The notes under the pieces were generated by a model that was not told the origin of the DNA, did no database searches, and saw nothing but the letters and a program-made list of their open reading frames with translations. This document shows, one piece after another, positions 1 through 64,000 of a stretch of DNA of 64,000 nucleotides. The DNA is from Akkermansiaceae bacterium (GTDB lineage: Bacteria; Verrucomicrobiota; Verrucomicrobiia; Verrucomicrobiales; Akkermansiaceae), in assembly GCA_903827375.1 (NCBI GenBank), contig CAIKHZ010000079.1:1-64000 (forward strand), read 5' to 3'. The position numbers were made by a program, and so were the translations under genes. Position 1 is the first letter of the stretch. Every line of letters begins with the position of its first letter.

Positions 1-28
1 CAATCCCCAATCCCCAATCCCCAATCCC
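1..28. repeat. Heptamer tandem repeat (CAATCCC)x4
   Basis: Four perfect head-to-tail copies of CAATCCC open the window, followed by looser C/T-rich text that runs to the first start codon at 56. The repeat lies directly upstream of the BatA/VWA gene and may continue to the left of the window. Its function is unknown. It looks like a slippage-prone intergenic tract. Confidence 0.85.
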
Positions 29-55
29 CTGTCTCCTGTTCCCTGACTCCCGACC

Positions 56-2149
56 ATGGGCTTGCTCTCGCCATTTCTGTTAGCCTGTAGTGCCGCTCTG
101 GCGCTGCCGTTGTGGCTGCACTTGAGGCGCAAGCGGCGACAGACACCTGTGGAATTTCCGTCACTGCGCTATTTGAAGATGGCAGCGGCCCGCATGAAGC
201 GGCAGGCACGCGTCGAGGACCTTGGCCTGCTGCTGCTACGCCTGCTGTTGGTGGCTATGCTGGCACTCGCCTTTGCCCGCCCGGTCCTTCGCTCGACAAG
301 CAACTGGTTGGGCGCGGGACGCAAGGTGGAAGCAGTGGTGGTCATCGACGCCACCGCCAGCATGGCCTGGCGCGGGCCCGATGGCAGCCGCCTTGATGCG
401 GCCAAACAATTGGCCCGCGAGTGGATCAGAGGGCTCGATACCACTGACGCAGTGGCGCTGTGGGTCCTAACGGACCAATTGGATCCGGTGGTGCCAGTGC
501 CCATCACCGATCGCAGCCAGGTGATCAGGATGTTGGAGGCCATTACTCCGTCGGAGGGCTCATCGAGCCTCGCCCCGGTTTTCACCGCGGCACGCGAATG
601 GGCGGCCACCCGCGGCCTCAACCGCAAGGAATTGCTGGTCATCACGGACAACCAGCCAGCCGCTTGGGACTGGCCCGCTGAGGGATTTTTCCGGCGGGAC
701 TGGCAACGCAGCCGCACGAGCCTGGTCCTGCTGGCACCCGATCAAATGCGCCCTTCGAACATCAGCGTCGCCGCCGTCGAATGGGACGAACGGGCACTGC
801 GCGCAGGCACATTGCTCACCGGCGTCGCCAGACTCGTGAACCACGGCGACGCGGCGGTGAATGATTTGCTGGAATGCCGACTCGCCAACCAGACGGTGTT
901 GCGCAAGCCGGTGACGCTGGCAGCCGGCGGCTCACTGGAGGTGCCTCTCGCCATACCGGTTCCGATGCAGGACACTCCGGTGCTCACCGGCGAGGTCGCG
1001 CTGGCAGGGGACTCGCTCGCCTGTGACGACCACTGGTACTTCGCCCTACCGATGCGGCACGTCTTCCATGCGCTGATCGTCGATCGCAATGGCGGCATGG
1101 GCGGCGGCATGCGGGAATCATTTTTTCTGGCGAAATCCCTGGAAGCGGGAGGGGCCGGCAAAGCACAGACGATTGCCGCCGATGCCTGGAGCGCACAAGC
1201 GACCGAGGGCGTGGATACGGTGTGGTTTACTGGCGGAGCCGTGGCGGGTGCCGGCTCATGGGAGAAAGCGCTGGCATTTGCGGAAGCGGGCGGCACGGTG
1301 GTCGTCAGCGCCGCCTCGCCACCTGACCCATTGCCCAAGGCTTGGCCAGTGAGCGCAGGCGAAGAAATCAGCCTGCCTGCTGGTCGGATGGCCACCCGCT
1401 TGCTGGTGCCCAGCCATCCGCTGTTCGACGGGCTGTGGAGCGAACAAACGCCATTTCCTCCGCTTCCCCAGAAAACCGTCAGGCGCTGCATTCCTGTGGC
1501 CGCAGGAAAAGTGCTCGCCACCCTCGCCGGCGAATTCCCCTTATTGGTCGAGGTGCTCCATGGCAATGGGCGGGTACTCTGGCTCAATGCCAGTGCCGAC
1601 CGCTCTTGGGGTGACTTGCCGCTCTCGCCGGCCTTTGTGCCGCTCACCCAACAGATGGCCCGAGCCCGTGAACTCGCCATGCAAACAACCACCGCTTGTT
1701 GGGTCGGCGAGGCATGGCCAGATCTGACAAAATTTCCCGGTGAAGCGGCTTGGCCCTCCGCAGCGGACGGCAATGCGACGCCTCGCATGCTGCACAGTGG
1801 TGTGTACGACGCGCTCGGAAAAACCGGCAAAGCCCAGTGGCGCTGCGCAGTGAACGTGCGCCGCGCTGAGTCCGACCTGCGGCCACTGGATCCCGCCAAA
1901 CTGCAAGCAATGCTGCCCGGACGTGTCGCCGCAGGGGCCAAAGGACTGCGCGAGTGGCTCGAAGAAAGCCGTCGCGAGGTGCCGCTGTGGCCTTGGTTGT
2001 TAGCGGCTGCAGCATTGCTATTTCTAACTGAAGGATGGGTCAGCGCGACTTCTGCCAAACGGCGCATGGCGGCAGCGAGCGGCGGGGTTCCGCTGGTCGA
2101 GCGGCCGCGCTTCCGTGCCAGAGCCATTGGAGGGAAACCCGAACCATGA
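56..2149 (+). CDS. BatA/VWA-domain membrane protein
   Basis: This 697-residue protein begins with the BatA N-terminal domain: a hydrophobic segment near residues 3-20, a basic stretch, then a second membrane segment near 57-76. A von Willebrand factor A domain follows, with a MIDAS-type DATAS motif at residues 98-102 (canonical form DxSxS). A last membrane segment lies near the C-terminus (WPWLLAAAALLFL). Such proteins usually sit in MoxR-DUF58-BatA operons, where an AAA+ ATPase is thought to act with VWA proteins on envelope functions; the left-hand partners would be outside the window. The stop overlaps the next start in an ATGA junction, so the two genes are probably translationally coupled. 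The substrate or partner cannot be read from the sequence. Confidence 0.85.
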   Translation: MGLLSPFLLACSAALALPLWLHLRRKRRQTPVEFPSLRYLKMAAARMKRQARVEDLGLLLLRLLLVAMLALAFARPVLRSTSNWLGAGRKVEAVVVIDATASMAWRGPDGSRLDAAKQLAREWIRGLDTTDAVALWVLTDQLDPVVPVPITDRSQVIRMLEAITPSEGSSSLAPVFTAAREWAATRGLNRKELLVITDNQPAAWDWPAEGFFRRDWQRSRTSLVLLAPDQMRPSNISVAAVEWDERALRAGTLLTGVARLVNHGDAAVNDLLECRLANQTVLRKPVTLAAGGSLEVPLAIPVPMQDTPVLTGEVALAGDSLACDDHWYFALPMRHVFHALIVDRNGGMGGGMRESFFLAKSLEAGGAGKAQTIAADAWSAQATEGVDTVWFTGGAVAGAGSWEKALAFAEAGGTVVVSAASPPDPLPKAWPVSAGEEISLPAGRMATRLLVPSHPLFDGLWSEQTPFPPLPQKTVRRCIPVAAGKVLATLAGEFPLLVEVLHGNGRVLWLNASADRSWGDLPLSPAFVPLTQQMARARELAMQTTTACWVGEAWPDLTKFPGEAAWPSAADGNATPRMLHSGVYDALGKTGKAQWRCAVNVRRAESDLRPLDPAKLQAMLPGRVAAGAKGLREWLEESRREVPLWPWLLAAAALLFLTEGWVSATSAKRRMAAASGGVPLVERPRFRARAIGGKPEP

Positions 2150-4299
2150 CATCTAACTGGATTTTCTGGGCACTCGCGGCCGGCGTGATCGGATTTTCAG
2201 CGTGGACCTTGCTCGGGTTGCGCCGAGATCCTGAACCGCGCCGCGCCGCGTGGCTGGCTGGCTTGCGCGGCACCGCCGCCATCTTGTTAGCGTGGATCGT
2301 GCTCCAACCCCAATTCCGCCGCCGCGAGTCGGTGGCCGAACGACCACTCGTCGGCGTTCTCGTCGATGCCTCGCAAAGTATGAACGACGGCCCAAGCTCC
2401 AGCCCGCGGAGTGCTGTGGCCCGCGAGTGGCTGGACTCGGCTGCCATGCGCAAGGCCCGCGAAACCTGCGATTTGCGGTACTTCTCAATCACCCAAAATT
2501 TGGCAGAATCCGTGCCGGGCGATCTCCATTTCGACGGCACCGCTTCAAGCATCAATCTTGCACTGGACGAGTGGGCACGCCGCTATGGCCACCAGAATGC
2601 CGCCGGATTGGTCCTTCTGTCCGACGGCTTGGACACCGGCGGAGCTCCCCCTGTTAGCCTCAGTCTGCCGTGCTGGGTGATGGAAGTGGAACCTCCCAGC
2701 CCGGCCATCGCCGCGCGGGTCACCATCTGGCAGGTCGAACCTCCCCGCCACGCGATTGCTGGCGCTGAGACCAGCGTGCGCGTCGTGCTCCAAGGCTGGG
2801 GCGTCGAGGGCAAAGATATTCCTGTGGAGCTGTGGAGCGAGGGCCGAAAACTCGCCGAAAAACGAGTGCGCTTCAACCGTCGCGGCGAGGTCAGCGAGGC
2901 CCTGCTGCCGATCCTCCCCGAACGCCCGGGCACTTACGCTTTTGAAGTCCGCGTTGACACTGCTGCTGCCGACGCCGCCGCGAAATCTCAGCCCTTCGTC
3001 TTGGCCGTCAGGCAGGAGAGCCGCAGCGTGCTCTTGCTCAGCAACACACTCGGCTTCGAGGGCAAATTCTTGCGCCGCGCTCTAACCACCGACCGCAATG
3101 TGCGCCTCGACAGCTTTGCCCGTTGGCAGGACGGTCGCTGGGCCAGCCTTGGCGATGGCGGCAGCACGACCAAAGATACCCTCGACCTCAGCCCCTCAGC
3201 CCTCGCCTCTCGCGCTGCCGTGATCTTGGCCGATGTGAGCCCCGAAGCCCTCAATCCCTCGCAGTGGCAGGCGCTCGCCGACTACGCCGGCAAGGGCGGC
3301 GGCCTCGCCGTGCTTGGTGGCCCGAATCTATTGGGCTCGCCGCTCGCCGCTGCAACACTCGGCCGGGTGCTGCCGGTGCCGACTCCCGCGCCACATCGCG
3401 ACGGACGTTTTGGCGTTCGCCTAACTGACGCCGGGCTGCGCCATCCAGTGTTCGGCCCGTTGTTTGAAGCGGTCAAGGAGTTCCCTGCACTGCAAGGGGC
3501 CAACTCCGCCACCGGCGTCGCAAGCAACGCCCAAGTCCTGATGGAAACCATCGCCGACGGCCAGGCCAGGCCCCTGGTCGTCGTCAAACAACAAGGCGCA
3601 GGTCGCGTCGCAGTCGTCCTCAGCGATACCCTCTGGCGCTGGCGAGTCGCCGCCCCAGGATGGACCGGCAAACTCTCCGTCTATGACACGTTCTGGGGGC
3701 AGTTGCTAGACTGGCTTGCCCCCGATCAGGAAGGCTTGCAAAGCAGCGGGCGCATCGAATTGACGTCCGAGCGCCCGTTCTATCGACAAGGCGACAAGGC
3801 CACCGTGCAAGCTGAATGGATCGGCAAGGGTGTGGCACCATTTAAGTCGTTAGATTCAACCGTCAAAGACCCGTCAGGAGCTACCAAACCCATGCAGTTG
3901 CAAACCGCCGTCTGGCGCAACCCTGAGGGCCGCCGCATCAGTGGCTTTCGTGGCGAAATAGTCACTTCTGCCACCGGCGTGTATGAAGTTGACGCCCATG
4001 CCGCATGGAACGGCGGAGAGGCGCGGGCCAACACCCGGATCGCGGTGGCAGCATCGCCTGAAGAACGTCGTGGCGAGGCACCCGACGCCGAGTTCCTGCG
4101 TGCGATCGCCAAGCAAAGCGGAGGCTCCTATTTTGCCCGCGGCGAAGGCGACAAATGGCTCAAAATGCTGCCTAAAGCCAATCACCTAACCGAGCGGGAA
4201 GTCATCACCGACGTCTGGAACCACCCGCTAGCCGCGATCATTCTATTGGCATGTCTCTGTACCGAGTGGTGGCTGCGCCGCAGCACGGGGCTGGCGTGA
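2146..4299 (+). CDS. VWA-domain protein with glutamine-amidotransferase-like region, membrane anchored
   Basis: The protein has 717 residues. I chose the ATG at 2146 because it overlaps the previous stop (ATGA) and gives two clean N-terminal membrane segments (about residues 5-24 and 36-54). An upstream in-frame start at 2035 would add a basic tail lying inside the previous gene. A VWA domain with the MIDAS motif DASQS (residues 74-78) follows. The middle part (residues about 300-460) has the alternating strand and Gly-rich pattern of the GATase-1-like domains common in this family in Planctomycetes and Verrucomicrobia, without an obvious catalytic Cys. A C-terminal membrane helix lies just before the end. 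It pairs with the BatA/VWA gene upstream and has the same presumed envelope role. Confidence 0.8.
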   Translation: MTSNWIFWALAAGVIGFSAWTLLGLRRDPEPRRAAWLAGLRGTAAILLAWIVLQPQFRRRESVAERPLVGVLVDASQSMNDGPSSSPRSAVAREWLDSAAMRKARETCDLRYFSITQNLAESVPGDLHFDGTASSINLALDEWARRYGHQNAAGLVLLSDGLDTGGAPPVSLSLPCWVMEVEPPSPAIAARVTIWQVEPPRHAIAGAETSVRVVLQGWGVEGKDIPVELWSEGRKLAEKRVRFNRRGEVSEALLPILPERPGTYAFEVRVDTAAADAAAKSQPFVLAVRQESRSVLLLSNTLGFEGKFLRRALTTDRNVRLDSFARWQDGRWASLGDGGSTTKDTLDLSPSALASRAAVILADVSPEALNPSQWQALADYAGKGGGLAVLGGPNLLGSPLAAATLGRVLPVPTPAPHRDGRFGVRLTDAGLRHPVFGPLFEAVKEFPALQGANSATGVASNAQVLMETIADGQARPLVVVKQQGAGRVAVVLSDTLWRWRVAAPGWTGKLSVYDTFWGQLLDWLAPDQEGLQSSGRIELTSERPFYRQGDKATVQAEWIGKGVAPFKSLDSTVKDPSGATKPMQLQTAVWRNPEGRRISGFRGEIVTSATGVYEVDAHAAWNGGEARANTRIAVAASPEERRGEAPDAEFLRAIAKQSGGSYFARGEGDKWLKMLPKANHLTEREVITDVWNHPLAAIILLACLCTEWWLRRSTGLA

Positions 4300-4521
4300 A
4301 TCACTGCATGGCCGAAACATTTTGGAGCCCTTCGGCTGCGCTCAAGTGTCGTTTCACCGACCGTGTCAGCCTGCGGATTCTTTCGCAGATTCTTGGTCAC
4401 TTGGGCTTTGCCCCCCGCCTCAACCTGAGAAAATTCTGCCGAACCAAAACCATGCCCTCTTGGCGCGGCTGAGCCATGAAAGAGTCGAAACATCTGCGCG
4501 TAAAATTGACCTTATCTTACC

Positions 4522-7314
4522 ATGATCCGCCACCTGCTCTTTGCTGCCATTGTCCTGCCCGTCTGTGCCCAACCCGCACCCAATCCCGATCCTAACGGAA
4601 TCCTGCGCAAGCCCATTCCCGACAAATTAATCGTACTCACATTCGACGATGCCTGTGCCAGCGGTTATACCGTGGTGGCACCAATCCTGAAGCCGTTGGG
4701 ATTCAATGCCTCGTTCTATGTCTGCGACTTCGATTCGTTCAAAACACGCAAGGACTGGTACCTGACCTGGCGGCAGATGAGCGAACTGGATCGCAGGGGC
4801 TTTGAAATCGGCAATCACACCGTGGGCCATGGCGGCGGGATGGACAATTACCTCGCCATGGAGGATGAGTTGTTTGCAAACAACGGTCCCAAAATGACGA
4901 CCGTCTGCTGGCCGCTCTATGGGGTGGTCTGGAATATTTGTCCGGATCTCGCCAAGAACGGCTATACTTTCGGCCGGGGGGGCCATGAGCGTCCATACCG
5001 GCCGACGCTGGATAATCCGTTTGATGTGCCGTCGTTTACGATCACGGAAAGTCAACCAATCGAGGAGTTCGTTAAAAAAGCGAAGCAGGCCTGCCAGGGC
5101 CGGGTGGTCGTCTATTGCTTCCACGGTGTGCCCGACATGGAACATGGATCTGTTGGAGTTGAGCCAGCAACCTTCAAGGTGATGATGCAGTATCTGAAGG
5201 ACAACAACTACAAGTGCATCGCCATGCGCGACCTAGCCGAATATATGGATCCGGCAAAGGCCGCGAAGCTGCCGCCCCCAGCGAATGAGGTCAAGGCCGA
5301 AGAGCCGTTCCTGACCAACAAGGACGACAAACCATGCGGAGTGGTCGTCAAGGCCGTTAAGCCCAATCCCGAACCGGAAAAGAAGCCTGAGCCCGCCAAG
5401 GCGTCGCTCACCAAAGCCCCTGCTGTGAAGGCGATCAGCAGCGACAAGCCCAACGTTTTCACCTGGAGCAAGGCGGAAGCCGGCAATTGGAGTGATGGCC
5501 CCAAATGGACGAACAATCTCTCTAACGGATCCGCGCCGCTTGCGGCTGGTCAAGCGGACTATGTCCTCAACTTCGAGCAACCCGGAAAGTATGATGTGAC
5601 GCATGACCTGGAGGAAGGGTTCCAGATCAACCAGCTCAATCTGCGCGTGGGCCAGGGGAATGCCCTGAAGCTCAATGGCAAAGGCATCAAGTTTGTCGGC
5701 GAGCAGGCGAGCATCAATCAGAATTCAATTTTCACCGACGACAGAATCAACCTGCCCATCAATCTCACGTCAAATGTCACGGTCAATTCGTATGGTCACA
5801 ATGACTCACACCCTGCCGCCCGGCTCATCATCGCAGGCTTGATCACCGGGACTGGTGGACTGATCGTCAACGATGGCGGACCTCTCTTCATTACCAATTC
5901 GTCCAACACATACAGCGGTGGCACCATCATCAACAGTGGCACGCTTAATATGGATAGCTGGTCGAATGGCAAACCTGGAACACTGGGAACCGGGCCGGTA
6001 ACTCTGAATGAAGGCGCGACATTGGCACCTTGTGGCGGGATATGCACCAATCCCCTGATTTTAAACGGCGGCACGATCGAAGGCAACTTCACCTGGAACG
6101 GGCCTATTACCTTGAACGGCATTGCTGAAATTGCCGGGTTTAATTTGAATTTGAATAACATCAGCGGTGGCATCAGCGGGCCGGGCGGGCTTACCGAGCT
6201 TGGTATTCAGGGCAACTTCGGCAGGAATAACTTCGGCACGGTGTACCTCTGGGGCGTCAATACCTACACCGGTCCCACCACGGTTCGTATGGCAAAGCTG
6301 TTCATCAAAAAAGCCGCGTCACTTTACAACGCTGACACCGCGCAATGGACCCCGTCGAAAATCAGCGTCCACCCCGGGGCCACACTGGTGCTAAGCGCCG
6401 GCGCTGCGGGCGAGTTCAGCGGAGAACAAATCGGCACGTTGCTCAAGAAGCTAACCGAATCGGTCAACAACAACGGCTTGATGGCCGGTTCCATTGTGTG
6501 TCTGGATACCGCCAATCCGAAGGATATAGTCACGGTTTCGGCCAACATCTCGGATTCAAAGGGTCCTGGTGGCGGCGCGTTCCTCATCAAGAAATGCGGG
6601 GCCGGAACCTTGCAAATGACTGGCAAAAATACTTATACGGGCCAGACGATTCTTGAGAGCGGTGCGTTGAGTCTTTCGTCATTCAACAGCAGCACCAAAG
6701 GCAAAGGCAATCCTAACAGTAGCTTGGGTTCGCCGACAGATATTGAGTCCGGCGAGATTATCGTCGGCGAGGAAGACAAGGAAGGTGAGGCAGCGCTGAT
6801 CTATACTGGACCGGGCGAAACCACCGACCGCGTGATAAATCTTGCGGGCAAAAAATCCACTCTGACCCTTGATCAATCCGGCAGCGGTCTGCTCAAACTA
6901 ACCAGCACATTTGTGCTATCAGGCTACGGTGCCGACAAGACGATTGTGCTCAAGGGAGATACAGCCGGCACAGGTGAGATCGTCGGCAACCTGTTCAATC
7001 CGCATGACCGAGCAGGCAAGGCGATAACCGCCGTCACCAAATCCGGCACAGGCACCTGGGTGCTCTCCGGGACTAACACATACAGCGGCGCGACAACCGT
7101 GAAGCAGGGCACGCTGTCGATTGCTAGTGTGAAGAGCCTTGGCGAGAAGACTGATGTCTCTATTTCCGAAGGTGCAATGCTGGAGTTAAACTTCAAGGGT
7201 GACGTGAAGATAGCTAAACTCTATCTTGATGGAAAAGAACAATCCGCCGGAACATATAGCTCGGCGAATGCTCCTAAGTTCATCAAGGGCAAAGGCATCC
7301 TTAAACTTCAATAA
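4522..7314 (+). CDS. Secreted NodB polysaccharide deacetylase fused to PATR repeats (copy 1)
   Basis: The 930-residue protein has a short signal peptide ending near VCAQP. A NodB deacetylase domain (about residues 33-250) carries the metal-site motifs TFDD (D42, D43) and HTVGH (H99, H103), an RGGH segment and a late FHGVPD histidine. These fit metal-dependent removal of acetyl groups from a polysaccharide. A Lys/Pro/Glu-rich linker (about 275-300) leads into a beta-helix-like region of autotransporter-associated repeats of the NTYSGG...INSGTL type. The last 30 residues have the usual PATR ending (LYLDGKEQSAGTY...GKGILKL). There is no autotransporter barrel, so the repeats probably act as a surface stalk or binding module. 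Paralogues lie at 14224 and 17474. No good ribosome binding site is visible before the ATG. Confidence 0.88.
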   Translation: MIRHLLFAAIVLPVCAQPAPNPDPNGILRKPIPDKLIVLTFDDACASGYTVVAPILKPLGFNASFYVCDFDSFKTRKDWYLTWRQMSELDRRGFEIGNHTVGHGGGMDNYLAMEDELFANNGPKMTTVCWPLYGVVWNICPDLAKNGYTFGRGGHERPYRPTLDNPFDVPSFTITESQPIEEFVKKAKQACQGRVVVYCFHGVPDMEHGSVGVEPATFKVMMQYLKDNNYKCIAMRDLAEYMDPAKAAKLPPPANEVKAEEPFLTNKDDKPCGVVVKAVKPNPEPEKKPEPAKASLTKAPAVKAISSDKPNVFTWSKAEAGNWSDGPKWTNNLSNGSAPLAAGQADYVLNFEQPGKYDVTHDLEEGFQINQLNLRVGQGNALKLNGKGIKFVGEQASINQNSIFTDDRINLPINLTSNVTVNSYGHNDSHPAARLIIAGLITGTGGLIVNDGGPLFITNSSNTYSGGTIINSGTLNMDSWSNGKPGTLGTGPVTLNEGATLAPCGGICTNPLILNGGTIEGNFTWNGPITLNGIAEIAGFNLNLNNISGGISGPGGLTELGIQGNFGRNNFGTVYLWGVNTYTGPTTVRMAKLFIKKAASLYNADTAQWTPSKISVHPGATLVLSAGAAGEFSGEQIGTLLKKLTESVNNNGLMAGSIVCLDTANPKDIVTVSANISDSKGPGGGAFLIKKCGAGTLQMTGKNTYTGQTILESGALSLSSFNSSTKGKGNPNSSLGSPTDIESGEIIVGEEDKEGEAALIYTGPGETTDRVINLAGKKSTLTLDQSGSGLLKLTSTFVLSGYGADKTIVLKGDTAGTGEIVGNLFNPHDRAGKAITAVTKSGTGTWVLSGTNTYSGATTVKQGTLSIASVKSLGEKTDVSISEGAMLELNFKGDVKIAKLYLDGKEQSAGTYSSANAPKFIKGKGILKLQ

Positions 7315-7319
7315 CGGGT

Positions 7320-7505
7320 ATGACAAACTGTGACATCCTTGGATCGGCTCAAGTTTTCAAACAAGTCCGGGCCTTCACCGAGCACGGCGCGTTGATGGCC
7401 GCCATGGTTCTGAGCAGTCCCCGCGCCGTCGCCATGAGTGTGTATGTCGTCCGAGCCTTCATCCTAGAACCAAAGAACAAGAAACACAAATCAATAGGCT
7501 CATGA
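7320..7505 (+). pseudogene. ORF6N-domain protein C-terminal fragment
   Basis: The 61-codon open frame contains the stretch VRAFTEHGALMAAMVLSSPR, followed by a conserved-looking A-V-A-M-x-V-Y-V-V-R-A-F. This matches the end of the ORF6N domain, whose usual form is YAFTEQG.AMLSSVLNSERAI...IMR.F. ORF6N proteins are phage-like DNA-binding proteins of about 180 residues, so only the tail remains here. It lies between the first deacetylase and the fucosidase and overlaps the fucosidase start by 4 bases. I infer a remnant of a mobile or phage gene inserted into the locus. Translation of the fragment is possible but unsupported. Confidence 0.55.
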
Positions 7506-9391
7506 AAAAAATGATCATCGCATGGCTGGGTCTGGTCGTCACCCCGTTGATGGCGGCAGACAATGGGGTGCCGCCGAAGCCGTATGGCGCGGTGCCAAGC
7601 GCGGCGCAATTGCGCTGGCACGAAGACGAAATCATCAGTCTGGTCCACTTTTCCACCATTACCTACGCAGACAAGGAATGGGGTTATGGTGACGAGCCGG
7701 CCACGTTGTTCAATCCAACCGCTTTCGACGCGCGACAGATTGTTAGGTCTGCCAAGGACGGCGGCGTGAAACTGTTACTGCTGGTCACCAAGCACCACGG
7801 TGGCTTCTGCCTGTGGCCGAGCAAGTATAACGATACCTACACGGTGAAGAACAGCCCGTGGCGCGATGGCAAGGGCGATATGGTCAAGGAACTGGTGGAC
7901 GCCTGCCGTGCCGAGGGCCTGAAGGTGGGGTTTTACCTTTCGCCGTGGGACCGCAACCACAAGGACTATGGCATGCCGGAGTATGTCACGTATTTCCACA
8001 ACCAGCTTCGCGAGTTGCTCACTAACTATGGCGAGATCCATGAAGTGTGGTTTGATGGCGCCAACGGCGGCGACGGTTGGTATGGCGGTGCCAAGTGCAC
8101 CCGCCGCATCGAGGCTGAGAAATACTACCAGTGGGACAAGGTCATGGCGATTGTCAGGGAATTGCAGCCCAAAGCGGTTTGTTTCAATCGTGAGGACATC
8201 CGCTGGGTGGGCAATGAAAACGGCACCGCCGGCGATCCCTGCTGGGCCACCATGAATGGCGATGGCGAAGGCAGTGGCGTGCGCGGCGGTTCAATCTGGA
8301 TGCCCGCAGAGTCCGATTTCCCCCAACGCAACGGTTGGTTCTGGCATCCCAATGATCATACGAGATCGCCCGCCGATCTGCTAGGCCGCTACTTCGCCTC
8401 CGCCGGCCGCAACACAGTCATGAACATCGGCATCGCTCCTGATAGACGCGGCCTGATCTGCGAGGATGACGCCGCTGCTCTGAAAGGATTCGGCGACCGC
8501 GTCCGTGACATCTTCGCCACCAACCTGGCGACCTCTGCCAAAATTACCGCCAGCAACTCGCGGCCCGGGTTTCCACCCGACAATCTGATAGATGCCAAAC
8601 CCGCCACGTATTGGGCGAGTGACGACGACATGCTCACACCATCGGTGACGCTCGACTTCGGCAAACCAGTCACCTTCAGTGTGATCAGTCTGCGTGAATA
8701 CATCCAACTCGGCCAGCGAGTGGATGACTGGGCGTTAGATTTATGGGACGACGGGGTATGGAAAGAATTTGCCGCAGGCACCTGCATCGGCGCGCACCGA
8801 CTCTGGCGTGGTCAGCCGATCACGACCGGCAAGATCCGCCTGCGCATCACCAAGGCCGCGGCGTGCCCGGCCCTCGCCGAGTTTGGCGTCTATCTGGAAC
8901 CGGAAGCGAGCCGCCGCGAAGCTGGCAAAGCGCTAGCCAATGCGATGGAGACGGGCCTGCCCAAGACCGGTTGGAAGATCGTCTCTACCAGTTGCAAAGG
9001 AGAAGGCGAACTTGTAGGCAACGCCATTGATGGCAATCCCCGCACCCTGTGGTCCACACATGATAAGGCCGGGCATCATTCGCCGCCGCAGGAGGTCGTC
9101 GTGGACATGGGCGAGTCCCACGAATTGTCCGGCTTCCTCTATTTGCCGCGACAAGACTCGATCACCGCCGGCAATGTGGACCGCTACGCTTTCTATGTGA
9201 GCGCGGATGGTAAGGAGTGGGGCAATCCGGCGGCGCAAGGTGAATTCGGCAATATCCTCGCCAATCCAGTCCAACAGAAAGTCACGTTCGACAAACCGGC
9301 GACCGGCCGCTACTTCAAATTCGTCGGTCTGCACAGTGCTGACGCCCCATTTATCTGCGTCGCTGAACTCGGGGTGACCGCAACGAAATAA
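7502..9391 (+). CDS. Alpha-L-fucosidase, GH29, with two discoidin-like C-terminal domains
   Basis: The 629-residue protein has a clear signal peptide (MKKMIIAWLG..., cut near PLMAA). Residues about 25-345 form the GH29 catalytic barrel, with the conserved TKHHGGFCLW (residues 96-105) and FYLSPWD segments and WFDG, whose Asp185 is the expected nucleophile. It should release terminal alpha-L-fucose from glycans in the periplasm or outside the cell. Two F5/8-type C (CBM32-like) domains follow, about 348-462 and 480-628, and probably bind sugar. The next gene begins 9 nt after the stop, which suggests one transcript with the GH2 and (alpha/alpha)6-barrel genes. The fucosidase assignment is firm at family level. 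The preferred linkage cannot be told. Confidence 0.93.
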   Translation: MKKMIIAWLGLVVTPLMAADNGVPPKPYGAVPSAAQLRWHEDEIISLVHFSTITYADKEWGYGDEPATLFNPTAFDARQIVRSAKDGGVKLLLLVTKHHGGFCLWPSKYNDTYTVKNSPWRDGKGDMVKELVDACRAEGLKVGFYLSPWDRNHKDYGMPEYVTYFHNQLRELLTNYGEIHEVWFDGANGGDGWYGGAKCTRRIEAEKYYQWDKVMAIVRELQPKAVCFNREDIRWVGNENGTAGDPCWATMNGDGEGSGVRGGSIWMPAESDFPQRNGWFWHPNDHTRSPADLLGRYFASAGRNTVMNIGIAPDRRGLICEDDAAALKGFGDRVRDIFATNLATSAKITASNSRPGFPPDNLIDAKPATYWASDDDMLTPSVTLDFGKPVTFSVISLREYIQLGQRVDDWALDLWDDGVWKEFAAGTCIGAHRLWRGQPITTGKIRLRITKAAACPALAEFGVYLEPEASRREAGKALANAMETGLPKTGWKIVSTSCKGEGELVGNAIDGNPRTLWSTHDKAGHHSPPQEVVVDMGESHELSGFLYLPRQDSITAGNVDRYAFYVSADGKEWGNPAAQGEFGNILANPVQQKVTFDKPATGRYFKFVGLHSADAPFICVAELGVTATK

Positions 9392-9400
9392 ATAAGAATT

Positions 9401-11959
9401 GTGAACCCAAACAAATTCATCGGCCACCTCCTCAGATCCCGCAAGATCCTGTTAGCCTCAACTGTGCTGATGACAATGCCTGCGGCTGCGGCGGACGTGC
9501 TCCTGCCCGGCGCGGTCGAGGTCGGTTCGCGCGTCTCGTTCAACGCAGGTTGGCGTTTCGCTCGCTTTGGCGAGCAGGCCGACGGCAGCAAGGTGGCCGA
9601 ACCCAAAGAATTGGAGATGCCTGCTTTTGATGATAAAGAGTGGCGGCAGCTCGACCTGCCACATGACTGGGGCATTGAAGGACCGTTCAAGATAGAATTG
9701 CCGGGGGAAACCGGCAAGCTGCCGTGGTTCGGCATCGGTTGTTATCGCAAGGCCTTCACTGTGCCTGCCGAGGCCAAGGGCAAGCGCATCTTCCTCGATT
9801 TTGATGGAGCGATGAGCGACAGCACGGTATTTTTGAACGGCGAGAAGGTGGGCGGCTGGCCATACGGTTATAGTTCCTACCGGGTTGAATTGACCGAGCG
9901 GGTGCAGTTCGGAGCCGCCAATGTGGTGGCAGTTCGCCTCGATAACAAACCCCACTCCAGCCGCTGGTATCCGGGCGGTGGCATCTATCGGAACACTTGG
10001 TTGGTGACCACCGATCCGGTACACATCGCCCACTGGGGAGTTTACGTCACCACTCCCCACGTCGCCAAGGACAAGGCCGAAGTCCAAATGCAGGTGACTC
10101 TCGATAACCAGAGCGCAGCAGCCGCAGAGACGACAGTGGCCGTGGATATCTGGCGCCTCGGTGACAAACCTGTAAAGCTAACAGCGATTGCCCCGACCAA
10201 GATCCAGGTGGCCGTCGGCGGGAGTGCCACCTGCACCTTGAACGCCACGCTCGCTGATCCGGTGTTGTGGAATCTCGAAAGTCCCGTCCTCCACTGCGCC
10301 CTAACCACAGTGCGCGTCGGCGGCAAGGTGGTGGATACCCAACGCAGCGTGTTCGGCATTCGCAGCATCGAGATCACGGCCGACCGTGGCCTGCTGGTCA
10401 ACGGAAAACACATATCTATCAAGGGTGTGTGCAACCACCATGACTTGGGGGCGCTGGGTGCCGCGATCAATCTGCGGGCCATGGAGCGGCAGATCCAAAT
10501 TCTGCAGGAGATGGGCTGCAACAGCATCCGTACCAGCCACAATCCGCCGGCACCGGAATTGCTGGACCTCTGCGACCGCATGGGCATATTGGTCATGGAC
10601 GAGGCTTTCGATTGCTGGGTGTCCGGCAAAAAGCCCAACGACTATGCGCGTTTCTTCCCGGAGTGGCACGTCAAGGATGTCACAGCCATGGTGCATCGCG
10701 ACCGCAATCATCCGTCGGTTTTCCTGTGGAGCGCGGGCAATGAGATCCACGAGCAGGAACAAGGTGAGAAGGGTGCCGCCATCCTCAAATCACTCACGGA
10801 CATCTTCCACCGCGAGGACCCCTCGCGATTGGTGTCGGCAGGCTGCAACCACGGCGGCGTCATCGACAACGGATTCTACAAGGAAATGGACGTGCTGGGA
10901 CTCAACTATAAGAGGGGCGAGTATGATGGTTTCCACAAGAAGGACCCCAAGGTGCCGTTGTTAGCTAGCGAGACATCCTCATGTGTGAGTTCCCGCGGCG
11001 AGTATTTCTTTCCCGTTAGCAACGACAAAGGGCAGGGGTTTTTCGACTTCCAGGCCAGCTCCTATGACCTCTACGCGCCGTTCTGGGCCTTTCCCCCGGA
11101 CAACGATTTTGATGCTCTGGACAGATGTCCCTACGTGCTTGGCGAATATGTGTGGACGGGTTTCGACTACCTGGGTGAGCCGACGCCATTCAACTCCGAC
11201 CCGAGCAACCTGCTCAACTTCCAGGATGAGCAATCGCGCAAAGCCGCCGCCGAGGAGTTGCAGCGCCTTGGCAAGATCAAGTGCCCGTCCCGTAGCTCCT
11301 ACTTCGGCATCGTTGATCTGTGTGGATTCAAAAAGGACCGATTCTATATCTATCAGGCGAAGTGGCGGCCGGAACTGCCCATGGCCCACATCCTGCCGCA
11401 CTGGAACTGGCCTGAGCGAATCGGTCAGGTGACTCCCGTCCACGTTTACACCTCGGGCGACGAGGTCGAGTTATTCCTCAATGGCACGTCGCTCGGCAGG
11501 AAAAGGAAAGGCCAATACGAGTACCGCCTGCGCTGGAACGACGTTGTCTATGCGCCGGGAACCTTGCAGGCCGTGGCGTACAAGGATGGCAAACCCTGGG
11601 CCAAAGACGAGGTCACCACCACCGGCCTAGCGGCAAAACTAACGGCTGTCGCCGACCGTGCCGTCATCACCGCCGACCGCCGAGATCTGTCCTACGTCAC
11701 CGTCACCGTGGTGGATAAAGACAGCCGCATGGTGCCGCGCTCCAAAAACCTGGTGCATTTCTCCCTGAACGGCCCGGGCGAAATCGTGGCGGTGGACAAC
11801 GGTGACGCGACCAGCCTCGAACCCTTGATCGCCAAGCAGATGAAGGCATACAACGGCCTGTGCCTGGCCATCGTGCGCGCCACCGGACCGGGAGCGATCA
11901 CTTTGACCGCTAGCGCCGATGGCCTAACTGGTGCCAAGGTGGTGGTGACCGGGAACTAA
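9401..11959 (+). CDS. Beta-galactosidase-type glycoside hydrolase, GH2
   Basis: The GTG at 9401 opens an 852-residue protein whose N-terminus (LRSRKILLASTVLMTMPAAAA) is a signal peptide. The domains follow the GH2 order: a sugar-binding jelly roll (WYPGGGIYRNTWL about residues 186-198), an Ig-like domain, and a TIM barrel with GVCNHHDLGALGAA and TSHNPPAPELLDLCD. The acid/base lies in SAGNEIHE (Glu448) and the predicted nucleophile in LLASETSSC (Glu524). A DUF4982-like and a further Ig-like domain end the protein. It probably removes beta-linked galactose or a related sugar from the polysaccharide attacked by the neighbouring fucosidase. It is 9 nt from the GH29 gene and 10 nt from the next. 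Confidence 0.92.
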   Translation: MNPNKFIGHLLRSRKILLASTVLMTMPAAAADVLLPGAVEVGSRVSFNAGWRFARFGEQADGSKVAEPKELEMPAFDDKEWRQLDLPHDWGIEGPFKIELPGETGKLPWFGIGCYRKAFTVPAEAKGKRIFLDFDGAMSDSTVFLNGEKVGGWPYGYSSYRVELTERVQFGAANVVAVRLDNKPHSSRWYPGGGIYRNTWLVTTDPVHIAHWGVYVTTPHVAKDKAEVQMQVTLDNQSAAAAETTVAVDIWRLGDKPVKLTAIAPTKIQVAVGGSATCTLNATLADPVLWNLESPVLHCALTTVRVGGKVVDTQRSVFGIRSIEITADRGLLVNGKHISIKGVCNHHDLGALGAAINLRAMERQIQILQEMGCNSIRTSHNPPAPELLDLCDRMGILVMDEAFDCWVSGKKPNDYARFFPEWHVKDVTAMVHRDRNHPSVFLWSAGNEIHEQEQGEKGAAILKSLTDIFHREDPSRLVSAGCNHGGVIDNGFYKEMDVLGLNYKRGEYDGFHKKDPKVPLLASETSSCVSSRGEYFFPVSNDKGQGFFDFQASSYDLYAPFWAFPPDNDFDALDRCPYVLGEYVWTGFDYLGEPTPFNSDPSNLLNFQDEQSRKAAAEELQRLGKIKCPSRSSYFGIVDLCGFKKDRFYIYQAKWRPELPMAHILPHWNWPERIGQVTPVHVYTSGDEVELFLNGTSLGRKRKGQYEYRLRWNDVVYAPGTLQAVAYKDGKPWAKDEVTTTGLAAKLTAVADRAVITADRRDLSYVTVTVVDKDSRMVPRSKNLVHFSLNGPGEIVAVDNGDATSLEPLIAKQMKAYNGLCLAIVRATGPGAITLTASADGLTGAKVVVTGN

Positions 11960-11969
11960 CTACTCAACC

Positions 11970-14036
11970 ATGATAACGAAAACAACAATCATTTTAACAT
12001 CGCTTATGGCCGTCGCGCTGACGGAGGCGGCGGTGCCGATTGACCGGCAGGCGCTGGTGACGCGACATAACATTACCTGGAATGACGCGGGGGGACGTGT
12101 TGCGCTGGGCAACGGTGAATTTTGCTTTGGGGCGGATGGCAGCGGTTTGCAGACGTTCGCTGGCAACAGCATGGCACACTGGGGCTGGCACAGTTTTCCC
12201 CTGCCGGATGGCTGTACCACCGACATGGTGCCCGCCACTGGCGCGTTTGAGCAGCGCAATATCGACGGCAAGCTGAAGGGTGCCGTCAATTCCTGGATGT
12301 TCGACAATCCGCACAAGATGAACCTCGGGCGTCTGCGGTTGGTGCGTTCGGGCGGACGCAACCTGGCACCGGGCGATCTCAAAGGCTTGAGCAGGACTCT
12401 TGATTTGTGGGCCGGAGTGCAGACCTCGAGATATCAGATTGATGGCCAAGATGTGACGGTGGAGACCTGCGTTCACCCGCAACTGGATATGGTGGCGGTG
12501 CGGATTGATTCGCCACTCGTGGCGAGCGGCGGGTTGGAAGTGGTTCTGGATTTCGCCTATCCAAATCTCGACAAAGGTGGCCCATGGGTCGGGGATTTTA
12601 ACCACAGTGACGGGCATGCCTCGACGACAATCAACGCCAAAAATCAGCGCCTCGATCTTAAACGCGTGGTTGATGCAAGCATCTATCATGTGAGTATCGC
12701 CGCTGCGACGGGCTGTGTGATCGGTCAAGCTGACGGCAAGAGTCATAGATACAAAGTTTCGGCGCATGGAGTGCATGTGCTGGAATTCTCCTGTGCCTTC
12801 GCAATGGCCCCGCCGCCTGCTAGCTTGCCGACTTTTGAACCAACCCGAACGGCTTGTGCCGGACATTGGAAAAATTTTTGGATGCATGGTGGGGCGATCG
12901 ATCTATCAGCCAGCAAGGATCCGCGCTGGAAGGAACTGGAGCGCCGCATCGTGCTGTCACAATACCAGTTGGCCGCGCAGTCGGCCGGCACGTGGCCGTC
13001 GGCTGAGACTGGACTGTTAGGTCTGGATGACTGGCGCGGCCAGTTTCACATGGAAATGCTGTGGTGGCACCTAGCGCATTATGCCTTGTGGGATCGCTGG
13101 GCGATGGGAACCAAGGCGTTGGACTGCTACCGGAAATTCATTCCAACCGCGCTCGAGCTGGCCACCCAGTTAGGTTCCAAGGGCATGATGTGGGGCAAGG
13201 AATGCGGACCTGAAGGCCGCTCCGCCCCATGGAGTGGCAACCATCCTCTGTTATGGAAACAACCGCATCCAATCTTTTTTGCCGAACTGGAGTATCGCCT
13301 GAAGCCGACCCGCGAGACGCTCAAGAAGTGGGCCGAGATCGTTGAAGGAACCGCCGAGCAGATGGCCGACTATGCCAAGCGTGACACCACAACCGGCATT
13401 TATTCGTTATATCCTGCGATGCCACCGAGCGAGCAAGGTATCACAAAGAACGATGTGTTTGATCTCGCCTACTGGCGCTGGGCGCTGGACATGGCGCAGC
13501 AATGGCGGGAGCGCATGGGCATGCCGCGCGATCCACATTGGGACGAGGTACGCAACAATCTAACTCCCCTACCGGTGGCCGATGGCCTCTTCGTGCATTC
13601 CACCGAATGGACCGATACCTATACCAAGCGCAACTTTGAACATCCCGATCCGATCGGCGTCCTTGGCCTGCTGCCGCCGACCCGGGGAGTGGATGCAGCA
13701 ACCGCCGCTCGCACGGTCGCCAAGGTTTGGACGACGTGGCAATGGGACCGCTGTTGGGGTTGGGATTTCCCGTGGATGGCGATGGCCGCAGCTCGCACCG
13801 GCCAGCCGCAAATCGCCGTGGACGCCTTGCTCAAAAATTCCCCGCGCAACGACTACGATGCCCAAGGTATCAATGCCGGCGGGCCTTGTCCCTACCTGCC
13901 CGGCAATGGCGGACTGCTCTATGCCGTGGCCATGATGGCCGCCGGATGGGATGGTGCCCCACCACGCCACGCCCCCGGCTTTCCCGATGACGGCAGTTGG
14001 GTGGTGCAATGGGAAGGCTTGAAGGCCGCGCCTTGA
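11970..14036 (+). CDS. Putative (alpha/alpha)6-barrel glycoside hydrolase (GH65/GH95-like)
   Basis: The 688-residue protein has a signal peptide ending near ALTEA. The N-terminal part (RHNITWND...LGNGEFCFGADGSGLQTF) looks like the beta-sandwich entry of clan GH-L enzymes. The second half has paired helices with LDDWRGQFHMEMLWWHLAHY (around residue 353) and WGWDFPWMAMAAARTG, typical of an (alpha/alpha)6 barrel. I cannot place it in a named family with certainty; GH65 and GH95 relatives are the closest I recognise. As the third gene of the GH29-GH2 run, it probably acts on the same secreted substrate. The stop lies 187 bases before the start of the second deacetylase. Confidence 0.65.
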   Translation: MITKTTIILTSLMAVALTEAAVPIDRQALVTRHNITWNDAGGRVALGNGEFCFGADGSGLQTFAGNSMAHWGWHSFPLPDGCTTDMVPATGAFEQRNIDGKLKGAVNSWMFDNPHKMNLGRLRLVRSGGRNLAPGDLKGLSRTLDLWAGVQTSRYQIDGQDVTVETCVHPQLDMVAVRIDSPLVASGGLEVVLDFAYPNLDKGGPWVGDFNHSDGHASTTINAKNQRLDLKRVVDASIYHVSIAAATGCVIGQADGKSHRYKVSAHGVHVLEFSCAFAMAPPPASLPTFEPTRTACAGHWKNFWMHGGAIDLSASKDPRWKELERRIVLSQYQLAAQSAGTWPSAETGLLGLDDWRGQFHMEMLWWHLAHYALWDRWAMGTKALDCYRKFIPTALELATQLGSKGMMWGKECGPEGRSAPWSGNHPLLWKQPHPIFFAELEYRLKPTRETLKKWAEIVEGTAEQMADYAKRDTTTGIYSLYPAMPPSEQGITKNDVFDLAYWRWALDMAQQWRERMGMPRDPHWDEVRNNLTPLPVADGLFVHSTEWTDTYTKRNFEHPDPIGVLGLLPPTRGVDAATAARTVAKVWTTWQWDRCWGWDFPWMAMAAARTGQPQIAVDALLKNSPRNDYDAQGINAGGPCPYLPGNGGLLYAVAMMAAGWDGAPPRHAPGFPDDGSWVVQWEGLKAAP

Positions 14037-14223
14037 TTCATGATGAAAGTGCTTTTACCATTTTTTTGGAAAACTGCAAGATGACACGCCGCTACGATGC
14101 GGCGCAAGAACGCCCAACATGCCGCCGTATTGGCGTGACTTGCTGCCAGCCGCCGCCATTCCCACGTACCCACACAACGACCCAATGCCCATGAACCATC
14201 ATCTCGGGAAGAATTTACCGACC

Positions 14224-17200
14224 ATGCAAACATCCCCAATAGGAATGTTCCTTCTCGCCGCCATTGCGCTGCCTTTCATGGCTTGCGGCCAAGCGATTGC
14301 CGACCCCGATCCCACCGGCATCCTGCGCAAGCCCATCCCCGACAAACTCGTGGTGCTCACCTTCGACGACGCCTGTGCCAGCGGCTACACAGTGGCCGCT
14401 CCGATCCTCAAATCACTTGGATTTGGCGGCTCATTCTATGTTTGCGACTTCGACTCATTCAAGACCCGAAAAGATTGGTATCTGACGTGGCGGCAGATGA
14501 GAGCTCTCAATGACGAGGGCTTTGAGGTCGGCAACCACACCGTCGGCCATGGCGGGAGTTTGGAGGCTTTTGTGGCCATGGACAACGCGCTGTTTGCCAA
14601 TCACGGGCCCAAGATGACCACCGTCTGCTGGCCACTCTACAACGTGAACTGGAATATCTGTAAGGATCTGGCCAACAACGACTACACCTTCGGCCGCGGC
14701 GGCCATGAGTGCCCCTACAGGCCGACGCTGGACAATCCGTTTGATGTGCCGTCATACACGATGAACGATGGAGTCACCATGCAGGCATTCACCAAAATCG
14801 TGCGCCGGGCCGTCAATGGAAAGATTGTTGTCCTAACCTACCACGGTGTGCCGGACATGGAACACGGAAGCGTTTCAGTCAAGGCCGAGACCTTCAAGGC
14901 AATGATGCAGTATTTGAAGGACAATCATTACCAAGCCATCGCCATGCGCGACCTGACCGGGTATATTGATCCGGCAAAAGCCGCCAAGCTACCGCAAAAG
15001 TCCGGTGAGTTCAAAGAGCCGGACCCCGTCGCGTTGGCCTCGGAAGATCAGCCCTATGTGGCTCCTCCAGCCAAGGATATCCAAGAGTTCAACATCCCCA
15101 ATCTGCCCTCGGCCACCATCTCCCAAACCCACATCAGCATCACCGTGCCCCACGCCACGGATGTGACAGCACTTATACCTAACATCAAGCTGTCGGACGG
15201 AGCCAGCATCAAGCCTGCCTCCGGCACCCCAGTCGATTTTTCAACCCCCCAGAACTATAACGTCACCAGTAAAGATGGCTCCACCAAAATATATGCCGTG
15301 ACGGTTGAAAAGGCCGCCATCAGCGCGGCGAAAGACATCCTAACCTTTGAATTGCCGGGGGCAACGGCAGTCACCATTGCTGCAAATCGGGTCGGCGTGT
15401 ATGTGCCGGGCTCCACAGACCTGAAGGCTCTAACGCCAACCTTTGTACTGTCGCCTTTTGCCGTCAGCTCTCCGCCATCCGGCACAACGCGCGACTTCAC
15501 CCAAACTCAGACCTACACGATCCGTGCTCAGGACGGATCTTCCCGATCCGTTAGTGTGGTGGTCGTCAGGAGTGACAAGCCAAACTCATTCGTCTGGAGC
15601 AAAGCGGAAGGCGGCAACTGGAGTGATGGGGCCAAATGGTCGCACAATCTTGCTGCGGGACAGGCGCCCGCCAGCACCGGCCAGTCCGACGGTATGCTGA
15701 CCTTTAGCCAGCGCGGGACTTATGCCGCCAATAACGACCTGACGGCCGGATTCAAGCTCAACCAACTCAATCTGACGAGCGCCTCCGCGGGTTTGACGCT
15801 GGGCGGCAACGCCATCAATTTTGTCAAGAATGGTGCTAGCGGCGTATTGCCGGCGCTCCAAGCGATCCAAAACCAAGGAATCGCGAACATCAGCACGCCG
15901 ATCAACCTCACTGACGACCTTCACGTGAATATGAATCTGGAAAAAGATCCCAATGTCTATCTGACTCTCAGCGGCTTGGTATCGGGCTCCGGAGCTCTGG
16001 TTCTTAACAGCCATGCCACCGAATTTCCAGCGTTCAGCAACCATGATGCACACTACGGCATCATCAGACTGACCCACTCGAACACCTACAGCGGTGGCAG
16101 CTTCGTGAATGGTGGGAAGATTATCCTGGGCGCGCCTGATGGTCTGGGAACGGGCCCTGTGATGATCTCTGGCTTCGGCACCATCCAGGACAGCAGTGGC
16201 TCCATCAATGCCCTAACGATTAACAACGGTTACCTGTATTCCTGCACCTGGAACGGTCCCGTCACCCTCAACGGAATCAGCAGTTTTTATGGTGATTGCA
16301 AGATTCATGGCGGCATCAGTGGTGCCGGAGGATTTGTCATGCTAGGAACTCCAGGCACCTACCTCAACATGACCCCAGGCGGCAGCGTGACCCTTGATGG
16401 AACCAATACTTATAGCGGGCCAACCACGGTGTTTCCTGGCACGCTGATTGTCAAAAAGGCAGCGAGCCTTTACAACGCTGATCCAGCGAAGTGGACGCCC
16501 ACCAGCATCACCATCCACAAGGCTGCAACGCTATGTCTCAACGTCGGCGGCCCGGCTGAGTTGACTGGCAGCCAAGTCGGCAAACTTGTGGGAAATCTCA
16601 CCAGTGAGATCCATGATAACGGCCTGATGGGAGGTTCGCTGTTGTGTCTGGATACTTCCAATGCCGCAGACCCTGTGTTGGTATCCGCCGCCATAACGGA
16701 TTCAAAAGGTCCGGGAGGCGGCCCGTTTCTCATCAAAAAATGCGGGCCTGGAATCCTGCGTCTGTCCGGCAACAACACCTATACCGGGCAGACAGTTCTT
16801 GAGACCGGCAGCTTGAGTGTTTCTTCATTCAACAGTATCACCAAAGGCAGGGCCAGCAGCAGCCTGGGAGCACCGCCGGACATTGAGGCCGGGGAGATTG
16901 TCATTGGCAATGAAGGCAAGGACGGCGATTGTTGTCTGATCTATACCGGTACCGGCGAAACCTCCGACCGCGTGTTAAACCTCGCCGGAAAATTGTCCAC
17001 CGTGACCATCGACCAAGCCGGCAGCGGCCTGCTCAAATTCACCAGCGACCTGCTCATCTCCGGCTATGGAGCTGACAAAACCCTCGCGCTCGGCGGCAAT
17101 GCATCTGGCAGCGGCGAACTTGCTGGAGCCATCACCAATCCTTATGACCGAGCGGGCAAAGCAAGCACCTCCGTCATCAAATCCGGTGCGGGCATCTGGG

Positions 17201-17457
17201 TCCTCTCCGGGACAAATACTCACACCGGTCCGACAATCGTGAAGCAGGGCACGCTGTCAATTGCGAGCAAGCTAGGTTTGGGAGATAAAACCGATGTCTA
17301 TCTTTGCGAAGGCGCGGTTCTCAGTCTCAACTTCAATGGCGAGATGCGCATCGGAAAACTCTATCTCGATGGCAAACTACAACCCGCCGGCACCTATGGC
17401 ACGTTGACAAATTCCACCTATCTCAAGGGTCAAGGCGTTTTGAAATGTCACCTGTAA
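14224..17457 (+). CDS. Secreted NodB polysaccharide deacetylase fused to Ig-like domains and PATR repeats (copy 2)
   Basis: I take the ATG at 14224, which gives 1077 residues and starts directly at a signal peptide (MQTSPIGMFLLAAIALPF). The in-frame ATG at 14191 or the longer frame from 14119 would add a non-hydrophobic leader. The NodB domain keeps TFDD (D48, D49), HTVGH (H105, H109), RGGH and YHGVPD. Unlike the other copies, two tandem Ig-like domains of about 80 residues (both ending in a Tyr-x-Val/Ile...DGS pattern) sit between the catalytic domain and the PATR region. The C-terminus has the LYLDGKLQPAGTY ending. It sits 16 nt before copy 3, so the two are likely cotranscribed. It probably deacetylates an extracellular polysaccharide. 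Confidence 0.87.
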   Translation: MQTSPIGMFLLAAIALPFMACGQAIADPDPTGILRKPIPDKLVVLTFDDACASGYTVAAPILKSLGFGGSFYVCDFDSFKTRKDWYLTWRQMRALNDEGFEVGNHTVGHGGSLEAFVAMDNALFANHGPKMTTVCWPLYNVNWNICKDLANNDYTFGRGGHECPYRPTLDNPFDVPSYTMNDGVTMQAFTKIVRRAVNGKIVVLTYHGVPDMEHGSVSVKAETFKAMMQYLKDNHYQAIAMRDLTGYIDPAKAAKLPQKSGEFKEPDPVALASEDQPYVAPPAKDIQEFNIPNLPSATISQTHISITVPHATDVTALIPNIKLSDGASIKPASGTPVDFSTPQNYNVTSKDGSTKIYAVTVEKAAISAAKDILTFELPGATAVTIAANRVGVYVPGSTDLKALTPTFVLSPFAVSSPPSGTTRDFTQTQTYTIRAQDGSSRSVSVVVVRSDKPNSFVWSKAEGGNWSDGAKWSHNLAAGQAPASTGQSDGMLTFSQRGTYAANNDLTAGFKLNQLNLTSASAGLTLGGNAINFVKNGASGVLPALQAIQNQGIANISTPINLTDDLHVNMNLEKDPNVYLTLSGLVSGSGALVLNSHATEFPAFSNHDAHYGIIRLTHSNTYSGGSFVNGGKIILGAPDGLGTGPVMISGFGTIQDSSGSINALTINNGYLYSCTWNGPVTLNGISSFYGDCKIHGGISGAGGFVMLGTPGTYLNMTPGGSVTLDGTNTYSGPTTVFPGTLIVKKAASLYNADPAKWTPTSITIHKAATLCLNVGGPAELTGSQVGKLVGNLTSEIHDNGLMGGSLLCLDTSNAADPVLVSAAITDSKGPGGGPFLIKKCGPGILRLSGNNTYTGQTVLETGSLSVSSFNSITKGRASSSLGAPPDIEAGEIVIGNEGKDGDCCLIYTGTGETSDRVLNLAGKLSTVTIDQAGSGLLKFTSDLLISGYGADKTLALGGNASGSGELAGAITNPYDRAGKASTSVIKSGAGIWVLSGTNTHTGPTIVKQGTLSIASKLGLGDKTDVYLCEGAVLSLNFNGEMRIGKLYLDGKLQPAGTYGTLTNSTYLKGQGVLKCHL

Positions 17458-17473
17458 CATCCAACTTGTTTTT

Positions 17474-20296
17474 ATGAAAATGCGCAATTTCAGGGCATTC
17501 CTGCTCGCCGCCACCATCCCCGTGCCTGCCCTCGTCAGCGGGCAGACGTCGCCCGCTCCCGATCCCAATGGCATCCTGCGAAAACCCATTCCGGATAAGA
17601 TCGTCGTCCTCACGTTTGATGACAGTCCCGCCAGTCACGCCACCAATGTAGGACCGATCCTCAAACCACTGGGCTTCGGTGCCTCGTTCTATGTTTGCGA
17701 CTTTGACTCGTTCAAGACGCGCAAGGATTGGTATATGACTTTTCGGCAGATGAAGGTTTTGAATGATGAAGGGTTTGAGATCGGCAACCACTCTGCAGGA
17801 CATTCATCCGGCTTCGACGCAATGCTGGCCATGGAAGACGAGTTGCTAGCCAATCACTGTCCCAAGCCCACCACCATCGCCTGGCCCCTGCACCAGGCAA
17901 ATGTAACACCGCAACTGGCGGCAGCTGGATATATCTTTGCGCGCGGCGGGCATAACCGAGCCTACAGACCGACGGTGGATAATCCATTCGAGATCCCCTC
18001 CATGTGGTGCAGCGATCTGGATGGCTTTGTTAAAATGGTCCGCCAAGCCGCCGGCGGCAAGATTGTGACGATTTGTTACCATGGAGTGCCGGACATGGAG
18101 CATCCGCCGGTCTCACTTGATCCCGAGGTCTTCAAGGTGCAGATGCAGTACTTGAAAGACAATCATTACAAGGTTATCGCACTGCGGGATCTGATAGAGT
18201 ATATTGATCCGGTGAAGGCCGCCAAGCTGCCGCCCACAGCAAGCGATTTTAAAGATCCCGGGCCGGTTGTGCTGGCGGCGGAGGAGAAGCCCTGCGGCGT
18301 GGTTAAGCCCGTTAAAACCGAGCTTGCAAGCGAGCGAAGATCTCCGGTGGACAAACTTTTGAGGAAACCGACGGTGAATGTCGGCGTGGTGACGCCCTTG
18401 GACAAGAGTCGGCCCAATGTCTTTACCTGGGGCAAGCCGGAGGCTGGCAATTGGAGCGAGGCCTCCAAGTGGTCCAATAATCTCGCCGTCGGATCCGCAC
18501 CAGCAACATCCGGCCAGTCCGACTATGTGTTGAATTTCAGCCAGACTGCCCCCTGCGCCGTTAAGAATGATTTTAACCCGGGATTTGCTCTTAACCGTCT
18601 CACTCTGGGCGATGCTTGCGGGGGTATGGTTTTGGCAGGATCCGGCATCACATTCGTCAAGAACGGTGGTCAGGGCGCGGCACCTGCGATTGTTGCGGGC
18701 AAGTGCCAGAGGGTTGACATCAACGTGCCCGTCAAGCTGCAGGAGAATCTAGCCGTGAACACGTTTCCAGAAAGGGACCCGAATGCCTTTATCAGTTTCA
18801 ATGAGGTTATCTCCGGGTCCGGGGGGCTTGCGCTTAACAGTTCTGGTGATCCAGACGTAGCGGGTATCAATTTTCATGATGTGCACTTTGGAATTCTACA
18901 ATTTAATAACAGCAATACCTACCAAGGCGGCACCCTCATCAACGGTGGTAAGATTAATGTTAGGAAGTCAGACGGGCTGGGAACCGGCACCGTAACACTC
19001 GATAACTTCGGCACATTGTCCTCCGATAGCGTCCTTGGCAACCCGCTGGTGATCAACCACGGCACGCTGTTTCATTGCTCCCTCAGTGGACCGGTGACCC
19101 TCAATGGAATCGCCAACTTCATCAGTGATTGCGAGATTTCAGGTTGCATCAGCGGAGTCGGCGGCTTTGCCATGCTTGGTACCAATGGAACCTATCTGAG
19201 CATGGTTCCCGGTGGTACGGTGACCCTCAGCGGTTCCAATACTTATACTGGTCCGACCACGGTTTTTCCCGGCACGCTGATTGTCAAAAAAGCCGCGGGG
19301 CTTTACCATGCCGATCCAGCGAAATGGACGCCTGCAAACGTCACCGTGCACAAGGCGGCAACCCTGCGGCTCAACATCGGCGGCCCGGCCGAGTTCACCG
19401 GCGAACAAGTCGGCAAGCTTGTTGTTAATCTAACCAAGTCAATTCATGATAACGGCCTGATGGGCGGATCAGTCCTGTGTCTGGATACGGCCAACGCCAA
19501 AGATTCAGTTAGAGTTTCAGCCAACCTATTGGATGCAGATGGTCCGGGCGGCGGCTCATTTCTAATCAAGAAGTGTGGAGCTGGCACATTGCAGTTATCA
19601 GGCAACAACACCTTTACAGGGCAGACGGTTCTAGAGAGCGGAATGCTGAGTGTCTCTTCCTTTAACTGCTACACCAAAGGCAAGGGCAAGGCCAGCAGCA
19701 GCCTGGGAGTGCCAACTGACATAGAGTCCGGCGAGATCGTCATTGGGGAGGCTGGGAAGGATGGGGATTGCGCCGTGATCTATACCGGCACGGGTGAGAT
19801 GACCGACCGTGTGATGAATCTCTCCGGGAAGAAGGCCACAGTAACATTCAATCAATCCGGCAGTGGCCTGCTCAAATTCACCAGCGACTTCCTGATCTCT
19901 GGCTATGGTGCCGACAAGACAATCGAGCTCAGCGGTGATAGTGCTGGCAGCGGTGAGCTCGCCGGCAATCTGCAAAATCCGCATGACCGAGTCGGCAAAG
20001 CCAGTTGTGCCGTCACCAAGTCCGGCAGCGGCACCTGGACGCTCTCTGGAGCCAACAGTTATACGGGACCGACGAAGATTCTCAAGGGCACTCTCATCCT
20101 AGCCAATTCCCGCAGTCTGAGCGACAAAACTGAAGTATCAATCTCCGAGGGGGCTGCAATCAATCTCAATTTCAAGGGCGATATACGTGTTAGCAAACTC
20201 TATCTCGACGGCAAGCTGCAACCTGCCGGCACCTATAGCTCGACCAGCAATCCGGCACATTTCAAGGGCCATGGCAAATTGCTAACGAATAATTGA
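17474..20296 (+). CDS. Secreted NodB polysaccharide deacetylase fused to PATR repeats (copy 3)
   Basis: The 940-residue protein follows copy 2 by 16 nt and shares its whole architecture with copy 1: signal peptide (MKMRNFRAFLLAATIPVPAL), the sequence GILRKPIPDK, a NodB domain, a linker and PATR repeats. The active site differs slightly. The first motif is TFDDS (D49, D50) and the second is HSAGH (H106, H110), where the other copies have TFDDA and HTVGH. The GGH segment reads FARGGHNRAYRP, where the others read FGRGGHE(R/C)PYRP. The metal ligands are kept, so activity is likely, but the acceptor specificity may differ. The three copies look like a local duplication followed by divergence. Confidence 0.88.
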   Translation: MKMRNFRAFLLAATIPVPALVSGQTSPAPDPNGILRKPIPDKIVVLTFDDSPASHATNVGPILKPLGFGASFYVCDFDSFKTRKDWYMTFRQMKVLNDEGFEIGNHSAGHSSGFDAMLAMEDELLANHCPKPTTIAWPLHQANVTPQLAAAGYIFARGGHNRAYRPTVDNPFEIPSMWCSDLDGFVKMVRQAAGGKIVTICYHGVPDMEHPPVSLDPEVFKVQMQYLKDNHYKVIALRDLIEYIDPVKAAKLPPTASDFKDPGPVVLAAEEKPCGVVKPVKTELASERRSPVDKLLRKPTVNVGVVTPLDKSRPNVFTWGKPEAGNWSEASKWSNNLAVGSAPATSGQSDYVLNFSQTAPCAVKNDFNPGFALNRLTLGDACGGMVLAGSGITFVKNGGQGAAPAIVAGKCQRVDINVPVKLQENLAVNTFPERDPNAFISFNEVISGSGGLALNSSGDPDVAGINFHDVHFGILQFNNSNTYQGGTLINGGKINVRKSDGLGTGTVTLDNFGTLSSDSVLGNPLVINHGTLFHCSLSGPVTLNGIANFISDCEISGCISGVGGFAMLGTNGTYLSMVPGGTVTLSGSNTYTGPTTVFPGTLIVKKAAGLYHADPAKWTPANVTVHKAATLRLNIGGPAEFTGEQVGKLVVNLTKSIHDNGLMGGSVLCLDTANAKDSVRVSANLLDADGPGGGSFLIKKCGAGTLQLSGNNTFTGQTVLESGMLSVSSFNCYTKGKGKASSSLGVPTDIESGEIVIGEAGKDGDCAVIYTGTGEMTDRVMNLSGKKATVTFNQSGSGLLKFTSDFLISGYGADKTIELSGDSAGSGELAGNLQNPHDRVGKASCAVTKSGSGTWTLSGANSYTGPTKILKGTLILANSRSLSDKTEVSISEGAAINLNFKGDIRVSKLYLDGKLQPAGTYSSTSNPAHFKGHGKLLTNN

Positions 20297-20315
20297 GCCA
20301 CGGGCACCCTCCTAA

Positions 20316-21506
20316 CTACTTGCGATAGATGGCGTAGATGGCGGTGGTATAATTGTGATAGGTATTAGCGCCGCCCAGCCGGGCGAATTCCCCGAATCCA
20401 TACATCCCGAGCCACGGCGGCGGCACCCCGTCGCGACTGAGCGGATACTGCATCCGGCTCACCAATTCCTCCTTCATGACCCGGTTGAAAAGGAAGCGTC
20501 CGCGTGCCAAACAGTCTGCATGAAACACCGCCACCGGCAACCGTCCGCCGGCCCGAGCCGTCATTTGGCTCATCATGCGATCCATGTCAGAGAAGATCCG
20601 CAGTTCATCGCGGGCCGTGAGCCACAACTGGCTGCCGTTTTGAATCTCAGTCGGGTAATGCATCGTGCCGTCTGCTTCGCGTTTGGTCACCACCCGCAAG
20701 ATATGTGAATTGCCATACTCAGCAGCCAGTTCCACTGGCAGACATTCGGCTAGGGCTCCGACGGGAATCGTATCGCCACAGGTGGCCGTGGCGGCGTTCA
20801 ACCCCAAACGCGCCGTGTATTGCTGCCAAGCAGGCTTCCCATCCAACTCGATAATCCGCGTGCCCTCCACCTTGGTAACCGTCAGCGGCTCGCCAACCGC
20901 GACAAACCCGTGAGTCGCCTGGGTGTCCACCTGCAGCGTCGGATCTGCAAAGCCCACTGCCCACGCCGCGTGCTCAAACACCTGGTCATCCACCATCTGA
21001 TAGCTCACCACTCCGCGCATGTTGTCCGATGAGGTCGCTCCAAAAATGGTTACTTTCGGACCAAACACCGACTCCAACCCGGCAATACAACGGTCGTTGG
21101 CAATATCAATGCCGGACGCGAGGAAGTAGATCATGTTGATCCCCGGCTGAGCCGCCCGCAATTGCCCTGCCATCTCCACCGACTTGGCATAGGCGTTGCT
21201 CCCGTTGATGCCATCGACGTGCGCCACCGCCAACGGCTTGCCGCGCAACGCCATGATGGCCACATCCTTCATCGACTCGCTCACCCCCTCGGATCCGACA
21301 ATGCCACAGCAGGAGGAACCAAGCACCCGCGCACCAGGTGCCAATGCGCGCACTTCGTCGATGATCGCCTGATAATCATGCCCGACACTCGCGTTCACAA
21401 TGACCACATCACACGCCTTGTTGGTGCCGAGCGCGGCGTCCATGCATTCGCGGATGGCATTGCGGGAATCCCCCATACGGGTACTTGCGGAGAAGAAGTT
21501 GATCAT
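20316..21506 (-). CDS. FIST-domain sensory protein
   Basis: The 396-residue protein shows the FIST N domain (residues about 30-220, with VLGSSCCGIVG and the FGATSSDNM segment) and the FIST C domain (about 230-370, with NRVMKEEL and a late YGFGEFARLG). FIST proteins are putative small-ligand sensors, often amino-acid related, that feed into signal-transduction pathways. No signal peptide or membrane helix is visible, so it should be cytoplasmic. There is no kinase or chemotaxis gene beside it, so the partner is unknown. It is convergent with the third deacetylase (19 nt apart) and divergent from menD. Confidence 0.85.
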   Translation of the reverse strand: MINFFSASTRMGDSRNAIRECMDAALGTNKACDVVIVNASVGHDYQAIIDEVRALAPGARVLGSSCCGIVGSEGVSESMKDVAIMALRGKPLAVAHVDGINGSNAYAKSVEMAGQLRAAQPGINMIYFLASGIDIANDRCIAGLESVFGPKVTIFGATSSDNMRGVVSYQMVDDQVFEHAAWAVGFADPTLQVDTQATHGFVAVGEPLTVTKVEGTRIIELDGKPAWQQYTARLGLNAATATCGDTIPVGALAECLPVELAAEYGNSHILRVVTKREADGTMHYPTEIQNGSQLWLTARDELRIFSDMDRMMSQMTARAGGRLPVAVFHADCLARGRFLFNRVMKEELVSRMQYPLSRDGVPPPWLGMYGFGEFARLGGANTYHNYTTAIYAIYRK

Positions 21507-21634
21507 TTTCTTAGGGCTTTGGGATTGCTAGAGGCAATGTTCCTTCGAGAATAGCAAGTCGGCGGCGGCTGGCAAACGATTTATTCGACGGGCCTCAGGT
21601 TGACGGAGCGGGACGGATGCGCTAGCAAAGTGCG

Positions 21635-23209
21635 GTGAATGCATGGCAAGTGGCGCTGGAAGTGGTGAAATCCTGTCTCAAGGCAGGGGTGCGCGAGTTT
21701 GTCGTGTGTCCCGGGGCGCGCAACGCCGTGTTGCTCGAGGCGCTGGCTCGGGCTGAATCGGCCGGCTTGGCACGCATCTGGCGGCATTTTGAGGAGCGAA
21801 GTGCCGGGTTTTTTGCCCTCGGTCGCACCCAGGAAACCGCCCTTCCCTGTGCGGTGGTCACCACCAGTGGCACCGCAGCAGCAGAATTATTGCCCCCCGT
21901 CATCGAAGCATTCTATCAAAACCGTCCACTCGTCGCCATCACCGCAGACCGCCCAGCCGCCTACCGCGGCAGCGGCGCGCCGCAAGTCATCGAGCAACCC
22001 GGGCTGTTTGGCCAGTACGCCTACAGCGGTGGCTTTAGCGGGTGGGATGGCCGCCAGCCTCTCCACCTGAACGTCGAACTCGATGAGGCGTTCACCTGTG
22101 GCGAGGACGCTTTAAGCGCCGGGGATTGCCACGCGTTCATGCCAACCCGTGAGCGCATCGACGTGGCCGCCCTCGCCCGCTGGCTCCGTGCCGATGCCTA
22201 TCTGGGAACCGTCGTGCTCATCGGCGGCCTGGAACCCGACGAACGCGAAGACGTCCTGCATTTTTGCCAGACCTTGGGTGCCCCGGTGTTGGCAGACGCC
22301 ACCAGCGGCTTGCGGGAAACCCTCGGACGGCTGGCACTCGCGGATGGCGACCGCCTGTTGCAGGCCCATCCACCCGGCCGCGTGCTGCGCTTGGGAGACG
22401 TGCCCAGCGGCCGCTTCTGGCGTGAACTGGAGGATCTAACGCACATTCAAGTGTGGTCCGCCTGTCGCAACGGCCTGGCCGGGCTGGCTCGGGGTTGCAA
22501 CGTTGTGCGCGGTCCGTTGGACCAAGTGCTCGCGGCACTCGGGGAGGTGGATGAAATCGGCGACGCGCTCGACTACCTGCCCCGCTGCTCGCGGCGTGCA
22601 GCGGCAATCGACGAGTTGCTAGAGACCTATCCGGATAGCGAGCCGGCGCTGTTGCGCAGCCTTTCGCACTACGTCGCGTTGGGTGGCGGCCTGTTTCTTG
22701 GCAACTCACTGCCCATCCGCGAATGGAACCTCTTTGCCCAATCCCAGTACCCGCTCCAGTCTGTGCGGGCCAACCGCGGCGCCAACGGCATCGACGGCCA
22801 AATCAGCACCTGGCTCGGCTGGTCCGCCGAGCTCACCGACAGCTGGGCGCTGGTCGGCGACCTAACAGCCATGTACGATCTCGCCGCACCCTTTGTGCTG
22901 GGCCAAGTCGAATGCCAAGGCCGAGTCCTTGCCGTCATCAACAATGGCGGCGGCCAAATCTTCGGGCGACTGCCCCGCCTGCATGCCTTGGGCCCTCAAG
23001 CCGGCGGGTGGATGATCAATCCGCACAGCGCCAACTTAACGGGCTTCGCGACGTTGTGGGGGATGCGCCACATGGCGATTCGAACGCCCGACGACTTCGA
23101 CGCCCTCGGCGAGCCGGCCGCCGCCGCCACCCTGTTAGAGATCATCCCCGACCCGAAGCAGACGCGCCAATTCTGGGCAGTCTGGGACCGGATGACGTCA
23201 CAATGTTAG
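21635..23209 (+). CDS. menD: 2-succinyl-5-enolpyruvyl-6-hydroxy-3-cyclohexene-1-carboxylate synthase (MenD)
   Basis: MenD is a thiamine-diphosphate enzyme that joins 2-oxoglutarate to isochorismate in menaquinone synthesis. The 524-residue protein shows the family signatures: HFEERSAGFFALG (residues about 50-62), TSGTAAAELLPPVIEA and ITADRP, then near the C-terminus GDLTAMYDL and INNGGGQIFG, which bind ThDP and Mg. The usual SPGSR motif reads CPGAR here (about residues 25-29), a departure at a substrate-contact region. The start is a GTG; no closer ATG fits the conserved N-terminus. No other men gene lies nearby. It implies that the organism makes menaquinone. Confidence 0.88.
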   Translation: MNAWQVALEVVKSCLKAGVREFVVCPGARNAVLLEALARAESAGLARIWRHFEERSAGFFALGRTQETALPCAVVTTSGTAAAELLPPVIEAFYQNRPLVAITADRPAAYRGSGAPQVIEQPGLFGQYAYSGGFSGWDGRQPLHLNVELDEAFTCGEDALSAGDCHAFMPTRERIDVAALARWLRADAYLGTVVLIGGLEPDEREDVLHFCQTLGAPVLADATSGLRETLGRLALADGDRLLQAHPPGRVLRLGDVPSGRFWRELEDLTHIQVWSACRNGLAGLARGCNVVRGPLDQVLAALGEVDEIGDALDYLPRCSRRAAAIDELLETYPDSEPALLRSLSHYVALGGGLFLGNSLPIREWNLFAQSQYPLQSVRANRGANGIDGQISTWLGWSAELTDSWALVGDLTAMYDLAAPFVLGQVECQGRVLAVINNGGGQIFGRLPRLHALGPQAGGWMINPHSANLTGFATLWGMRHMAIRTPDDFDALGEPAAAATLLEIIPDPKQTRQFWAVWDRMTSQC

Positions 23210-23265
23210 GCAAGTTGGGCGGAACAAGCTAAGGAGCCGAATAACGCTCCGCAGAAGAATAGCCA

Positions 23266-23373
23266 CCGCTTTGTAGCGGCGTGTCTATGACCGCCCATGA
23301 CCCTGAAGCCCCTATAATCCCGCGCTATTTGGCAATCGTCCATTTCATTCGCAGTGGCGGTCACGGACACGCC
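23266..23373. repeat. Hairpin-forming intergenic repeat, copy A
   Basis: A small hairpin (CCGCTTTGTAGCGG, 23266-23279) runs into an 18-base arm at 23278-23295 (GGCGTGTCTATGACCGCC). This arm pairs with 23356-23373 (GGCGGTCACGGACACGCC) with two mismatches. The 96-base unit between 23278 and 23373 resembles 42651-42745 in length, left arm and inner sequence. Two copies with conserved arms in separate intergenic spaces suggest a REP/MITE-like element. It lies just upstream of trpB and could also shape the trpB leader. Confidence 0.6.
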
Positions 23374-23459
23374 GCCCCCCATCATCGGACGGCAATGGCA
23401 GAGGGGTTGAGTATTTGCCCTTGAAAGAACGGCCGCCCCAGAGAAAACTGTGTCTGCCC

Positions 23460-24677
23460 ATGGCCACTGATTCATCCACCCGTCCGATTCTTCCCGATGC
23501 CAGCGGTCATTTCGGCCGCTTTGGCGGCATGTTCGTCCCCGAAACCCTGATGGCCCCGCTTCAGGAACTCGCCGCCGCCTACACCCTGGCCAAGGCCGAC
23601 CCCGCTTTCCAGGCCGAACTCGACGACCTCCTCTGCAACTATGCCGGCCGCCCGACACCCCTCTATTTCGCTGAACGCTGGAGCAAGGCTCTCGGCGGTG
23701 CCAAAATCTATCTGAAACGCGAGGACTTGCTGCACACCGGTGCCCACAAAATCAACAACGCCATCGGCCAAATCCTCCTCGCCAAACGCCTCGGCAAAAA
23801 ACGCATCATCGCCGAGACCGGAGCGGGCCAGCACGGCGTGGCCACCGCCACCGTGTGTGCCCGCTTTGGCATGGACTGCGTCATTTACATGGGCAGCGTC
23901 GATATGGAGCGCCAGGCGCTCAACGTCGTTCGGATGCGTCTGATGGGAGCGGAAGTCCGCGCCGTCACCGCAGGCCAGGCGACACTCAAGGAGGCCGTCA
24001 ATGAGGCAATGCGGGATTGGGTGGCCAGTGTGGATCACACCCACTACATCCTCGGATCGGCGCTTGGCGCGCATCCATTTCCGATGATTGTGCGGGATTT
24101 CCAACGGGTGATCGGTTTGGAGGCCCGGCGCCAGATCTTGGAAAAAGAAGGCCGCTTGCCGGACTTGCTGGTTGCCTGCGTCGGCGGCGGCTCCAATGCC
24201 ATCGGCTTGTTCCACCCGTTCCTCGATGATCCCGGCGTGCGCATGGTTGGCGTGGAAGCTGGCGGCGACGGGATTGTGCCGGAACGCCACGCCGCTCGTT
24301 TTCAAGGGGGTAAATTGGGCGTGCTCCAAGGCACGAAAACCTGGTTGTTAGCCAATGCTGATGGCCAAATCGAACTGACCCACTCAATTTCCGCCGGACT
24401 CGATTACGCGGCTGTAGGGCCCGAACACGCCTATTTGCAGGACACCGGACGCGTCCAATACACCTATGCGACGGACAGCGAGGCCCTTGCCGCCTTCAAG
24501 GAATTGGCCCACACCGAGGGCATTCTGCCGGCCCTCGAAAGCTCGCACGCCATGGCCGGGGTCATCAAACTTGCGCCCTGCTTGCCCCGCGACGCCATCA
24601 TCATCGCCAATCTATCCGGGCGAGGCGACAAGGACGTTGAGCAGGCATCGAGGTTTTTGTTGGATCGCCCGGCGTGA
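23460..24677 (+). CDS. trpB: Tryptophan synthase beta chain
   Basis: TrpB condenses indole with L-serine to make tryptophan, using pyridoxal phosphate, normally in complex with TrpA. The 405-residue protein begins at the ATG at 23460, which sets the usual length; a TTG 45 bases upstream is possible but adds non-conserved residues. [11 protein letters not shown] is the typical N-terminus. The PLP lysine is Lys97 in TGAHKINN, and [13 protein letters not shown] and GGGSNAIG are the conserved phosphate-binding loops. No other trp gene lies nearby. A hairpin repeat fills the upstream space. Confidence 0.96.
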
Positions 24678-24776
24678 CCTTGGTGAGCCGTGCATCCGCG
24701 ACTGGGTGCGGGAGGGATGTCGGTTGAAATATTCCAGATGCAAGGTCCGTATTTTATGGGCTTGAAAAGCAGACCC

Positions 24777-25550
24777 ATGCCATCCCTGATGCATCACCTC
24801 TGTCTCGTCGCCGTGTTCATCACTTTTGCGACGCAGATGAGTGCTCAGGAACGCGCAGCTACCAAGGAGGCTGCACCGGGCCGCGCGGACTCGGGAACCC
24901 CCGAAAAGGCACTTGAAGTGATCCGGGCCAAGCGGGCCGGCACCTTGGTTGCCCTGTTTGTCAAACCCGGAGATTTCGTTAGCAAAAACCAGTTGCTAGG
25001 CCACACCGAATTGGACGCCGCCAAGCTGAACGTCGATATGGCACGGGCCAATCTTGAGGCAACAGGCACCTTGGACCAAATGTTCTGGCAGTACCAAGCA
25101 TTGATCACCACCCGTGAGGAGGTGGAGGAGGCCGTGCGCAAACGCACATCACCGAAATCCAGGCTGCAATATGCGATCGCCATGGAAAATTGGGCCAAAG
25201 GCCAGTACCAGGCCCAACAGGAGATCAAAAAGGTCCAGAGGATCAATTACGAGCATTGCCAATTGGAGTATGATGCCCGGTTCTTCCACTCGCCCATCGA
25301 TGGCGTTATCACCGAGGTCAAGGTCGCAGTGGCCCAAGCGGTGGGTCTTGGTGCTGCCGCGTTCACCGTGACAAATGACACCCGCGCGCCGATTCTCGCT
25401 GCGGCTCCGGTGATGCCGGCTGCCGCCTCAATGCAAATAGAAAAATCCCCGACCCTGGAAAAATCCTCCGTGCCAGCAAATACCGGTGAGGCTACGGGCA
25501 TGCCAAAGTTAAGCGCTGGCAGCCGTTACCCACAGCCCGCTGTGAGGTGA
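24777..25550 (+). CDS. HlyD-family periplasmic adaptor-like protein
   Basis: I place the start at the ATG at 24777 because it begins a signal peptide (MPSLMHHLCLVAVFITFATQMSAQ). Upstream in-frame starts at 24690 and 24756 add unsuitable residues. The 258-residue mature-like protein has the two halves of a biotinyl-lipoyl-like domain (AGTLVALFVKPGDFVSKNQLL and FHSPIDGVITEVKV) flanking a helical hairpin, the pattern of membrane-fusion proteins of efflux pumps. It is shorter than typical adaptors, and no pump or outer-membrane channel lies next to it, so its partner is unknown. The last 50 residues are Ala/Pro/Ser-rich and probably disordered. Confidence 0.7.
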   Translation: MPSLMHHLCLVAVFITFATQMSAQERAATKEAAPGRADSGTPEKALEVIRAKRAGTLVALFVKPGDFVSKNQLLGHTELDAAKLNVDMARANLEATGTLDQMFWQYQALITTREEVEEAVRKRTSPKSRLQYAIAMENWAKGQYQAQQEIKKVQRINYEHCQLEYDARFFHSPIDGVITEVKVAVAQAVGLGAAAFTVTNDTRAPILAAAPVMPAAASMQIEKSPTLEKSSVPANTGEATGMPKLSAGSRYPQPAVR

Positions 25551-25718
25551 TTCTTGCCCCCCAACTGCCTATCCATTGCTGCCCCAGAACTCACCGTTCC
25601 TACTCGCTTTAGACAACGGAGCGCGCCAGTCGAATTCCCTAACTGTGGGCTGCGCGAGGACAAGTAACGAATCTAACAAATGTTACCATGCGAGGACTGA
25701 CCCCATCGACGCCCTGCC

Positions 25719-27644
25719 TCAAAGCGGCAGGTCGTAGCTGCGGCCGCTGATGCCTTCATGCCAGCGGATATAGGCCATATTGACCATTGAGAAGCCACCG
25801 ACAGTGGGGTAATTGCCGGTGAAATACCAATCGCCGGTGGGCCCATCGATGGAGGCGCGGAGGTTGTCGATGGTTTGGAAGATCACCTCGACCTTGCCCT
25901 TCCAATCGGTCTTTTCGGGATAGACCATGCGGCTGATTTCGGCGGAGATATCCTCCTCGCTAAAGGCGGCATAGACCTCCTTGACGCAGTTGGCGCGCTC
26001 GGCAGGCGGCTTGCCCATCTCGGCCAGACATTTTTGATAAATCCGGTCCAGCAAGGTGGCCCGGCCTGCCCGTTTGTGGAGACCAACGGCGGCTTGAAAG
26101 GCGATGAAGCGGCCGAGTTCGGCCATGTCGATGCCATAACAATCCGGATAGCGGATTTGCGGGGCTGTGGAACAGATGATGATTTTGGCCGGATGAGTGC
26201 GGGCCAGGATGTTAAGGATGGATTTTTTCAGGGTGGTGCCGCGCACGATGGAGTCATCGAGAACGACGAGGTTGTCGCCTGGATTGACGAGGCCGTAGGT
26301 GATGTCATAAACGAGGGACACCATTTGATCGCGGCTTTTGTCCTGGGTGATGAAGGTGCGCATCTTGATGTCCTTGTTGGCCACCTTTTCGCCGCGCGGC
26401 CAGTTGCGCAAAATCAAGTCATCGACCAACTCCGGGGTCAGAGTGCCTTCGGCGACACTCTTGAGAATGGCCGCACGCACTTCTTGGCGGCGATACATCC
26501 GCAGCCCGTCCATCAGCCCGTGATAGGCCGTCTCGGCAGTGTTCGGAATAAACGAAAAAACGGTCTTGTCGAAGGATCCGTCGATGGAATCGACGACCTG
26601 AGTGACCAAGGCCGCTCCCATGGTCTTGCGTTCTCGATAGATCTGGGGGTCATTGCCTCGGGAAAAATAGATCCGTTCAAACGAACAAGGTGTGTGGGGC
26701 TGGGCTGCGGCGAACGAGGTGGTGGTCATCGAGCCGTCGGCCTTGATGGTGACGACGCTGCCGGGTTCCACCGCCTGCACCTGTTCGGCTTCCACCTCAA
26801 AGATGGTCATCAGGGGCACCCGTTCGGACGTGAAGGCGATGACTTCATCGGTCACGAGCATGTGACAGGGACGGATGCCGCGCGGATCGCGCATCACAAA
26901 CATGTCGCCGTTGCCGATGACGCCGCAAATGGCGTAGCCGCCGTCCCAAGCGGCAGCCGACTGGGCGATGAGGCGCGGGACGTTGAGGGCGGCGGAAATG
27001 CGCAATGGAATCTCCGGACCGGGCACACCATCATCGCGCAAGCGACGGTACAAATCGGTGTGCGCCTCGTCCAAATGGTAGCCAATTTCCTCGAGCACCG
27101 TCTGGGTGTCGGTCCCAAACACCGGATGCTGGCCGCGTTCGATGAGCACCTGATTGAGCTCCGAAGCGTTGGTCATGTTGAAATTGCCCATCACCATGAG
27201 TGTGCGCGTCGGCCAATTGCTGCGCCGCAAATAGGGATGGCACGAGCCAGCGTCAAATTCGCCGGATGTCCCGTAGCGCAGGTGACCCACTAGCACCTCG
27301 CCACCAAAATCAAAGTGGGTCTTGACGCTTTCCGGATCCTTCGGCTTGAGAATTCCCTTGCGGGCCAACTTGTGGAAATTTTTCAGTTCCTTGCGGTAAA
27401 TCTCAGCCAACGCATCCTTCTCAATCCCACGGCGCCGCTGCACATACGGCTGGCCAATCGGCATGTTCAGCTTCACACAGCCAATCCCAGTGCCGTCCTG
27501 ACCCCGGTTGTGCTGCTTCTCCATCAACAAAAACAATTTGTTCAATCCCCACAGGCTGGTGCCGTAGCGGTCTTGATAATAGGCCAGCGGCTTGCGCAAT
27601 CGCACTGCCGCTATGCCGCATTCATGACTGAGAAAATCGCTCAT
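25719..27644 (-). CDS. purF: Amidophosphoribosyltransferase-like protein (long form)
   Basis: This enzyme family makes phosphoribosylamine from PRPP and glutamine, the first committed step of purine synthesis. The N-terminal glutamine amidotransferase domain has HECGIAAV, with the catalytic Cys at residue 9. An eight-residue propeptide may therefore be removed, as in the Bacillus-type enzyme. The phosphoribosyltransferase domain has the PRPP loop VVLDDSIVRGTT near residue 450. At 641 residues it is about 130 longer than the common PurF; long forms exist in Bacteroidota-like groups. It starts 19 bases after the purM stop on the same strand, so the two form an operon. I saw almost no GTTAG/CTAAC words in it, unlike most neighbours. 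Confidence 0.87.
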   Translation of the reverse strand: MSDFLSHECGIAAVRLRKPLAYYQDRYGTSLWGLNKLFLLMEKQHNRGQDGTGIGCVKLNMPIGQPYVQRRRGIEKDALAEIYRKELKNFHKLARKGILKPKDPESVKTHFDFGGEVLVGHLRYGTSGEFDAGSCHPYLRRSNWPTRTLMVMGNFNMTNASELNQVLIERGQHPVFGTDTQTVLEEIGYHLDEAHTDLYRRLRDDGVPGPEIPLRISAALNVPRLIAQSAAAWDGGYAICGVIGNGDMFVMRDPRGIRPCHMLVTDEVIAFTSERVPLMTIFEVEAEQVQAVEPGSVVTIKADGSMTTTSFAAAQPHTPCSFERIYFSRGNDPQIYRERKTMGAALVTQVVDSIDGSFDKTVFSFIPNTAETAYHGLMDGLRMYRRQEVRAAILKSVAEGTLTPELVDDLILRNWPRGEKVANKDIKMRTFITQDKSRDQMVSLVYDITYGLVNPGDNLVVLDDSIVRGTTLKKSILNILARTHPAKIIICSTAPQIRYPDCYGIDMAELGRFIAFQAAVGLHKRAGRATLLDRIYQKCLAEMGKPPAERANCVKEVYAAFSEEDISAEISRMVYPEKTDWKGKVEVIFQTIDNLRASIDGPTGDWYFTGNYPTVGGFSMVNMAYIRWHEGISGRSYDLPL

Positions 27645-27663
27645 ATTGGAAAAATTCGCCGCT

Positions 27664-28659
27664 TCACTCGCCCTGCACCGTCACGCGTACTCCGTCCTGC
27701 GGTACCATTTGGCCGAGCACCACACCGCCCGGGCCGGCTTGCAGGGCTGCGTCCACCTGGTATTCGTTGACGATAGCGACCCAGCCGATGCCCATGTTGA
27801 AGGTGTGGAAGCGATCGGCTGGATCGACGTGGGAGAGGAGTTTGTCGATGCCTGGCAAGTCCCAGCGAGGAATCTCCAAATCCGCCCCCATCCCCCGGAA
27901 CAAACGCTCTAAATTCTCAGGCAAGCCCCCCCCGGTGATGTGCGCCATCGCTTTGGGCTGCACGCCGGCCACCCGTAACCCCCGCACCACGTCGTGGTAG
28001 AGGCGGGTCGGTTGCAGCCAACCGAGCAATTCCTCGTTGCTGACTTCCCCGGCGTGATCGCGCAACACCCGCCGCACCAGCGACCAGCCATTGGCGTGGA
28101 TGCTGTCCGAAGCGTAGCCGATGAGCACGTCACCAACCGCCACCGTTGTCGGGTCCACCAGCGCGGATTTCTCAGCGCAGCCAATGCAAAACCCCGATAA
28201 CTCAATGATGCCGGGCGGCACAATGCCGGGCATTTCCGCCGTCTCACCACCCGCCAGAATGCAATCACACGCCGCTAAATAATCGGCCATCCCGGCAATG
28301 AGCCTCGTAATGCGGGCCTCGTCGAGCGCCGCTATGCCGATGTAGTCAAGAAACATCAAGGGATCCCCGCCAGTGGTCAGAATGTCATTCACATTCATCG
28401 CCACCAAATCCTTGCCGGCAATCTCTAGCAAATCATGATCCAGTAGCAGCTCCAATTTGGTGCCCACCCCGTCGCAGCCCGTCATGATCACCGGCTCCCG
28501 GTAAGCACTCAAATCGTAGCAGGCCGCAAACAGCCCGAAGGCTCCCCACAGCTTGCGGGTTTGCTGGGTGCGGCGCACATGCGTCCCGATGTCTCCCACC
28601 AGAGCGGCCGCCTTGCGCGTGTCCACCCCGGCCTGTTGGTAAGTCAATTTTCCCGCCAT
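27664..28659 (-). CDS. purM: Phosphoribosylformylglycinamidine cyclo-ligase
   Basis: PurM closes the imidazole ring to give aminoimidazole ribotide in purine synthesis. The ATG at 28659 gives 331 residues starting MAGKLTYQQAGVDTRK, the expected N-terminus; the open frame extends upstream but only with non-conserved residues. Signatures are TGCDGVGTKLEL, VAMNVNDILTTGG, LAGGETAEMPG and the C-terminal ITGGGLPENLER. It is followed after 19 bases by purF, which uses the preceding steps of the same pathway. An operon of purM and purF is likely, with its promoter in the 150 bases shared with the divergent ABC ATPase gene. Confidence 0.94.
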   Translation of the reverse strand: MAGKLTYQQAGVDTRKAAALVGDIGTHVRRTQQTRKLWGAFGLFAACYDLSAYREPVIMTGCDGVGTKLELLLDHDLLEIAGKDLVAMNVNDILTTGGDPLMFLDYIGIAALDEARITRLIAGMADYLAACDCILAGGETAEMPGIVPPGIIELSGFCIGCAEKSALVDPTTVAVGDVLIGYASDSIHANGWSLVRRVLRDHAGEVSNEELLGWLQPTRLYHDVVRGLRVAGVQPKAMAHITGGGLPENLERLFRGMGADLEIPRWDLPGIDKLLSHVDPADRFHTFNMGIGWVAIVNEYQVDAALQAGPGGVVLGQMVPQDGVRVTVQGE

Positions 28660-28758
28660 GGTTCGTGCAAGGGTTCTACCAGCCCTGCCGCACCAGTCAC
28701 GCATAAAAAACGCGGATCTTGTCCGGCCGCCCGGCGCCGACCGGCATACAAATTTCCC

Positions 28759-28786
28759 TTGACTGGTAGGATGCGTTAGATAAAAC
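28759..28786 (+). promoter_or_regulatory. Candidate sigma-70-type promoter for the ABC ATPase gene
   Basis: TTGACT at 28759-28764 and TAAAAC at 28781-28786 are separated by 16 bases, with the ATG at 28812 downstream. The match is partial (TTGACT to TTGACA, TAAAAC to TATAAT). The divergent purM gene starts 100 bases to the left, so the space must hold a promoter for each gene. Confidence 0.4.
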
Positions 28787-28811
28787 CACAAGCAACCGTT
28801 CAGAGCCGAAG

Positions 28812-29468
28812 ATGACCCCCCCCGCGCCAGCGCCAAGCCTAGTGATGCACCCAGGTCTATCCATCGGCTACGGCACGGTGTTGGCCCGCTTGGAGGATGA
28901 GGTGGTATTGGGTGGCGGCACGCATTTTTTATTGGCCCGGAATGGGCGGGGCAAGACGACCCTGCTGCGCACCCTGGCCGGCAGCCACAAGCCCATGGCG
29001 GGTTCATTTCATGCCACGGGTTTCACCCAATACCTGCCTGAAGACATGCGTTTCGACCCTGAGATGCCGGTCAAGACCTTGTTCCGCGCGCTCTTGCCGG
29101 CTGCCCGGCGGGAAGGGGCTCTCGCCCTCGCCGAACGCATCGAGCTGGATGTGCGCAAACCCTATGGCCGCCTCTCCACTGGCAATCGCCGAAAAACCAG
29201 CCTCATCCTCGCCGAATATTCCGTGCGGCCGGACTGCGGCAATATTTTGCTTCTCGACGAGCCATTCAGCGGATTGGATGTTTTTGCCCGGCAGACGTTT
29301 GAGGAATTGTGGAGGCAATCCGCCTCCAGTGTGCTTCGCCTCGTGAGCTGCCATCCGGATTATGACGCCATGAAACTGCCGAGTGCCCTGCTCATCGAGG
29401 GTGGCTCAATCCGTTACCTCCATACCCCAGACGAAACATGGAGCCGCTTGAAAAAGTTCCTCTTGTGA
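28812..29468 (+). CDS. ABC transporter ATP-binding protein, orphan
   Basis: The 218-residue protein is a single ABC ATPase domain. The Walker A loop reads ARNGRGKTT (around residues 42-50) in place of the usual GPNGAGKTT. The signature reads LSTGNRRK in place of LSGGQ. Walker B is NILLLDEP, and the H-loop is probably the His in SCHPDYD. The variant signature and lack of a neighbouring permease suggest either a CcmA-like exporter component with a distant partner or a non-transport role. No signal peptide or membrane segment is present. The substrate is unknown. Confidence 0.8.
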   Translation: MTPPAPAPSLVMHPGLSIGYGTVLARLEDEVVLGGGTHFLLARNGRGKTTLLRTLAGSHKPMAGSFHATGFTQYLPEDMRFDPEMPVKTLFRALLPAARREGALALAERIELDVRKPYGRLSTGNRRKTSLILAEYSVRPDCGNILLLDEPFSGLDVFARQTFEELWRQSASSVLRLVSCHPDYDAMKLPSALLIEGGSIRYLHTPDETWSRLKKFLL

Positions 29469-29522
29469 CTGGGCCTGGTTCATTGTCCGTCAATACGGAT
29501 GATTGCTTTGATCCCAACGGCC

Positions 29523-30017
29523 ATGCACACGAAAAGACCGAATGCGTTTCCACCATCGTCATGCCTTACCGCCATCGCCCTGCTGGCGCTCGCCACTGCG
29601 GCCTCCGCCTAACAGCCCGCTTCGCCACCGACAGCGAGGGAAAGACCCAATATCATCTATATTCTGGGCAAGTGGAAGGCCGTCGGGAACCCGGGTGGCA
29701 ACCGGCTCGAACTTTACGACCTCGAAAGCGATCCCGGTGAGTCGAAGAATCTCGCGGCCGACAACCCGCAGATCGTCGAACGCATGAAGAAGATCATGAC
29801 GGCCGCTCATGTGGATCCGGACCAGCCGATTCATCTGGGCAGCCTGCTGGAAGACATGTTGGACCGCACGAGGATCGCCGGGTTCCCGCAGTCCGAGTTC
29901 ACCTGCAAGCAGGCAAGCAGCTGCATTCTTGATCGTTCTCCCAGCAAAGGAAGTGCTTTCGCTTCAGTCGATCATATTGAGGTCACGCGATACTCTGCAA
30001 GTTGTTGGAGGAGGTGA
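29523..30017 (+). pseudogene. Sulfatase remnant with the catalytic core deleted
   Basis: One reading frame from the ATG at 29523 encodes a full signal peptide (MHTKRPNAFPPSSCLTAIAL, then a short Leu/Ala-rich stretch ending ASA) and then a TAA stop at 29610. Past the stop the same frame continues as RPNIIYIL, the standard start of a mature sulfatase. It then passes directly to GKWKAVGNPGGNRLELYDLE and SDPGESKNLA, the standard sulfatase C-terminus. The whole catalytic centre, including the Cys/Ser that becomes formylglycine, is missing, some 350 or more residues. The frame then runs on to 30017. I infer a deletion in an old sulfatase gene plus a stop, which falls in a CTAAC word. Confidence 0.8.
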
Positions 30018-30041
30018 CGGAATGAGCGACGAACTTTGAGT

Positions 30042-30086
30042 GCGGCGGCATGCCGCCGCTTTGGTTCGGAGCGACATGTCGCTCCG
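30042..30086. repeat. Twin perfect palindromes at a gene-fragment junction
   Basis: GCGGCGGCATGCCGCCGC (30042-30059) and CGGAGCGACATGTCGCTCCG (30067-30086) are perfect inverted repeats separated by TTTGGTT. The moaA-like coding text starts immediately after the second one. The form resembles short palindromic intergenic repeats that are common in this phylum. Its position at the boundary between two gene fragments suggests a deletion end point or insertion. Confidence 0.8.
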
Positions 30087-30569
30087 CTTGCCGAATTCGG
30101 CAGTGCCCGCAACATTCCTGTGCGCTTCATCGAATTGATGCCACTGACACCCGGCGGACCACTCAACGAGGGGCATTTTTTCCCGGTGGCGGAAGCCATG
30201 GCACGTTTTGCGGACCACGACACGCTCGACCCCGCACCCGCCAAGCCGCTTGGTCACGGGCCGGCGCGTTACTTTCGGATGCGCCGCAGCGGTGGCCTCG
30301 TTGGCTTCATCGGCGCGGTGACCTGCGCTGACTTTTGTGCCGACTGCAACAAGCTGCGTCTAACAGCAGACGGCAAGCTCCGCCCCTGCCTCGGGCGCCA
30401 CGGCGAAATCGATCTGCACCAAGCGCTGCGTGCCACCACCGGCGACCGCCTGGCTGACGCCATCGCGCTGCCCGCCGCGATCCGCGAGGCGATTGTCAAC
30501 AAGCCCGAACACCATGGGTTTGCCGAGGATTTCGCGATGAAACGGCCGATGACGGCGATTGGCGGGTGA
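30087..30569 (+). pseudogene. moaA: moaA 3' fragment (GTP 3',8-cyclase C-terminal part)
   Basis: MoaA catalyses the first step of molybdenum cofactor synthesis. The 160 codons from 30087 match its C-terminal half: LAEFG...VRFIELMP, FFPVAEAM, GPARYFRM, then the second cluster motif FCADCNKLRLTADGKLRPCL with its three Cys, and the final MTAIGG. The N-terminal radical-SAM barrel with the CX3CX2C cluster is absent, and the sequence starts at the edge of a palindrome. An open frame from 30036 reads through the palindromes, but the product could not be an active cyclase. The fragment fits a lost nitrate-assimilation and Mo-cofactor locus that continues downstream. Confidence 0.82.
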
Positions 30570-30827
30570 TCGGTGCATCCTGCGGATCAAGTTTGCAACT
30601 TGCCACGCAGATTGGCACGCGCCCTGCTGATTCTTTTTCGTGGAATCCTACGAAAACCGTCGCCCAGCTCCGATCCTAGCATCACTGAATAATCGCAACG
30701 CCTCGCCCAGCTGGCACTGGCAGCCTGCTCCCACATGCCAGCTCGGCCCGTGGCCCAACAGCTTTGTGCTCCCTCGGTCAACCGCCTCACTTGCCGGAAG
30801 TTCGCATGCAATTTAAGAATAATTCCT

Positions 30828-31361
30828 ATGAAATTCTCAGATCTCAAACGTTCCGGTCACTGGCCCACATTGCTCACTGCATTTCTTTATTTTGATGTCA
30901 GCTTCATGGTTTGGACCATCCTTGGCGCGCTGGGTGCCCAGATCGGCTTGTCGCTTGGGCTCACGCCCCAACAGAAAGGACTGATGGTCGCTGTGCCATA
31001 TCTCTCGGGCGCTTTCATGCGCTTGCTGCTCGGCATGTTGGTGGATCGAATCGGGGCGAAAAACACCGGTATAATCGCCCAGATCATTGTGCTCATGGGG
31101 ATGAGCGTCGCCTGGATGGTTGGCCTGCATCAATTTTATCACACTCTCATGCTCGGCGTGGTGCTCGGTGTGGCGGGGGCCAGCTTTGCGGTGGCCCTGC
31201 CTCAGGCTGGCCGCTGGTATCCACCTAACATGCAGGGTCTTGTGTTAGGTCTTGCCGGTGCGGGCAATGTGGGAGTGGTGATCGATTCGCTACTGGCACC
31301 GCGGTTGGCGGCAGTGCCATCGTGCTCGACATCCAGCAAGCTGGCAAGCTGCGCGCGATGA
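30828..31361 (+). pseudogene. narK/nasA-type nitrate transporter, 5' fragment
   Basis: The ATG at 30828 starts a protein typical of nitrate/nitrite porters of the major facilitator family: HWPTLLTAFLYFDVSFMVW, then LPYLSG-like VPYLSGAFMRLLLGMLVDRI, and AGASFAVALPQAGRWYPP. After about 163 residues (AGAGNVGVVIDSLLAPRLA) the similarity stops, and the frame ends 14 codons later. A complete porter has about 400 or more residues, so more than half of the membrane helices are gone. The kinase fragment that usually follows such transporters begins in another frame at the break. Before it, 30570-30827 holds no gene, only a short hairpin (TTTTCGT...ACGAAAA, around 30628). Confidence 0.8.
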
Positions 31362-31993
31362 CCAATCGCTGCTTGCCTGTTCCCGAAGCACTAAAGAAAG
31401 GCGACCAGATTGATGGCTTTGAATTGGTGCGGGCATTTCAAGGCACCGACCGCGTATGGCTGGCGGAAAAGGAGGGCCAACGGGTCGTGTGCAAGTTTGC
31501 TCCAGTCGAGGCGGTGGACAGTGAAACCCATCTGGATGCCTTCACGCGTGAAACGTGGAACGCAGTGCGCATGTCCTCGGAGCATTTCGTCCGCGCCTAT
31601 GAGCCGGCAAATCAGACGCAACGCTATTATCTGATGGAGTTTGTGGACGCGCCGAACCTGCGCAGCGTGCTGCACGAACGCAGGCTCTCAGTGGATTCCG
31701 CAGTGGCGCTGGGACAGTTTCTTGCCCAGGCCAGACGCGTATCCAAGCTCAATCCCAATGTGCCGCCGTGGCTGGAAACTCTCATCGCGCGGTCCATCGC
31801 GATCGACCCGCAAGTCCGTTATCAGCACTATTCCGAGTTGCTGTTCGATCTAACTAATCCAACCCGCGTGCAACCCTTCATGGAAGGCACACCACTGCTG
31901 CAACGCAACCCGCTCGCCTTCTACAAAACCGGCTTTTTCGTGCTGCTGGCCTTGGTGCTCTGGTTGGCACTTCGCTGGCTCGCGCACATTTAA
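31322..31993 (+). pseudogene. Ser/Thr kinase of the nitrate-assimilation type, core deleted
   Basis: The fragment of about 220 codons keeps the N-lobe of a eukaryotic-type protein kinase (KGDQIDGFELVRAFQGTDRV, a VVCKFAP lysine strand and YYLMEFVDAPNLRSVL). It also keeps the final part (WLETLIARSIAIDPQVRYQH, YSELLFDL) and a C-terminal membrane helix. The HRD catalytic loop, DFG metal site and activation segment are missing: the sequence passes from ALGQFLAQ straight to the C-lobe end. The PP2C-type phosphatase half found in bifunctional kinase/phosphatases beside nitrate transporters is also missing. The internal deletion kept the frame. The remaining protein cannot phosphorylate. Confidence 0.72.
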
Positions 31994-32002
31994 CTCATAT
32001 AT

Positions 32003-32096
32003 ATGCCGCTCTGCCCCCAACTCCCTGACAACGCGCCGTTCACTGCCGCACAAAAAGCCTGGCTCAACGGCTGGATCGCCGGAGTGCTCGCCGGCC
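32003..32096 (+). pseudogene. Sulfite reductase flavoprotein-like 5' end fused to nirA
   Basis: The ATG at 32003 opens PLCPQLPDNAPFTAAQKAWL followed by NGWIAGVLA, which resembles the first 30 residues of CysJ-type flavoproteins (PENAPF..AQRAWLNGF.AGL). From about 32097 the nirA-type sequence starts in a different frame (DDDTTAEERIKREENPLD). The rest of the flavoprotein (flavodoxin, FAD and NADPH domains) is absent. I infer a deletion joining the 5' ends of two neighbouring redox genes with a frame change. Confidence 0.6.
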
Positions 32097-32186
32097 AAGT
32101 CCCACGACGACGACACCACCGCCGAGGAGCGCATCAAGCGCGAGGAAAACCCTCTCGACAGCTACTACCGGATTACGGACAACGCG

Positions 32187-33656
32187 TTGCATAACACCGC
32201 TCCCGACAAAGAAGAGACGTTTCGATTCAAGTGGAACGGACTGTTTTTCCTAACGCCTATCAAGGATGCATTCATGGCGCGGCTGCGCATTCCCGGCGGT
32301 GTCTTGAAGAGTTACCAATTGCGCGAGATCGCGCGGGCTGCCAGCGACGTGACCAGTGGCTATATCCAGATCACCACGCGAGCAAACCTGCAACTGCGGC
32401 TCATCCAGCCAAAGGACGCGCCTGAGTTTCTCTCCCGCATCCAGGGTTGCGGCCTGCATACCCGCGGCTCGGGCGCAGACAATATCCGCAATCTAACGGG
32501 CAACCCTACCGCTGGCATCGATCCGGTCGAGCTCATTGATGTCTTGCCATTCGTGCGCGACATCGGCCACCAAATCCTCAACAATCGCGAGTACTACAAC
32601 TTGCCGCGCAAGTTCAACATCGCCTTCGATGGCGGCGGTCTCATCGGCAGCGTCGAGGACACCAACGACCTCGGTGCGCGGGCGGTGACGGTCGGTGATG
32701 AGGTGTTCTTTCGTATCGCGGTGGGCGGTGCCACCGGCCACAAGGCTTTCGCCCGCGACATCGGTGTGCTCGTGGAGCCGGGCAAAATCGTCGCGGTCTT
32801 GCTAGCTATGGTTAGAGTGTTCATCGCCAAGGGCAACCGCACCGACCGCAAGCGAGCGCGCCTGAAACACCTGTTAGAAACGATGAGCGCCGCTGAGTTT
32901 CTAGCCGAGTCTGAGGCACTCCTCGGTTACCAAATCACGCGCGGCGAAGCGGGCATCGACACGCCCCGCGCCGAATTCGCCCACTCGCATGTTGGGGCCT
33001 ATCCCCAGAAGCAGGATGGCTTGCACTACATCGGGGCGGGCGTGCCGGTGGGTCACCTCACCGCCAAGCAGTTGAACCGACTGGCGGACCTGGCCGAGCA
33101 CTTTGGCACGGGCGAGGTGCGGCTCACGGTGTGGCAAAACTTCATCGTGCCTAACATCCCAACCGCTTATGTGGCAACGGTGAGCAAGAGCTTGGCGCAG
33201 ATGGGATTCACCACCAAGGCCTCGCCCGTTAGCAGCGGTGTGATTGCCTGCACCGGCAGCCGTTTCTGCAAGTATGCGCAGGCCGACACCAAGGGCCGCG
33301 CGCTCGCCTTGATCAAGCACTTGGAAAAACACGTGCCGCTGGACCAACCGGTTAACATTCATTTTACGGGTTGTCCGCATTCGTGTGCCCAACACTATAT
33401 GGGAGACATCGGCTTGCTTGGGACGAACGTGCAGGGAGACGACGGCTATCACATCTTTGTGGGAGGCGGGTTCGGCGCACAACAGGCGATTGGCAGGCAA
33501 ATCTTCAGCGGCGTGCGACACACCGAGGTGAACAAGACCCTTGAGAAAATGTTGCTCGGATTCATGCAGCACCGCCTTGAGGGCGAAACATTTCAGACCT
33601 TCACGCAGAGAAATGACTTGAACCGCCTGCAACTCATTTTCACCGGCGATGTCTGA
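32187..33656 (+). CDS. nirA: NirA-type ferredoxin-nitrite/sulfite reductase, 5' end disturbed
   Basis: NirA reduces nitrite to ammonia (or sulfite to sulfide) with a sirohaem and a 4Fe-4S cluster. The cluster Cys are visible as ACTGSRFC (Cys355, Cys361) and TGCPHSC (Cys396, Cys400). Duplicated nitrite/sulfite reductase half-domains are present ([11 protein letters not shown] and ARLRIPGG). The TTG at 32187 gives 489 residues, but family-like sequence extends in frame back to about 32097 (KREENPLDSYYRITDNA), where the deletion junction cuts the true start. Its stop overlaps the next gene by 8 bases. It is the least damaged gene of the segment. Whether it is translated from a new start is unclear. 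Confidence 0.78.
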
Positions 33657-35595
33657 GTTGGGGGTCACTGCGGGTTACCGCACCGATCCTGGAGCCAACT
33701 TGATCGACCAGCTTCTTGCCGAGCAGCGCTCGCTCACCGCAGTGGAGCGATTCAGCCAATGGCATGCCGGCGAGCACGCGACCGACCGTTACCGTCATCT
33801 GATGCCGGCCGGGTTGCCTAGCAGGGGCGAGCAATATGCGTTTGAGGTGGATCTGGATTGCTGCACAGGCTGCAAGGCGTGTGTGAGCGCCTGCCACTCG
33901 CTCAACGGTCTGGATGAAGACGAGGCATGGCGCGATGTCGGACTGCTGTTAGGCGGACGTGGCACTGATGCCTATCAGCAAACGGTGACCACCGCCTGCC
34001 ATCATTGCGCTGACCCAGCGTGCCTGAATGGTTGCCCGGTGGGGGCCTATGAAAAGCAGGCGGACACCGGAGTGGTTAGACATCTTGATGACCAGTGCAT
34101 TGGCTGCGGCTATTGTGTGTTGAAATGTCCCTACGACGTGCCGAAATACAACCCGAAGCTCGGCATCGTGCGCAAATGCGACATGTGTGTGGGTCGCTTG
34201 CGGGCCGGCGAGGCACCAGCCTGTGTCCAAGCCTGCCCCACCAGCGCCATCCGCATCCGCGTGGTGAGGTTGGAAGACCTCAACTTCACGCCGGGAACCA
34301 CGATGCTGCCAGGAGCCCATGATTCCAGCTATACGCGACCAGCCAGCCTGGTGTGTGGCTTCTGTGCCACAGGATGCAGTTTGACGGCACATCTGCGCCA
34401 CGGCGAGGCGATCAACCTCAGTCCCAACCCGGTCTATCCGGTGAACCTCGCCATGGCCTGCCCCAAGGGCTGGGAAGCCTTGACGCCCCTGGATGCGCCT
34501 GACCGAGGCACCACCCCGTTGCTTAACGGTGAACCGGTTGACTGGTCCGTCGCAGCAGGAGCTTTCGTGGATCGCATGAAGGCGATCATTGCCGAGCATG
34601 GGCCGGAGGCGGTGGCAGTGCTGAGCACGGGGCAGATTGTCACCGAAGAGATGGCGTTTCTTGGCGCGTTCGCCAAGTTCGGTATGCGCCTGCGCCACAT
34701 CGATAGCAACACCCGGCAATGCATGGCCACTGCGGCTGTCGCCTACAAGCAGTCGTTCGGGTTCGACGCGCCACCCTACACGTATGCTGACTTCGAGCTG
34801 TCCGATGTGCTCGTGTTCGTTGGGGCCAACCCGTGCATTGCACACCCGATCATGTGGCAGCGGGTCATGATGAACTCGCGCTCACCGACCATCGTCGTGG
34901 TCGATCCGCGGCGCACCGAGACGGCCATGGCGGCGACCCACCACTTTGCGATCCAACCCAAGAGCGACCTCGTGCTGTTTTATGGTCTCGCGCACTTGTT
35001 GATCCAACGGGGGGCAGTGGACGAGGCTTTCATCATTGCCAGCATCACCGGCATCCAGGGGTACGGGATGATAGAGCGCGAGGGCGGCGTGCAGTGGCCG
35101 TTGGCGCAAGCGCATCGTGGCGAGCTGAAAACCGAGCGACGCTTGTTTGAGGACGGGCGCTTTTTCCATCCGGATGGCCGCGCGAAGTTCCTGTTTGATG
35201 CACCGCGCGCACTGCCCGAGCCGGTCGATGAGGCATATCCCATGATATTGCTAACAGGTCGGGGCAGCTCCGCGCAATGGCATACCAACACCCGCACCGC
35301 CAAGTCCGAGGTGCTGCGCATGCTCTATCCGCAGCAAGGCTATGTCGAGATCCATCCCGATGATGCCCGCGCCTTGAAGATTGCCGACCGGGCGCGGGTG
35401 AGCATTGCCTCACGCCGGGCCTGCGTGCATGCAACGGTGAAGATCACCGCCTGCGTGCAACGCGGCCAGATATTCATGCCCATGCATGATGAGGAGGTGA
35501 ACAAGCTGACGTTGGCCGCGTTTGATCCTCATTCGCGACAACCGAGCTACAAGGCATGTGCCATACGCATTGGCAGCGGTGCCGAACCAACCTGA
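33649..35595 (+). CDS. DmsB-type ferredoxin subunit fused in frame to a truncated nitrate reductase
   Basis: Residues 1-215 form an apparently complete DmsB-like iron-sulfur subunit with repeated four-Cys motifs ([12 protein letters not shown] from residue 72, [31 protein letters not shown]). At about residue 233 the sequence changes to the start of a molybdopterin oxidoreductase ([11 protein letters not shown]), as in assimilatory nitrate reductase. The membrane anchor and catalytic N-terminus expected between them are missing. A second gap lies near residue 464, where FIIAS runs straight into the late [16 protein letters not shown] segment, so roughly 180-200 residues of the Mo-cofactor domain are lost. 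Both junctions keep the frame. Catalytic activity on nitrate is unlikely; an electron-carrying remnant is conceivable. Confidence 0.75.
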
Positions 35596-35625
35596 GATGG
35601 CCTGCTACGCGGGAAAGTTGCTGCA

Positions 35626-38142
35626 TCAGGCATCGGTCTCGGGCAGGATGGTGACGCTGCTGGCCGATTGGGAAAATATGCGGGTGGCGGTTTCTCGAAC
35701 CACCTCGGGGGTGAGCGCCCGATAGATGGCTGGCAGGCCCCGGTGGGCATCGGCAGGATGGCCGAAGAGGAGGTCGATGGCGACGTGCTGGGCGATGGCC
35801 GGAGCGGATTGCTGCTGGATGGCCAGTCCGCTGAGGACAGTGGCCCGGACGCGGTCGAAGACGGCAGCGGGAATACCAGAGGCGGCAATTTTGGCAATTT
35901 CGCTGAAAAGTTCGGCACGGGCCACTTCGATCTGATCGGGGGAGGTCGCCAGATAATAGGTGAACAGGCCCGCATCAAAGCCTAGGAATTGGGTGGCACC
36001 GACTTGATAGGCCAGGCCGAGCTCCTCACGGATGCGGGAAAACAATGGCCCGGCCATGTCGGAAGCATATTCTTGGATCATCGCCAGCGCATAACGGTCG
36101 GCTCCCCCAACACTCGAACCCGGAAATCCGATGGTTAGGACCGCCTGTTTTTTTGGCAAGCGGGAAGTAAGGTGGCTGCCTGGACGGAGGACGCTGGCGG
36201 GGGCGGCCCACGCTTGGCCGGGCGGCAAGGGTGCCAATTTTTCGGTCAGGATAGCGAGGGCGGCGGCGGGGTCGAAATCGCCGGCGAGGGCGATGGTGAG
36301 ATTGGCGGCGGAGAAATGGCGGGCGTGGTGGGCGACGAGGGCGGGTCGCTCAAGCTCGGCAAGGGTCGTGGCTCCGCCGAGCGGGTCCAAGCCGTATCCC
36401 GTGCCGCTGAAAATCGCGTGGCGCAGGGTGCGAAAGGCGGTGTGCAGCGGGTCTTGGAGCGCTTCTTCGAGCGCGGCGAGTTGGCTGGCCTTTTCGCGGA
36501 GCATGGCGTCGTCAGACAAGGCAGGCGAATGGAGCACCTCGGCGAACACGTCCACGATGGTGGCAAAATCCGGGGCTAGGCCGGCGGCTTTGACGAGCAG
36601 CGCGTTGTTGCCGGTACCGGCGCCGATGGAGGCACCGAGGGATTCCAACGTCAGCGCGAGGTCCTGGGCACTGCGGCTGGCGGTGCCTTTGGTGAGGGTG
36701 GCAGCCAGCAATTGGTTGAGGCCATTGCTCATGGCGGTTTCCGAGGGCAAGCCAGCCCGCACGGCAGCCTGCAAATGGACCAGCGGCACCCGGTGGTCCG
36801 GGATGAGCGCGAGGGTGAGCCCGTTGGGCAGGGTGTGCACCTCAATCTCCTCGCGGCGGCGGGCGGATTTGGCAATGCGAGCCGGGGCCGGGGCATCGAG
36901 CGGATCAATGATGGTGAGGGTGAGCCGCTGGTCTGTGAGAGTGGCCGCAACGCGGCGGATCGCCTCGGTGGTGACCGCTTGGATCTCTGCAAGATGGCGG
37001 CGGGTAAAATCCAAATCGCGCGCTTCATGCCAGTTGGACGCCAGATCAGAGGCGCGCCCTGATGCACTCGTCAGCGTGCTGAACTGGCTGGCGGCGATCT
37101 GGCGTTTGGCTTTTGCCAGATCGTCGTCGAGCGGCAAGCTGTGCAAGCTGGCGAGTTCGGCGAAAACGGCTTCGATCAGAGCGTCGCGCTTGGCGGGGTT
37201 GGCGTCGGCGGAGACGGCGAAGAGGCCCTCGCGGCCAGGGCCGGTCCAAGCCATGGCAGAGATTTCGAGGGCGAGTTCGCTGCCCTCGCGCAAGCGCCGG
37301 TGAAGCAGGGACGAGCGTCCCCGGCCCAACATCGCGGCCAGCACTTGAAAGGCGGGCGCATCGGGGTCGTCCAAAGCGGGAATCTTCCATGCCAACGAAA
37401 TGCGACTGGTGGGAATGGCAAATGTTTCACGGGCGCGGCGTGGCCCGAGTTGTGGGGGATCGCAGGCCATCAGCGGCGAGCGGGTGCAACTGGTGAGGCT
37501 CTCGGCGGTGAGTTCGGTGAGGGTTTCGCGGGCTTGTTCGGGATCAAAATCGCCGGAGATGACCACCACACAATGTTCCGGGACGTAGCGCTGACGGTGG
37601 TAGCCGACCAGATCCTGATAGACAATGGCATCAAAGAGTTGGCGCCGGCCAATCACCGGGTGGCGCCGCGGGTCGTGGACAAAAGCCGTGGCAAACAGCA
37701 AGCGGGTGGCGGCATGGTCGGGGTCGTCCAGACCCATGTCGATTTCACGGCGGATGACGTCCTTTTCCTTCTCAAACTCCGCCTCAGGGAGCAGCGGAAA
37801 AAACACCAGCCCCGTCAGGATTTTAAGAAACACCGAAAGCGACTCCGCCGGCCCGTCGATGTAATAAACCGTGCGGTCAAATGAGGTGTAGGCATTCCAG
37901 TGGCCACCGGCCTCTTGCACCGTGTCCGCCAAAGCGTCCGCATCAAAGTCCCGCGTGCCCTTGAATACCATGTGCTCAAGAAAATGCGACAAACCACCCC
38001 CTAGGTGGCCGTCCTCGTGCATGCTTCCGGTGGCTACCCAAATTTGGGCGCTGACGACCGGGGCGCTCGGGTCGGCATCGAGGATGAGCGTGAGGCCGTT
38101 GGGCAAAGTTTCGACGGATGCAGATGAAATCGGGTATTCCAT
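35626..38142 (-). CDS. M16-family zinc metallopeptidase, two-domain
   Basis: The 838-residue protein (ATG at 38142; an upstream in-frame ATG at 38178 adds 12 unlikely residues) consists of two M16 halves. The first carries the inverted zinc motif HFLEH (His53, Glu56, His57) and the downstream KEKDVIRREID glutamate region. The second half (from about residue 430, TLPNGLTLALIPDHRVPLVH) lacks HxxEH and would be the non-catalytic partner, as in PqqL and pitrilysin-like proteases. There is no obvious signal peptide. It probably degrades or processes peptides. It is convergent with the nitrate reductase remnant (30 bases apart). Confidence 0.88.
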   Translation of the reverse strand: MEYPISSASVETLPNGLTLILDADPSAPVVSAQIWVATGSMHEDGHLGGGLSHFLEHMVFKGTRDFDADALADTVQEAGGHWNAYTSFDRTVYYIDGPAESLSVFLKILTGLVFFPLLPEAEFEKEKDVIRREIDMGLDDPDHAATRLLFATAFVHDPRRHPVIGRRQLFDAIVYQDLVGYHRQRYVPEHCVVVISGDFDPEQARETLTELTAESLTSCTRSPLMACDPPQLGPRRARETFAIPTSRISLAWKIPALDDPDAPAFQVLAAMLGRGRSSLLHRRLREGSELALEISAMAWTGPGREGLFAVSADANPAKRDALIEAVFAELASLHSLPLDDDLAKAKRQIAASQFSTLTSASGRASDLASNWHEARDLDFTRRHLAEIQAVTTEAIRRVAATLTDQRLTLTIIDPLDAPAPARIAKSARRREEIEVHTLPNGLTLALIPDHRVPLVHLQAAVRAGLPSETAMSNGLNQLLAATLTKGTASRSAQDLALTLESLGASIGAGTGNNALLVKAAGLAPDFATIVDVFAEVLHSPALSDDAMLREKASQLAALEEALQDPLHTAFRTLRHAIFSGTGYGLDPLGGATTLAELERPALVAHHARHFSAANLTIALAGDFDPAAALAILTEKLAPLPPGQAWAAPASVLRPGSHLTSRLPKKQAVLTIGFPGSSVGGADRYALAMIQEYASDMAGPLFSRIREELGLAYQVGATQFLGFDAGLFTYYLATSPDQIEVARAELFSEIAKIAASGIPAAVFDRVRATVLSGLAIQQQSAPAIAQHVAIDLLFGHPADAHRGLPAIYRALTPEVVRETATRIFSQSASSVTILPETDA

Positions 38143-38189
38143 AAAATTAGGCTTGGAGGAACACCGGGAATGACGCATAATCCGTCGGC

Positions 38190-38624
38190 ATGCAACGTTG
38201 GATTATTGCAGCAGGGGTTTTATTGGTCATTTTGTTGGGTGGTGGCGCGTTTGCCTACCACACCTACAAGATCAATCTGCCCGTCCACCCGGTGTTATTG
38301 CAATTTCCCGTTCCTGTGGAATCGACGTCCAAAGAACGCTCGGACAAGATTGATTGGCTCAAGCGCGTCCTCTTGGAGCCCTCCCTGCTTACAAAAGTGA
38401 GCAAAAATGCCGGGCTGGCAAAAAAACTGCAACTGGCCACCGACGATGCCGCCGCCAACGATCTGGGCAAGCGCCTGTTCGTGGAGCTCGGCGAGGCCGA
38501 TACGCCCCAAGGCAAACTCCCAGTCATCAGAATCGGTCTGCACTGCAAGGTCAAGGAGTACAATACAATGGTCGATATCTCCAGCCATTTGAGCAAGGCC
38601 TTGGAGTCCTTGGATAGCAAATAA
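38190..38624 (+). CDS. Small membrane-anchored protein of unknown function
   Basis: The 144-residue protein has one N-terminal membrane helix (residues 4-24, with a GGG motif), then a short charged linker (STSKERSDKIDWLKR) and a compact C-terminal domain with a single Cys (IGLHCKVKEY). I do not recognise a family. The helix with positive residues on the inner side suggests a periplasm-facing domain. It starts 48 bases from the divergent M16 protease gene. The upstream sequence holds no convincing ribosome site, but the frame is strongly gene-like and has no competing frame. Confidence 0.65.
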   Translation: MQRWIIAAGVLLVILLGGGAFAYHTYKINLPVHPVLLQFPVPVESTSKERSDKIDWLKRVLLEPSLLTKVSKNAGLAKKLQLATDDAAANDLGKRLFVELGEADTPQGKLPVIRIGLHCKVKEYNTMVDISSHLSKALESLDSK

Positions 38625-38746
38625 CCTCGCCGTTAGGTCAAATCCACTCTCCTGGATCTGAGGCGAAGCCTCCTTGGAACATATCTCATGCAGCGGACAA
38701 GCCCCTCGAACTGCTCACAGAAATTTAGTGACAGGTCCCGCCTGGG

Positions 38747-39964
38747 ATGAATAATCGGCCCGTGAGCATGTTCAATACCGTCGGCCGGACCGCCGAAACT
38801 ACCGGGCGCAAGGAGAACACCCTTCGCAAGCTCCAACGCATGAATCTCGCTCTCCACCATCAGGAGCCCGACCGCGTGCCTATCAGTGATTTTTTTTGGG
38901 GCGGCTTCACCCAGCGCTGGCGCAAGGAGCTCGGCCTCGCCCCAGATGCCAACCCGTACTATCACTACGATCTGGATTGGATCGTCACCGTCGCTAATTT
39001 CGACCCCTGGATCCGCCCCTTCGAAACACTCAGCGAAACCGCGGACGAGGTGACTGTTAGGACAGGCTTCGGAGCCATCATGCACAAGCATTTTTCCTAT
39101 CCGATGCCCGAGATGCAGGCATGGGATACCGACACTTTTGAAAAACTCCAAGCCGCCGAGTTTGATCCGCCCGACGACCCACGGCGCTTTTTCGCTGCGG
39201 GCGACAACCAGATCGCCGGCGTCGGCGATGGCTTCGAGCGCAACTCGCCAGCCTGGATCGATACCGTCCGCTCACTGCGCCCTGACTTCCCGGTCTATGG
39301 CAGCGTCATCGAAGTGAGCGAGTGCCTCACCCGCCTCATCGGCCAGGAAAACGCCTTGATGTGGATGGGCGAGTACCCCGACGAAATGGGCGACGTGATC
39401 AACCGAATCGGCGCGTTCTATCTGGCACTGGCCAAGGCCGAAATCGCCGCGGCCGACGGCATGCTAGACGGATTCGTCATCTGGGGCGACGTGGCGTACA
39501 AAAAGTGCACGTTCATGGCCCCGGGCTATTGGCGCGAGTATTTCAAGCCATGGGTTGCACAGATTGTCGCGACGGCCCATGCTGCGGGACTGCCGGTGAT
39601 TTATCATGGCTGCGGCAACGTCAAGGCGATCCTGCCGGATTACATCGAGATGGGTGTGGATGCCTACAACCCGCTTGAAGTGAAAGCGGGCATGGATGTG
39701 GTCGAGTTGCGCGGCCAATACGGACACGACATCGGCTTCTGCGGCAACAGTGACATTCAAGTGTGGGAAAGCGGCGATCATGCGGCGATCCGCCGCGAGG
39801 TGTTGCGCAAACTCAATGCGGCCAAGGGTGGTGGACTTATCTTCCAATCCGACCACTCGGTGAGCAGCAACGTCTCTGGCCACACCTATGACTATATCGT
39901 CAAACTGGTGCGCGAACACGGTGTCTATCCGCTGCAACTCGGCGAGTTCAACCAAGCCCCCTGA
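38747..39964 (+). CDS. Uroporphyrinogen decarboxylase-like (URO-D) family protein
   Basis: The 405-residue protein belongs to the URO-D superfamily, a TIM barrel that includes haem-pathway decarboxylases and cobamide or methanol methyltransferases. It shows the family features HHQEPDRVPISDFFWGGF near the N-terminus, the central GDVAYKKCTFMAPGYWREYF and the late IYHGCGNVKAILPDYIEMG, with HGCG in the place of a zinc or substrate site. It lacks the RQAGRY arginine motif of true HemE, so it is not a haem enzyme. It is followed after 33 bases by rhaM and then rhaT, which links it to rhamnose metabolism; the reaction is unknown. Confidence 0.75.
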   Translation: MNNRPVSMFNTVGRTAETTGRKENTLRKLQRMNLALHHQEPDRVPISDFFWGGFTQRWRKELGLAPDANPYYHYDLDWIVTVANFDPWIRPFETLSETADEVTVRTGFGAIMHKHFSYPMPEMQAWDTDTFEKLQAAEFDPPDDPRRFFAAGDNQIAGVGDGFERNSPAWIDTVRSLRPDFPVYGSVIEVSECLTRLIGQENALMWMGEYPDEMGDVINRIGAFYLALAKAEIAAADGMLDGFVIWGDVAYKKCTFMAPGYWREYFKPWVAQIVATAHAAGLPVIYHGCGNVKAILPDYIEMGVDAYNPLEVKAGMDVVELRGQYGHDIGFCGNSDIQVWESGDHAAIRREVLRKLNAAKGGGLIFQSDHSVSSNVSGHTYDYIVKLVREHGVYPLQLGEFNQAP

Positions 39965-39997
39965 AAAATCCCCCACCACCCTCCCTGCCCCAACCCT

Positions 39998-40336
39998 ATG
40001 CAACGCTACGGATCGGTCATCGGCCTCAACGCCGACAAACTTGAGGAATATAAACTCCTCCACGCTGCAGTCTGGCCCGATGTGCTAGGTATGATCGCAC
40101 GCTGCAACCTGCGAAATTACTCGATCTATCTCCGCCAGTTCGACGATGGCCAACATTTCCTTTTCAGCTACTTCGAATACGTCGGCGAGGACTTTCCCGC
40201 AGATATGGCAATGATGGCCGCAGATCCGACGACCCAACGCTGGTGGGCCGTGTGCATGCCCTGCCAGCGGCCACTCAACAACCGAGCTCCCGACGAATGG
40301 TGGGCACCGATGGAAGAAGTGTTCCACTGCGATTGA
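39998..40336 (+). CDS. rhaM: L-rhamnose mutarotase
   Basis: The 112-residue protein matches the length and pattern of the RhaM/RhaU family (DUF718), which interconverts alpha- and beta-L-rhamnose so that uptake and isomerisation can proceed. Conserved features are YKLLHAAVWPDVL near residue 18 with its His, NYSIYLRQ, FSYFEYVG, and WWAVCMPCQRPL close to the end, followed by WWAPMEEVFH. It sits 23 bases before rhaT. Relatives act on L-fucose, and in this fucosidase-rich region that alternative substrate is possible. The protein should be cytoplasmic. Confidence 0.85.
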   Translation: MQRYGSVIGLNADKLEEYKLLHAAVWPDVLGMIARCNLRNYSIYLRQFDDGQHFLFSYFEYVGEDFPADMAMMAADPTTQRWWAVCMPCQRPLNNRAPDEWWAPMEEVFHCD

Positions 40337-40359
40337 CCTGCTTTTCAACTAACAACCCG

Positions 40360-41415
40360 ATGCCTCCCATTGCCTCCAACCCGCTCCTCGGCATCGTTCT
40401 GCACGCAGTAGGTGCCAGCTTCGCCGCGACATGCTATACCCCGGAAAAGCGCGTCCGCGGCTGGTCATGGCAAACCTACTGGCTCACCCAAGCGTCGTTT
40501 TGCTGGCTGCTGCTGCCCTTGCTAGGCGCATGGCTCACCATTCCTCAACTCGCCGCAGTGCTGGCTGAGGCACCAAAGCCTGCGATGTGGCACTCATTTT
40601 TTCTAGGTGCTGCCTATGGCATTGGCGGCACGGCCTTTGGCATATCGATCCGCTACATCGGTTTCTCGCTCACCTATGCCATCGCAGTGGGGCTGTCGAG
40701 TGTGTTAGGCACCTTGATTCCGCCCTTGTTCAAAGGGACTCTGGCGGCGACGCTGAGCAAGCCGGGCGCCGAGTGGATCATCGCGGGCATTGTGATCGGC
40801 ACCCTCGGCATTGCCGGGGCTGGCTGGGCGGGTCGGCTCAAGGAGCGCGACCTCAGTGCACAGCAGTTGAGTGGTGAGTTTTCCCTGATCAAGGGCTTCC
40901 TGCTGTCATTGTTGGCGGGCGTGCTCTCGGCAGTGTATGGCTTTTCGCTGGAAGCCGGCGAGCCGATTGCCGAGGTGGCCACCGCCCATGGTGCCGGGGT
41001 GTTCCGCGGCAACGTCGTCTATATCTTCTCGAACACCGGCGCGTTTCTAACGACATCGATATATTGCCTCTATCTGCACGCACGTCACCAAACCATCGGC
41101 GAACTCGTCAGATTGCCCGCAGGCCAGCCGGAGGCCGCGCTGCCGGTCAACTTCCTGATGGCGGCCATCACCGGGCTGTTTTGGTATGGCCAGTTTTTCT
41201 TCTACAATCTGGCTCATGTGCGGATGGGTTCCTACAAGTTCACGAGTTGGGCCATTCACATGATCATGTTAGTGCTCATCAGCAATTTGGTCGGTGTGGC
41301 GCTGCGCGAGTGGCGCGAGTGCCGCCGCCTCACCCACCAAACCATCACCCTTGCGTTTATCGTTCTCATCGCCGCGGTGCTGTCGCTCACCTATGGCAAT
41401 TATCTCGGAGGATAA
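40360..41415 (+). CDS. rhaT: L-rhamnose/proton symporter RhaT-like
   Basis: The ATG at 40360 gives 351 residues with about ten membrane helices and no signal peptide, matching RhaT. A longer frame from 40243 would overlap rhaM. Recognisable parts are SFAATCYTPEKRVRGWSWQT in the first loop, FLGAAYGIGGTAFGISIRYI, and the second-half GVLSAVYGFSLEAGEPI. It takes up L-rhamnose with protons. With rhaM just upstream and the URO-D-like gene before it, the three probably form one operon for rhamnose use. The catabolic enzymes (RhaA, RhaB, RhaD) are not in the window. Confidence 0.88.
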   Translation: MPPIASNPLLGIVLHAVGASFAATCYTPEKRVRGWSWQTYWLTQASFCWLLLPLLGAWLTIPQLAAVLAEAPKPAMWHSFFLGAAYGIGGTAFGISIRYIGFSLTYAIAVGLSSVLGTLIPPLFKGTLAATLSKPGAEWIIAGIVIGTLGIAGAGWAGRLKERDLSAQQLSGEFSLIKGFLLSLLAGVLSAVYGFSLEAGEPIAEVATAHGAGVFRGNVVYIFSNTGAFLTTSIYCLYLHARHQTIGELVRLPAGQPEAALPVNFLMAAITGLFWYGQFFFYNLAHVRMGSYKFTSWAIHMIMLVLISNLVGVALREWRECRRLTHQTITLAFIVLIAAVLSLTYGNYLGG

Positions 41416-41445
41416 GCCTGCCCGCGAGACACCAAGCCATGTGGC

Positions 41446-42570
41446 TCAATCGCCCAAGCAGGTGCCCACCCGGCGGGCGCTCAACACCCACGCATGGTCC
41501 GGCGCGATGAGCTTGAGATTGCCAGCCACCTCTGCGATGGGCACCGGGGTGGCTACCCCGCCGCGATCAGCCACCATCACCCCGTAGCATTCGCTTGCAA
41601 TCAACTCGACACAGCGCGAACCTAGCCGAGTGGCTAACAGACGATCACCAGCTGACGGAGTGCCACCGCGTTGCAGGTAGCCGAGAATGGTCACGCGGGC
41701 CTCGAGTTTCGTGAGTTCTTCCAATTGCTTGGAGAGGCGCAACGTATGGCCGCCATGGCGCGCATGGAAGGCGGCGAGTTCCTGCTTTGCTTGCGCATGC
41801 TCAGGAGTGCCTTTGGTGGCCTTTTTGCGTTGCTTGGCAGCGGTGTAAACCGCCACATCATCGACGCTCATCGCGCCCTCGGCCACCGCCACAATGCTGA
41901 AATTCGTCCCGTGATCACGCCTCCGACAAATTGCTGCGGCGACGGTTTCGACTTGATAGGGGATTTCTGGAATGAGGATCACATCGGCACCACCGGCGAT
42001 ACCGGCACCCAGCGCCAGCCAACCGGCGCGGTTACCCATGATCTCTGCCACAATGATCCGATGGTGGCTGTGCGCTGTGCTGTGCAGCCGGTCCACCACC
42101 TCGGTGACAATGCCCAAGGCAGTGTCGAAGCCGATCGAGGTGTCCGTTAGGGCGAGATCGTTATCGATGGTCTTGGGCAGGGAGACAATATTGAGTCCCT
42201 TGTCCATCAGGCGAAGGATGTTTTTGTGGGTGCCACCCCCGCCGATGCACACCAAGGCATCGAGGCGATTGCGGTGGTACGTCTCGGCAATCACGTCGGT
42301 CATATCGCGGATTTCACCGTCCACCTCCATGCGGTGGGGCTTGTCGCGGCCGGTGCCGAGGATGGTGCCGCCGACAGTGAGGATGCCGGCGAGAGTCGTC
42401 TTGTCGAGGGAAAATCGGAGGTTTTCGGCCAGACCGCGAAAGCCGTCCCGAAAGCCTGTGACTTCCATGCCACAGCTCAGGGCGGCCTTACCGACGCTGC
42501 GGATGGCGGCATTGAGGCCCGGGCTGTCGCCACCCGCAGTGAGAATTCCTATATGTTTGTTGCCTGCCAT
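41446..42570 (-). CDS. pfkA: 6-phosphofructokinase, group III type
   Basis: The 374-residue protein phosphorylates fructose 6-phosphate. It has [17 protein letters not shown] at the N-terminus, [10 protein letters not shown] (residues 108-117), PKTIDND (132-138) and the fructose-phosphate-binding [19 protein letters not shown]. Gly at the position equivalent to E. coli 104 favours ATP as donor. Lys133 in PKTIDND is usual in pyrophosphate-dependent and group III enzymes; the pair Gly and Lys matches group III, which typically uses ATP and is poorly regulated. The donor should be treated as unproven. The gene is convergent with rhaT. Confidence 0.9.
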
Positions 42571-42650
42571 ATCCTTGCGATTAGTTCATACCAACAGCCA
42601 GGCGCTGTCAAGCTCAGGAGCTGCCCGAGAATAGGTGTCGCAATGTGGCG

Positions 42651-42745
42651 GCGCGTCTATGACCGTCGCTGACCCTGAATCGCCAATGAACCCGCCTTTA
42701 CCGCAAGCGTCATTTCATGCACCTCGGCGCTCACAGAGGCCGCCA
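42651..42745. repeat. Hairpin-forming intergenic repeat, copy B
   Basis: This 95-base unit resembles the element at 23278-23373 in both length and text. The left arm is GGCGCGTCTATGACCGTC, followed by the shared words TGACCCTGAA and GTC-ATTTCAT. The right arm (GGCGCTCACAGAGGCCGCC) still pairs with the left arm at about 15 of 18 positions although both have drifted, which suggests selection for the hairpin or a recent common source. It lies 80 bases beyond the pfkA start, next to a possible transposase relic. Confidence 0.55.
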
Positions 42746-42793
42746 CAATGCATCAGCCTTCCCGAGGAACATGCCCCGGGAACCCCGAAATAC

Positions 42794-42810
42794 GCTGGTT
42801 CGAATCCAGC
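42794..42810 (+). other. tRNA T-arm-like sequence, possible attachment-site relic
   Basis: GCTGG TTCGAAT CCAGC forms a perfect five-pair stem with a seven-base loop identical in form to a tRNA T-arm. I could not find the matching acceptor, D and anticodon arms upstream, so this is not a tRNA gene. Isolated 3' tRNA pieces often mark integration sites of mobile elements. The motif is palindromic enough to occur by chance, so the assignment is tentative. Confidence 0.35.
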
Positions 42811-42821
42811 ATATCAGACTC

Positions 42822-42986
42822 TTACGCGCAAGTCCCTGGCACCTCATACGGCAATCCCTTCACGCCGCTGCTAACGCCCCTCATCGCCCGCGCCCCATCC
42901 TTGCGCTTCGCGCTGAATCGCTCCCGTGCTCGAGCAAACGCCTCGTTCAAAAACTCCTTGCTGCCGATCACCCAACCGCTTCGGCT
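42822..42986 (-). pseudogene. REP-associated transposase-like C-terminal relic
   Basis: Read on the minus strand, the frame ending at the TAA at 42822 encodes GSKEFLNEAFARARERFSAK followed by RKDGARAMRG. This resembles the conserved end of TnpA_REP-type (Y1) transposases (GSREFV...F..R+RF..KR..GAR.M+G). A TGA lies about 55 codons upstream in the same frame, and the catalytic HUH and Tyr parts are absent. Its proximity to the hairpin repeat at 42651 is what one would expect of a REP element and its transposase. Similarity is by recall of the family pattern only. The rest of 42571-43218 shows no other gene. Confidence 0.45.
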
Positions 42987-43218
42987 TCATCCTCTGGCCC
43001 ATGATCTAACTACTAACAGACACAAAGTCAAGGTGCGGCAACCCATCTTTGAGTTCAGCAAAGAATTATTTTCCGCTGGCGCTGGTGGCGGCAAAATGTA
43101 CTCTGACTTCAATGGTCGTCCAACGGGGCTACCTGAGTAGTTACTATAGAACAATCTGCACCCAAACCACCCAAACGCCTCAGCGTTCCACCATGAAAGT
43201 CCGGAAAGCAAAAATGCC

Positions 43219-46200
43219 ATGAAAATACCAGATCCAACCAACAACCTCAGAGTCAGTCTGAAACACCTCGCCTTAGCCTCGGTGCTCAGTGCGTCATTCC
43301 TAGCGGGAACCGCGCAAGCGGGCACACCAATCACCTGGAACGTGGCAGGCAATGGAGTGTGGGACACCACCACCACCAACTGGACCCTGGATGGTTCCAC
43401 CCTTACCACCTTCGCCTCCGATGGCTCGGAGGACGCGATTTTCACCGCCGCCACCGGCGGCACGATCACCATCTCGTCCGCCATGTCGCCGGCGTCCACC
43501 ACCGTTAGCGCTGGTAACTATACCTTCAGCGGAGGACCGCTTGCCGGTACGGGTTCGCTCACCAAGAGCGGCTCCGGGACGCTAAAAATCGATGATTTGG
43601 TCCCTGGTTCTCAAACTGTGGTCCAGAACACCTACAGCGGCGGTACCATCATGAATGGCGGCACGCTTCATTTGGGCGGCATGTACGCTGGCATCAGCCC
43701 GGCCTGCCAGGGCGCTCTGGGAACGGGACCGGTGACACTCAACGCCGGTACCATTGAGTTTGACAGATACACCGCAACGAACGACCTGACTGTAAACGGT
43801 GGCACGCTCTACAGCCCAAACGGTTGGGGTGCCACCTGGAGCGGTGCCATCACCCTGAACGCCACCCTCACCTGCAATGAGGGTTACAACCTGACACTCA
43901 GCGGTGCCATCAGCGGAACCGGCGGCTTGAACAAGACAGGTGGGAGTGCCTTGGTCCTTTCTGGTACGAACAGCTACACCGGTAAGACCGTCGTCAACAG
44001 CGGCACGTTGCAGCACAATGTCCCGTTATCCAACGCCGGCACCAACGGCGCATTGGGTGCGCCCAGCGGTGACAACGCGGTCATTGACCTTTACCCCGGC
44101 ACCACCTTCCTATATGGTGGAGGCCAACTCTCCCCTGTATCCCCTCCGCGGAGTTCTACCGACCGAACGATCAACCTGGCAGGCACCGGGTCCGGCACGG
44201 TGACGCTCAACGGCAACAATTTGAACGACATGGGATTCCAATTCGGCGGGTTTAGCGCCACGGGGACGGGCACAAGGACCTTGCTGATCAATTGCAAAGG
44301 TGACCGTCCGGTTTACACCTACACGGGTGGCATCCCGGATATGTCCGATACCGGCAAAGTCTCGCTGACATGTACTTGGAGTTCCGGCAGTTCCAGTTCC
44401 AACGGGCTGATCAATGTCCAGGGCATCAATACTTTTACCGGACCGATTACCCTTAACGGAGGAGGCAACGGAGGTCCGGGGACCTTGCTGATTGGTGGCT
44501 CGGCCAGCAATTACAATACGGTCACACCTAGCGGTTCGGGCGTGCTGGGCAGTGGCAATTACGCTGGAAACATCACGTTCACCGCCAATCCGGCCTCGGT
44601 GATCCTCTACTATGCCGGTTCGGTCGATCAGACCTTGTCTGGTGTGATTTCCGGCCCCGGCGCTGTGACGGTGGGCGGCATGGGCATCGTGACCCTTAGC
44701 GGTGCCAACACATATTCCGGAAACACAACCATCAATGCGGGTAGCAAACTGCAGCTCACCCAAAAGGCGGCCCTCAGTACCGCTACAAGTGTGTATCTAT
44801 CCACCACCGGTGCCGGTAGTGATCTACAACTGAATTTCGCCGCCCCCGACATGGTTCAAGTCGCACAACTCTTTGTCGACGGGACCCAGAAGCCCGTCGG
44901 CCTTTACAAAGCCGTCGGTAGCAGCCAATCCGGCACCGAACTCGCCCAGATCACGGGGACGGGTCGTCTGTTGGTGGGAATTCCGGTCATCGCGGACTTC
45001 ACCGCCGCACCGGGCATCACTGGCGATGCGCCATTTGCTGTGACTTTCACTGATAACTCGCAGTCCATTCTTGGCACCGTCAACTCTTGGTCCTGGAGCT
45101 TCGGCGACGTTACCACCAGCACGACGCGGGGGCCACACTCTGTCACCTACCCTCTCTGGGGCATTTACACCGTGACGTTGACAGTCACCGATACCGCGGG
45201 ATTTACCAACTCCACCACCAAAACCATTACTGTCGCGCAACCCCTCAATCTCGTCGTCAGCAGTGAAGGTCAATTCGAGAACGCCATCGTGAATGTCGAT
45301 TCCACCAATACAGTGACCTTTGGCACGGGCCTTGGCGGCAATCCCGACTTCGGCGGGCTGACCGGCAAAGGTTCCTTCGCGCTCAAGGATAGCTCCAGCG
45401 CCCCCGTCACCTTGGAAGTCGGTAGCAACACGCTTGCCAATAGCAAGTTTGGTGGCGTCCTGACAGACGCTGGCGGATTGACTAAGGTCGGCACTAACAC
45501 GCTCACGCTCAGCGGCCAGAACACCTACTTGGGTGACACCGTCCTCAGCGCTGGCATACTCCAACTGGCTAACACGGCCATCGCCGCGGGCCTGGATACC
45601 CGAGCCTGGAAAAACTACGACGGTCAAATCGACGGTTCACCGGTTTTCAACATGCCCGGTAGCCCGACAGACAGCACCTTTGGCGGCACGATTGGCTATG
45701 CCACCGAGTCCGTTAACATGAATGGTGCCGGACCCCGGGAACACTTCGGCACTGGCACTCTAAGCGGTGTCCCCGATAGCAGTTCTCTCCGGCCAACCGG
45801 ATATTCGCAGCACTACACCATCGAGTACCGCGGAAAATTGTACATACCGGCAGACGGGACCTATCGTTTCGCAACCATCAGCGACGACGGCAGCGCCCTT
45901 TGGATTGATCCGGGCGACGTGAGCACCGCGAACCCGAGCTACGGCACGGCGGCGGTTCAAAATAATTACTATCAGGGCATGACGCAGAGGTCTTCGAGCC
46001 AGCTATCCTTGACCGCTGGCTACCACGACTTCATCGTCCGCTTCTATCAGGGCGGCGGCGGCAACGGGCTTGACGTTCAGTGGGATCCTGCCGGTGGCAC
46101 GAACTTCGTGGCAATTCCCGGTGCTAACTTCTTCCACGTCCCCACTGGTGGCGGTGGCGGCGGTGGCCACGACATCCTGCCCACCACGACCTCAGTGAAA

Positions 46201-46722
46201 ATCTCGAGCGCTGCGATCCTCGACATTGAGAATCCCAGTAACACCGTGACAACACTGTATCTCGGCGGCATCGGCCAGGCCGCTGGCACCTGGGGTTCCA
46301 GCACTTCTGCGGCGACCAACAAGAACGACACCTTCTTCAGTGGCACCGGCGTGCTCACGGTAACCTCCGCAGGCACCGGCAGCTATGCATCGTGGGCAGC
46401 AGCCCAAACTCCCCCACTGGCTGGGGGACCAGGCGCTGTCGGCCACGACGGTATTCCCAACTTGCTCGTCTATGCCCTGAACATCAGGACGAACGGCACC
46501 AATGGCTCGCCCGGGACTCTAGCAGGAAAGTTGCTCAGTTTCGCTAAGCGCTCCGACGCCGTCAGCAACGGTGATATCAGTTATGCGATTGAAACCTCGC
46601 CTAACCTCCAGAATCCCTGGACCACCGTCACCCCGGATGTGAACAACGGCAGCACCATCTCCTACACGCTGCCCTCAGGCCAAGGCAAGATCTTCGCACG
46701 CCTCAAGGTGAAACAGAACTGA
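43219..46722 (+). CDS. Giant secreted PATR protein with PKD and PA14 domains
   Basis: The 1167-residue protein has a signal peptide ending near GTAQAG. Residues about 40-570 are autotransporter-associated repeats (NTYSGGTIMNGGTL, NSYTGKTVVNSGTL, NTYSGNTTINAGSK). A PKD domain follows at about 590-675 (SWSWSFGD and YTVTLTVTDTAG), then one more PATR unit and a PA14-like domain at about 793-974 (IPADGTYRFATISDDGSALWI). The last 110 residues (GIPNLLVYAL...IETSPNL..PWT) form a C-terminal module also seen in other large Verrucomicrobial exported proteins. It is probably a cell-surface adhesin or carbohydrate-binding scaffold. There is no catalytic domain and no outer-membrane barrel. Neighbouring genes do not indicate a partner. 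Confidence 0.8.
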   Translation: MKIPDPTNNLRVSLKHLALASVLSASFLAGTAQAGTPITWNVAGNGVWDTTTTNWTLDGSTLTTFASDGSEDAIFTAATGGTITISSAMSPASTTVSAGNYTFSGGPLAGTGSLTKSGSGTLKIDDLVPGSQTVVQNTYSGGTIMNGGTLHLGGMYAGISPACQGALGTGPVTLNAGTIEFDRYTATNDLTVNGGTLYSPNGWGATWSGAITLNATLTCNEGYNLTLSGAISGTGGLNKTGGSALVLSGTNSYTGKTVVNSGTLQHNVPLSNAGTNGALGAPSGDNAVIDLYPGTTFLYGGGQLSPVSPPRSSTDRTINLAGTGSGTVTLNGNNLNDMGFQFGGFSATGTGTRTLLINCKGDRPVYTYTGGIPDMSDTGKVSLTCTWSSGSSSSNGLINVQGINTFTGPITLNGGGNGGPGTLLIGGSASNYNTVTPSGSGVLGSGNYAGNITFTANPASVILYYAGSVDQTLSGVISGPGAVTVGGMGIVTLSGANTYSGNTTINAGSKLQLTQKAALSTATSVYLSTTGAGSDLQLNFAAPDMVQVAQLFVDGTQKPVGLYKAVGSSQSGTELAQITGTGRLLVGIPVIADFTAAPGITGDAPFAVTFTDNSQSILGTVNSWSWSFGDVTTSTTRGPHSVTYPLWGIYTVTLTVTDTAGFTNSTTKTITVAQPLNLVVSSEGQFENAIVNVDSTNTVTFGTGLGGNPDFGGLTGKGSFALKDSSSAPVTLEVGSNTLANSKFGGVLTDAGGLTKVGTNTLTLSGQNTYLGDTVLSAGILQLANTAIAAGLDTRAWKNYDGQIDGSPVFNMPGSPTDSTFGGTIGYATESVNMNGAGPREHFGTGTLSGVPDSSSLRPTGYSQHYTIEYRGKLYIPADGTYRFATISDDGSALWIDPGDVSTANPSYGTAAVQNNYYQGMTQRSSSQLSLTAGYHDFIVRFYQGGGGNGLDVQWDPAGGTNFVAIPGANFFHVPTGGGGGGGHDILPTTTSVKISSAAILDIENPSNTVTTLYLGGIGQAAGTWGSSTSAATNKNDTFFSGTGVLTVTSAGTGSYASWAAAQTPPLAGGPGAVGHDGIPNLLVYALNIRTNGTNGSPGTLAGKLLSFAKRSDAVSNGDISYAIETSPNLQNPWTTVTPDVNNGSTISYTLPSGQGKIFARLKVKQN

Positions 46723-47221
46723 GGCACTCTGCTTCCGCCAGCATGACTTCGGGTGGTGTGCAAGCCGCCCGGAGTTTGTGGTGTAAGCATGGTCTTTTCA
46801 TTGATTTTCCGTTAATCAGTGACATAGCCGTGACTGAAGAGTGGGAGCAGTGCTGCGAAGATTTGGGGCCTCACCCGTAGCAGTTGCCTGGGGAAAGTAG
46901 GAAGTGATCGCGGGCAATGGCAATTGGGTTAGTGCAAATGTCAGAGATGCGACCGATTTCAGCTATCTGCTTTCAGTTTTCTGCATTTTTCAACCTATCA
47001 GTCTTATCCGTCTTATCCGTCTTATCAGCGGTAAATATCTCTTCTGAACCAAGACACGAGTGAACACAAATGAAGTAGAAATTTTGGATGTTGGATTTTG
47101 AATTGGAAGAATATTGACCGCTGATAAGACGGATGAAGAGGAAATTATGAATTTTGAACAGGTTGTGAGCGAAAGCAACTTTGGCTTTTCAAGGATTCCA
47201 GGGGCTTGAGGTGAGGGCTCG
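46723..47221. other. Intergenic region of about 500 bases, no gene seen
   Basis: The space between two converging genes is AT-richer than its surroundings and holds no credible open frame. It contains the tandem nonamer and the long inverted repeat listed separately, plus runs such as GAACACAAATGAAG that resemble decayed intergenic repeats. Confidence 0.6.
47001..47134. repeat. Nonamer tandem repeat within a long inverted repeat
   Basis: GTCTTATCC occurs twice, then GTCTTATCA once, in tandem (47001-47027). The 18-base arm ATCCGTCTTATCAGCGGT (47015-47032) is exactly complementary to 47117-47134, and the match continues into AATAT with one mismatch. About 84 bases separate the arms. It could be a bidirectional terminator for the two converging genes or a MITE-like element; no T-run follows either arm. 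Confidence 0.75.
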
Positions 47222-50200
47222 CTAGGGTTCCCGGCGGGTGAACTTGAATCCTGGCATGTCCGGACCCGGCGTATCGAGGGCCTGCCGAGAGCCGGTTTGC
47301 AACGCATGCAACATCGTCTGATAGTCCGCATCCGAGGTGTCGGCAAACATCGGGATGGCCGTGCCGTCGGCTTGGTGATCGATACCGCGACCACCGGCGG
47401 ATTTTGGCAGATGCGCGGTTAGAGCGGCACTGCAATGCGGCCGGGTGAAGTTGAGCCAGGCGGTGCGCCCGTCCCAACAGGTGAGCAGGCGGCCATCGGC
47501 CGGATAAGCACCGTGGCAGGATGCACAGCGCCGCGCATAGACCGGCATGAAGTCCTTTGCTAACCACTCAGCGGGTTCGCCGGTTAGAGGGTCCGCGCAC
47601 AGGTCGCGCTTGCCACCACTGCGTGGTCGGCTGGTGGCGTAGGTGCCATAATAGGGCACATTGGCGTCTATCCATGTGTAAATACGGCGGCGGTCTTCGG
47701 CCGGCACGGGGGCACCGCAGTGCTCAACTGTGAGGAAATCCGGCAAGCGGCTGGCATGCGATCCGCTCCCTAGCACTTGGTTTACCGCAGTGGGTGTCTT
47801 GAGGAGCCAGAAGAAATGCACCAGGGGTTTTCCCTTGGCTACCTCCTGTGGGAGCATCTCTCCGGTGTCCATGTTATGCTGGCGATATGACTGGCTTCTA
47901 CCCAACAAGTTATCATAGGCCATGTTGAAAAACCGTGATTTATCGCCGCTCAAATCGTAACCACCATCCACCCGGTCTCCGCCGTGGCACTTGACGCAAT
48001 GGCGGTCTAGAACAGGTTGAACGACGGACACAAAATCAATGATGCCGTCGGCTGCCCAGGCGGGTTTGTGAAGTTGCGAGGGGGCGCGCCGAGCCGCGAT
48101 GGGCACCTTGGCAGAGGTGGGCGGTGCCGAGGTTCGCGACTCATGGCAACCGACGCAGCCAATCGTTTCACCAGGCATGAGTTGAGCGGCGGAGGTCATG
48201 CGCTGAAGTTCACGACCCTCGTCGTCACAGGCTTGAAAGTAGATTTCCCGCATGGCGGGCACGCGGAAATGAGCAGATCCATCCGCCTCGACCGGCACTT
48301 CGCCCCAACAGCGTTTGGCATAGTAGGTGGCATAGCTCATCAGCGGCGACTGGTCGTAAGCCCGCGGCCCGAACTCGACAACGTGGGGCGTCACTGGTAT
48401 ATCTTCGGTTTTGCGCATCTGTTCCATGACGCGGATGGACTTCACCCGGCCTCGCTGGATAGCCGGACCAAGCCCCTGATAGACATCTAGCAACACACAG
48501 GTGCCCATTGGCTGGGCATCAGCCGGATGATCCTCCGGCAAGCCTGTGGCACTCTCCGCTAGATCAGCAGCATGCGCTGCAAGCGATGGCGGCCGGGCGA
48601 TCGGGCTCAGCGCGATTGGGAAAAAGCAATGCAGCGATGCATCCTCATAGAGCAGGCGTTGGCGGTCCGCTAGGTCGTGTAGAAACAGGCGGAAGCGCTG
48701 GGCCGAGCCGCCGTAGGCACATAAGAACCGCTGCTCATCCAGCGGAAACGGATCGCGGTAGCCCCAGGGGTGCTGGGTGTCGCCAATGGTGGGAAATTCT
48801 TGGGTGATCCAGTCGAAGCCGACGCCGCGCGCCGTCTCAGGGCCTTGATGGGTCTCGATCCAACCGATCGCCCCGTGCGGATAGCCGTGATGAGGTGCGA
48901 AGGTGGCCAGCACCCGGTCGCTGCGTCCGGGGATCGGGCGGGCCTGCCAGAGGGTGCCCGGGTCGCGCAGGGTGTTGCCGAAAAATAGCTGATAGCCGCT
49001 GCCGTCCGGGTGCTGGGCCCACAGGCTCTGGCGGAACGTGAGGTCGCGATCCACGTATTCCCAGCGCATGAAGAGGATACGACCATCGGGCAGAAGTTGC
49101 GGCGAGGCGTCGGATAGAGTGTTCATGCTGAGGCATTGAGGGATGCCCCCATCGGGCGAAACCCGATAGAGATTGGAACTGGGGCCGGGCTGGCAAGCGG
49201 TGTGGCCGAAGCGGCGCGTGGAGACAAACACCAGCATCCCATCCGCTGTCTCACAGGGACTCACATCGTAATACGGACCGTCAGTGATTTGGCGCAGCCC
49301 AGTACCATCCACACCGATTCTCCACAGGTGCCAGTTTTTCTCATCCTTGCGGGCATAGGAAAAATAGACCGTCTGCGCGTCTAGCGAAAGGTTCAGATCG
49401 TAGATGCATCCCTCCAGATCTGCGAAAACCGTGCGTGCCCCCAACTCCGGCCGCGACGGTTCTACAATGGCAATGGCGCAACCAGGGGCCGTCGGCCGCG
49501 CCGCCCACACGTCACACCCGACGGCCGGTGGAGCCGTTAATGGATGGCGCTTCAAAAATAGGACCGGCGGCAACCCGTCGAACGCCAACGATGGCGACCA
49601 GGCCCAGTCGCCTTGTTGCAAAAAAGCTCGCCCCAATTGAATGCGACCCGGGGCTTTCAGCGTGATGGTTAGGCGCCCGTCCGCAGCATCCGCCTTTGGC
49701 GTTAGAGCAAACCTGTGTTGCACCCAACCCTCGGCCGCGACGGCTAACGGAATTTCCGCCAGGAGGTGGCCGGCGGCGTCCTGCAAGCCCACAAAAACCT
49801 CCGTCGGGGCGTCGCTTCGGATTGATAAAAACCCCTGATAGGAACGGCCTGCGGCCAATGCCAGGCCGGTTGAACCGCCTCCCGCATACTCGATGCCTAA
49901 CTCACCTTGCCCATCCAACAACTCGATACTTTGATTTTGCCGGGCGGCAAATGGGCCGCCGGATTCCATGGAAAATCCGCCGCGTGCGGCACCACGCCGC
50001 AGTCCTTGCCAACTGGCACAGACGCCGTCCCCGGCTGACGAACCGGCCGTCACAAACGGCAGGGCCTGGCGTGCTCCATCCGATTTGACCCAAAAGTTGC
50101 GGTAGCGGGCGTCGCGCTGCCAGGTTCGCAGGCCCACAGCACCATCGGGCAACACGTGCTGCGGATCTTCGAAGCGCAGCATGCTGTGGCCATCGACGAA

Positions 50201-50692
50201 CACCTCTATCGAAGTTTCCGTGAGCCGCACGACCAGTGGGATCCACGCATGGAGTGGCACCGGGCATGGCAGGTCACGGAGCCCTTCAAAGTTCTGTCGA
50301 TGCCGCCCCAGGCGCAACGTCTGGGTGCTGGCATCAAGGGCCACCTCATAGCCGTTGAAGGCATCAGCCCCCACATCTGCATGACCGACGTTGACGATGA
50401 GGCCGGCGTTGCCCTCGTGCCGGTCTGCCAACCACATCTCCACACCAACCTCACCCCTAACCACCCGCGCGGATTCATGCACCAATTTCGGGCCACCACC
50501 CGCCCCGGCCACCAGCACGCCTTCCTGCACGCCCCAGTCGCCACCATAGCTCTTAAACCCCTTCAGTGGCGCGGCAGCGGCGGCCGACTGGAAGGTTTCG
50601 TCGAGCATGGGCGCATTCGGCTGCGGGACCTCTGCGCTAACGGCCAAACACGGGAAGACCAGGCTCAATCCGAGCAGGACACCGATCCTCAT
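47222..50692 (-). CDS. HzsA-like PD40 protein with three c-type haem motifs
   Basis: I start at the ATG at 50692, which begins a signal peptide (MRIGVLLGLSLVFPCLAVSA); the frame upstream is unsuitable. The 1156-residue protein opens with a LamG or DUF1080-like domain (about 25-210). A PD40/WD40-like propeller region (around 430-720) resembles the middle of hydrazine synthase subunit alpha. Three CxxCH motifs, expected to bind haem c, lie at Cys846 (CVGCHES), Cys899 (CVKCHGG) and Cys1056 (CASCHG). Such HzsA-related proteins are widespread in Planctomycetes and Verrucomicrobia that do not make hydrazine, so their reaction is unknown. Periplasmic redox chemistry on an organic substrate is likely. 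Confidence 0.85.
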   Translation of the reverse strand: MRIGVLLGLSLVFPCLAVSAEVPQPNAPMLDETFQSAAAAAPLKGFKSYGGDWGVQEGVLVAGAGGGPKLVHESARVVRGEVGVEMWLADRHEGNAGLIVNVGHADVGADAFNGYEVALDASTQTLRLGRHRQNFEGLRDLPCPVPLHAWIPLVVRLTETSIEVFVDGHSMLRFEDPQHVLPDGAVGLRTWQRDARYRNFWVKSDGARQALPFVTAGSSAGDGVCASWQGLRRGAARGGFSMESGGPFAARQNQSIELLDGQGELGIEYAGGGSTGLALAAGRSYQGFLSIRSDAPTEVFVGLQDAAGHLLAEIPLAVAAEGWVQHRFALTPKADAADGRLTITLKAPGRIQLGRAFLQQGDWAWSPSLAFDGLPPVLFLKRHPLTAPPAVGCDVWAARPTAPGCAIAIVEPSRPELGARTVFADLEGCIYDLNLSLDAQTVYFSYARKDEKNWHLWRIGVDGTGLRQITDGPYYDVSPCETADGMLVFVSTRRFGHTACQPGPSSNLYRVSPDGGIPQCLSMNTLSDASPQLLPDGRILFMRWEYVDRDLTFRQSLWAQHPDGSGYQLFFGNTLRDPGTLWQARPIPGRSDRVLATFAPHHGYPHGAIGWIETHQGPETARGVGFDWITQEFPTIGDTQHPWGYRDPFPLDEQRFLCAYGGSAQRFRLFLHDLADRQRLLYEDASLHCFFPIALSPIARPPSLAAHAADLAESATGLPEDHPADAQPMGTCVLLDVYQGLGPAIQRGRVKSIRVMEQMRKTEDIPVTPHVVEFGPRAYDQSPLMSYATYYAKRCWGEVPVEADGSAHFRVPAMREIYFQACDDEGRELQRMTSAAQLMPGETIGCVGCHESRTSAPPTSAKVPIAARRAPSQLHKPAWAADGIIDFVSVVQPVLDRHCVKCHGGDRVDGGYDLSGDKSRFFNMAYDNLLGRSQSYRQHNMDTGEMLPQEVAKGKPLVHFFWLLKTPTAVNQVLGSGSHASRLPDFLTVEHCGAPVPAEDRRRIYTWIDANVPYYGTYATSRPRSGGKRDLCADPLTGEPAEWLAKDFMPVYARRCASCHGAYPADGRLLTCWDGRTAWLNFTRPHCSAALTAHLPKSAGGRGIDHQADGTAIPMFADTSDADYQTMLHALQTGSRQALDTPGPDMPGFKFTRREP

Positions 50693-50946
50693 CCGAGCCC
50701 CCGATGCGCGAGTTCTGGTGCCGAAATGGAAAATCAAAAGGGTTGCAAAGAAGAAAATTTCCACTGATTTCGCGAATTGAAGAGAATTGCACCAGCATGA
50801 GAACCCCGAGCTATCACGTGTCAGGCCCCCCAAGACGGTGATCCAAAATCATCCTAACCACAAGCAATTCCAATCATTCCCCCGTCGCTGCATCACCGGT
50901 GAAATACCCCCTGAAAAAATATTTTCGAAAAAATTGCGATTTTCCT

Positions 50947-50974
50947 TTGACAAGGGGCGCGTTCTTTGTACTTT
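50947..50974 (+). promoter_or_regulatory. Candidate promoter upstream of the terminator and methyltransferase
   Basis: TTGACA (50947-50952) is a perfect -35 box. The best -10 candidate is TACTTT at 50969-50974 with a 16-base spacer. Transcription would start near 50981, just before the strong hairpin at 50996. The divergent HzsA-like gene begins at 50692. Confidence 0.45.
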
Positions 50975-50995
50975 CGCCGTGTCGCGACATTATAG

Positions 50996-51065
50996 GCGGT
51001 CCGACTGAGACGACTTCAAGGTTAATGGGTTTTCCTTGAAGACGATCAGTCGGGCCGCTTTTTTT
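50996..51065 (+). terminator. Strong intrinsic terminator or attenuator in a leader
   Basis: A 13-pair stem (GCGGTCCGACTGA with TCAGTCGGGCCGC, one G-U) is extended by an inner 8-pair stem (CTTCAAGG with CCTTGAAG), a 12-base loop and seven T residues at 51059-51065. The structure ends 48 bases before the next ATG and 20-odd bases after a likely transcription start. Transcription from the nearby promoter would therefore end as a short RNA of about 85 bases unless the hairpin is overcome. No upstream gene on this strand needs it. Confidence 0.85.
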
Positions 51066-51113
51066 ATGAGCCGAACCGATGCTGCTCGGCCGGCAACCCC
51101 CCTGAGGAATGCC

Positions 51114-51854
51114 ATGAGTTCGATTTACGAATCCGAGAAACTGCTCGCCGAATACCTGCTGTTTCATTACGCAACGGCAGAGGAAATTTTGCCGCCCGGG
51201 CGGAAATGGCCAGCGGACATGGCTGCGGCTTTGGAATTTCCGTGCCGCACGGTGGCCCATTTTGGCAAGACGCAGGTGGCCCGCGGACTGGACCTTGGCT
51301 GTGCGGTGGGCCGCTCTAGCTTTGAAATGACGCGTCACTGCGATGAGGTATTGGGGATTGATTTTTCGCATGCCTTCATCCGTGCAGCCGAGGCGCTTCG
51401 GGGCGGAGCGGTGCTGGCGTACCATCGGCTTGAGGAAGGCACACAGCGCACCGAACTCAGTGCCACTCGGCCCGCAGGGCTTGATGGCCAGAGATTGCAG
51501 TTTCTTCAGGGCGATGCGATGCATCTGGCTGCGGATCTGGGTGCCTTTGAGCGGGTGCATGCCGCCAATCTCCTCTGCAGACTGAGCGAACCCCAACTCC
51601 TGCTCGAACGCTTGCCGTCATTGGTGAAACCCGGGGGAGAATTGGTTCTTGCCACGCCATGCACCTGGCTGGAGGAGTTCACCCCGCCGGCCCATTGGCC
51701 TGCCCAGAGCACCCTGGCCTGGCTCAAGGCGGCGCTGAATCCATCGTTTTCATTAGAAAATGAGTTAGACGAACCCTTTCTCATCCGTGAAACCGCCCGA
51801 AAATTCCAGTGGTCGACGGCGTTGGTGACGGTTTGGAAGCGGCGAAATGATTAG
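51114..51854 (+). CDS. Putative 4-mercaptohistidine N1-methyltransferase (OvoA C-terminal-like)
   Basis: The 246-residue protein starts at the ATG at 51114, preceded by GAGG nine bases upstream. It begins MSSIYESEKLLAEYLLFHYA, the hallmark of the OvoA C-terminal methyltransferase family. The SAM-binding motif GLDLGCAVGRSSFEM follows at about residue 60, then GIDFSHAFI and a late VKPGGELVLATP. In ovothiol synthesis this enzyme methylates the imidazole of 4- or 5-mercaptohistidine. The sulfoxide synthase half (OvoA N-terminus) is not in the window, so ovothiol production cannot be concluded. A strong terminator lies between its promoter and start, so it may be regulated by attenuation. Confidence 0.75.
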   Translation: MSSIYESEKLLAEYLLFHYATAEEILPPGRKWPADMAAALEFPCRTVAHFGKTQVARGLDLGCAVGRSSFEMTRHCDEVLGIDFSHAFIRAAEALRGGAVLAYHRLEEGTQRTELSATRPAGLDGQRLQFLQGDAMHLAADLGAFERVHAANLLCRLSEPQLLLERLPSLVKPGGELVLATPCTWLEEFTPPAHWPAQSTLAWLKAALNPSFSLENELDEPFLIRETARKFQWSTALVTVWKRRND

Positions 51855-51901
51855 CAAAGGATTAGGATTTCAATTGTACCGGGACGTGCTAGGGTCCGCT
51901 C

Positions 51902-52777
51902 ATGCGCTTGATACGATTTGGCGATAAAGGCAACGAGGAGCCCGGCGTCTGGCTGGCGGATGGCCGCCGGATTGATGCGAGCAGGGAGTTTCAGGATTAC
52001 GATGAAGGGTTTTTCGCGATGGGTGGCTTGGAGTCGCTGGCCGGATGGGTGGCTGACGGCTGCCCGGGTGGCAGCGAGGTGGACCCGGCAATTCGACTCG
52101 GCCCGCCAGTGGCACGACCGTCCAAGATTGTGTGCGTGGGCAAGAATTATCTGGAGCACGCCAAAGAACTAGGCGAGGGAATTCCCACTGAACCGACGTT
52201 GTTCATGAAAGCCTCCAGCGCCTGGAGCGGCCCCTTCGACGACGTGATGCTGCCGCGGGGCGCCGACAAACTCGATTATGAAGTCGAACTGGCCATGGTC
52301 ATCGGCCGTCACGCGTCCTACATCGATGAATCCAATGCCCTGGAATCCATCGCCGGCTACGCCACATTCTGCGATTTTTCCGAACGGGCGTTTCAAAAGG
52401 ACATGGGGGGCCAGTGGACGAAAGGCAAAAGCGCCGACACCTTTGCGCCGATGGGACCGTGTCTGGTGACACCCGACGAGGTGGCCGACGCGCAAGCCCT
52501 GCGCTTGTGGTGCAAGGTCAACGGCGAACTCCGCCAAAACAGTTGGACTGGCGACATGATCCATCCGCTCCGCCACCTCGTCAGCTACATCACCCGCTTC
52601 ATGACCCTGCTGCCAGGCGACGTCATCGCCACCGGCACACCGGGGGGAGTGGCCATGGGGATGAACCCACCGCGCTACCTACAAGCCGGCGACTGGGTGG
52701 AATGCGGCGTCGATGGGCTCGGCGAACTCAAACAACGGGTGGTCGGCTATCAGACTAACAACCCAAACGCCTCTTGA
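51902..52777 (+). CDS. Fumarylacetoacetate hydrolase (FAH) family protein
   Basis: The 291-residue protein has the FAH-fold core: KIVCVGKNYLEHAKELG (about residue 76), DYEVELAMVIG, with acidic metal ligands, then the SERAFQKDMGGQWTKGKSAD region and GDVIATGTPGGVAMG near the end. These enzymes cleave carbon-carbon bonds or hydrolyse keto acids. The sequence around SERAFQ and KGKSADTF is closest in form to diketo-deoxy-fuconate and diketo-deoxy-rhamnonate hydrolases or ureidoglycolate-lyase-like proteins. Given the fucosidases and rhaT in the window, a role in deoxy-sugar acid breakdown is an attractive inference, but not shown. Its stop overlaps the next gene start. Confidence 0.82.
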   Translation: MRLIRFGDKGNEEPGVWLADGRRIDASREFQDYDEGFFAMGGLESLAGWVADGCPGGSEVDPAIRLGPPVARPSKIVCVGKNYLEHAKELGEGIPTEPTLFMKASSAWSGPFDDVMLPRGADKLDYEVELAMVIGRHASYIDESNALESIAGYATFCDFSERAFQKDMGGQWTKGKSADTFAPMGPCLVTPDEVADAQALRLWCKVNGELRQNSWTGDMIHPLRHLVSYITRFMTLLPGDVIATGTPGGVAMGMNPPRYLQAGDWVECGVDGLGELKQRVVGYQTNNPNAS

Positions 52778-53424
52778 AGCGCCGCGCTTCCATCAGCAGT
52801 TGGCCCAAACCGGCGGGTTCCCCGCACCCGGTTGCCTGCCATTTCTGTGATACCCTCCACGAGGCAAGCGCCGTGCCCGAGGGCTCCGCAGCTCGCTGCC
52901 GACGCTGCGGCGTGGTCCTCTATCAAAATCGTGCGGCCTCACTGGTGCGCGTCACCGCCTTTTCCCTGACGGCGCTGATTCTGATGGGAATCGTCAACAC
53001 CTTCCCGTTTCTCACGATGTCGGCCAACGGAATCAAGACCGAGCTAAGCCTGTTCCGGGCGGCCTGCGAGCTCATCCGGGAGGGCAGCCCGGCCATCGGC
53101 TGGTGCGTGGCGATGTTCACCATGATTGCGCCGCTAGTGATGGCTGGCGGCATGCTCTACGTCTGCGGCCCGCTTCTATTTGGCCGAGCGGCCCCCGGTG
53201 CCCGCCATGTCGCACGCTGGCTGGGCCACACCGAACCGTGGAACATGATCGAGGTTTTCTTGTTAGGCGTGTTGGTAAGCCTGATGAAATTGGGGAAAAT
53301 GGCGGATTTGTACTTTGGGGTGGGATTTTGGGCATTTGCGGCGCTGATGCTGTGCATGGCTGCGGCGGTGGCCGGGATTGATCGCAATGAACTGTGGGAC
53401 CGGCTGGAGGTGGCCGCCGAATGA
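52774..53424 (+). CDS. pqiA: PqiA-family membrane protein, first copy
   Basis: The 216-residue protein carries a zinc-ribbon-like pair CHFC and CRRC near residues 23-48, followed by four membrane helices. This is half of the double-domain E. coli PqiA. It begins at a TTG overlapping the previous stop (4 bases), with no better start. PqiA, PqiB and PqiC form an envelope-spanning system that moves lipids between the inner and outer membranes. Here PqiA is split into two genes, this one and the next, whose ATGA overlap suggests coupled translation. Confidence 0.85.
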   Translation: MKRRASISSWPKPAGSPHPVACHFCDTLHEASAVPEGSAARCRRCGVVLYQNRAASLVRVTAFSLTALILMGIVNTFPFLTMSANGIKTELSLFRAACELIREGSPAIGWCVAMFTMIAPLVMAGGMLYVCGPLLFGRAAPGARHVARWLGHTEPWNMIEVFLLGVLVSLMKLGKMADLYFGVGFWAFAALMLCMAAAVAGIDRNELWDRLEVAAE

Positions 53425-54089
53425 ACAACCCTCAAAAATTCCCTTCCCTGCCACGCGCCATCGACCATGGCCTGGCCAACTGCGAAGTCTGCGGGAAAAT
53501 GACCCAGGTGCTGGCACGGCGCTGCCCCCGCTGTGGCACGGCGCTGCATTTGCGCAAGCCTGCGAGCCTGCAACGCACCGTGGCGCTGTTAGTGGCAGCC
53601 TGCGTGCTATATCTGCCAGCGAACATGCTGCCCATCATGACCATTTCGGAGTTGGGCAATGTGATGGCATCCACGATTCTTGAGGGGATGGTCGAGTTTT
53701 GGCACCGTCAGGCGTATCCGATCGCCATCGTGATTTTCGTTGCCTCGATCATGATTCCGATCGTCAAAATCGTGGCATTGGTGTGGTTATGCGCGGCGGC
53801 GGCGGGCAAAGTGCGGCCATCGCCGAGGATTCTCGGGCGGATCTACTGGTTCACTGAGTTGCTAGGGCGGTGGTCGATGGTGGATATATTTGTAGTTTCC
53901 ATATTGGTTGCGCTGGTGCAGTTTGGGGCTTACATGACGGTCACGCCGGGTCCGGGAGCGCTTGCGTTTGCCGGGGTGGTGGTGCTAACGATGTTTGCGG
54001 CAATGAGCTTTGACCCGCGCATGTTGTGGGATCGCCTTGAGAAAATGACTGCCACAGAGAGCCCGGAGCCAGATACCGACCATGAGTAA
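53421..54089 (+). CDS. pqiA: PqiA-family membrane protein, second copy
   Basis: The ATG at 53421 overlaps the previous stop (ATGA) and gives 222 residues. A zinc ribbon (CEVC and CPRC, about residues 22-41) precedes four membrane helices, with LPIMTISELG in the first periplasmic loop and RWSMVDIFVVSILVALVQFG in the second half, both conserved in PqiA. Together with the first copy it would form the inner-membrane part of the lipid-transfer complex. The stop overlaps the pqiB start by eight bases. Confidence 0.86.
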   Translation: MNNPQKFPSLPRAIDHGLANCEVCGKMTQVLARRCPRCGTALHLRKPASLQRTVALLVAACVLYLPANMLPIMTISELGNVMASTILEGMVEFWHRQAYPIAIVIFVASIMIPIVKIVALVWLCAAAAGKVRPSPRILGRIYWFTELLGRWSMVDIFVVSILVALVQFGAYMTVTPGPGALAFAGVVVLTMFAAMSFDPRMLWDRLEKMTATESPEPDTDHE

Positions 54090-55752
54090 GTCCCCATCCG
54101 TCAAACCCGTGACGCCGGAGTTTCGCGCCGCCCAGCGCTGGAACATGGTGTGGGTCGTGCCAATTCTAGCCGTGCTCATCGGCGGTTGGCTGGTCTATCA
54201 AAACCTTTCATCCCGCGGACCCACCGCCCAGGTCCGGTTTGAGACGGCAGATGGCATCGCCGCCGGCAAGACAGAGGTCCGCTGCCGCTCGGTGCGCGTC
54301 GGAATGGTCAAGGAATTGGAATTGGCAGGGGACTTGAAGTCGGTTCTCGTCAATATCCAAATGGACCGCCAAGCCGCCAAACTGCTGTGCGAGGACACCC
54401 GCTTCTGGGTGGTTCGCCCGAGAGTGAGTGCCACCGACATATCCGGGCTGGGCACCCTGCTCACCGGTGCTTACATTGAAGTGGAACCGGGCGGCGGGCA
54501 GCAAGGGACCACCTCATTTCGCGGGTTGGAGGAACCGCCGACGACCAACCGCAGTGTGCCGGGCCGGCGCTTGGTGCTCACGGCGGATGAGGCCGGCTCG
54601 TTAGGGGTGGGCTCGCCAATTTACTATCTTGGGGTGGAAGTGGGCCGGATTGAGAAACGCGAGCTCTCGCCCAATGCGCGGCAGGTTCACTATCATGCGT
54701 TTGTGCGGGAGGAATTCAGCTCGCTCGTGCGGGAAAACACTCGTTTCTGGAATACCAGCGGCGTGGATATCAGTGCCGGGGCTACGGGCATCAAGGTGCG
54801 CACGCCATCGTTTCAGGCGATGCTTGCCGGGGGGGCGTCATTTGGCATACCGGATGGGCTGGAACCAGGCAAACCGGCGACGGATAACATGACTTTCAAA
54901 CTTTATGGAGATGGGGAGGAGGCTCAGAGTTCGTTGTTTGATCCGAGCTTGAAAGTCCTGCTGCTCTTTGATCAATCCGTGCGCGGTTTGACCAAGGGTG
55001 CCATCGTGGAATTTCGCGGCATCCCGATCGGCCGGGTGATCAACGTTTCATTTGACTACCTGCCTTCCGGCAAGGATTCACGGGTGCCCGTGCTCGTCGA
55101 TATTGATCCGGCCCTGTTGCGTCGCAGCATGCAGGGACAGGTGGCGGAACCGGACGAGGAGTTCTTGAAGCAAGCGGTGGAACAGGGCCTGCGGGCGACG
55201 CTGAAAACGGAAAGTTACCTAACTGGCACTCTGTTTGTGGACTTCGCCTATTACCCCGAAGCTGCTGCCGCGACGGTGAGCCAGGCTGGCGAGTTTGCCG
55301 CCGTGCCCACGATGTCAACCGGCTTGGCACAACTTGAAATGAAAGTGACCGCCATTCTCGACAAGATCCAAGCTCTGCCGCTGGATGAAGTGATGGGCAA
55401 CATCGCCAAGGCGGCGGACGAATCGGCCACGACCATCGCCGCGGCCCGCGCCACTTTGGATGAGATCAACACCACCGCTGCAGCGGCTCGAAAAATGTTA
55501 GACGATCCACAATTCCGTGGTGTGCCCACCGACCTGCACCGCACGCTGGCCGATTTGCAAAAGACCATTGCCAGCATTGGACCGGATGGGGGCATGCAAG
55601 GGGATTTATTGCGTACCCTCGATGAATTGCGGGCCTCGCTTCGCTCGATCAAGGGGCTCTCCTCGACGCTTGATGACAAGCCCAATGCGCTGCTTTTCGG
55701 CCGGGATGGTTCCGCCAATCCGGTGCCACGCGCCCCGCGAACCAAAAAATAA
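54082..55752 (+). CDS. pqiB: PqiB-type MCE protein, three MlaD domains
   Basis: The 556-residue protein has one N-terminal membrane helix (residues about 26-41) and three tandem MCE/MlaD domains: VRFETADGIAAGKTEVRCRS (about 52), SLGVGSPIYYLGVEVGRIE (about 173) and VRGLTKGAIVEFRGIPIGRV (about 298). A helical C-terminal part follows. In E. coli, PqiB hexamers form a long periplasmic tube for lipid transfer between the membranes. It lies between pqiA and pqiC with overlapping or close starts, so the operon is complete. Confidence 0.92.
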   Translation: MSKSPSVKPVTPEFRAAQRWNMVWVVPILAVLIGGWLVYQNLSSRGPTAQVRFETADGIAAGKTEVRCRSVRVGMVKELELAGDLKSVLVNIQMDRQAAKLLCEDTRFWVVRPRVSATDISGLGTLLTGAYIEVEPGGGQQGTTSFRGLEEPPTTNRSVPGRRLVLTADEAGSLGVGSPIYYLGVEVGRIEKRELSPNARQVHYHAFVREEFSSLVRENTRFWNTSGVDISAGATGIKVRTPSFQAMLAGGASFGIPDGLEPGKPATDNMTFKLYGDGEEAQSSLFDPSLKVLLLFDQSVRGLTKGAIVEFRGIPIGRVINVSFDYLPSGKDSRVPVLVDIDPALLRRSMQGQVAEPDEEFLKQAVEQGLRATLKTESYLTGTLFVDFAYYPEAAAATVSQAGEFAAVPTMSTGLAQLEMKVTAILDKIQALPLDEVMGNIAKAADESATTIAAARATLDEINTTAAAARKMLDDPQFRGVPTDLHRTLADLQKTIASIGPDGGMQGDLLRTLDELRASLRSIKGLSSTLDDKPNALLFGRDGSANPVPRAPRTKK

Positions 55753-55761
55753 TACCTTGCC

Positions 55762-56319
55762 ATGCTCAAAGCCTTTGCCCTCGCACTCGCCGCTCTGCTG
55801 CTCGCCGGCTGTGGCGGCACCCCGCGCTCATTCTACATGCTCACCGCCGACGGCCCAGCCCCTTCCGGTAGCGGCCGCGGCATCGGCGTCGGTCCGGTGG
55901 CCCTCGCCGAGTACATCGACCGCCCCAACCTCGTGCTGCAAGATGGACCTAACCGCTTGGCGGTGGCAGATGCCCACCGCTGGGCCGGCGACCTGGCCGC
56001 TTCCATCGCCCGCGTCACCGCCACCAACCTCGGCCGACGCCTGCACACCGGCAACCTCCGCACGTACCCGTGGCAGCGCGACGAGGAAATCAGCCACCAA
56101 GTGACCCTGGATATCCGCCAGTTCCACGGCGGTGCTGATGGCTACGCGGTGATCGAGGCCGGCTGGCGCGTCTATGCCTTGCCCGAGCGTCGCCTCACGG
56201 CATCGCGCACCTTTGTAGCTCGCGAGCAACTCACCTCCGATGGCTATCAGGCGCTGGTCGCCGCGCAATCAAAGTTGCTGGCCCGCCTCGCCGCCGACAT
56301 CGCCGCCGGCATGCATTAG
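55762..56319 (+). CDS. pqiC: PqiC-type outer-membrane lipoprotein
   Basis: The 185-residue protein has a lipoprotein signal (LLLAGC, Cys19) and the ABC-type auxiliary lipoprotein (PqiC) pattern FYMLTADG, then IGVGPVALAEYIDRPNLV and WAGDLAASIARVTATNLGRR. It would sit in the outer membrane as the acceptor end of the PqiAB system. It begins 9 bases after pqiB. The downstream giant protein gene starts 57 bases later, past the natural end of the operon. Confidence 0.88.
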   Translation: MLKAFALALAALLLAGCGGTPRSFYMLTADGPAPSGSGRGIGVGPVALAEYIDRPNLVLQDGPNRLAVADAHRWAGDLAASIARVTATNLGRRLHTGNLRTYPWQRDEEISHQVTLDIRQFHGGADGYAVIEAGWRVYALPERRLTASRTFVAREQLTSDGYQALVAAQSKLLARLAADIAAGMH

Positions 56320-56376
56320 CCTGCTCATGACAGGTTCCCTGTTTGGCCGGACATTCCGAAATTCCCCGGGCTACCC

Positions 56377-59300
56377 ATGACATCCACCCTTGCTCCCCAC
56401 CGAGGCCGACCCGTCTTCATCCTCCTCGCAGCCCTCACCCTCGCCGGCTTTCTCAGCCAACCGGCCGCACACGCCAACGGCCCCCCCCTGTTCCTTGACG
56501 TCAACGGCACGACGGCCGGCTTCGGCTCGCCGTCGGGTACCATCACCGACAGTTGGACCACCAGCAGCGCGGGTACGACCTCAACCACAAGCTGGGTTGC
56601 CAACGACCAAATGACCTTTGGTGCCACCTTGGGCGGCTCGGATTTTTCCGGCCGAACGTTCACACTGGGTAGTTTCAACGGCACCATCGGCGGCGTGCAG
56701 ATCAACTCCACCGCCGCCAATATCACCCTCGCCGGATCGAACAATAACCCCTTGAACGCGGCCCAAATATGGAGCGTCACCAGCGGCTCAACGTTTACTT
56801 CCAATGTCACCTGGAACCTGCAAAGCAACGGCTACTACCTCGGCGTCAATTGCAATGGCCAAAACCTCACTCTCCGAGGCGGCGGCACATTTAATTTTCT
56901 AACTGAAATTGGCGCCAATAGCGGTGGCACGGTCACGCAGGGGACCTCTGCCAGCGACGCCAACCTCACCGTGAACCTCGCCTTCACCCCAGGCTCGGCA
57001 ACCATCCAAGCTAACTACTCGCTGGCCTTTGGCACACTCAATTTTGCCAACGGCGGCACCAATGCGTTCGGCATGCTCGGCACCGTTTCCGGCGGCGGCA
57101 CCACTTTCACCATCAACGGCGGCACCATCAATAACACCAGCGGCTCGCCGATGACCTTGGGCCTCGGCTCTGGACACTATAGCATCGGCGGCGACTTCAC
57201 CTTCACAGGCAGCAGCGACCTGGACCTCGGCACCTATCCAGTCACCCTAACCGCCAGCCCAACCCTTGTCGTCAGCAACGCCAATCTAACCATCGGAGGA
57301 ATCATCAGTGGCAGTGGATTTGGCCTAACCAAAACCGGCCTCGGCACGCTCAAGCTCACCGGCACCAACAGCTTCACCGGCCCCACAGTCGTCAACCAAG
57401 GCACCTTGCGCATCGCCACACCTGCGGCTCTGGCCTTGCCCGCCGGTCTGAAAATCATGCCGCTGGGAGATTCCATTACGCTTGGTGATGGCTCGTCCAG
57501 TGGTGCGGGGTACCGGTATCCACTCTATGTCAGGCTCAACCCACTTGCCCCATCCCTCCAGTTTGTTGGAGCCACAAATGTGAGTCCCGGGCCGCTGCCA
57601 GCCACGCCGTTCGACGAGCGCTGGCATAACGGCCGCGAATCCTACTCCTGCAATGATATCAATAACAACCTCGATGGCCTGGACACCGCCACCTTCAATC
57701 TCTACGGCGGGGCTGGCCGCGACCCTAACGGCGGCTACTGGCTCACCGGTGGCAATGGCACCGGCCGCGCTCCGGTTTATCCAGATGCCATCCTCCTGTT
57801 GGTCGGGGCCAATGATATCAACCGGGTCGGCATGACCGGCGTGCAAACACGCATCGAATCTCTCCTAACAAAAATAACCACTCTGCGGCCTGCCGCCCGG
57901 GTGTTTCTGGCAAGATGCACTCCCTATCTCTCCTACCCGGCCGATGTGAGCACCTTCAACGGCATCATCGACACGGTAAGCGCCAATTTCCGAGCCGCCG
58001 GAAAATCGATCACAGTGGTGGATTTAAACACGAACTTCCCAACAAATGGTCTCTCGGGTGATGGCGTCCATCCAAGTGACGCGGGCTACAGTTGGATGGC
58101 GGACCGCTGGTACGATGCGCTGGTGAGTGTTTACGGGGCTTATCCACCGGTCGGCAATTCCTTGGCTCTCGCATCCAGCTCCTCAGTGACCGTCGCCACT
58201 GGCGCACGCCTCGAAGGTGCCGGCCAAATCACCGGCCCGCTCAACGTCGCTGGCACACTGGCCCCCGGTTCCGCCACAGCCACCGGCCCACTCTCCGCAG
58301 GTGCCACCACCCTCACCGGCACATATGCCTGCACTCTCGATTCTAACTCTTCCTCACAACTCGCCGTCACGGGGGATTTGGACCTAACGAACTCGACGCT
58401 TGCCGTCAGCCAGTTGGCAACTCCGGGCGTCGCCAGTTATGTCATTGCCAGTTATACGGGAACCTTGCATGGCAGCTTTAGCAGCATGACCGGACTGCCG
58501 AGTGGGTACACGTTGCAATATGACGCCAGCGGCGGACGGATTCTTCTGGCCACCAACTTCACAGGACCGGTGAGACTGGCCATCTCACAGATCAATGGCG
58601 GCGTGCCAGTGGCAGCCAGCTCTGCCTTCAGCGTCGTCGTGCAAGCACTGAACTTCAGCTCAGTGCCTGCTCCAGTAGCGGCTAACACATCATTGATCCT
58701 CAGCCTCAAAACCGGCTCCGGCTCCTTGGCCGGCGCCTTGACCGGCACCATCCTAGCCGGCCAAAGCCAAGCAACCCTCAGCGGTGCCACCTACTCGAAA
58801 GCAGAGAGTGGCGTGGTCATCACTGCCACGCGAAGCAGTGGAGACGTCCTGCTCGCCGCCAACAGTGGCTCGTTCACTGTCACTGCCGGCGCGGTCAGCG
58901 GAAGCTCCTCCACGCTAACAGCCACACCAAACACCGTCATGGCCGACGGCATATCAATCTCCACCATTGCCGTAACCTTGTCCGATGGCGGCGGCAATGC
59001 AGTCGCTGGCAAGACCGTGACGCTTGCTAGAAATGGCAATACCGGCCTCGGCACCCCGGCGATCATCCCGCTATCAGTAACCACCAGCGCCGCTGGCGTG
59101 GCAACCTTTGCAGTGACTTGCACCACCCTCGGTGCCTATGACTTTCAGGCGACTGGCGACGGCATACTTATCTCGCAAAAGGCCAGTGTGACCTTCAGTG
59201 TGGCGTCGCCAACACCGGGAGGTGTGTCCAGCGGCCTCGCCGTCTGGCTGAAGGCCGATGCCATCAATGCCGCTGATGCGACCCAAGTGCAAACGGCTGG

Positions 59301-60267
59301 CGGCAATGTTTACCTCAAGCAATGGAACGACCAAAGCGGCAATCTTCAACATGCCACACAAGCCACCCTCGCCAACGAACCGCTCTATCTGACAGGCAAT
59401 CTCAATGGCTTGCCCACCGTCAAGTGGGATGGCACCGGCCGGTTCATGCGGGGACCTTCCAACACCACCGCCCAAACGATTTTCGCCGTCTGCAAGGTGG
59501 ATGCCAACGCAACCGGCCTGGACGGCATGTTCTGCCAAAGTGCCAGCCAGGACAGCAAGAACATCCGCGGCAGCTCGAGCCAGTGGAATGCGGATGCATG
59601 GCAAGCCGACGGCAATGATTTTGCACATGGCGGACAAATCTATGTGAACGGCACGAGTGGTTACACGCATAACGGCCAGTGGCACGTGCTGATGGAAACA
59701 TCGGCGGCTTCGGCAGTCTTCACCTATCAATTCGGGCAGATCGCCTACAACCGTTTTTTCAACGGACGCATCGCCGAATTCATCATATACAATCGCACAC
59801 TCACCGCCGCCGAACAAAACTTGGTAGGCGGCTATTTGGCCGCCAAATACGCGCTCAGCACCGCTTACCCCCCGCCGCTTCAGACAACTCCCTACGCCAC
59901 CTGGGCCAACGGCACGTTCGCCAACGGCATTTTGACCGATAAGGATCCAAATCACGATCCGGATGGCGACGGCATGACGAACTTCCAGGAATTTGCCTTC
60001 GGCCTAGATCCCACCACTGGAACTTCTCGCAACCCGATCACCCGCCAACTTGACAGGACCACAGGCACCTTCAAATACACCCGGCGAAAGGATTCCGGCT
60101 TGTCCTATGTCTATCAATCGTCCACCACCCTTGGTGCCCCATGGGCGGCCATCACCCCGCTTGCCACCGCCTCAAACAACGCCTCCCCAGTCGAGGAAAT
60201 CACCGTCACTTTGCCGCCCTCACTGCTCACCAATCCCAAGCTATTTCTGCGGATCAAGGCAGAGTGA
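56377..60267 (+). CDS. Giant secreted protein with PATR repeats, SGNH hydrolase, Ig-like and LamG-like domains
   Basis: The 1296-residue protein has a signal peptide ending near PAAHAN. Residues about 40-350 are PATR repeats (NSFTGPTVVNQGTL). An SGNH/GDSL esterase domain follows at about 358-586, with GDSIT (Ser366), GANDI and the catalytic pair in DGVHP. More repeats, two Ig-like domains (about 735-945) and a LamG-like lectin fold (about 948-1161, SGLAVWLKAD, NGRIAEFIIYNR) come next. The tail has a calcium-loop-like segment (DPDGDGMTNFQEFAFGLDP) and the same type of C-terminal module as 43219-46722. It is probably a surface esterase acting on acylated polysaccharide, again pairing deacylation with PATR repeats. 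Confidence 0.82.
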   Translation: MTSTLAPHRGRPVFILLAALTLAGFLSQPAAHANGPPLFLDVNGTTAGFGSPSGTITDSWTTSSAGTTSTTSWVANDQMTFGATLGGSDFSGRTFTLGSFNGTIGGVQINSTAANITLAGSNNNPLNAAQIWSVTSGSTFTSNVTWNLQSNGYYLGVNCNGQNLTLRGGGTFNFLTEIGANSGGTVTQGTSASDANLTVNLAFTPGSATIQANYSLAFGTLNFANGGTNAFGMLGTVSGGGTTFTINGGTINNTSGSPMTLGLGSGHYSIGGDFTFTGSSDLDLGTYPVTLTASPTLVVSNANLTIGGIISGSGFGLTKTGLGTLKLTGTNSFTGPTVVNQGTLRIATPAALALPAGLKIMPLGDSITLGDGSSSGAGYRYPLYVRLNPLAPSLQFVGATNVSPGPLPATPFDERWHNGRESYSCNDINNNLDGLDTATFNLYGGAGRDPNGGYWLTGGNGTGRAPVYPDAILLLVGANDINRVGMTGVQTRIESLLTKITTLRPAARVFLARCTPYLSYPADVSTFNGIIDTVSANFRAAGKSITVVDLNTNFPTNGLSGDGVHPSDAGYSWMADRWYDALVSVYGAYPPVGNSLALASSSSVTVATGARLEGAGQITGPLNVAGTLAPGSATATGPLSAGATTLTGTYACTLDSNSSSQLAVTGDLDLTNSTLAVSQLATPGVASYVIASYTGTLHGSFSSMTGLPSGYTLQYDASGGRILLATNFTGPVRLAISQINGGVPVAASSAFSVVVQALNFSSVPAPVAANTSLILSLKTGSGSLAGALTGTILAGQSQATLSGATYSKAESGVVITATRSSGDVLLAANSGSFTVTAGAVSGSSSTLTATPNTVMADGISISTIAVTLSDGGGNAVAGKTVTLARNGNTGLGTPAIIPLSVTTSAAGVATFAVTCTTLGAYDFQATGDGILISQKASVTFSVASPTPGGVSSGLAVWLKADAINAADATQVQTAGGNVYLKQWNDQSGNLQHATQATLANEPLYLTGNLNGLPTVKWDGTGRFMRGPSNTTAQTIFAVCKVDANATGLDGMFCQSASQDSKNIRGSSSQWNADAWQADGNDFAHGGQIYVNGTSGYTHNGQWHVLMETSAASAVFTYQFGQIAYNRFFNGRIAEFIIYNRTLTAAEQNLVGGYLAAKYALSTAYPPPLQTTPYATWANGTFANGILTDKDPNHDPDGDGMTNFQEFAFGLDPTTGTSRNPITRQLDRTTGTFKYTRRKDSGLSYVYQSSTTLGAPWAAITPLATASNNASPVEEITVTLPPSLLTNPKLFLRIKAE

Positions 60268-60414
60268 GAAAGCAAGGCGCATATCCCAGAGGAGAAACAC
60301 ACGCTGCAGGCGGGAGGCATGTTCGAATCAGCAAATATTTCAGGCAACATGGTTGGAATAGCAGTTTCCGCACACCGGTCTTGCGATGGGGGCGGCGTCT
60401 GTTAAGTTTCTCGC

Positions 60415-61509
60415 GTGGCGCAGCAGAGCGACGTAAGAGAAGTTCTCCAGTACATTCCCCAATTTCGCGGGAAGGTGTTTTTCGTTTTGATCGAGGCTGG
60501 GCTGCTGCCTGAACCGGCGATTGCCGAAACCCTGCTGGATTTGGCGGTGCTCGAGGACTTGGGCGTCAAACTGGTGCTCGGGGTGTTAGGCGGGGATTTG
60601 AAGGACCTTTACGATTGGACTTTGGAGTGCGAGATCATGGCGGCGCGGGTGACTAGACCCATCACCGATCCAAAAGCCGTGCGCGAAGTGCTCGGCATCC
60701 TGGCCCGCGGCCAATCCGCCATCATCGATGCCACCGCCACCGGCCCGCTGGACCGACCGGTCGTTGATTTTGCCAAAGGCATCGGCGTGGCTAAAATCAT
60801 CGCGCTGCTGGAAGAGGCAATTCTCATCGACGGCGAACCGGTCCACGCGATTCGCGCGGCGGATGCCGAGAACTTGGCCAGCCGGGCGTCCGGTGGCGGG
60901 GCCGCCTTGCTGAGGGCCGCCGCTATCGCTTGTCAGCGTGGGGTGCCACGGGTTCACGTGCTCAACGGCCGCCGCCAGGGGGTGTTGGTGGACGAATTAT
61001 TTTTCAACGAAGGGGTGGGAACGATGGTTCACGCCGACAGTTACCGCGTGATTCGTGAACTGCGCGAGGAGGATATTCCAGAATTGCTAGGCATGATCGG
61101 CAGGGCTGTGCGCCGCACCAAACTGATCGAGCGAACCTACGAGGATATTCAATCGCGACTGGCGGATTTCCGGGTGATGACAATTGACGACAACGTCGTG
61201 GGTTGCGTGGCTTTGCATGAGTACCCCGCCGATGGTTGCGCAGAGGTCGCCTGCCTGCATGTGAAAAAATCACACGAGGGTCGCGGCTACGGCATCGAGT
61301 TGGTGCGGCATGCCGAAGCGATGGCTTGCGACCGGGGAATTGCGCGGGTATTTGCCCTGACCAACCGCGCGGCGGATTTTTTCAACCAGCGGCTTGGGTA
61401 CATACCGGGCACGGTGGAGGAATTGCCGACAGCCCGGCGCCAGCAATTCGAGGCGAGCCGACGCGACTCGCTAGTATTTTCGCGTATGCTGGATGGCATA
61501 ACTCGTTAG
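60415..61509 (+). CDS. ArgA-like N-acetylglutamate synthase: amino-acid-kinase-fold and GNAT domains
   Basis: The GTG at 60415 begins a 364-residue protein of the ArgA type. Residues 1-210 have the amino-acid-kinase fold in a shortened form (VFFVLIEAGLL, then VPRVHVLNGRRQGVLVDELF and GTMVHAD at its end), and 215-360 a GNAT acetyltransferase domain (HEGRGYGIELVRHAEAMA, with the acetyl-CoA loop RGYG). ArgA makes N-acetylglutamate, the first step of arginine synthesis. The kinase fold lacks the usual GGS/GS nucleotide loops, as in other ArgA proteins, and could bind arginine for feedback. The gene is alone. Confidence 0.8.
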   Translation: MAQQSDVREVLQYIPQFRGKVFFVLIEAGLLPEPAIAETLLDLAVLEDLGVKLVLGVLGGDLKDLYDWTLECEIMAARVTRPITDPKAVREVLGILARGQSAIIDATATGPLDRPVVDFAKGIGVAKIIALLEEAILIDGEPVHAIRAADAENLASRASGGGAALLRAAAIACQRGVPRVHVLNGRRQGVLVDELFFNEGVGTMVHADSYRVIRELREEDIPELLGMIGRAVRRTKLIERTYEDIQSRLADFRVMTIDDNVVGCVALHEYPADGCAEVACLHVKKSHEGRGYGIELVRHAEAMACDRGIARVFALTNRAADFFNQRLGYIPGTVEELPTARRQQFEASRRDSLVFSRMLDGITR

Positions 61510-61539
61510 ATAAAAGAATCCCAACGATGGCTGCGTCAC

Positions 61540-61950
61540 TCAGTCTGCTGATGGAGGCCGACGGAGGTTTTTTTTGGTGGATAGGATGCGTTTATCGACC
61601 ACCGACCGTTGTTTGGAGCGGCGCGATCTGCGGCGCTTCTGGCGGCGGATTTTCTCCATTTCCTGAACCCGCTCAGACTCCTTGCCGTCGCGCACAGCCT
61701 CCAATTCCTCGCATAACTCGCGGCGGGCGAGAAATCGGTTCATTTCTCGCGAACGGGCTGCCTGGCACTTGACGGTCAGGCCGCTGGGCAGGTGTTTGAG
61801 AAACACACAACTCGAAGTCTTGTTAATCTTCTGCCCGCCAGCCCCCGATCCCCTAACAAATTTTTCAGTCAAGCATTCGTCAGTGATGCCGAGCGCCAAC
61901 ATGCGCTGCTCAAGCTCGGTGAGCTTTTGCGTGGAGATGGGGTCGGACAT
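61540..61950 (-). CDS. GGQ-motif release-factor-like protein
   Basis: The 136-residue protein carries the class I release factor catalytic motif [11 protein letters not shown] (GGQ at residues 38-40) and a very basic C-terminal tail ([15 protein letters not shown]). It lacks the codon-recognition domain of RF1/RF2. Such short proteins (ArfB-, RFH- or MTRFR-like) release peptides from stalled ribosomes. The tail may enter the mRNA channel. The specific subfamily is uncertain. It follows the GH95 gene end by 58 bases in the opposite transcription order and is convergent with the ArgA-like gene. Confidence 0.85.
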
Positions 61951-62008
61951 GAAACAGCGACGGACAGAAATGAAAACATGCTTGGGATTGGCCGATGAAA
62001 ACGACGGA

Positions 62009-64000
62009 TCATGAGGCGGTAGCGGTCACTTCCTTGAGCTCGCCGTTGACGCGGACCTTGACCTTGGCAGGCTTGGCGGCACGAATGACATAGGAGGTGA
62101 CTTTGCCGTCCTGCCAGACGCAATCGACGGTGAAGCCACCGCGTGCCCGCAGACCGCTGAACGAGCCGCTGGCAGCCCATGCTTTGGGGAGAGCGGGCAG
62201 CAGGGCGATTTCGCCGGCATGAGATTGCACTAACATTTCCGCCATGGAACCTGTGATGCCGAAGTTACCATCCATCTGAAATGGCGGATGATTGGTGAAC
62301 AGGTTAGGCAGGGTGTTGTAGCTCAGCAGCCCGCGAACCATGGTGCCGGCGCGCTCGGCATCGCCCAGTCGTGCCCACATCGCGCAGCGCCACGGCCATG
62401 TCCACGAGCGGCGGCTATCGCCAATGGTGGTATCGACGGCAAACGGTTTGCCGGTCTGGTCCTGATGGTCATTGCTGCGGACCTTGAGGGAGACGATGGC
62501 CGCCTTGGCCAATTCCGGCGTGAGCGTGGGCGTGATCTGCCGCCCCGGATAGACGGCGAACAAGTGGGACGTGTGGCGGTGAGTGTCGTTCGGTTCATCG
62601 CGGTCAGCCTGCCATTCCTGCAGCTGGCCCCACTTTCCAATTTTGTTAGGCGCCAGTTTTGCCTGCATGCCGGCCACTACTTTTTGATAGTCGGGATCGG
62701 CGCCGAGGGCCTTGGCGGCATCGAGGTAGTTTTGGAACAAGTCCCAGATAAGTTGCTGGTCGTGCATCACGCCATCCTCGCGGGGACCATGTTCGGGGGA
62801 CCATCCGTCAGGGACGACGAGCGAGCCGTCGGGCAGGGTCTTGAGGCGGTCTTGCCACATCTGACAAATCTCCTTGAGCATGGGATAGGCCGAATTTTTC
62901 AGATAGGCGGGGTCTTGGGAGAAGGCCCAGTGTTCATAAACATGTTGGGCATACCATGCGCTGGCGGGGATGTTCCATTCCCAGCCATTGCCGCCGAAGA
63001 TGCTTTGGCTGGTGCGGGCGGTCCAGCCGCGGGTGTTGGCACCAAATGCCTTGCGGGTGGCTATGCGGCAGGGTTCTGCCGCGGCCTCGATGAAGTTTAC
63101 CAAGGGCAACTGGCATTCTGATAGATTGGTGGTCTCGGCACCCCAATAGTTCATCTGGACGTTGATATTGTTATGATAGTCAGAGGCCCACGGCGGGGTG
63201 TTGCTGTCATTCCAGAGACCTTGGAGGTTGGCGGGCAGGCCGCCGGGCCGCGAGCAACTGGCCAACAGGTAGCGGCCGTATTGAAAGAGAGTCGTCTCCA
63301 GCTCGGGATCCGCCGCAGTTTTGGGGTCGCCACAGCCATCGGCATAACGCTTCAGGCGCTGATCGGTGGGCATGGCGAGGACGGCCGAGGCGGTGGAGCC
63401 GACGTTGATGCGGGCCCGGCCGAGCAGGCTGGTCAGGTCCACGACATGGGCGGTCTTGAGAGCGGCGTAGGATTTCGCCTGGGCGGCGGCGAGTTCCTTT
63501 TCAAGCAGCGGCAGGGGGTCCGCGCCGCGCCAGCCTGCGGCGTAATCCGGCTTGTAGTTGGTGCGGGCATTGAGCAAGAGCAGCAGGTCGTCGCAATTTT
63601 CAAACACCAACGAGTTGCCCTCAACTCGGGATTTTCCGCCTGTGGCCAGGACGCGCAAGGCGGCGGCGTGCTTGAGTTTGTTAGGCATCTCGCCGCTAAA
63701 CACCAGGCCGGTCGGCGAGGCGGTGGTGGCGGCCCCTTGGGCGGAAGTTAGAGCGATTTTACCAGTCAGCGAGCCGGGTTTGCCGGATGAGTAACGGAAG
63801 ACAAGCACTTGGTCGGGATGACTGGCAAACGCCTCACGGGCAAACTTGATAGAGTTATGGGTGAAGGTGGTGGAGTGGATGCCTTTGCCGATATCGAGGT
63901 TGCGCTGGTAATCGGTAGGGGTGGCAGCGGGAATGTCCCAGGTAATGGTCAGGTCGCCGAAATTGCGATAACAGCCGAACCCGTGGTCACCGCATTCGTA
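62009..64000 (-). CDS. GH95-family alpha-L-fucosidase or related hydrolase, 5' end outside the window
   Basis: The frame is open from the right edge to the stop at 62009 (663 codons seen). A GTG at 63808 lies inside the gene, so it is not the start: the upstream residues [15 protein letters not shown] and [11 protein letters not shown] are the usual GH95 N-terminal sandwich. The catalytic (alpha/alpha)6 barrel shows the hallmark [20 protein letters not shown], then [10 protein letters not shown], and [16 protein letters not shown] later. GH95 enzymes cleave alpha-1,2-L-fucose or alpha-L-galactose. The C-terminal beta-domain ends the protein. It adds a second fucosidase type to the window, far from the GH29 gene. 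Confidence 0.92.

Follow-up and report, generated by a model that had tools for sequence, protein, structure and literature searches.

The best solved profile matches to the proteins described here are deacetylases of the NodB2 class (PgaB, IcaB and BpsB) and PplD. The available portions of PMC10967932 and PMC8807736 describe the NodB2 group as lacking the canonical motif-3 arginine, and these portions, with an extract of PMC5855634, present PgaB-type enzymes and PplD as active without it, an arginine from elsewhere acting as substitute. PplD acts on the linkage unit of rhamnopolysaccharides (PMC8807736, in extract) and PgaB on a polymer of its own cell (PMC5855634, in extract). A further point of reference is the degradation of methyl-pentose polysaccharides (fucoidan, mucin) in Akkermansiaceae and other Verrucomicrobiota, of which GH29, GH78, GH95, GH106, sulfatases and microcompartments recur here (PMC13174399); NodB-PATR proteins are unmentioned in the main text of that paper. 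In PMC8857213 a term search found the words deacetylase, autotransporter and PATR absent.

The window, that is the whole stretch of DNA analysed, comprises 64,000 nucleotides of an Akkermansiaceae genome and carries three genes in which a NodB domain is fused to PATR repeats. The combination seems to be new, the parts familiar, and among the best matches in the open-licence literature no description of such a fusion was found. The fusion architecture, the single clade of fused domains, the conservation of catalytic residues and the enrichment of esterases and glycosidases among the neighbours are observed.

The gene array and its NodB-PATR proteins

The array (4522-20296) consists of six genes on a single strand (+), with gaps of 187, 9, 10, 82 and 16 bases. 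Fusion 1 (4522-7314, 930 aa) has a signal-like stretch at the N-terminus, with Pfam matches to PATR and Polysacc_deac_1. An AlphaFold2 model, calculated for this protein only (mean pLDDT 86.1), places the NodB domain at approximately 4582-5286 and a β-solenoid at approximately 5449-7311, with a low-confidence linker between them. Fusion 2 (14119-17457) is 1112 aa as listed, and alignment with relatives indicates the ATG at 14224 as the probable start rather than 14119; NodB (14305-15027) is followed by a DUF5018 segment (approximately 15070-15303), which Pfam identifies as extra in this protein, and a β-solenoid (approximately 15580-17454). Fusion 3 (17474-20296, 940 aa) carries NodB at 17558-18265 and a β-solenoid at approximately 18413-20293. 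All three reading frames are open at these coordinates.

Between fusions 1 and 2 lie a GH29-type α-L-fucosidase with two F5/8 type C stretches (7502-9391, 629 aa; PF01120 E 4.5e-35, PF00754 E 7.4e-34) and a GH2 β-galactosidase of the GalB type (9401-11959, 852 aa; NCBIfam NF041463 at 1073.6 bits, the cut-off being 900, with Pfam GH2 domains), which upholds the placement of GH29 and GH2 enzymes here in an earlier note on this DNA. The same note called the next product (11970-14036, 688 aa) GH-L-like, a label that finds weak support. A likeness to GH65 appears by profile alone, a three-row profile finding kojibiose phosphorylase at E 8.4e-4, and the family cut-off is missed: PF14498 gives 18.1 bits (E 0.0028) against 27.7. 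There is no NCBIfam match, nor a PDB match with the single sequence. Relatives occur in 5 of 59 genomes, its own included, and we treat the protein as an unclassified glycoside hydrolase-like protein, distantly similar to GH65/GH95.

The proposal of three NodB-PATR genes lacking a barrel agrees with Pfam: each protein matches Polysacc_deac_1 above the cut-off (E 1.2e-8 to 8e-8) as well as PATR, and none of the three matches the autotransporter barrel (PF03797). PATR stretches number 3, 3 and 4 in fusions 1, 2 and 3 (E 5.7e-19 to 6.5e-26), and the scores of 68.3, 80.5 and 90.5 bits exceed the cut-off of 27. Supply of a barrel by a separate gene was considered and set aside; the two PF03797 matches of the genome both lie on other contigs.

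Since the Polysacc_deac_1 match runs from position 3 to 69 of a 124-position profile and so covers the first half of the domain, completeness of NodB was judged from the fusion 1 model and residue conservation. Both support a complete catalytic domain, as had been claimed: the whole CE4 fold is modelled at residues 21-255, and the Asp pair of TFDD, the two histidines of HTxxH, the late (motif 5) His and the Pro of motif 3 are the same in 41/41 aligned sequences, window proteins included. Twelve residues in or near the active site are invariant across the same 41. Comparison with the PDB matches many CE4 chains with Z of 13-15 over 164-214 residues, SpPgdA among them at 14.7, and the HFTV1 turret protein with Z 18.5 over 198 residues; the best rows from a viral fold library also fall on the NodB part, for example Bacillus phage G gp673. 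In the family alignment the canonical RxPY of motif 3 is absent, replaced by WP without the arginine, whilst Arg132 is invariant and Arg137 and Arg140 nearly so, all three preceding an invariant Asp144.

Profile searches match the de-N-acetylases PplD (E 1.4e-11), IcaB (7.2e-11) and PgaB (1.5e-9), and the eight best matches (E 1.4e-11 to 7.2e-8) rank ahead of 7ax7 (3.2e-7). In the NodB2-class matches, two segments align in swapped order in all five alignments listed among those eight. Motif 5 (FHG or YHG) is C-terminal in the window family, by sequence and by model, and the NodB2-type permutation is absent.

The β-solenoid is present in the fusion 1 model. Its C-terminal part approaches the enzyme in conservation, with a mean pairwise identity of 59.6% as opposed to 68.5%. 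Superposition on the EspP passenger gives Z 14.0 but an rmsd of 15.7 over 420 residues, and the viral fold library returns weak β-helix rows only. As to the tether on a surface stalk that the note suggested, no anchor was identified in the NodB-PATR proteins, and all six of those in this genome lack a C-terminal module common to 24 of 39 other PATR frames. Are the proteins then mainly adhesins or scaffolds, the solenoid being the working part and NodB a binding module or pseudoenzyme? The solenoid outsizes the enzyme and is well conserved, the motif-3 arginine is missing and inactive CE4 relatives such as BA3943 exist. We nevertheless regard this as very unlikely given the invariance of these catalytic Asp and His residues and of the Pro in motif 3, the conservation of Arg132, Arg137 and Arg140, and the activity that the extracts cited above report for PgaB-type enzymes and PplD despite the same missing residue.

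Twenty-nine other PATR frames of this genome have a long N-terminal part. In the 25 of 29 families listed, one of these frames gives GH2 and one DUF6288; the remainder carry LamG, RCC1, Ig- or cadherin-type, HEAT or other non-catalytic domains, PATR, or nothing. Fusion to an enzyme as a generic PATR trait was discarded as an explanation: enzyme-PATR fusions do exist, but NodB is the commonest partner among the families listed.

Distribution and origin of the fusion

Where three copies were first noted, the genome holds six complete NodB-PATR copies, besides one truncated at the edge of a contig (C40) and a fragment (C257). Our survey covered 52 NodB loci, and at 43 of them, on several dozen differently named contigs, PATR lies in the NodB frame. 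In an 84-row tree all 50 fused NodB domains fall into a single clade of 54 rows (support 100/99). This recurrence, together with the placement of the fused rows in one clade, rules out an assembly or annotation artefact, and the question of whether the fusion is split in relatives is answered by its recurring intact in them. The hosts are some Verrucomicrobiota, many of them apparently from lakes. Elsewhere in the phylum, in a search that matched 30 genomes beyond the family of the window and used all of these but G172, G220 and G225, NodB is mostly standalone, and standalone NodB outside the fused clade looks like the older state.

The window copies belong to three separate supported groups of the tree, each with relatives in other genomes. 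The closest relative of fusion 2 is the first gene of a tandem pair at locus L062, and the clade-mates of fusion 3 are L080, L063 and L062. Three separate groups, and the tandem pair at L062 as counterparts of fusions 2 and 3, rule out a recent tandem triplication. The fused lineage would have diversified into a number of old paralogue groups, and the window contains members of three.

With 'fused' treated as a label on the tree, two gains require two changes and one gain with two losses requires three. The preference for a single origin comes solely from the solenoids, which share homology over their length between the two fused groups; that of the copy on contig C198 gives 48% over residues 284-930. 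On this sequence evidence there was probably a single fusion event, in a mainly Verrucomicrobiota lineage, and the fused form would derive, probably once, from a standalone NodB enzyme.

Esterases and glycosidases in the gene neighbourhoods

Neighbours of the 52 loci were collected within a radius of 8 kb, and the controls were 31 loci of other PATR proteins, from the window's genome only, and 27 standalone NodB loci. At least one tested enzyme family lies within 8 kb at 40/52 loci (34/43 with PATR), as opposed to 10/31 PATR controls and 3/27 standalone loci, an enrichment that is somewhat circular since the esterase and glycosidase queries came mostly from NodB neighbourhoods, and that may in part reflect lower sensitivity in the distant standalone genomes. 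The location of NodB-PATR genes among polysaccharide-degrading genes, an earlier suggestion, is borne out by these counts as a tendency.

A SASA-type carbohydrate esterase is found within 8 kb of 22/52 loci (18/43 with PATR), 2/31 PATR controls and 0/27 standalone loci, there being none among the Pfam places listed for the last group. After deduplication SASA lies near 12 of 28 clusters, where approximately 2.0 are expected from 651 SASA matches in 20 host genomes (Poisson P 1e-6), the only expectation that rests on an independent Pfam count. Pfam confirmed all ten SASA ORFs that were picked. None was found on the window's contig. Such repeated pairing with an esterase supports acetyl removal as a step, as the note had it. 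In addition, NodB and a BD-FAE-like esterase share one chain at 5/27 standalone loci (Pfam on two, phmmer on five), and NodB and a GDSL domain do so at L084.

Other families within 8 kb are sulfatases (11 of the 52 loci), GH106 (5), GH2 (5), GH78 (3) and GH20 (3). Pfam analysis of 69 ORFs adjoining NodB genes gives SASA 7, GH78 4, GH2 4, GH106 3, MGH1 3 and sulfatase 2 among the 25 of 115 families listed. For 23 ORFs adjoining other PATR genes there is one GH116, and none of SASA, GH78, GH2, GH106, MGH1 or sulfatase, among the 25 of 57 families listed. Contiguous orders include GH29-GH78-NodB-PATR-GH78 (L063) and SASA-GH20-NodB-PATR (L058, L059). Within the window's genome the C198 copy is adjoined by SASA and GH127, and a copy on contig C45 by an FGGY kinase and GH95; five BMC-domain matches occur in this genome. 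Some loci have plainly unrelated neighbours (glycine dehydrogenase, TPR, DUF58, AIPR, PSD1/DUF1501).

It might be argued that the envelope or exopolysaccharide of the producing cell is what these enzymes act on, with the solenoid holding them at the surface and the degradative neighbours incidental. The best solved profile relatives include PplD, IcaB, PgaB and BpsB, which act on polymers of their own cell, and the tested degradative families are absent at 12/52 loci. This reading appears unlikely when set against the SASA enrichment, the several paralogues per genome with differing degradative neighbours, and the scarcity of synthesis or export genes among the neighbours listed, which amount to a WbsX-like gene (L055) and one OEP-family protein.

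The specific tie to fucosidases fared less well. GH29 occurs within 8 kb at 3/52 loci (the window, L063 and L080) and GH95 at 2/52; after deduplication GH29 lies near two clusters where 1.1 are expected (P 0.3), which is not above genome-wide density. A fixed fucosidase partner as a general rule was rejected accordingly. The co-occurrence that had been proposed survives in one of the three gene clades: GH29 is near 3 of 4 members of the fusion 3 clade (at 2.8 and 3.7 kb, and at 8.1 kb in the window), L080 and L063 being the clade-mates concerned, an unplanned observation made post hoc.

Could the window neighbourhood be a chance cluster in a CAZyme-rich genome? Given that the genome has 20 matches to GH29 (PF01120) and 62 to SASA, with GH29 near chance expectation and other neighbours than the window's at close relatives of fusion 1 (L038, L041), there is something to be said for it, but the six genes follow one another closely on one strand, which together with the post hoc pattern in the fusion 3 clade argues otherwise, and we judge it decidedly unlikely.

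Proposed role and relation to known systems

We put at roughly even chances that these are secreted accessory deacetylases of the NodB/CE4 fold, joined to a solenoid and serving the breakdown of acetylated, deoxyhexose-bearing heteropolysaccharide. On such a model the three genes would encode metal-dependent carbohydrate deacetylases, presumably secreted, each having as a permanent part a conserved right-handed β-solenoid that may keep the enzyme on its substrate or off the cell. The substrates would most likely be acetylated heteropolysaccharides containing fucose or rhamnose. The NodB domain would take off acetyl groups, probably on amino sugars and by N- rather than O-deacetylation; a separate esterase of SASA, GDSL or BD-FAE type would often cleave esters of other kinds, and sugars would be released by glycosidases or sulfatases specific to each locus, in the window the GH29, GH2 and GH65/95-like proteins. 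A more ambitious version makes the family a sister group, without the permutation, of the PgaB/IcaB/PplD class, sharing the active-site chemistry of that class but in the usual strand order; the solenoid acquired in one mainly Verrucomicrobiota lineage would be a polysaccharide-gripping track, and deacylation a two-step process with SASA-type esterases. This version we hold to be doubtful.

Should the model be correct, a deacylation step is added to the means by which lake Verrucomicrobiota open stubborn acetylated polysaccharides bearing fucose or rhamnose, and the proteins exemplify an enzyme that has a PATR solenoid built in but no autotransporter barrel. This NodB subfamily could also reveal by what route the two NodB classes came to differ by a circular permutation.

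Type V autotransporter passengers such as EspP share the PATR repeats and β-solenoid with the window proteins, which lack the C-terminal barrel. With CE4 enzymes of the NodB1 class (SpPgdA, PdaC, chitin deacetylases and acetylxylan esterases) the common features are the fold, the order of elements, the Asp-Asp pair, HTxxH and the late His; the window family differs in its low sequence similarity, in lacking the RxPY form of motif 3 and in that Pfam aligns the first half only. The NodB2 enzymes and PplD have the motif-3 Pro without Arg and a similar metal triad, and the window family possibly shares a relocated arginine ahead of a conserved Asp. Poly-GlcNAc enzymes have four residues between the motif-2 histidines, according to the extract of PMC5855634, and the window family three. 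In NodB2 enzymes and PplD a circular permutation puts motif 5 at the front, whereas in the window family the usual order is retained, motif 5 comes last and a PATR solenoid is attached.

Architecture of the cluster and of the fused proteins

The window covers the first 64 kb of a 74.5-kb contig from a 6.1-Mb genome (370 contigs, 96% complete). Six genes occupy 4522-20296 on one strand, separated by gaps of 187, 9, 10, 82 and 16 bases, in the order NodB-PATR (4522-7314), GH29 with two F5/8 C stretches, GH2 (GalB), an unclassified GH65/GH95-like gene and two further NodB-PATR genes (14119-17457 and 17474-20296). The cluster edges are seemingly unrelated genes, since BatA/VWA and GATase1-like genes flank it upstream, a FIST-domain gene and a MenD gene downstream. 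On a related contig (L037), whose NodB domain shares 99% identity with that of the first gene, a SASA-type esterase gene lies upstream in place of the BatA/VWA and GATase1-like genes of window 1-4500, the result of rearrangement or of a binning or assembly difference. The GH65/95-like family (11970-14036) is present in five of 59 genomes searched, this one included, and is possibly an undescribed glycosidase family.

The earlier note proposed that a NodB deacetylase domain is joined to a PATR beta-helix region, and the fusion is genuine. Modelled with AlphaFold2 over residues 21-930 from a 41-sequence alignment (mean pLDDT 86.1, pTM 0.80), the first protein displays a NodB barrel (21-255), a low-confidence linker and then a beta-solenoid up to the C-terminus. 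Among solved structures the barrel matched CE4 deacetylases and the solenoid, weakly, the EspP passenger. Over the 41 sequences, pairwise identity averages 68.5% (NodB), 35.8% (linker), 45.0% (first part of the solenoid) and 59.6% (last part); the C-terminal part of the solenoid is thus kept nearly as well as the enzyme domain.

For the NodB part of the first gene (window 4582-5247, model residues 1-222) the top structural match is the Haloferax tailed virus 1 turret protein (Z 18.5), which outranks all other CE4-type entries among the matches listed. A protein of RCC1 repeats and HYDIN-like Ig domains (L089, 9976-13305, contig C358 of genome G000) carries a PATR solenoid that shares 47% identity with residues 550-873 of the first NodB-PATR protein, as if solenoids had been exchanged between proteins.

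Distribution and ancestry of the fusion

The genome holds six complete NodB-PATR copies, three in the window and single ones on contigs C34, C45 and C198, together with a copy truncated at the end of C40 and a fragment on C257. The family is patchy, as only three of 25 genus genomes searched, its own included, gave NodB-part matches (G000, G005, G006). Across the phylum 32 of 288 genomes matched a NodB-domain profile; beyond the window's own family these open frames are mostly standalone enzymes of 216-311 aa, and five of 27 fetched standalone loci have frames of 479-540 aa with a BD-FAE-like esterase N-terminal to NodB. One 1999-aa frame (L084, 9296-15292) combines NodB with Rha78A-type Ig, LamG, GDSL esterase, DUF7133, HEAT repeats and cytochrome c. 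Most of the 41 related loci come from records under the titles Akkermansiaceae, Akkermansia, Prosthecobacter or other Verrucomicrobiota MAGs; we read isolate names like LacPavin as pointing to lakes. Six (L046, L052, L060, L061, L064 and L077) are labelled Planctomycetota, reflecting either lateral transfer or misbinned contigs.

The fusion recurs in relatives, and in a tree of 84 NodB domains all 50 PATR-fused members fall inside one clade of 54 (support 100/99). The other four (L071, L072, L087 and L073) have no PATR match and are placed at two positions. On the tree alone, two fusions require one change fewer than a single fusion followed by two losses. Since the two fused groups have solenoids homologous along their length, and since L087 is truncated at its contig end, we favour a single fusion as the probable history. 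The three window genes lie in distinct, supported subclades and a related locus (L062) carries a tandem pair corresponding to the second and third, so the paralogy is old. At that locus SASA was present; queries for GH29 and GH2 found neither.

Neighbouring enzymes and a possible role

Is the fusion regularly accompanied by enzymes acting on polysaccharides? Of 52 loci, 43 of which carry PATR in the frame of NodB, a phmmer survey reaching 8 kb found one or more of the tested families at 40: SASA esterases at 22, sulfatases 11, GH106 and GH2 five each, GH78, GH20 and GH29 three each, and GH95, GH127 and MGH1-like two each. For the 43 PATR loci the figures are 34 with at least one family, SASA 18, sulfatase 10, GH2 four and GH29 three. 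Control loci gave at least one family at 10 of 31 (SASA at two) for other PATR proteins of the same genome, and at three of 27 (SASA at none) for standalone NodB. After collapsing to 28 clusters, SASA was observed in 12 against approximately 2.0 expected from 651 Pfam matches in 109.1 Mb of 20 host genomes. Pfam confirmed all ten hand-picked SASA assignments, six being DUF2341-LamG-SASA proteins. Pfam scans of adjoining frames point the same way: among the 25 families listed for each set, 69 frames beside NodB genes included SASA (seven), GH78 and GH2 (four each) and GH106 (three), and 23 neighbours of other PATR genes included GH116 once and none of those four. Against the esterase association count the lack of any SASA match on the window's contig and the occurrence of non-degradative neighbours (glycine dehydrogenase, TPR, DUF58 and AIPR proteins). 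Elsewhere in the genome the C45 copy adjoins an FGGY sugar kinase and GH95, the C198 copy SASA and GH127, and the C34 copy PSD1 and DUF1501. Family NodB genes, standalone or fused, also lie near PSD1 (DUF1553)/PSCyt2 genes at L120, L122, L086 and L074, with DUF1501 at L120 and L086.

A general link with fucosidases is not supported: GH29 occurs at three of 52 loci, or two clusters against 1.1 expected. The link is specific to the third gene's clade, a pattern spotted post hoc. Three of four members are near GH29: the window, where 8.1 kb separate it from the third gene; L063, ordered GH29-GH78-NodB-PATR-GH78 with GH106 farther along; and L080, with GH29 and GH78 nearby. The genome has 20 GH29 and five microcompartment-shell matches, in keeping with the methyl-pentose lifestyle that PMC13174399 describes for aquatic Akkermansiaceae.

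We favour a role for NodB-PATR as a secreted accessory deacetylase on acetylated, deoxyhexose-bearing heteropolysaccharides, which would act before or together with the glycosidases, with the solenoid as a grip on the substrate or a spacer; all of this chemistry we infer. The recurrence of a second esterase, as a SASA neighbour or within one polypeptide with NodB (BD-FAE-like; GDSL in L084), suggests that paired enzymes may remove two kinds of acyl group. L058 and L059, which are related and belong to a single cluster, share the order SASA-GH20-NodB-PATR, a hint that some substrates contain N-acetylhexosamine.

With respect to localisation, surface tethering, free secretion and periplasmic residence would fit the data equally well, since the NodB-PATR N-termini resemble signal peptides as judged by eye and all six proteins of the genome lack a C-terminal module found in 24 of its 39 other PATR frames, by a profile built from 26 of those same 39. 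Two such PATR proteins without NodB lie in the window; that at 43150-46719 ends in the module, and that at 56320-60264 has no scored match to it, yet a similar-looking end.

Comparison with known deacetylases

The component parts are each already known; in the literature searched we found no description of the fusion or of its pairing with SASA esterases. The best solved relatives by profile are PplD, IcaB, PgaB, BpsB and several entries annotated as polysaccharide deacetylase(-like). N-deacetylation is the better guess for the predicted reaction, given that this is what PplD and the PgaB group catalyse. The window family keeps Asp-Asp, HTxxH and the late His, with WP at motif 3 where canonical CE4 enzymes have RxPY. 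Alignments to the PplD/IcaB/PgaB-type relatives fall into two segments in swapped order in all five listed. In the permuted class motif 5 comes first (PMC10967932); the window family, by contrast, keeps the usual order. That class supplies an Arg from elsewhere, in poly-GlcNAc enzymes from immediately before motif 4 (PMC10967932, PMC5855634 and PMC8807736), and in the window family Arg132, Arg137 and Arg140 appear ahead of the invariant Asp144. Four residues separate the two motif-2 His in poly-GlcNAc enzymes (PMC5855634), in contrast to three here, and those enzymes and PplD lack the motif-4 Asp (PMC5855634, PMC8807736); both differences argue against close kinship.

Follow-up and report, generated by a model that had tools for sequence, protein, structure and literature searches.

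The element studied here lies directly upstream of a methyltransferase gene in a 64-kb window (the whole stretch of DNA that was analysed), and FAA hydrolase and Pqi-like genes follow further downstream (Table 1; the family of the first PqiA-like gene was inferred from BLAST clusters of relatives and those of the others from Pfam). The methyltransferase had been described as being of the ovothiol type, and the corresponding family is indeed its best match, though with a score just below the cut-off. We note that the minus strand at 47222–50833 encodes a protein of ~1200 residues that matches hydrazine synthase alpha weakly and only in part (48 bits; cut-off 800). Rather than a true hydrazine synthase, it is probably a TolB-like propeller whose C-terminal part resembles a cytochrome.

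A preliminary description of this DNA had reported a TTGACA box, a long hairpin, a seven-T tail and a distance of 48 bases to the ATG, and both sequence and fold bear out each of these, position included. The TTGACA forms a −35 box (50947–50952) and is followed after a 16-base spacer by a weak −10-like box (TACTTT, 50969–50974). TTGACA occurs 15 times in the 64-kb window and is not rare, and the putative promoter at 50947–50974 is absent from the list produced by a generic promoter scan; our promoter claim is therefore based on a position conserved across relatives, where other copies of the element lacking a sigma-54 box have TTG near −35 and TA near −12 at an equal offset to the RNA start.

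The hairpin has an outer stem of 15 pairs (50994–51008 with 51046–51060), a small internal loop within which two further pairs form, and an inner stem of 8 pairs (CTTCAAGG, 51014–51021, with CCTTGAAG, 51034–51041), and the earlier count of 21 pairs was slightly low as about 25 form. The sequence from 50970 to 51113 folds at −58.6 kcal/mol compared to −43.0 ± 3.8 kcal/mol for shuffled sequences (z = −4.1, with none of 200 shuffles as good), and no other hairpin on either strand of the 64 kb has at least 12 of 13 pairs immediately 5′ of six Ts. The T run is separated by 48 bases (51066–51113) from the ATG at 51114. As the gene upstream of the element is divergent, no gene terminates at the hairpin, in agreement with the earlier remark that no gene needs this terminator. 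The whole window gave zero Rfam matches at the gathering cut-off; the preliminary description had likewise seen no match to known SAM or SAH riboswitches.

Table 1. Features of the element and of the genes downstream of it, with positions in the window and the basis for each assignment.
Feature	Position	Strand	Basis
Putative sigma-70-like promoter of the small RNA	50947–50974	+	Sequence; offset from RNA start as in other non-sigma-54 copies
Predicted small RNA gene, ~85 nt (GUCGCGAC 5′ end, long hairpin, U tail)	50981–51066	+	Covariance-model match (E 1.8e-23); three paralogues; conservation limits
Conserved 5′ end, GTCGCGAC	50981–50988	+	Mean pairwise identity 0.82 over the first 8 bases in 63 copies with unrelated upstream DNA
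Hairpin	50994–51060	+	Fold; covariation
Conserved apical loop, UUAAUGGGUUUU, 12 bases; candidate target- or protein-binding site	51022–51033	+	Loop word near-constant across copies
Seven-T tail of intrinsic terminator	51059–51065	+	Sequence
Methyltransferase gene, TIGR04345-like; neighbour of the small RNA	51114–51854	+	TIGR04345, 165.9 bits (cut-off 170)
FAA hydrolase, two PqiA-like, PqiB/MlaD-like and PqiC-like lipoprotein genes	51902–56319	+	Pfam matches; synteny

Copies in the window's genome and across the Verrucomicrobiales

Three further copies of the element are present in the genome that contains the window (at C308, C261 and C30, with 87, 79 and 70 percent identity, respectively), and the four copies adjoin unrelated genes. 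A gapped pattern search of this genome found exactly these four and a covariance-model search found no real copy beyond them; minus-strand model matches on the same element were rejected as separate genes, being echoes of a near-palindrome. The mark of sibling small RNAs is that closely similar ones occur together in one genome, and the window's genome has four such copies, judged at the level of similarity only. Most copies also have a putative promoter and terminator of their own, seen as consensus matches to promoter boxes at a constant spacing and as a T tail.

The genus to which the window belongs is Luteolibacter, as judged by its named members. A model built from 19 copies (R1) matched 72 of the 73 genus genomes, among them all 48 of good quality, with as many as 14 matches in one genome (some minus-strand echoes are counted here). 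R1 also matched 111 of 260 genomes of the family, in which a second genus (g18) showed almost no matches, and a broader model (R2) matched 150 of 387 genomes from 28 of the 50 genera sampled across the Verrucomicrobiales. When a phylum-wide sample was searched, 16 of 387 genomes matched, and all but one of these (a marginal match, E 4.6e-5) fell within this order. Among named relatives, a pattern scan found the element in Luteolibacter pohnpeiensis and in MAGs labelled Akkermansiaceae, Verrucomicrobiaceae, Verrucomicrobia, Luteolibacter or Akkermansia.

The surroundings of the copies recur in several forms. In about 30 genomes of the genus, copies of the sigma-70 type are followed by an FAA hydrolase gene, two pqiA-like genes and a pqiB-like gene, and the RNA often has a dsbD-like gene as its neighbour on the opposite side. 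In the window's clade the methyltransferase gene is located between the RNA and FAA hydrolase genes. A second conserved location for the family is found in genus g22 (L250–L252 and L254–L256), where copies are divergent from a neighbouring pyruvate carboxylase-like gene. In a further subgroup (L168, L173, L178, L186, L198, L204 and L220) the copies lie 3′ of an AraC/XylR-like regulator gene, which in several cases is flanked on its other side by a sugar-isomerase-like gene.

Tandem copies with separate promoters also exist. L168, L173 and L178 each have two tandem RNAs with a sigma-54 box on the first only, and one genome with up to 14 model matches (G080) has four and three tandem sigma-54 copies in ~1.2 kb and ~0.7 kb (L182 and L177, respectively). 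We also note an Acido-Lenti-1 RNA (Rfam RF01687, 38.6 bits against a cut-off of 37) located between small RNA copies in one relative (L185, 3574–3627).

Conservation, covariation and promoter classes

Across 63 copies from the genus whose upstream DNA is unrelated, identity is 80 percent between the predicted first base and the T tail but falls close to chance in the flanks, at about 26–34 percent upstream (a low value that arises partly by construction, as these copies were selected on upstream dissimilarity) and 25–29 percent past the T tail (where no selection was applied). The onset of conservation coincides with the first base predicted from the promoters, and its end with the T tail. A class of copies other than that of the window begins with GTCGCAAGAC, which is a possible GNRA mini-hairpin.

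The stem is conserved as a structure. Pairing holds in 96.8 percent of cells in an order-wide set of 68 distinct sequences, and 15 of 20 pairs have changed on both sides, with a covariation score of 0.374 compared to 0.233 for shuffles and no more than 0.136 for slid controls, and a genus-only alignment agrees with this (alignments A6 and A9 were fitted to the model and are thus biased towards the modelled stem). When the 19 seed sequences were aligned independently with MAFFT, four pairs covaried and pairing was 97.4 percent. The loop UUnnUGGGUUUU is near-constant across copies whereas the inner stem varies freely, which suggests that the loop is the likely working part of the molecule. Family f2 has the loop GGGGGUUU and similar loops are seen in other families of the order, and 128 of the 129 occurrences of the loop word in the loci examined fall inside copies. 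A small open reading frame in the loop of the window copy (AUG GGU UUU CCU UGA) was considered and rejected, since the AUG and frame are not kept elsewhere.

Many copies are preceded by a sigma-54 box (TTGGCACG-N5-TGCT). This starts at −27/−28 in 48 of 122 distinct copies, for which all other offsets over 300 bases together gave 28 sites and the reverse strand 17. The majority of the remaining copies, including that of the window, have sigma-70-like boxes, and a looser count of 148 copies placed 57 in the sigma-54 class and 70 in the sigma-70-like class with 21 unclassified. The sigma-54 box is absent from all four copies in the window's genome, and among the copies fetched both kinds of promoter occur in 24 of 72 genomes; RpoN is present in 66 of 73 genomes of the genus. 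Sigma-54 promoters require an activator protein, and no clear motif for a common activator site emerged when the DNA 5′ of the sigma-54 copies was searched.

The paralogues, the conservation confined to the transcript, the covariation and the promoters at a fixed distance strongly support the view that the element is a small RNA gene, and a product of about 85 bases, one of two possibilities raised in the preliminary description, is what these comparisons predict. They likewise support the transcript boundaries, structure, copy number and promoter positions proposed here.

The neighbouring methyltransferase gene and alternative readings

The hairpin is found 5′ of the methyltransferase gene in seven of the 30 closest orthologues (those of G000, G028, G065, G066, G035, G087 and G006), and these seven genomes are close relatives, the window's own being G000. 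The gap of 46–53 bases between hairpin and gene has no clear promoter in any of the seven, so read-through into the methyltransferase may occur in these genomes. Elsewhere, where the FAA hydrolase gene follows the RNA, this gene mostly carries, as judged by eye, a −10-like box of its own just 5′ of the ATG and would not need read-through. We note that this box (for example TATACT or TATCAT) is located 6–7 bases 5′ of the ATG at L203, L209, L213, L215, L216, L223, L236 and others, perhaps also at 51880–51902 in the window, and suggests that the FAA hydrolase mRNA is leaderless.

These observations bear on a combined reading in which a small RNA gene has a leaky terminator, with read-through expressing the methyltransferase in the window's clade. 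It is favoured by the short promoter-poor gap kept in seven genomes and by the −10-like box (seen by eye) that mostly precedes the FAA hydrolase gene where this follows the RNA elsewhere, but little read-through is to be expected past so strong a hairpin with its T tail, and we regard such dual use as unlikely, if by no means negligible.

The other possibility raised previously was that the methyltransferase operon is controlled by transcription attenuation or by a ligand-sensing leader, in which case the hairpin would stop most transcripts and be relieved conditionally. The same seven genomes and their promoter-poor gaps could be read in this way, and the riboswitches and attenuators of SAM-related genes resemble the element in having a hairpin and T tail 5′ of a methyltransferase gene; they differ in that the linkage here is restricted to one clade and the element matches no Rfam family. 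There is no hairpin 5′ of the other 23 of the 30 closest orthologues, however, and conservation upstream of orthologues, the test which the preliminary description had set for itself, extends to close relatives only. Most copies of the RNA are located elsewhere and many face convergent genes, as do 39 of the 62 copies tagged as sigma-54 by a loose pattern, for which a leader function is therefore excluded. In addition, the linked hairpins match the stand-alone ones in sequence and structure and have similar folding energies, and the covariation, analysed for the hairpin itself, supports a single structure. Attenuation is accordingly improbable, and the suggested control by a ligand is without support. 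We consider the methyltransferase to be a neighbour of the RNA in one clade and not its general partner, and control of the gene by the RNA is not supported in general. No methyltransferase was found in the viral contigs searched for it.

A mobile or selfish repeat of the REP or MITE type would fit an element that is dispersed, multi-copy and near-palindromic with up to 14 matches per genome, but we give this very little credence in view of the constant transcript with promoters of differing type at a set spacing from it, the one-sided T tail, the covariation, the low copy numbers, and the long-lived synteny at the dsbD–pqi and pyruvate carboxylase loci.

Proposed role and comparison with known small RNAs

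Judged from sequence comparisons, it is highly probable that the element is a small RNA gene in its own right, with three siblings in its genome, and a member of a Verrucomicrobiales-wide family that pools inputs and probably acts through its loop. Transcription would start at ~50981 from the sigma-70-like promoter and end at ~51066 at the hairpin and U tail to give an RNA of ~85 nt. We infer that the gene is transcribed and that the RNA works in trans by way of its exposed loop UUAAUGGGUUUU, perhaps together with the GUCGC 5′ end, either by pairing with mRNAs or by binding a protein. Sibling copies in relatives would provide an almost identical RNA from sigma-54 or sigma-70-like promoters, and since these siblings are under different promoters, several signals could feed one RNA pool, as far as the promoter classes indicate.

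The Qrr small RNAs of Vibrio end at an intrinsic terminator. Like the element, they are present as several siblings in one genome, and they are transcribed from sigma-54 promoters (PMC4211561, PMC10162802). They differ in sequence and belong to a different phylum. Members of the Qrr family are recognised by the Rfam model or a conserved 32-nt core, and a permissive Rfam scan of the element returned chance matches only with no Qrr among them, while scans of five loci from relatives found no family that fits the element. Many siblings here, including the window copy, have sigma-70-like promoters instead, and the sigma-54 promoter typical of Qrr is seen in 48 of the family's 122 distinct copies and in none of the four in the window's genome.

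GlmY/GlmZ and CrcZ/CrcY are also small RNAs with sigma-54 promoters, and glmY can use both sigma-70 and sigma-54; the element differs from them in length, structure and sequence and has no match to them in Rfam. With regard to Hfq dependence, the element has a U tail. OmrA/OmrB and other sibling small RNAs provide a precedent for tandem related RNAs with differing promoter regions (PMC4211561), and our element is similar in this respect but unrelated in sequence, with promoter use and genome positions that are far more varied within its family.

The family is new in being absent from Rfam 15 and from the open-access literature searched, in which no description of the element was found among reports on small RNAs in Luteolibacter, Akkermansia and Verrucomicrobia. 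Small RNAs are scarcely known from this group, a survey from 2022 having listed eight annotated ones for the whole of the PVC group compared to 345 for the Proteobacteria (PMC9029176). As it is widespread, structurally supported and present in the culturable Luteolibacter pohnpeiensis, it is directly testable. With rather less assurance, we lean towards the wider proposal that this may be an undescribed small RNA regulator of the whole order, in which one RNA copied to many loci would serve as a sigma-54 and sigma-70 hub joining signals via a constant loop. The sigma-54 and sigma-70-like siblings of one RNA offer a natural series on how RNA copies acquire new inputs.
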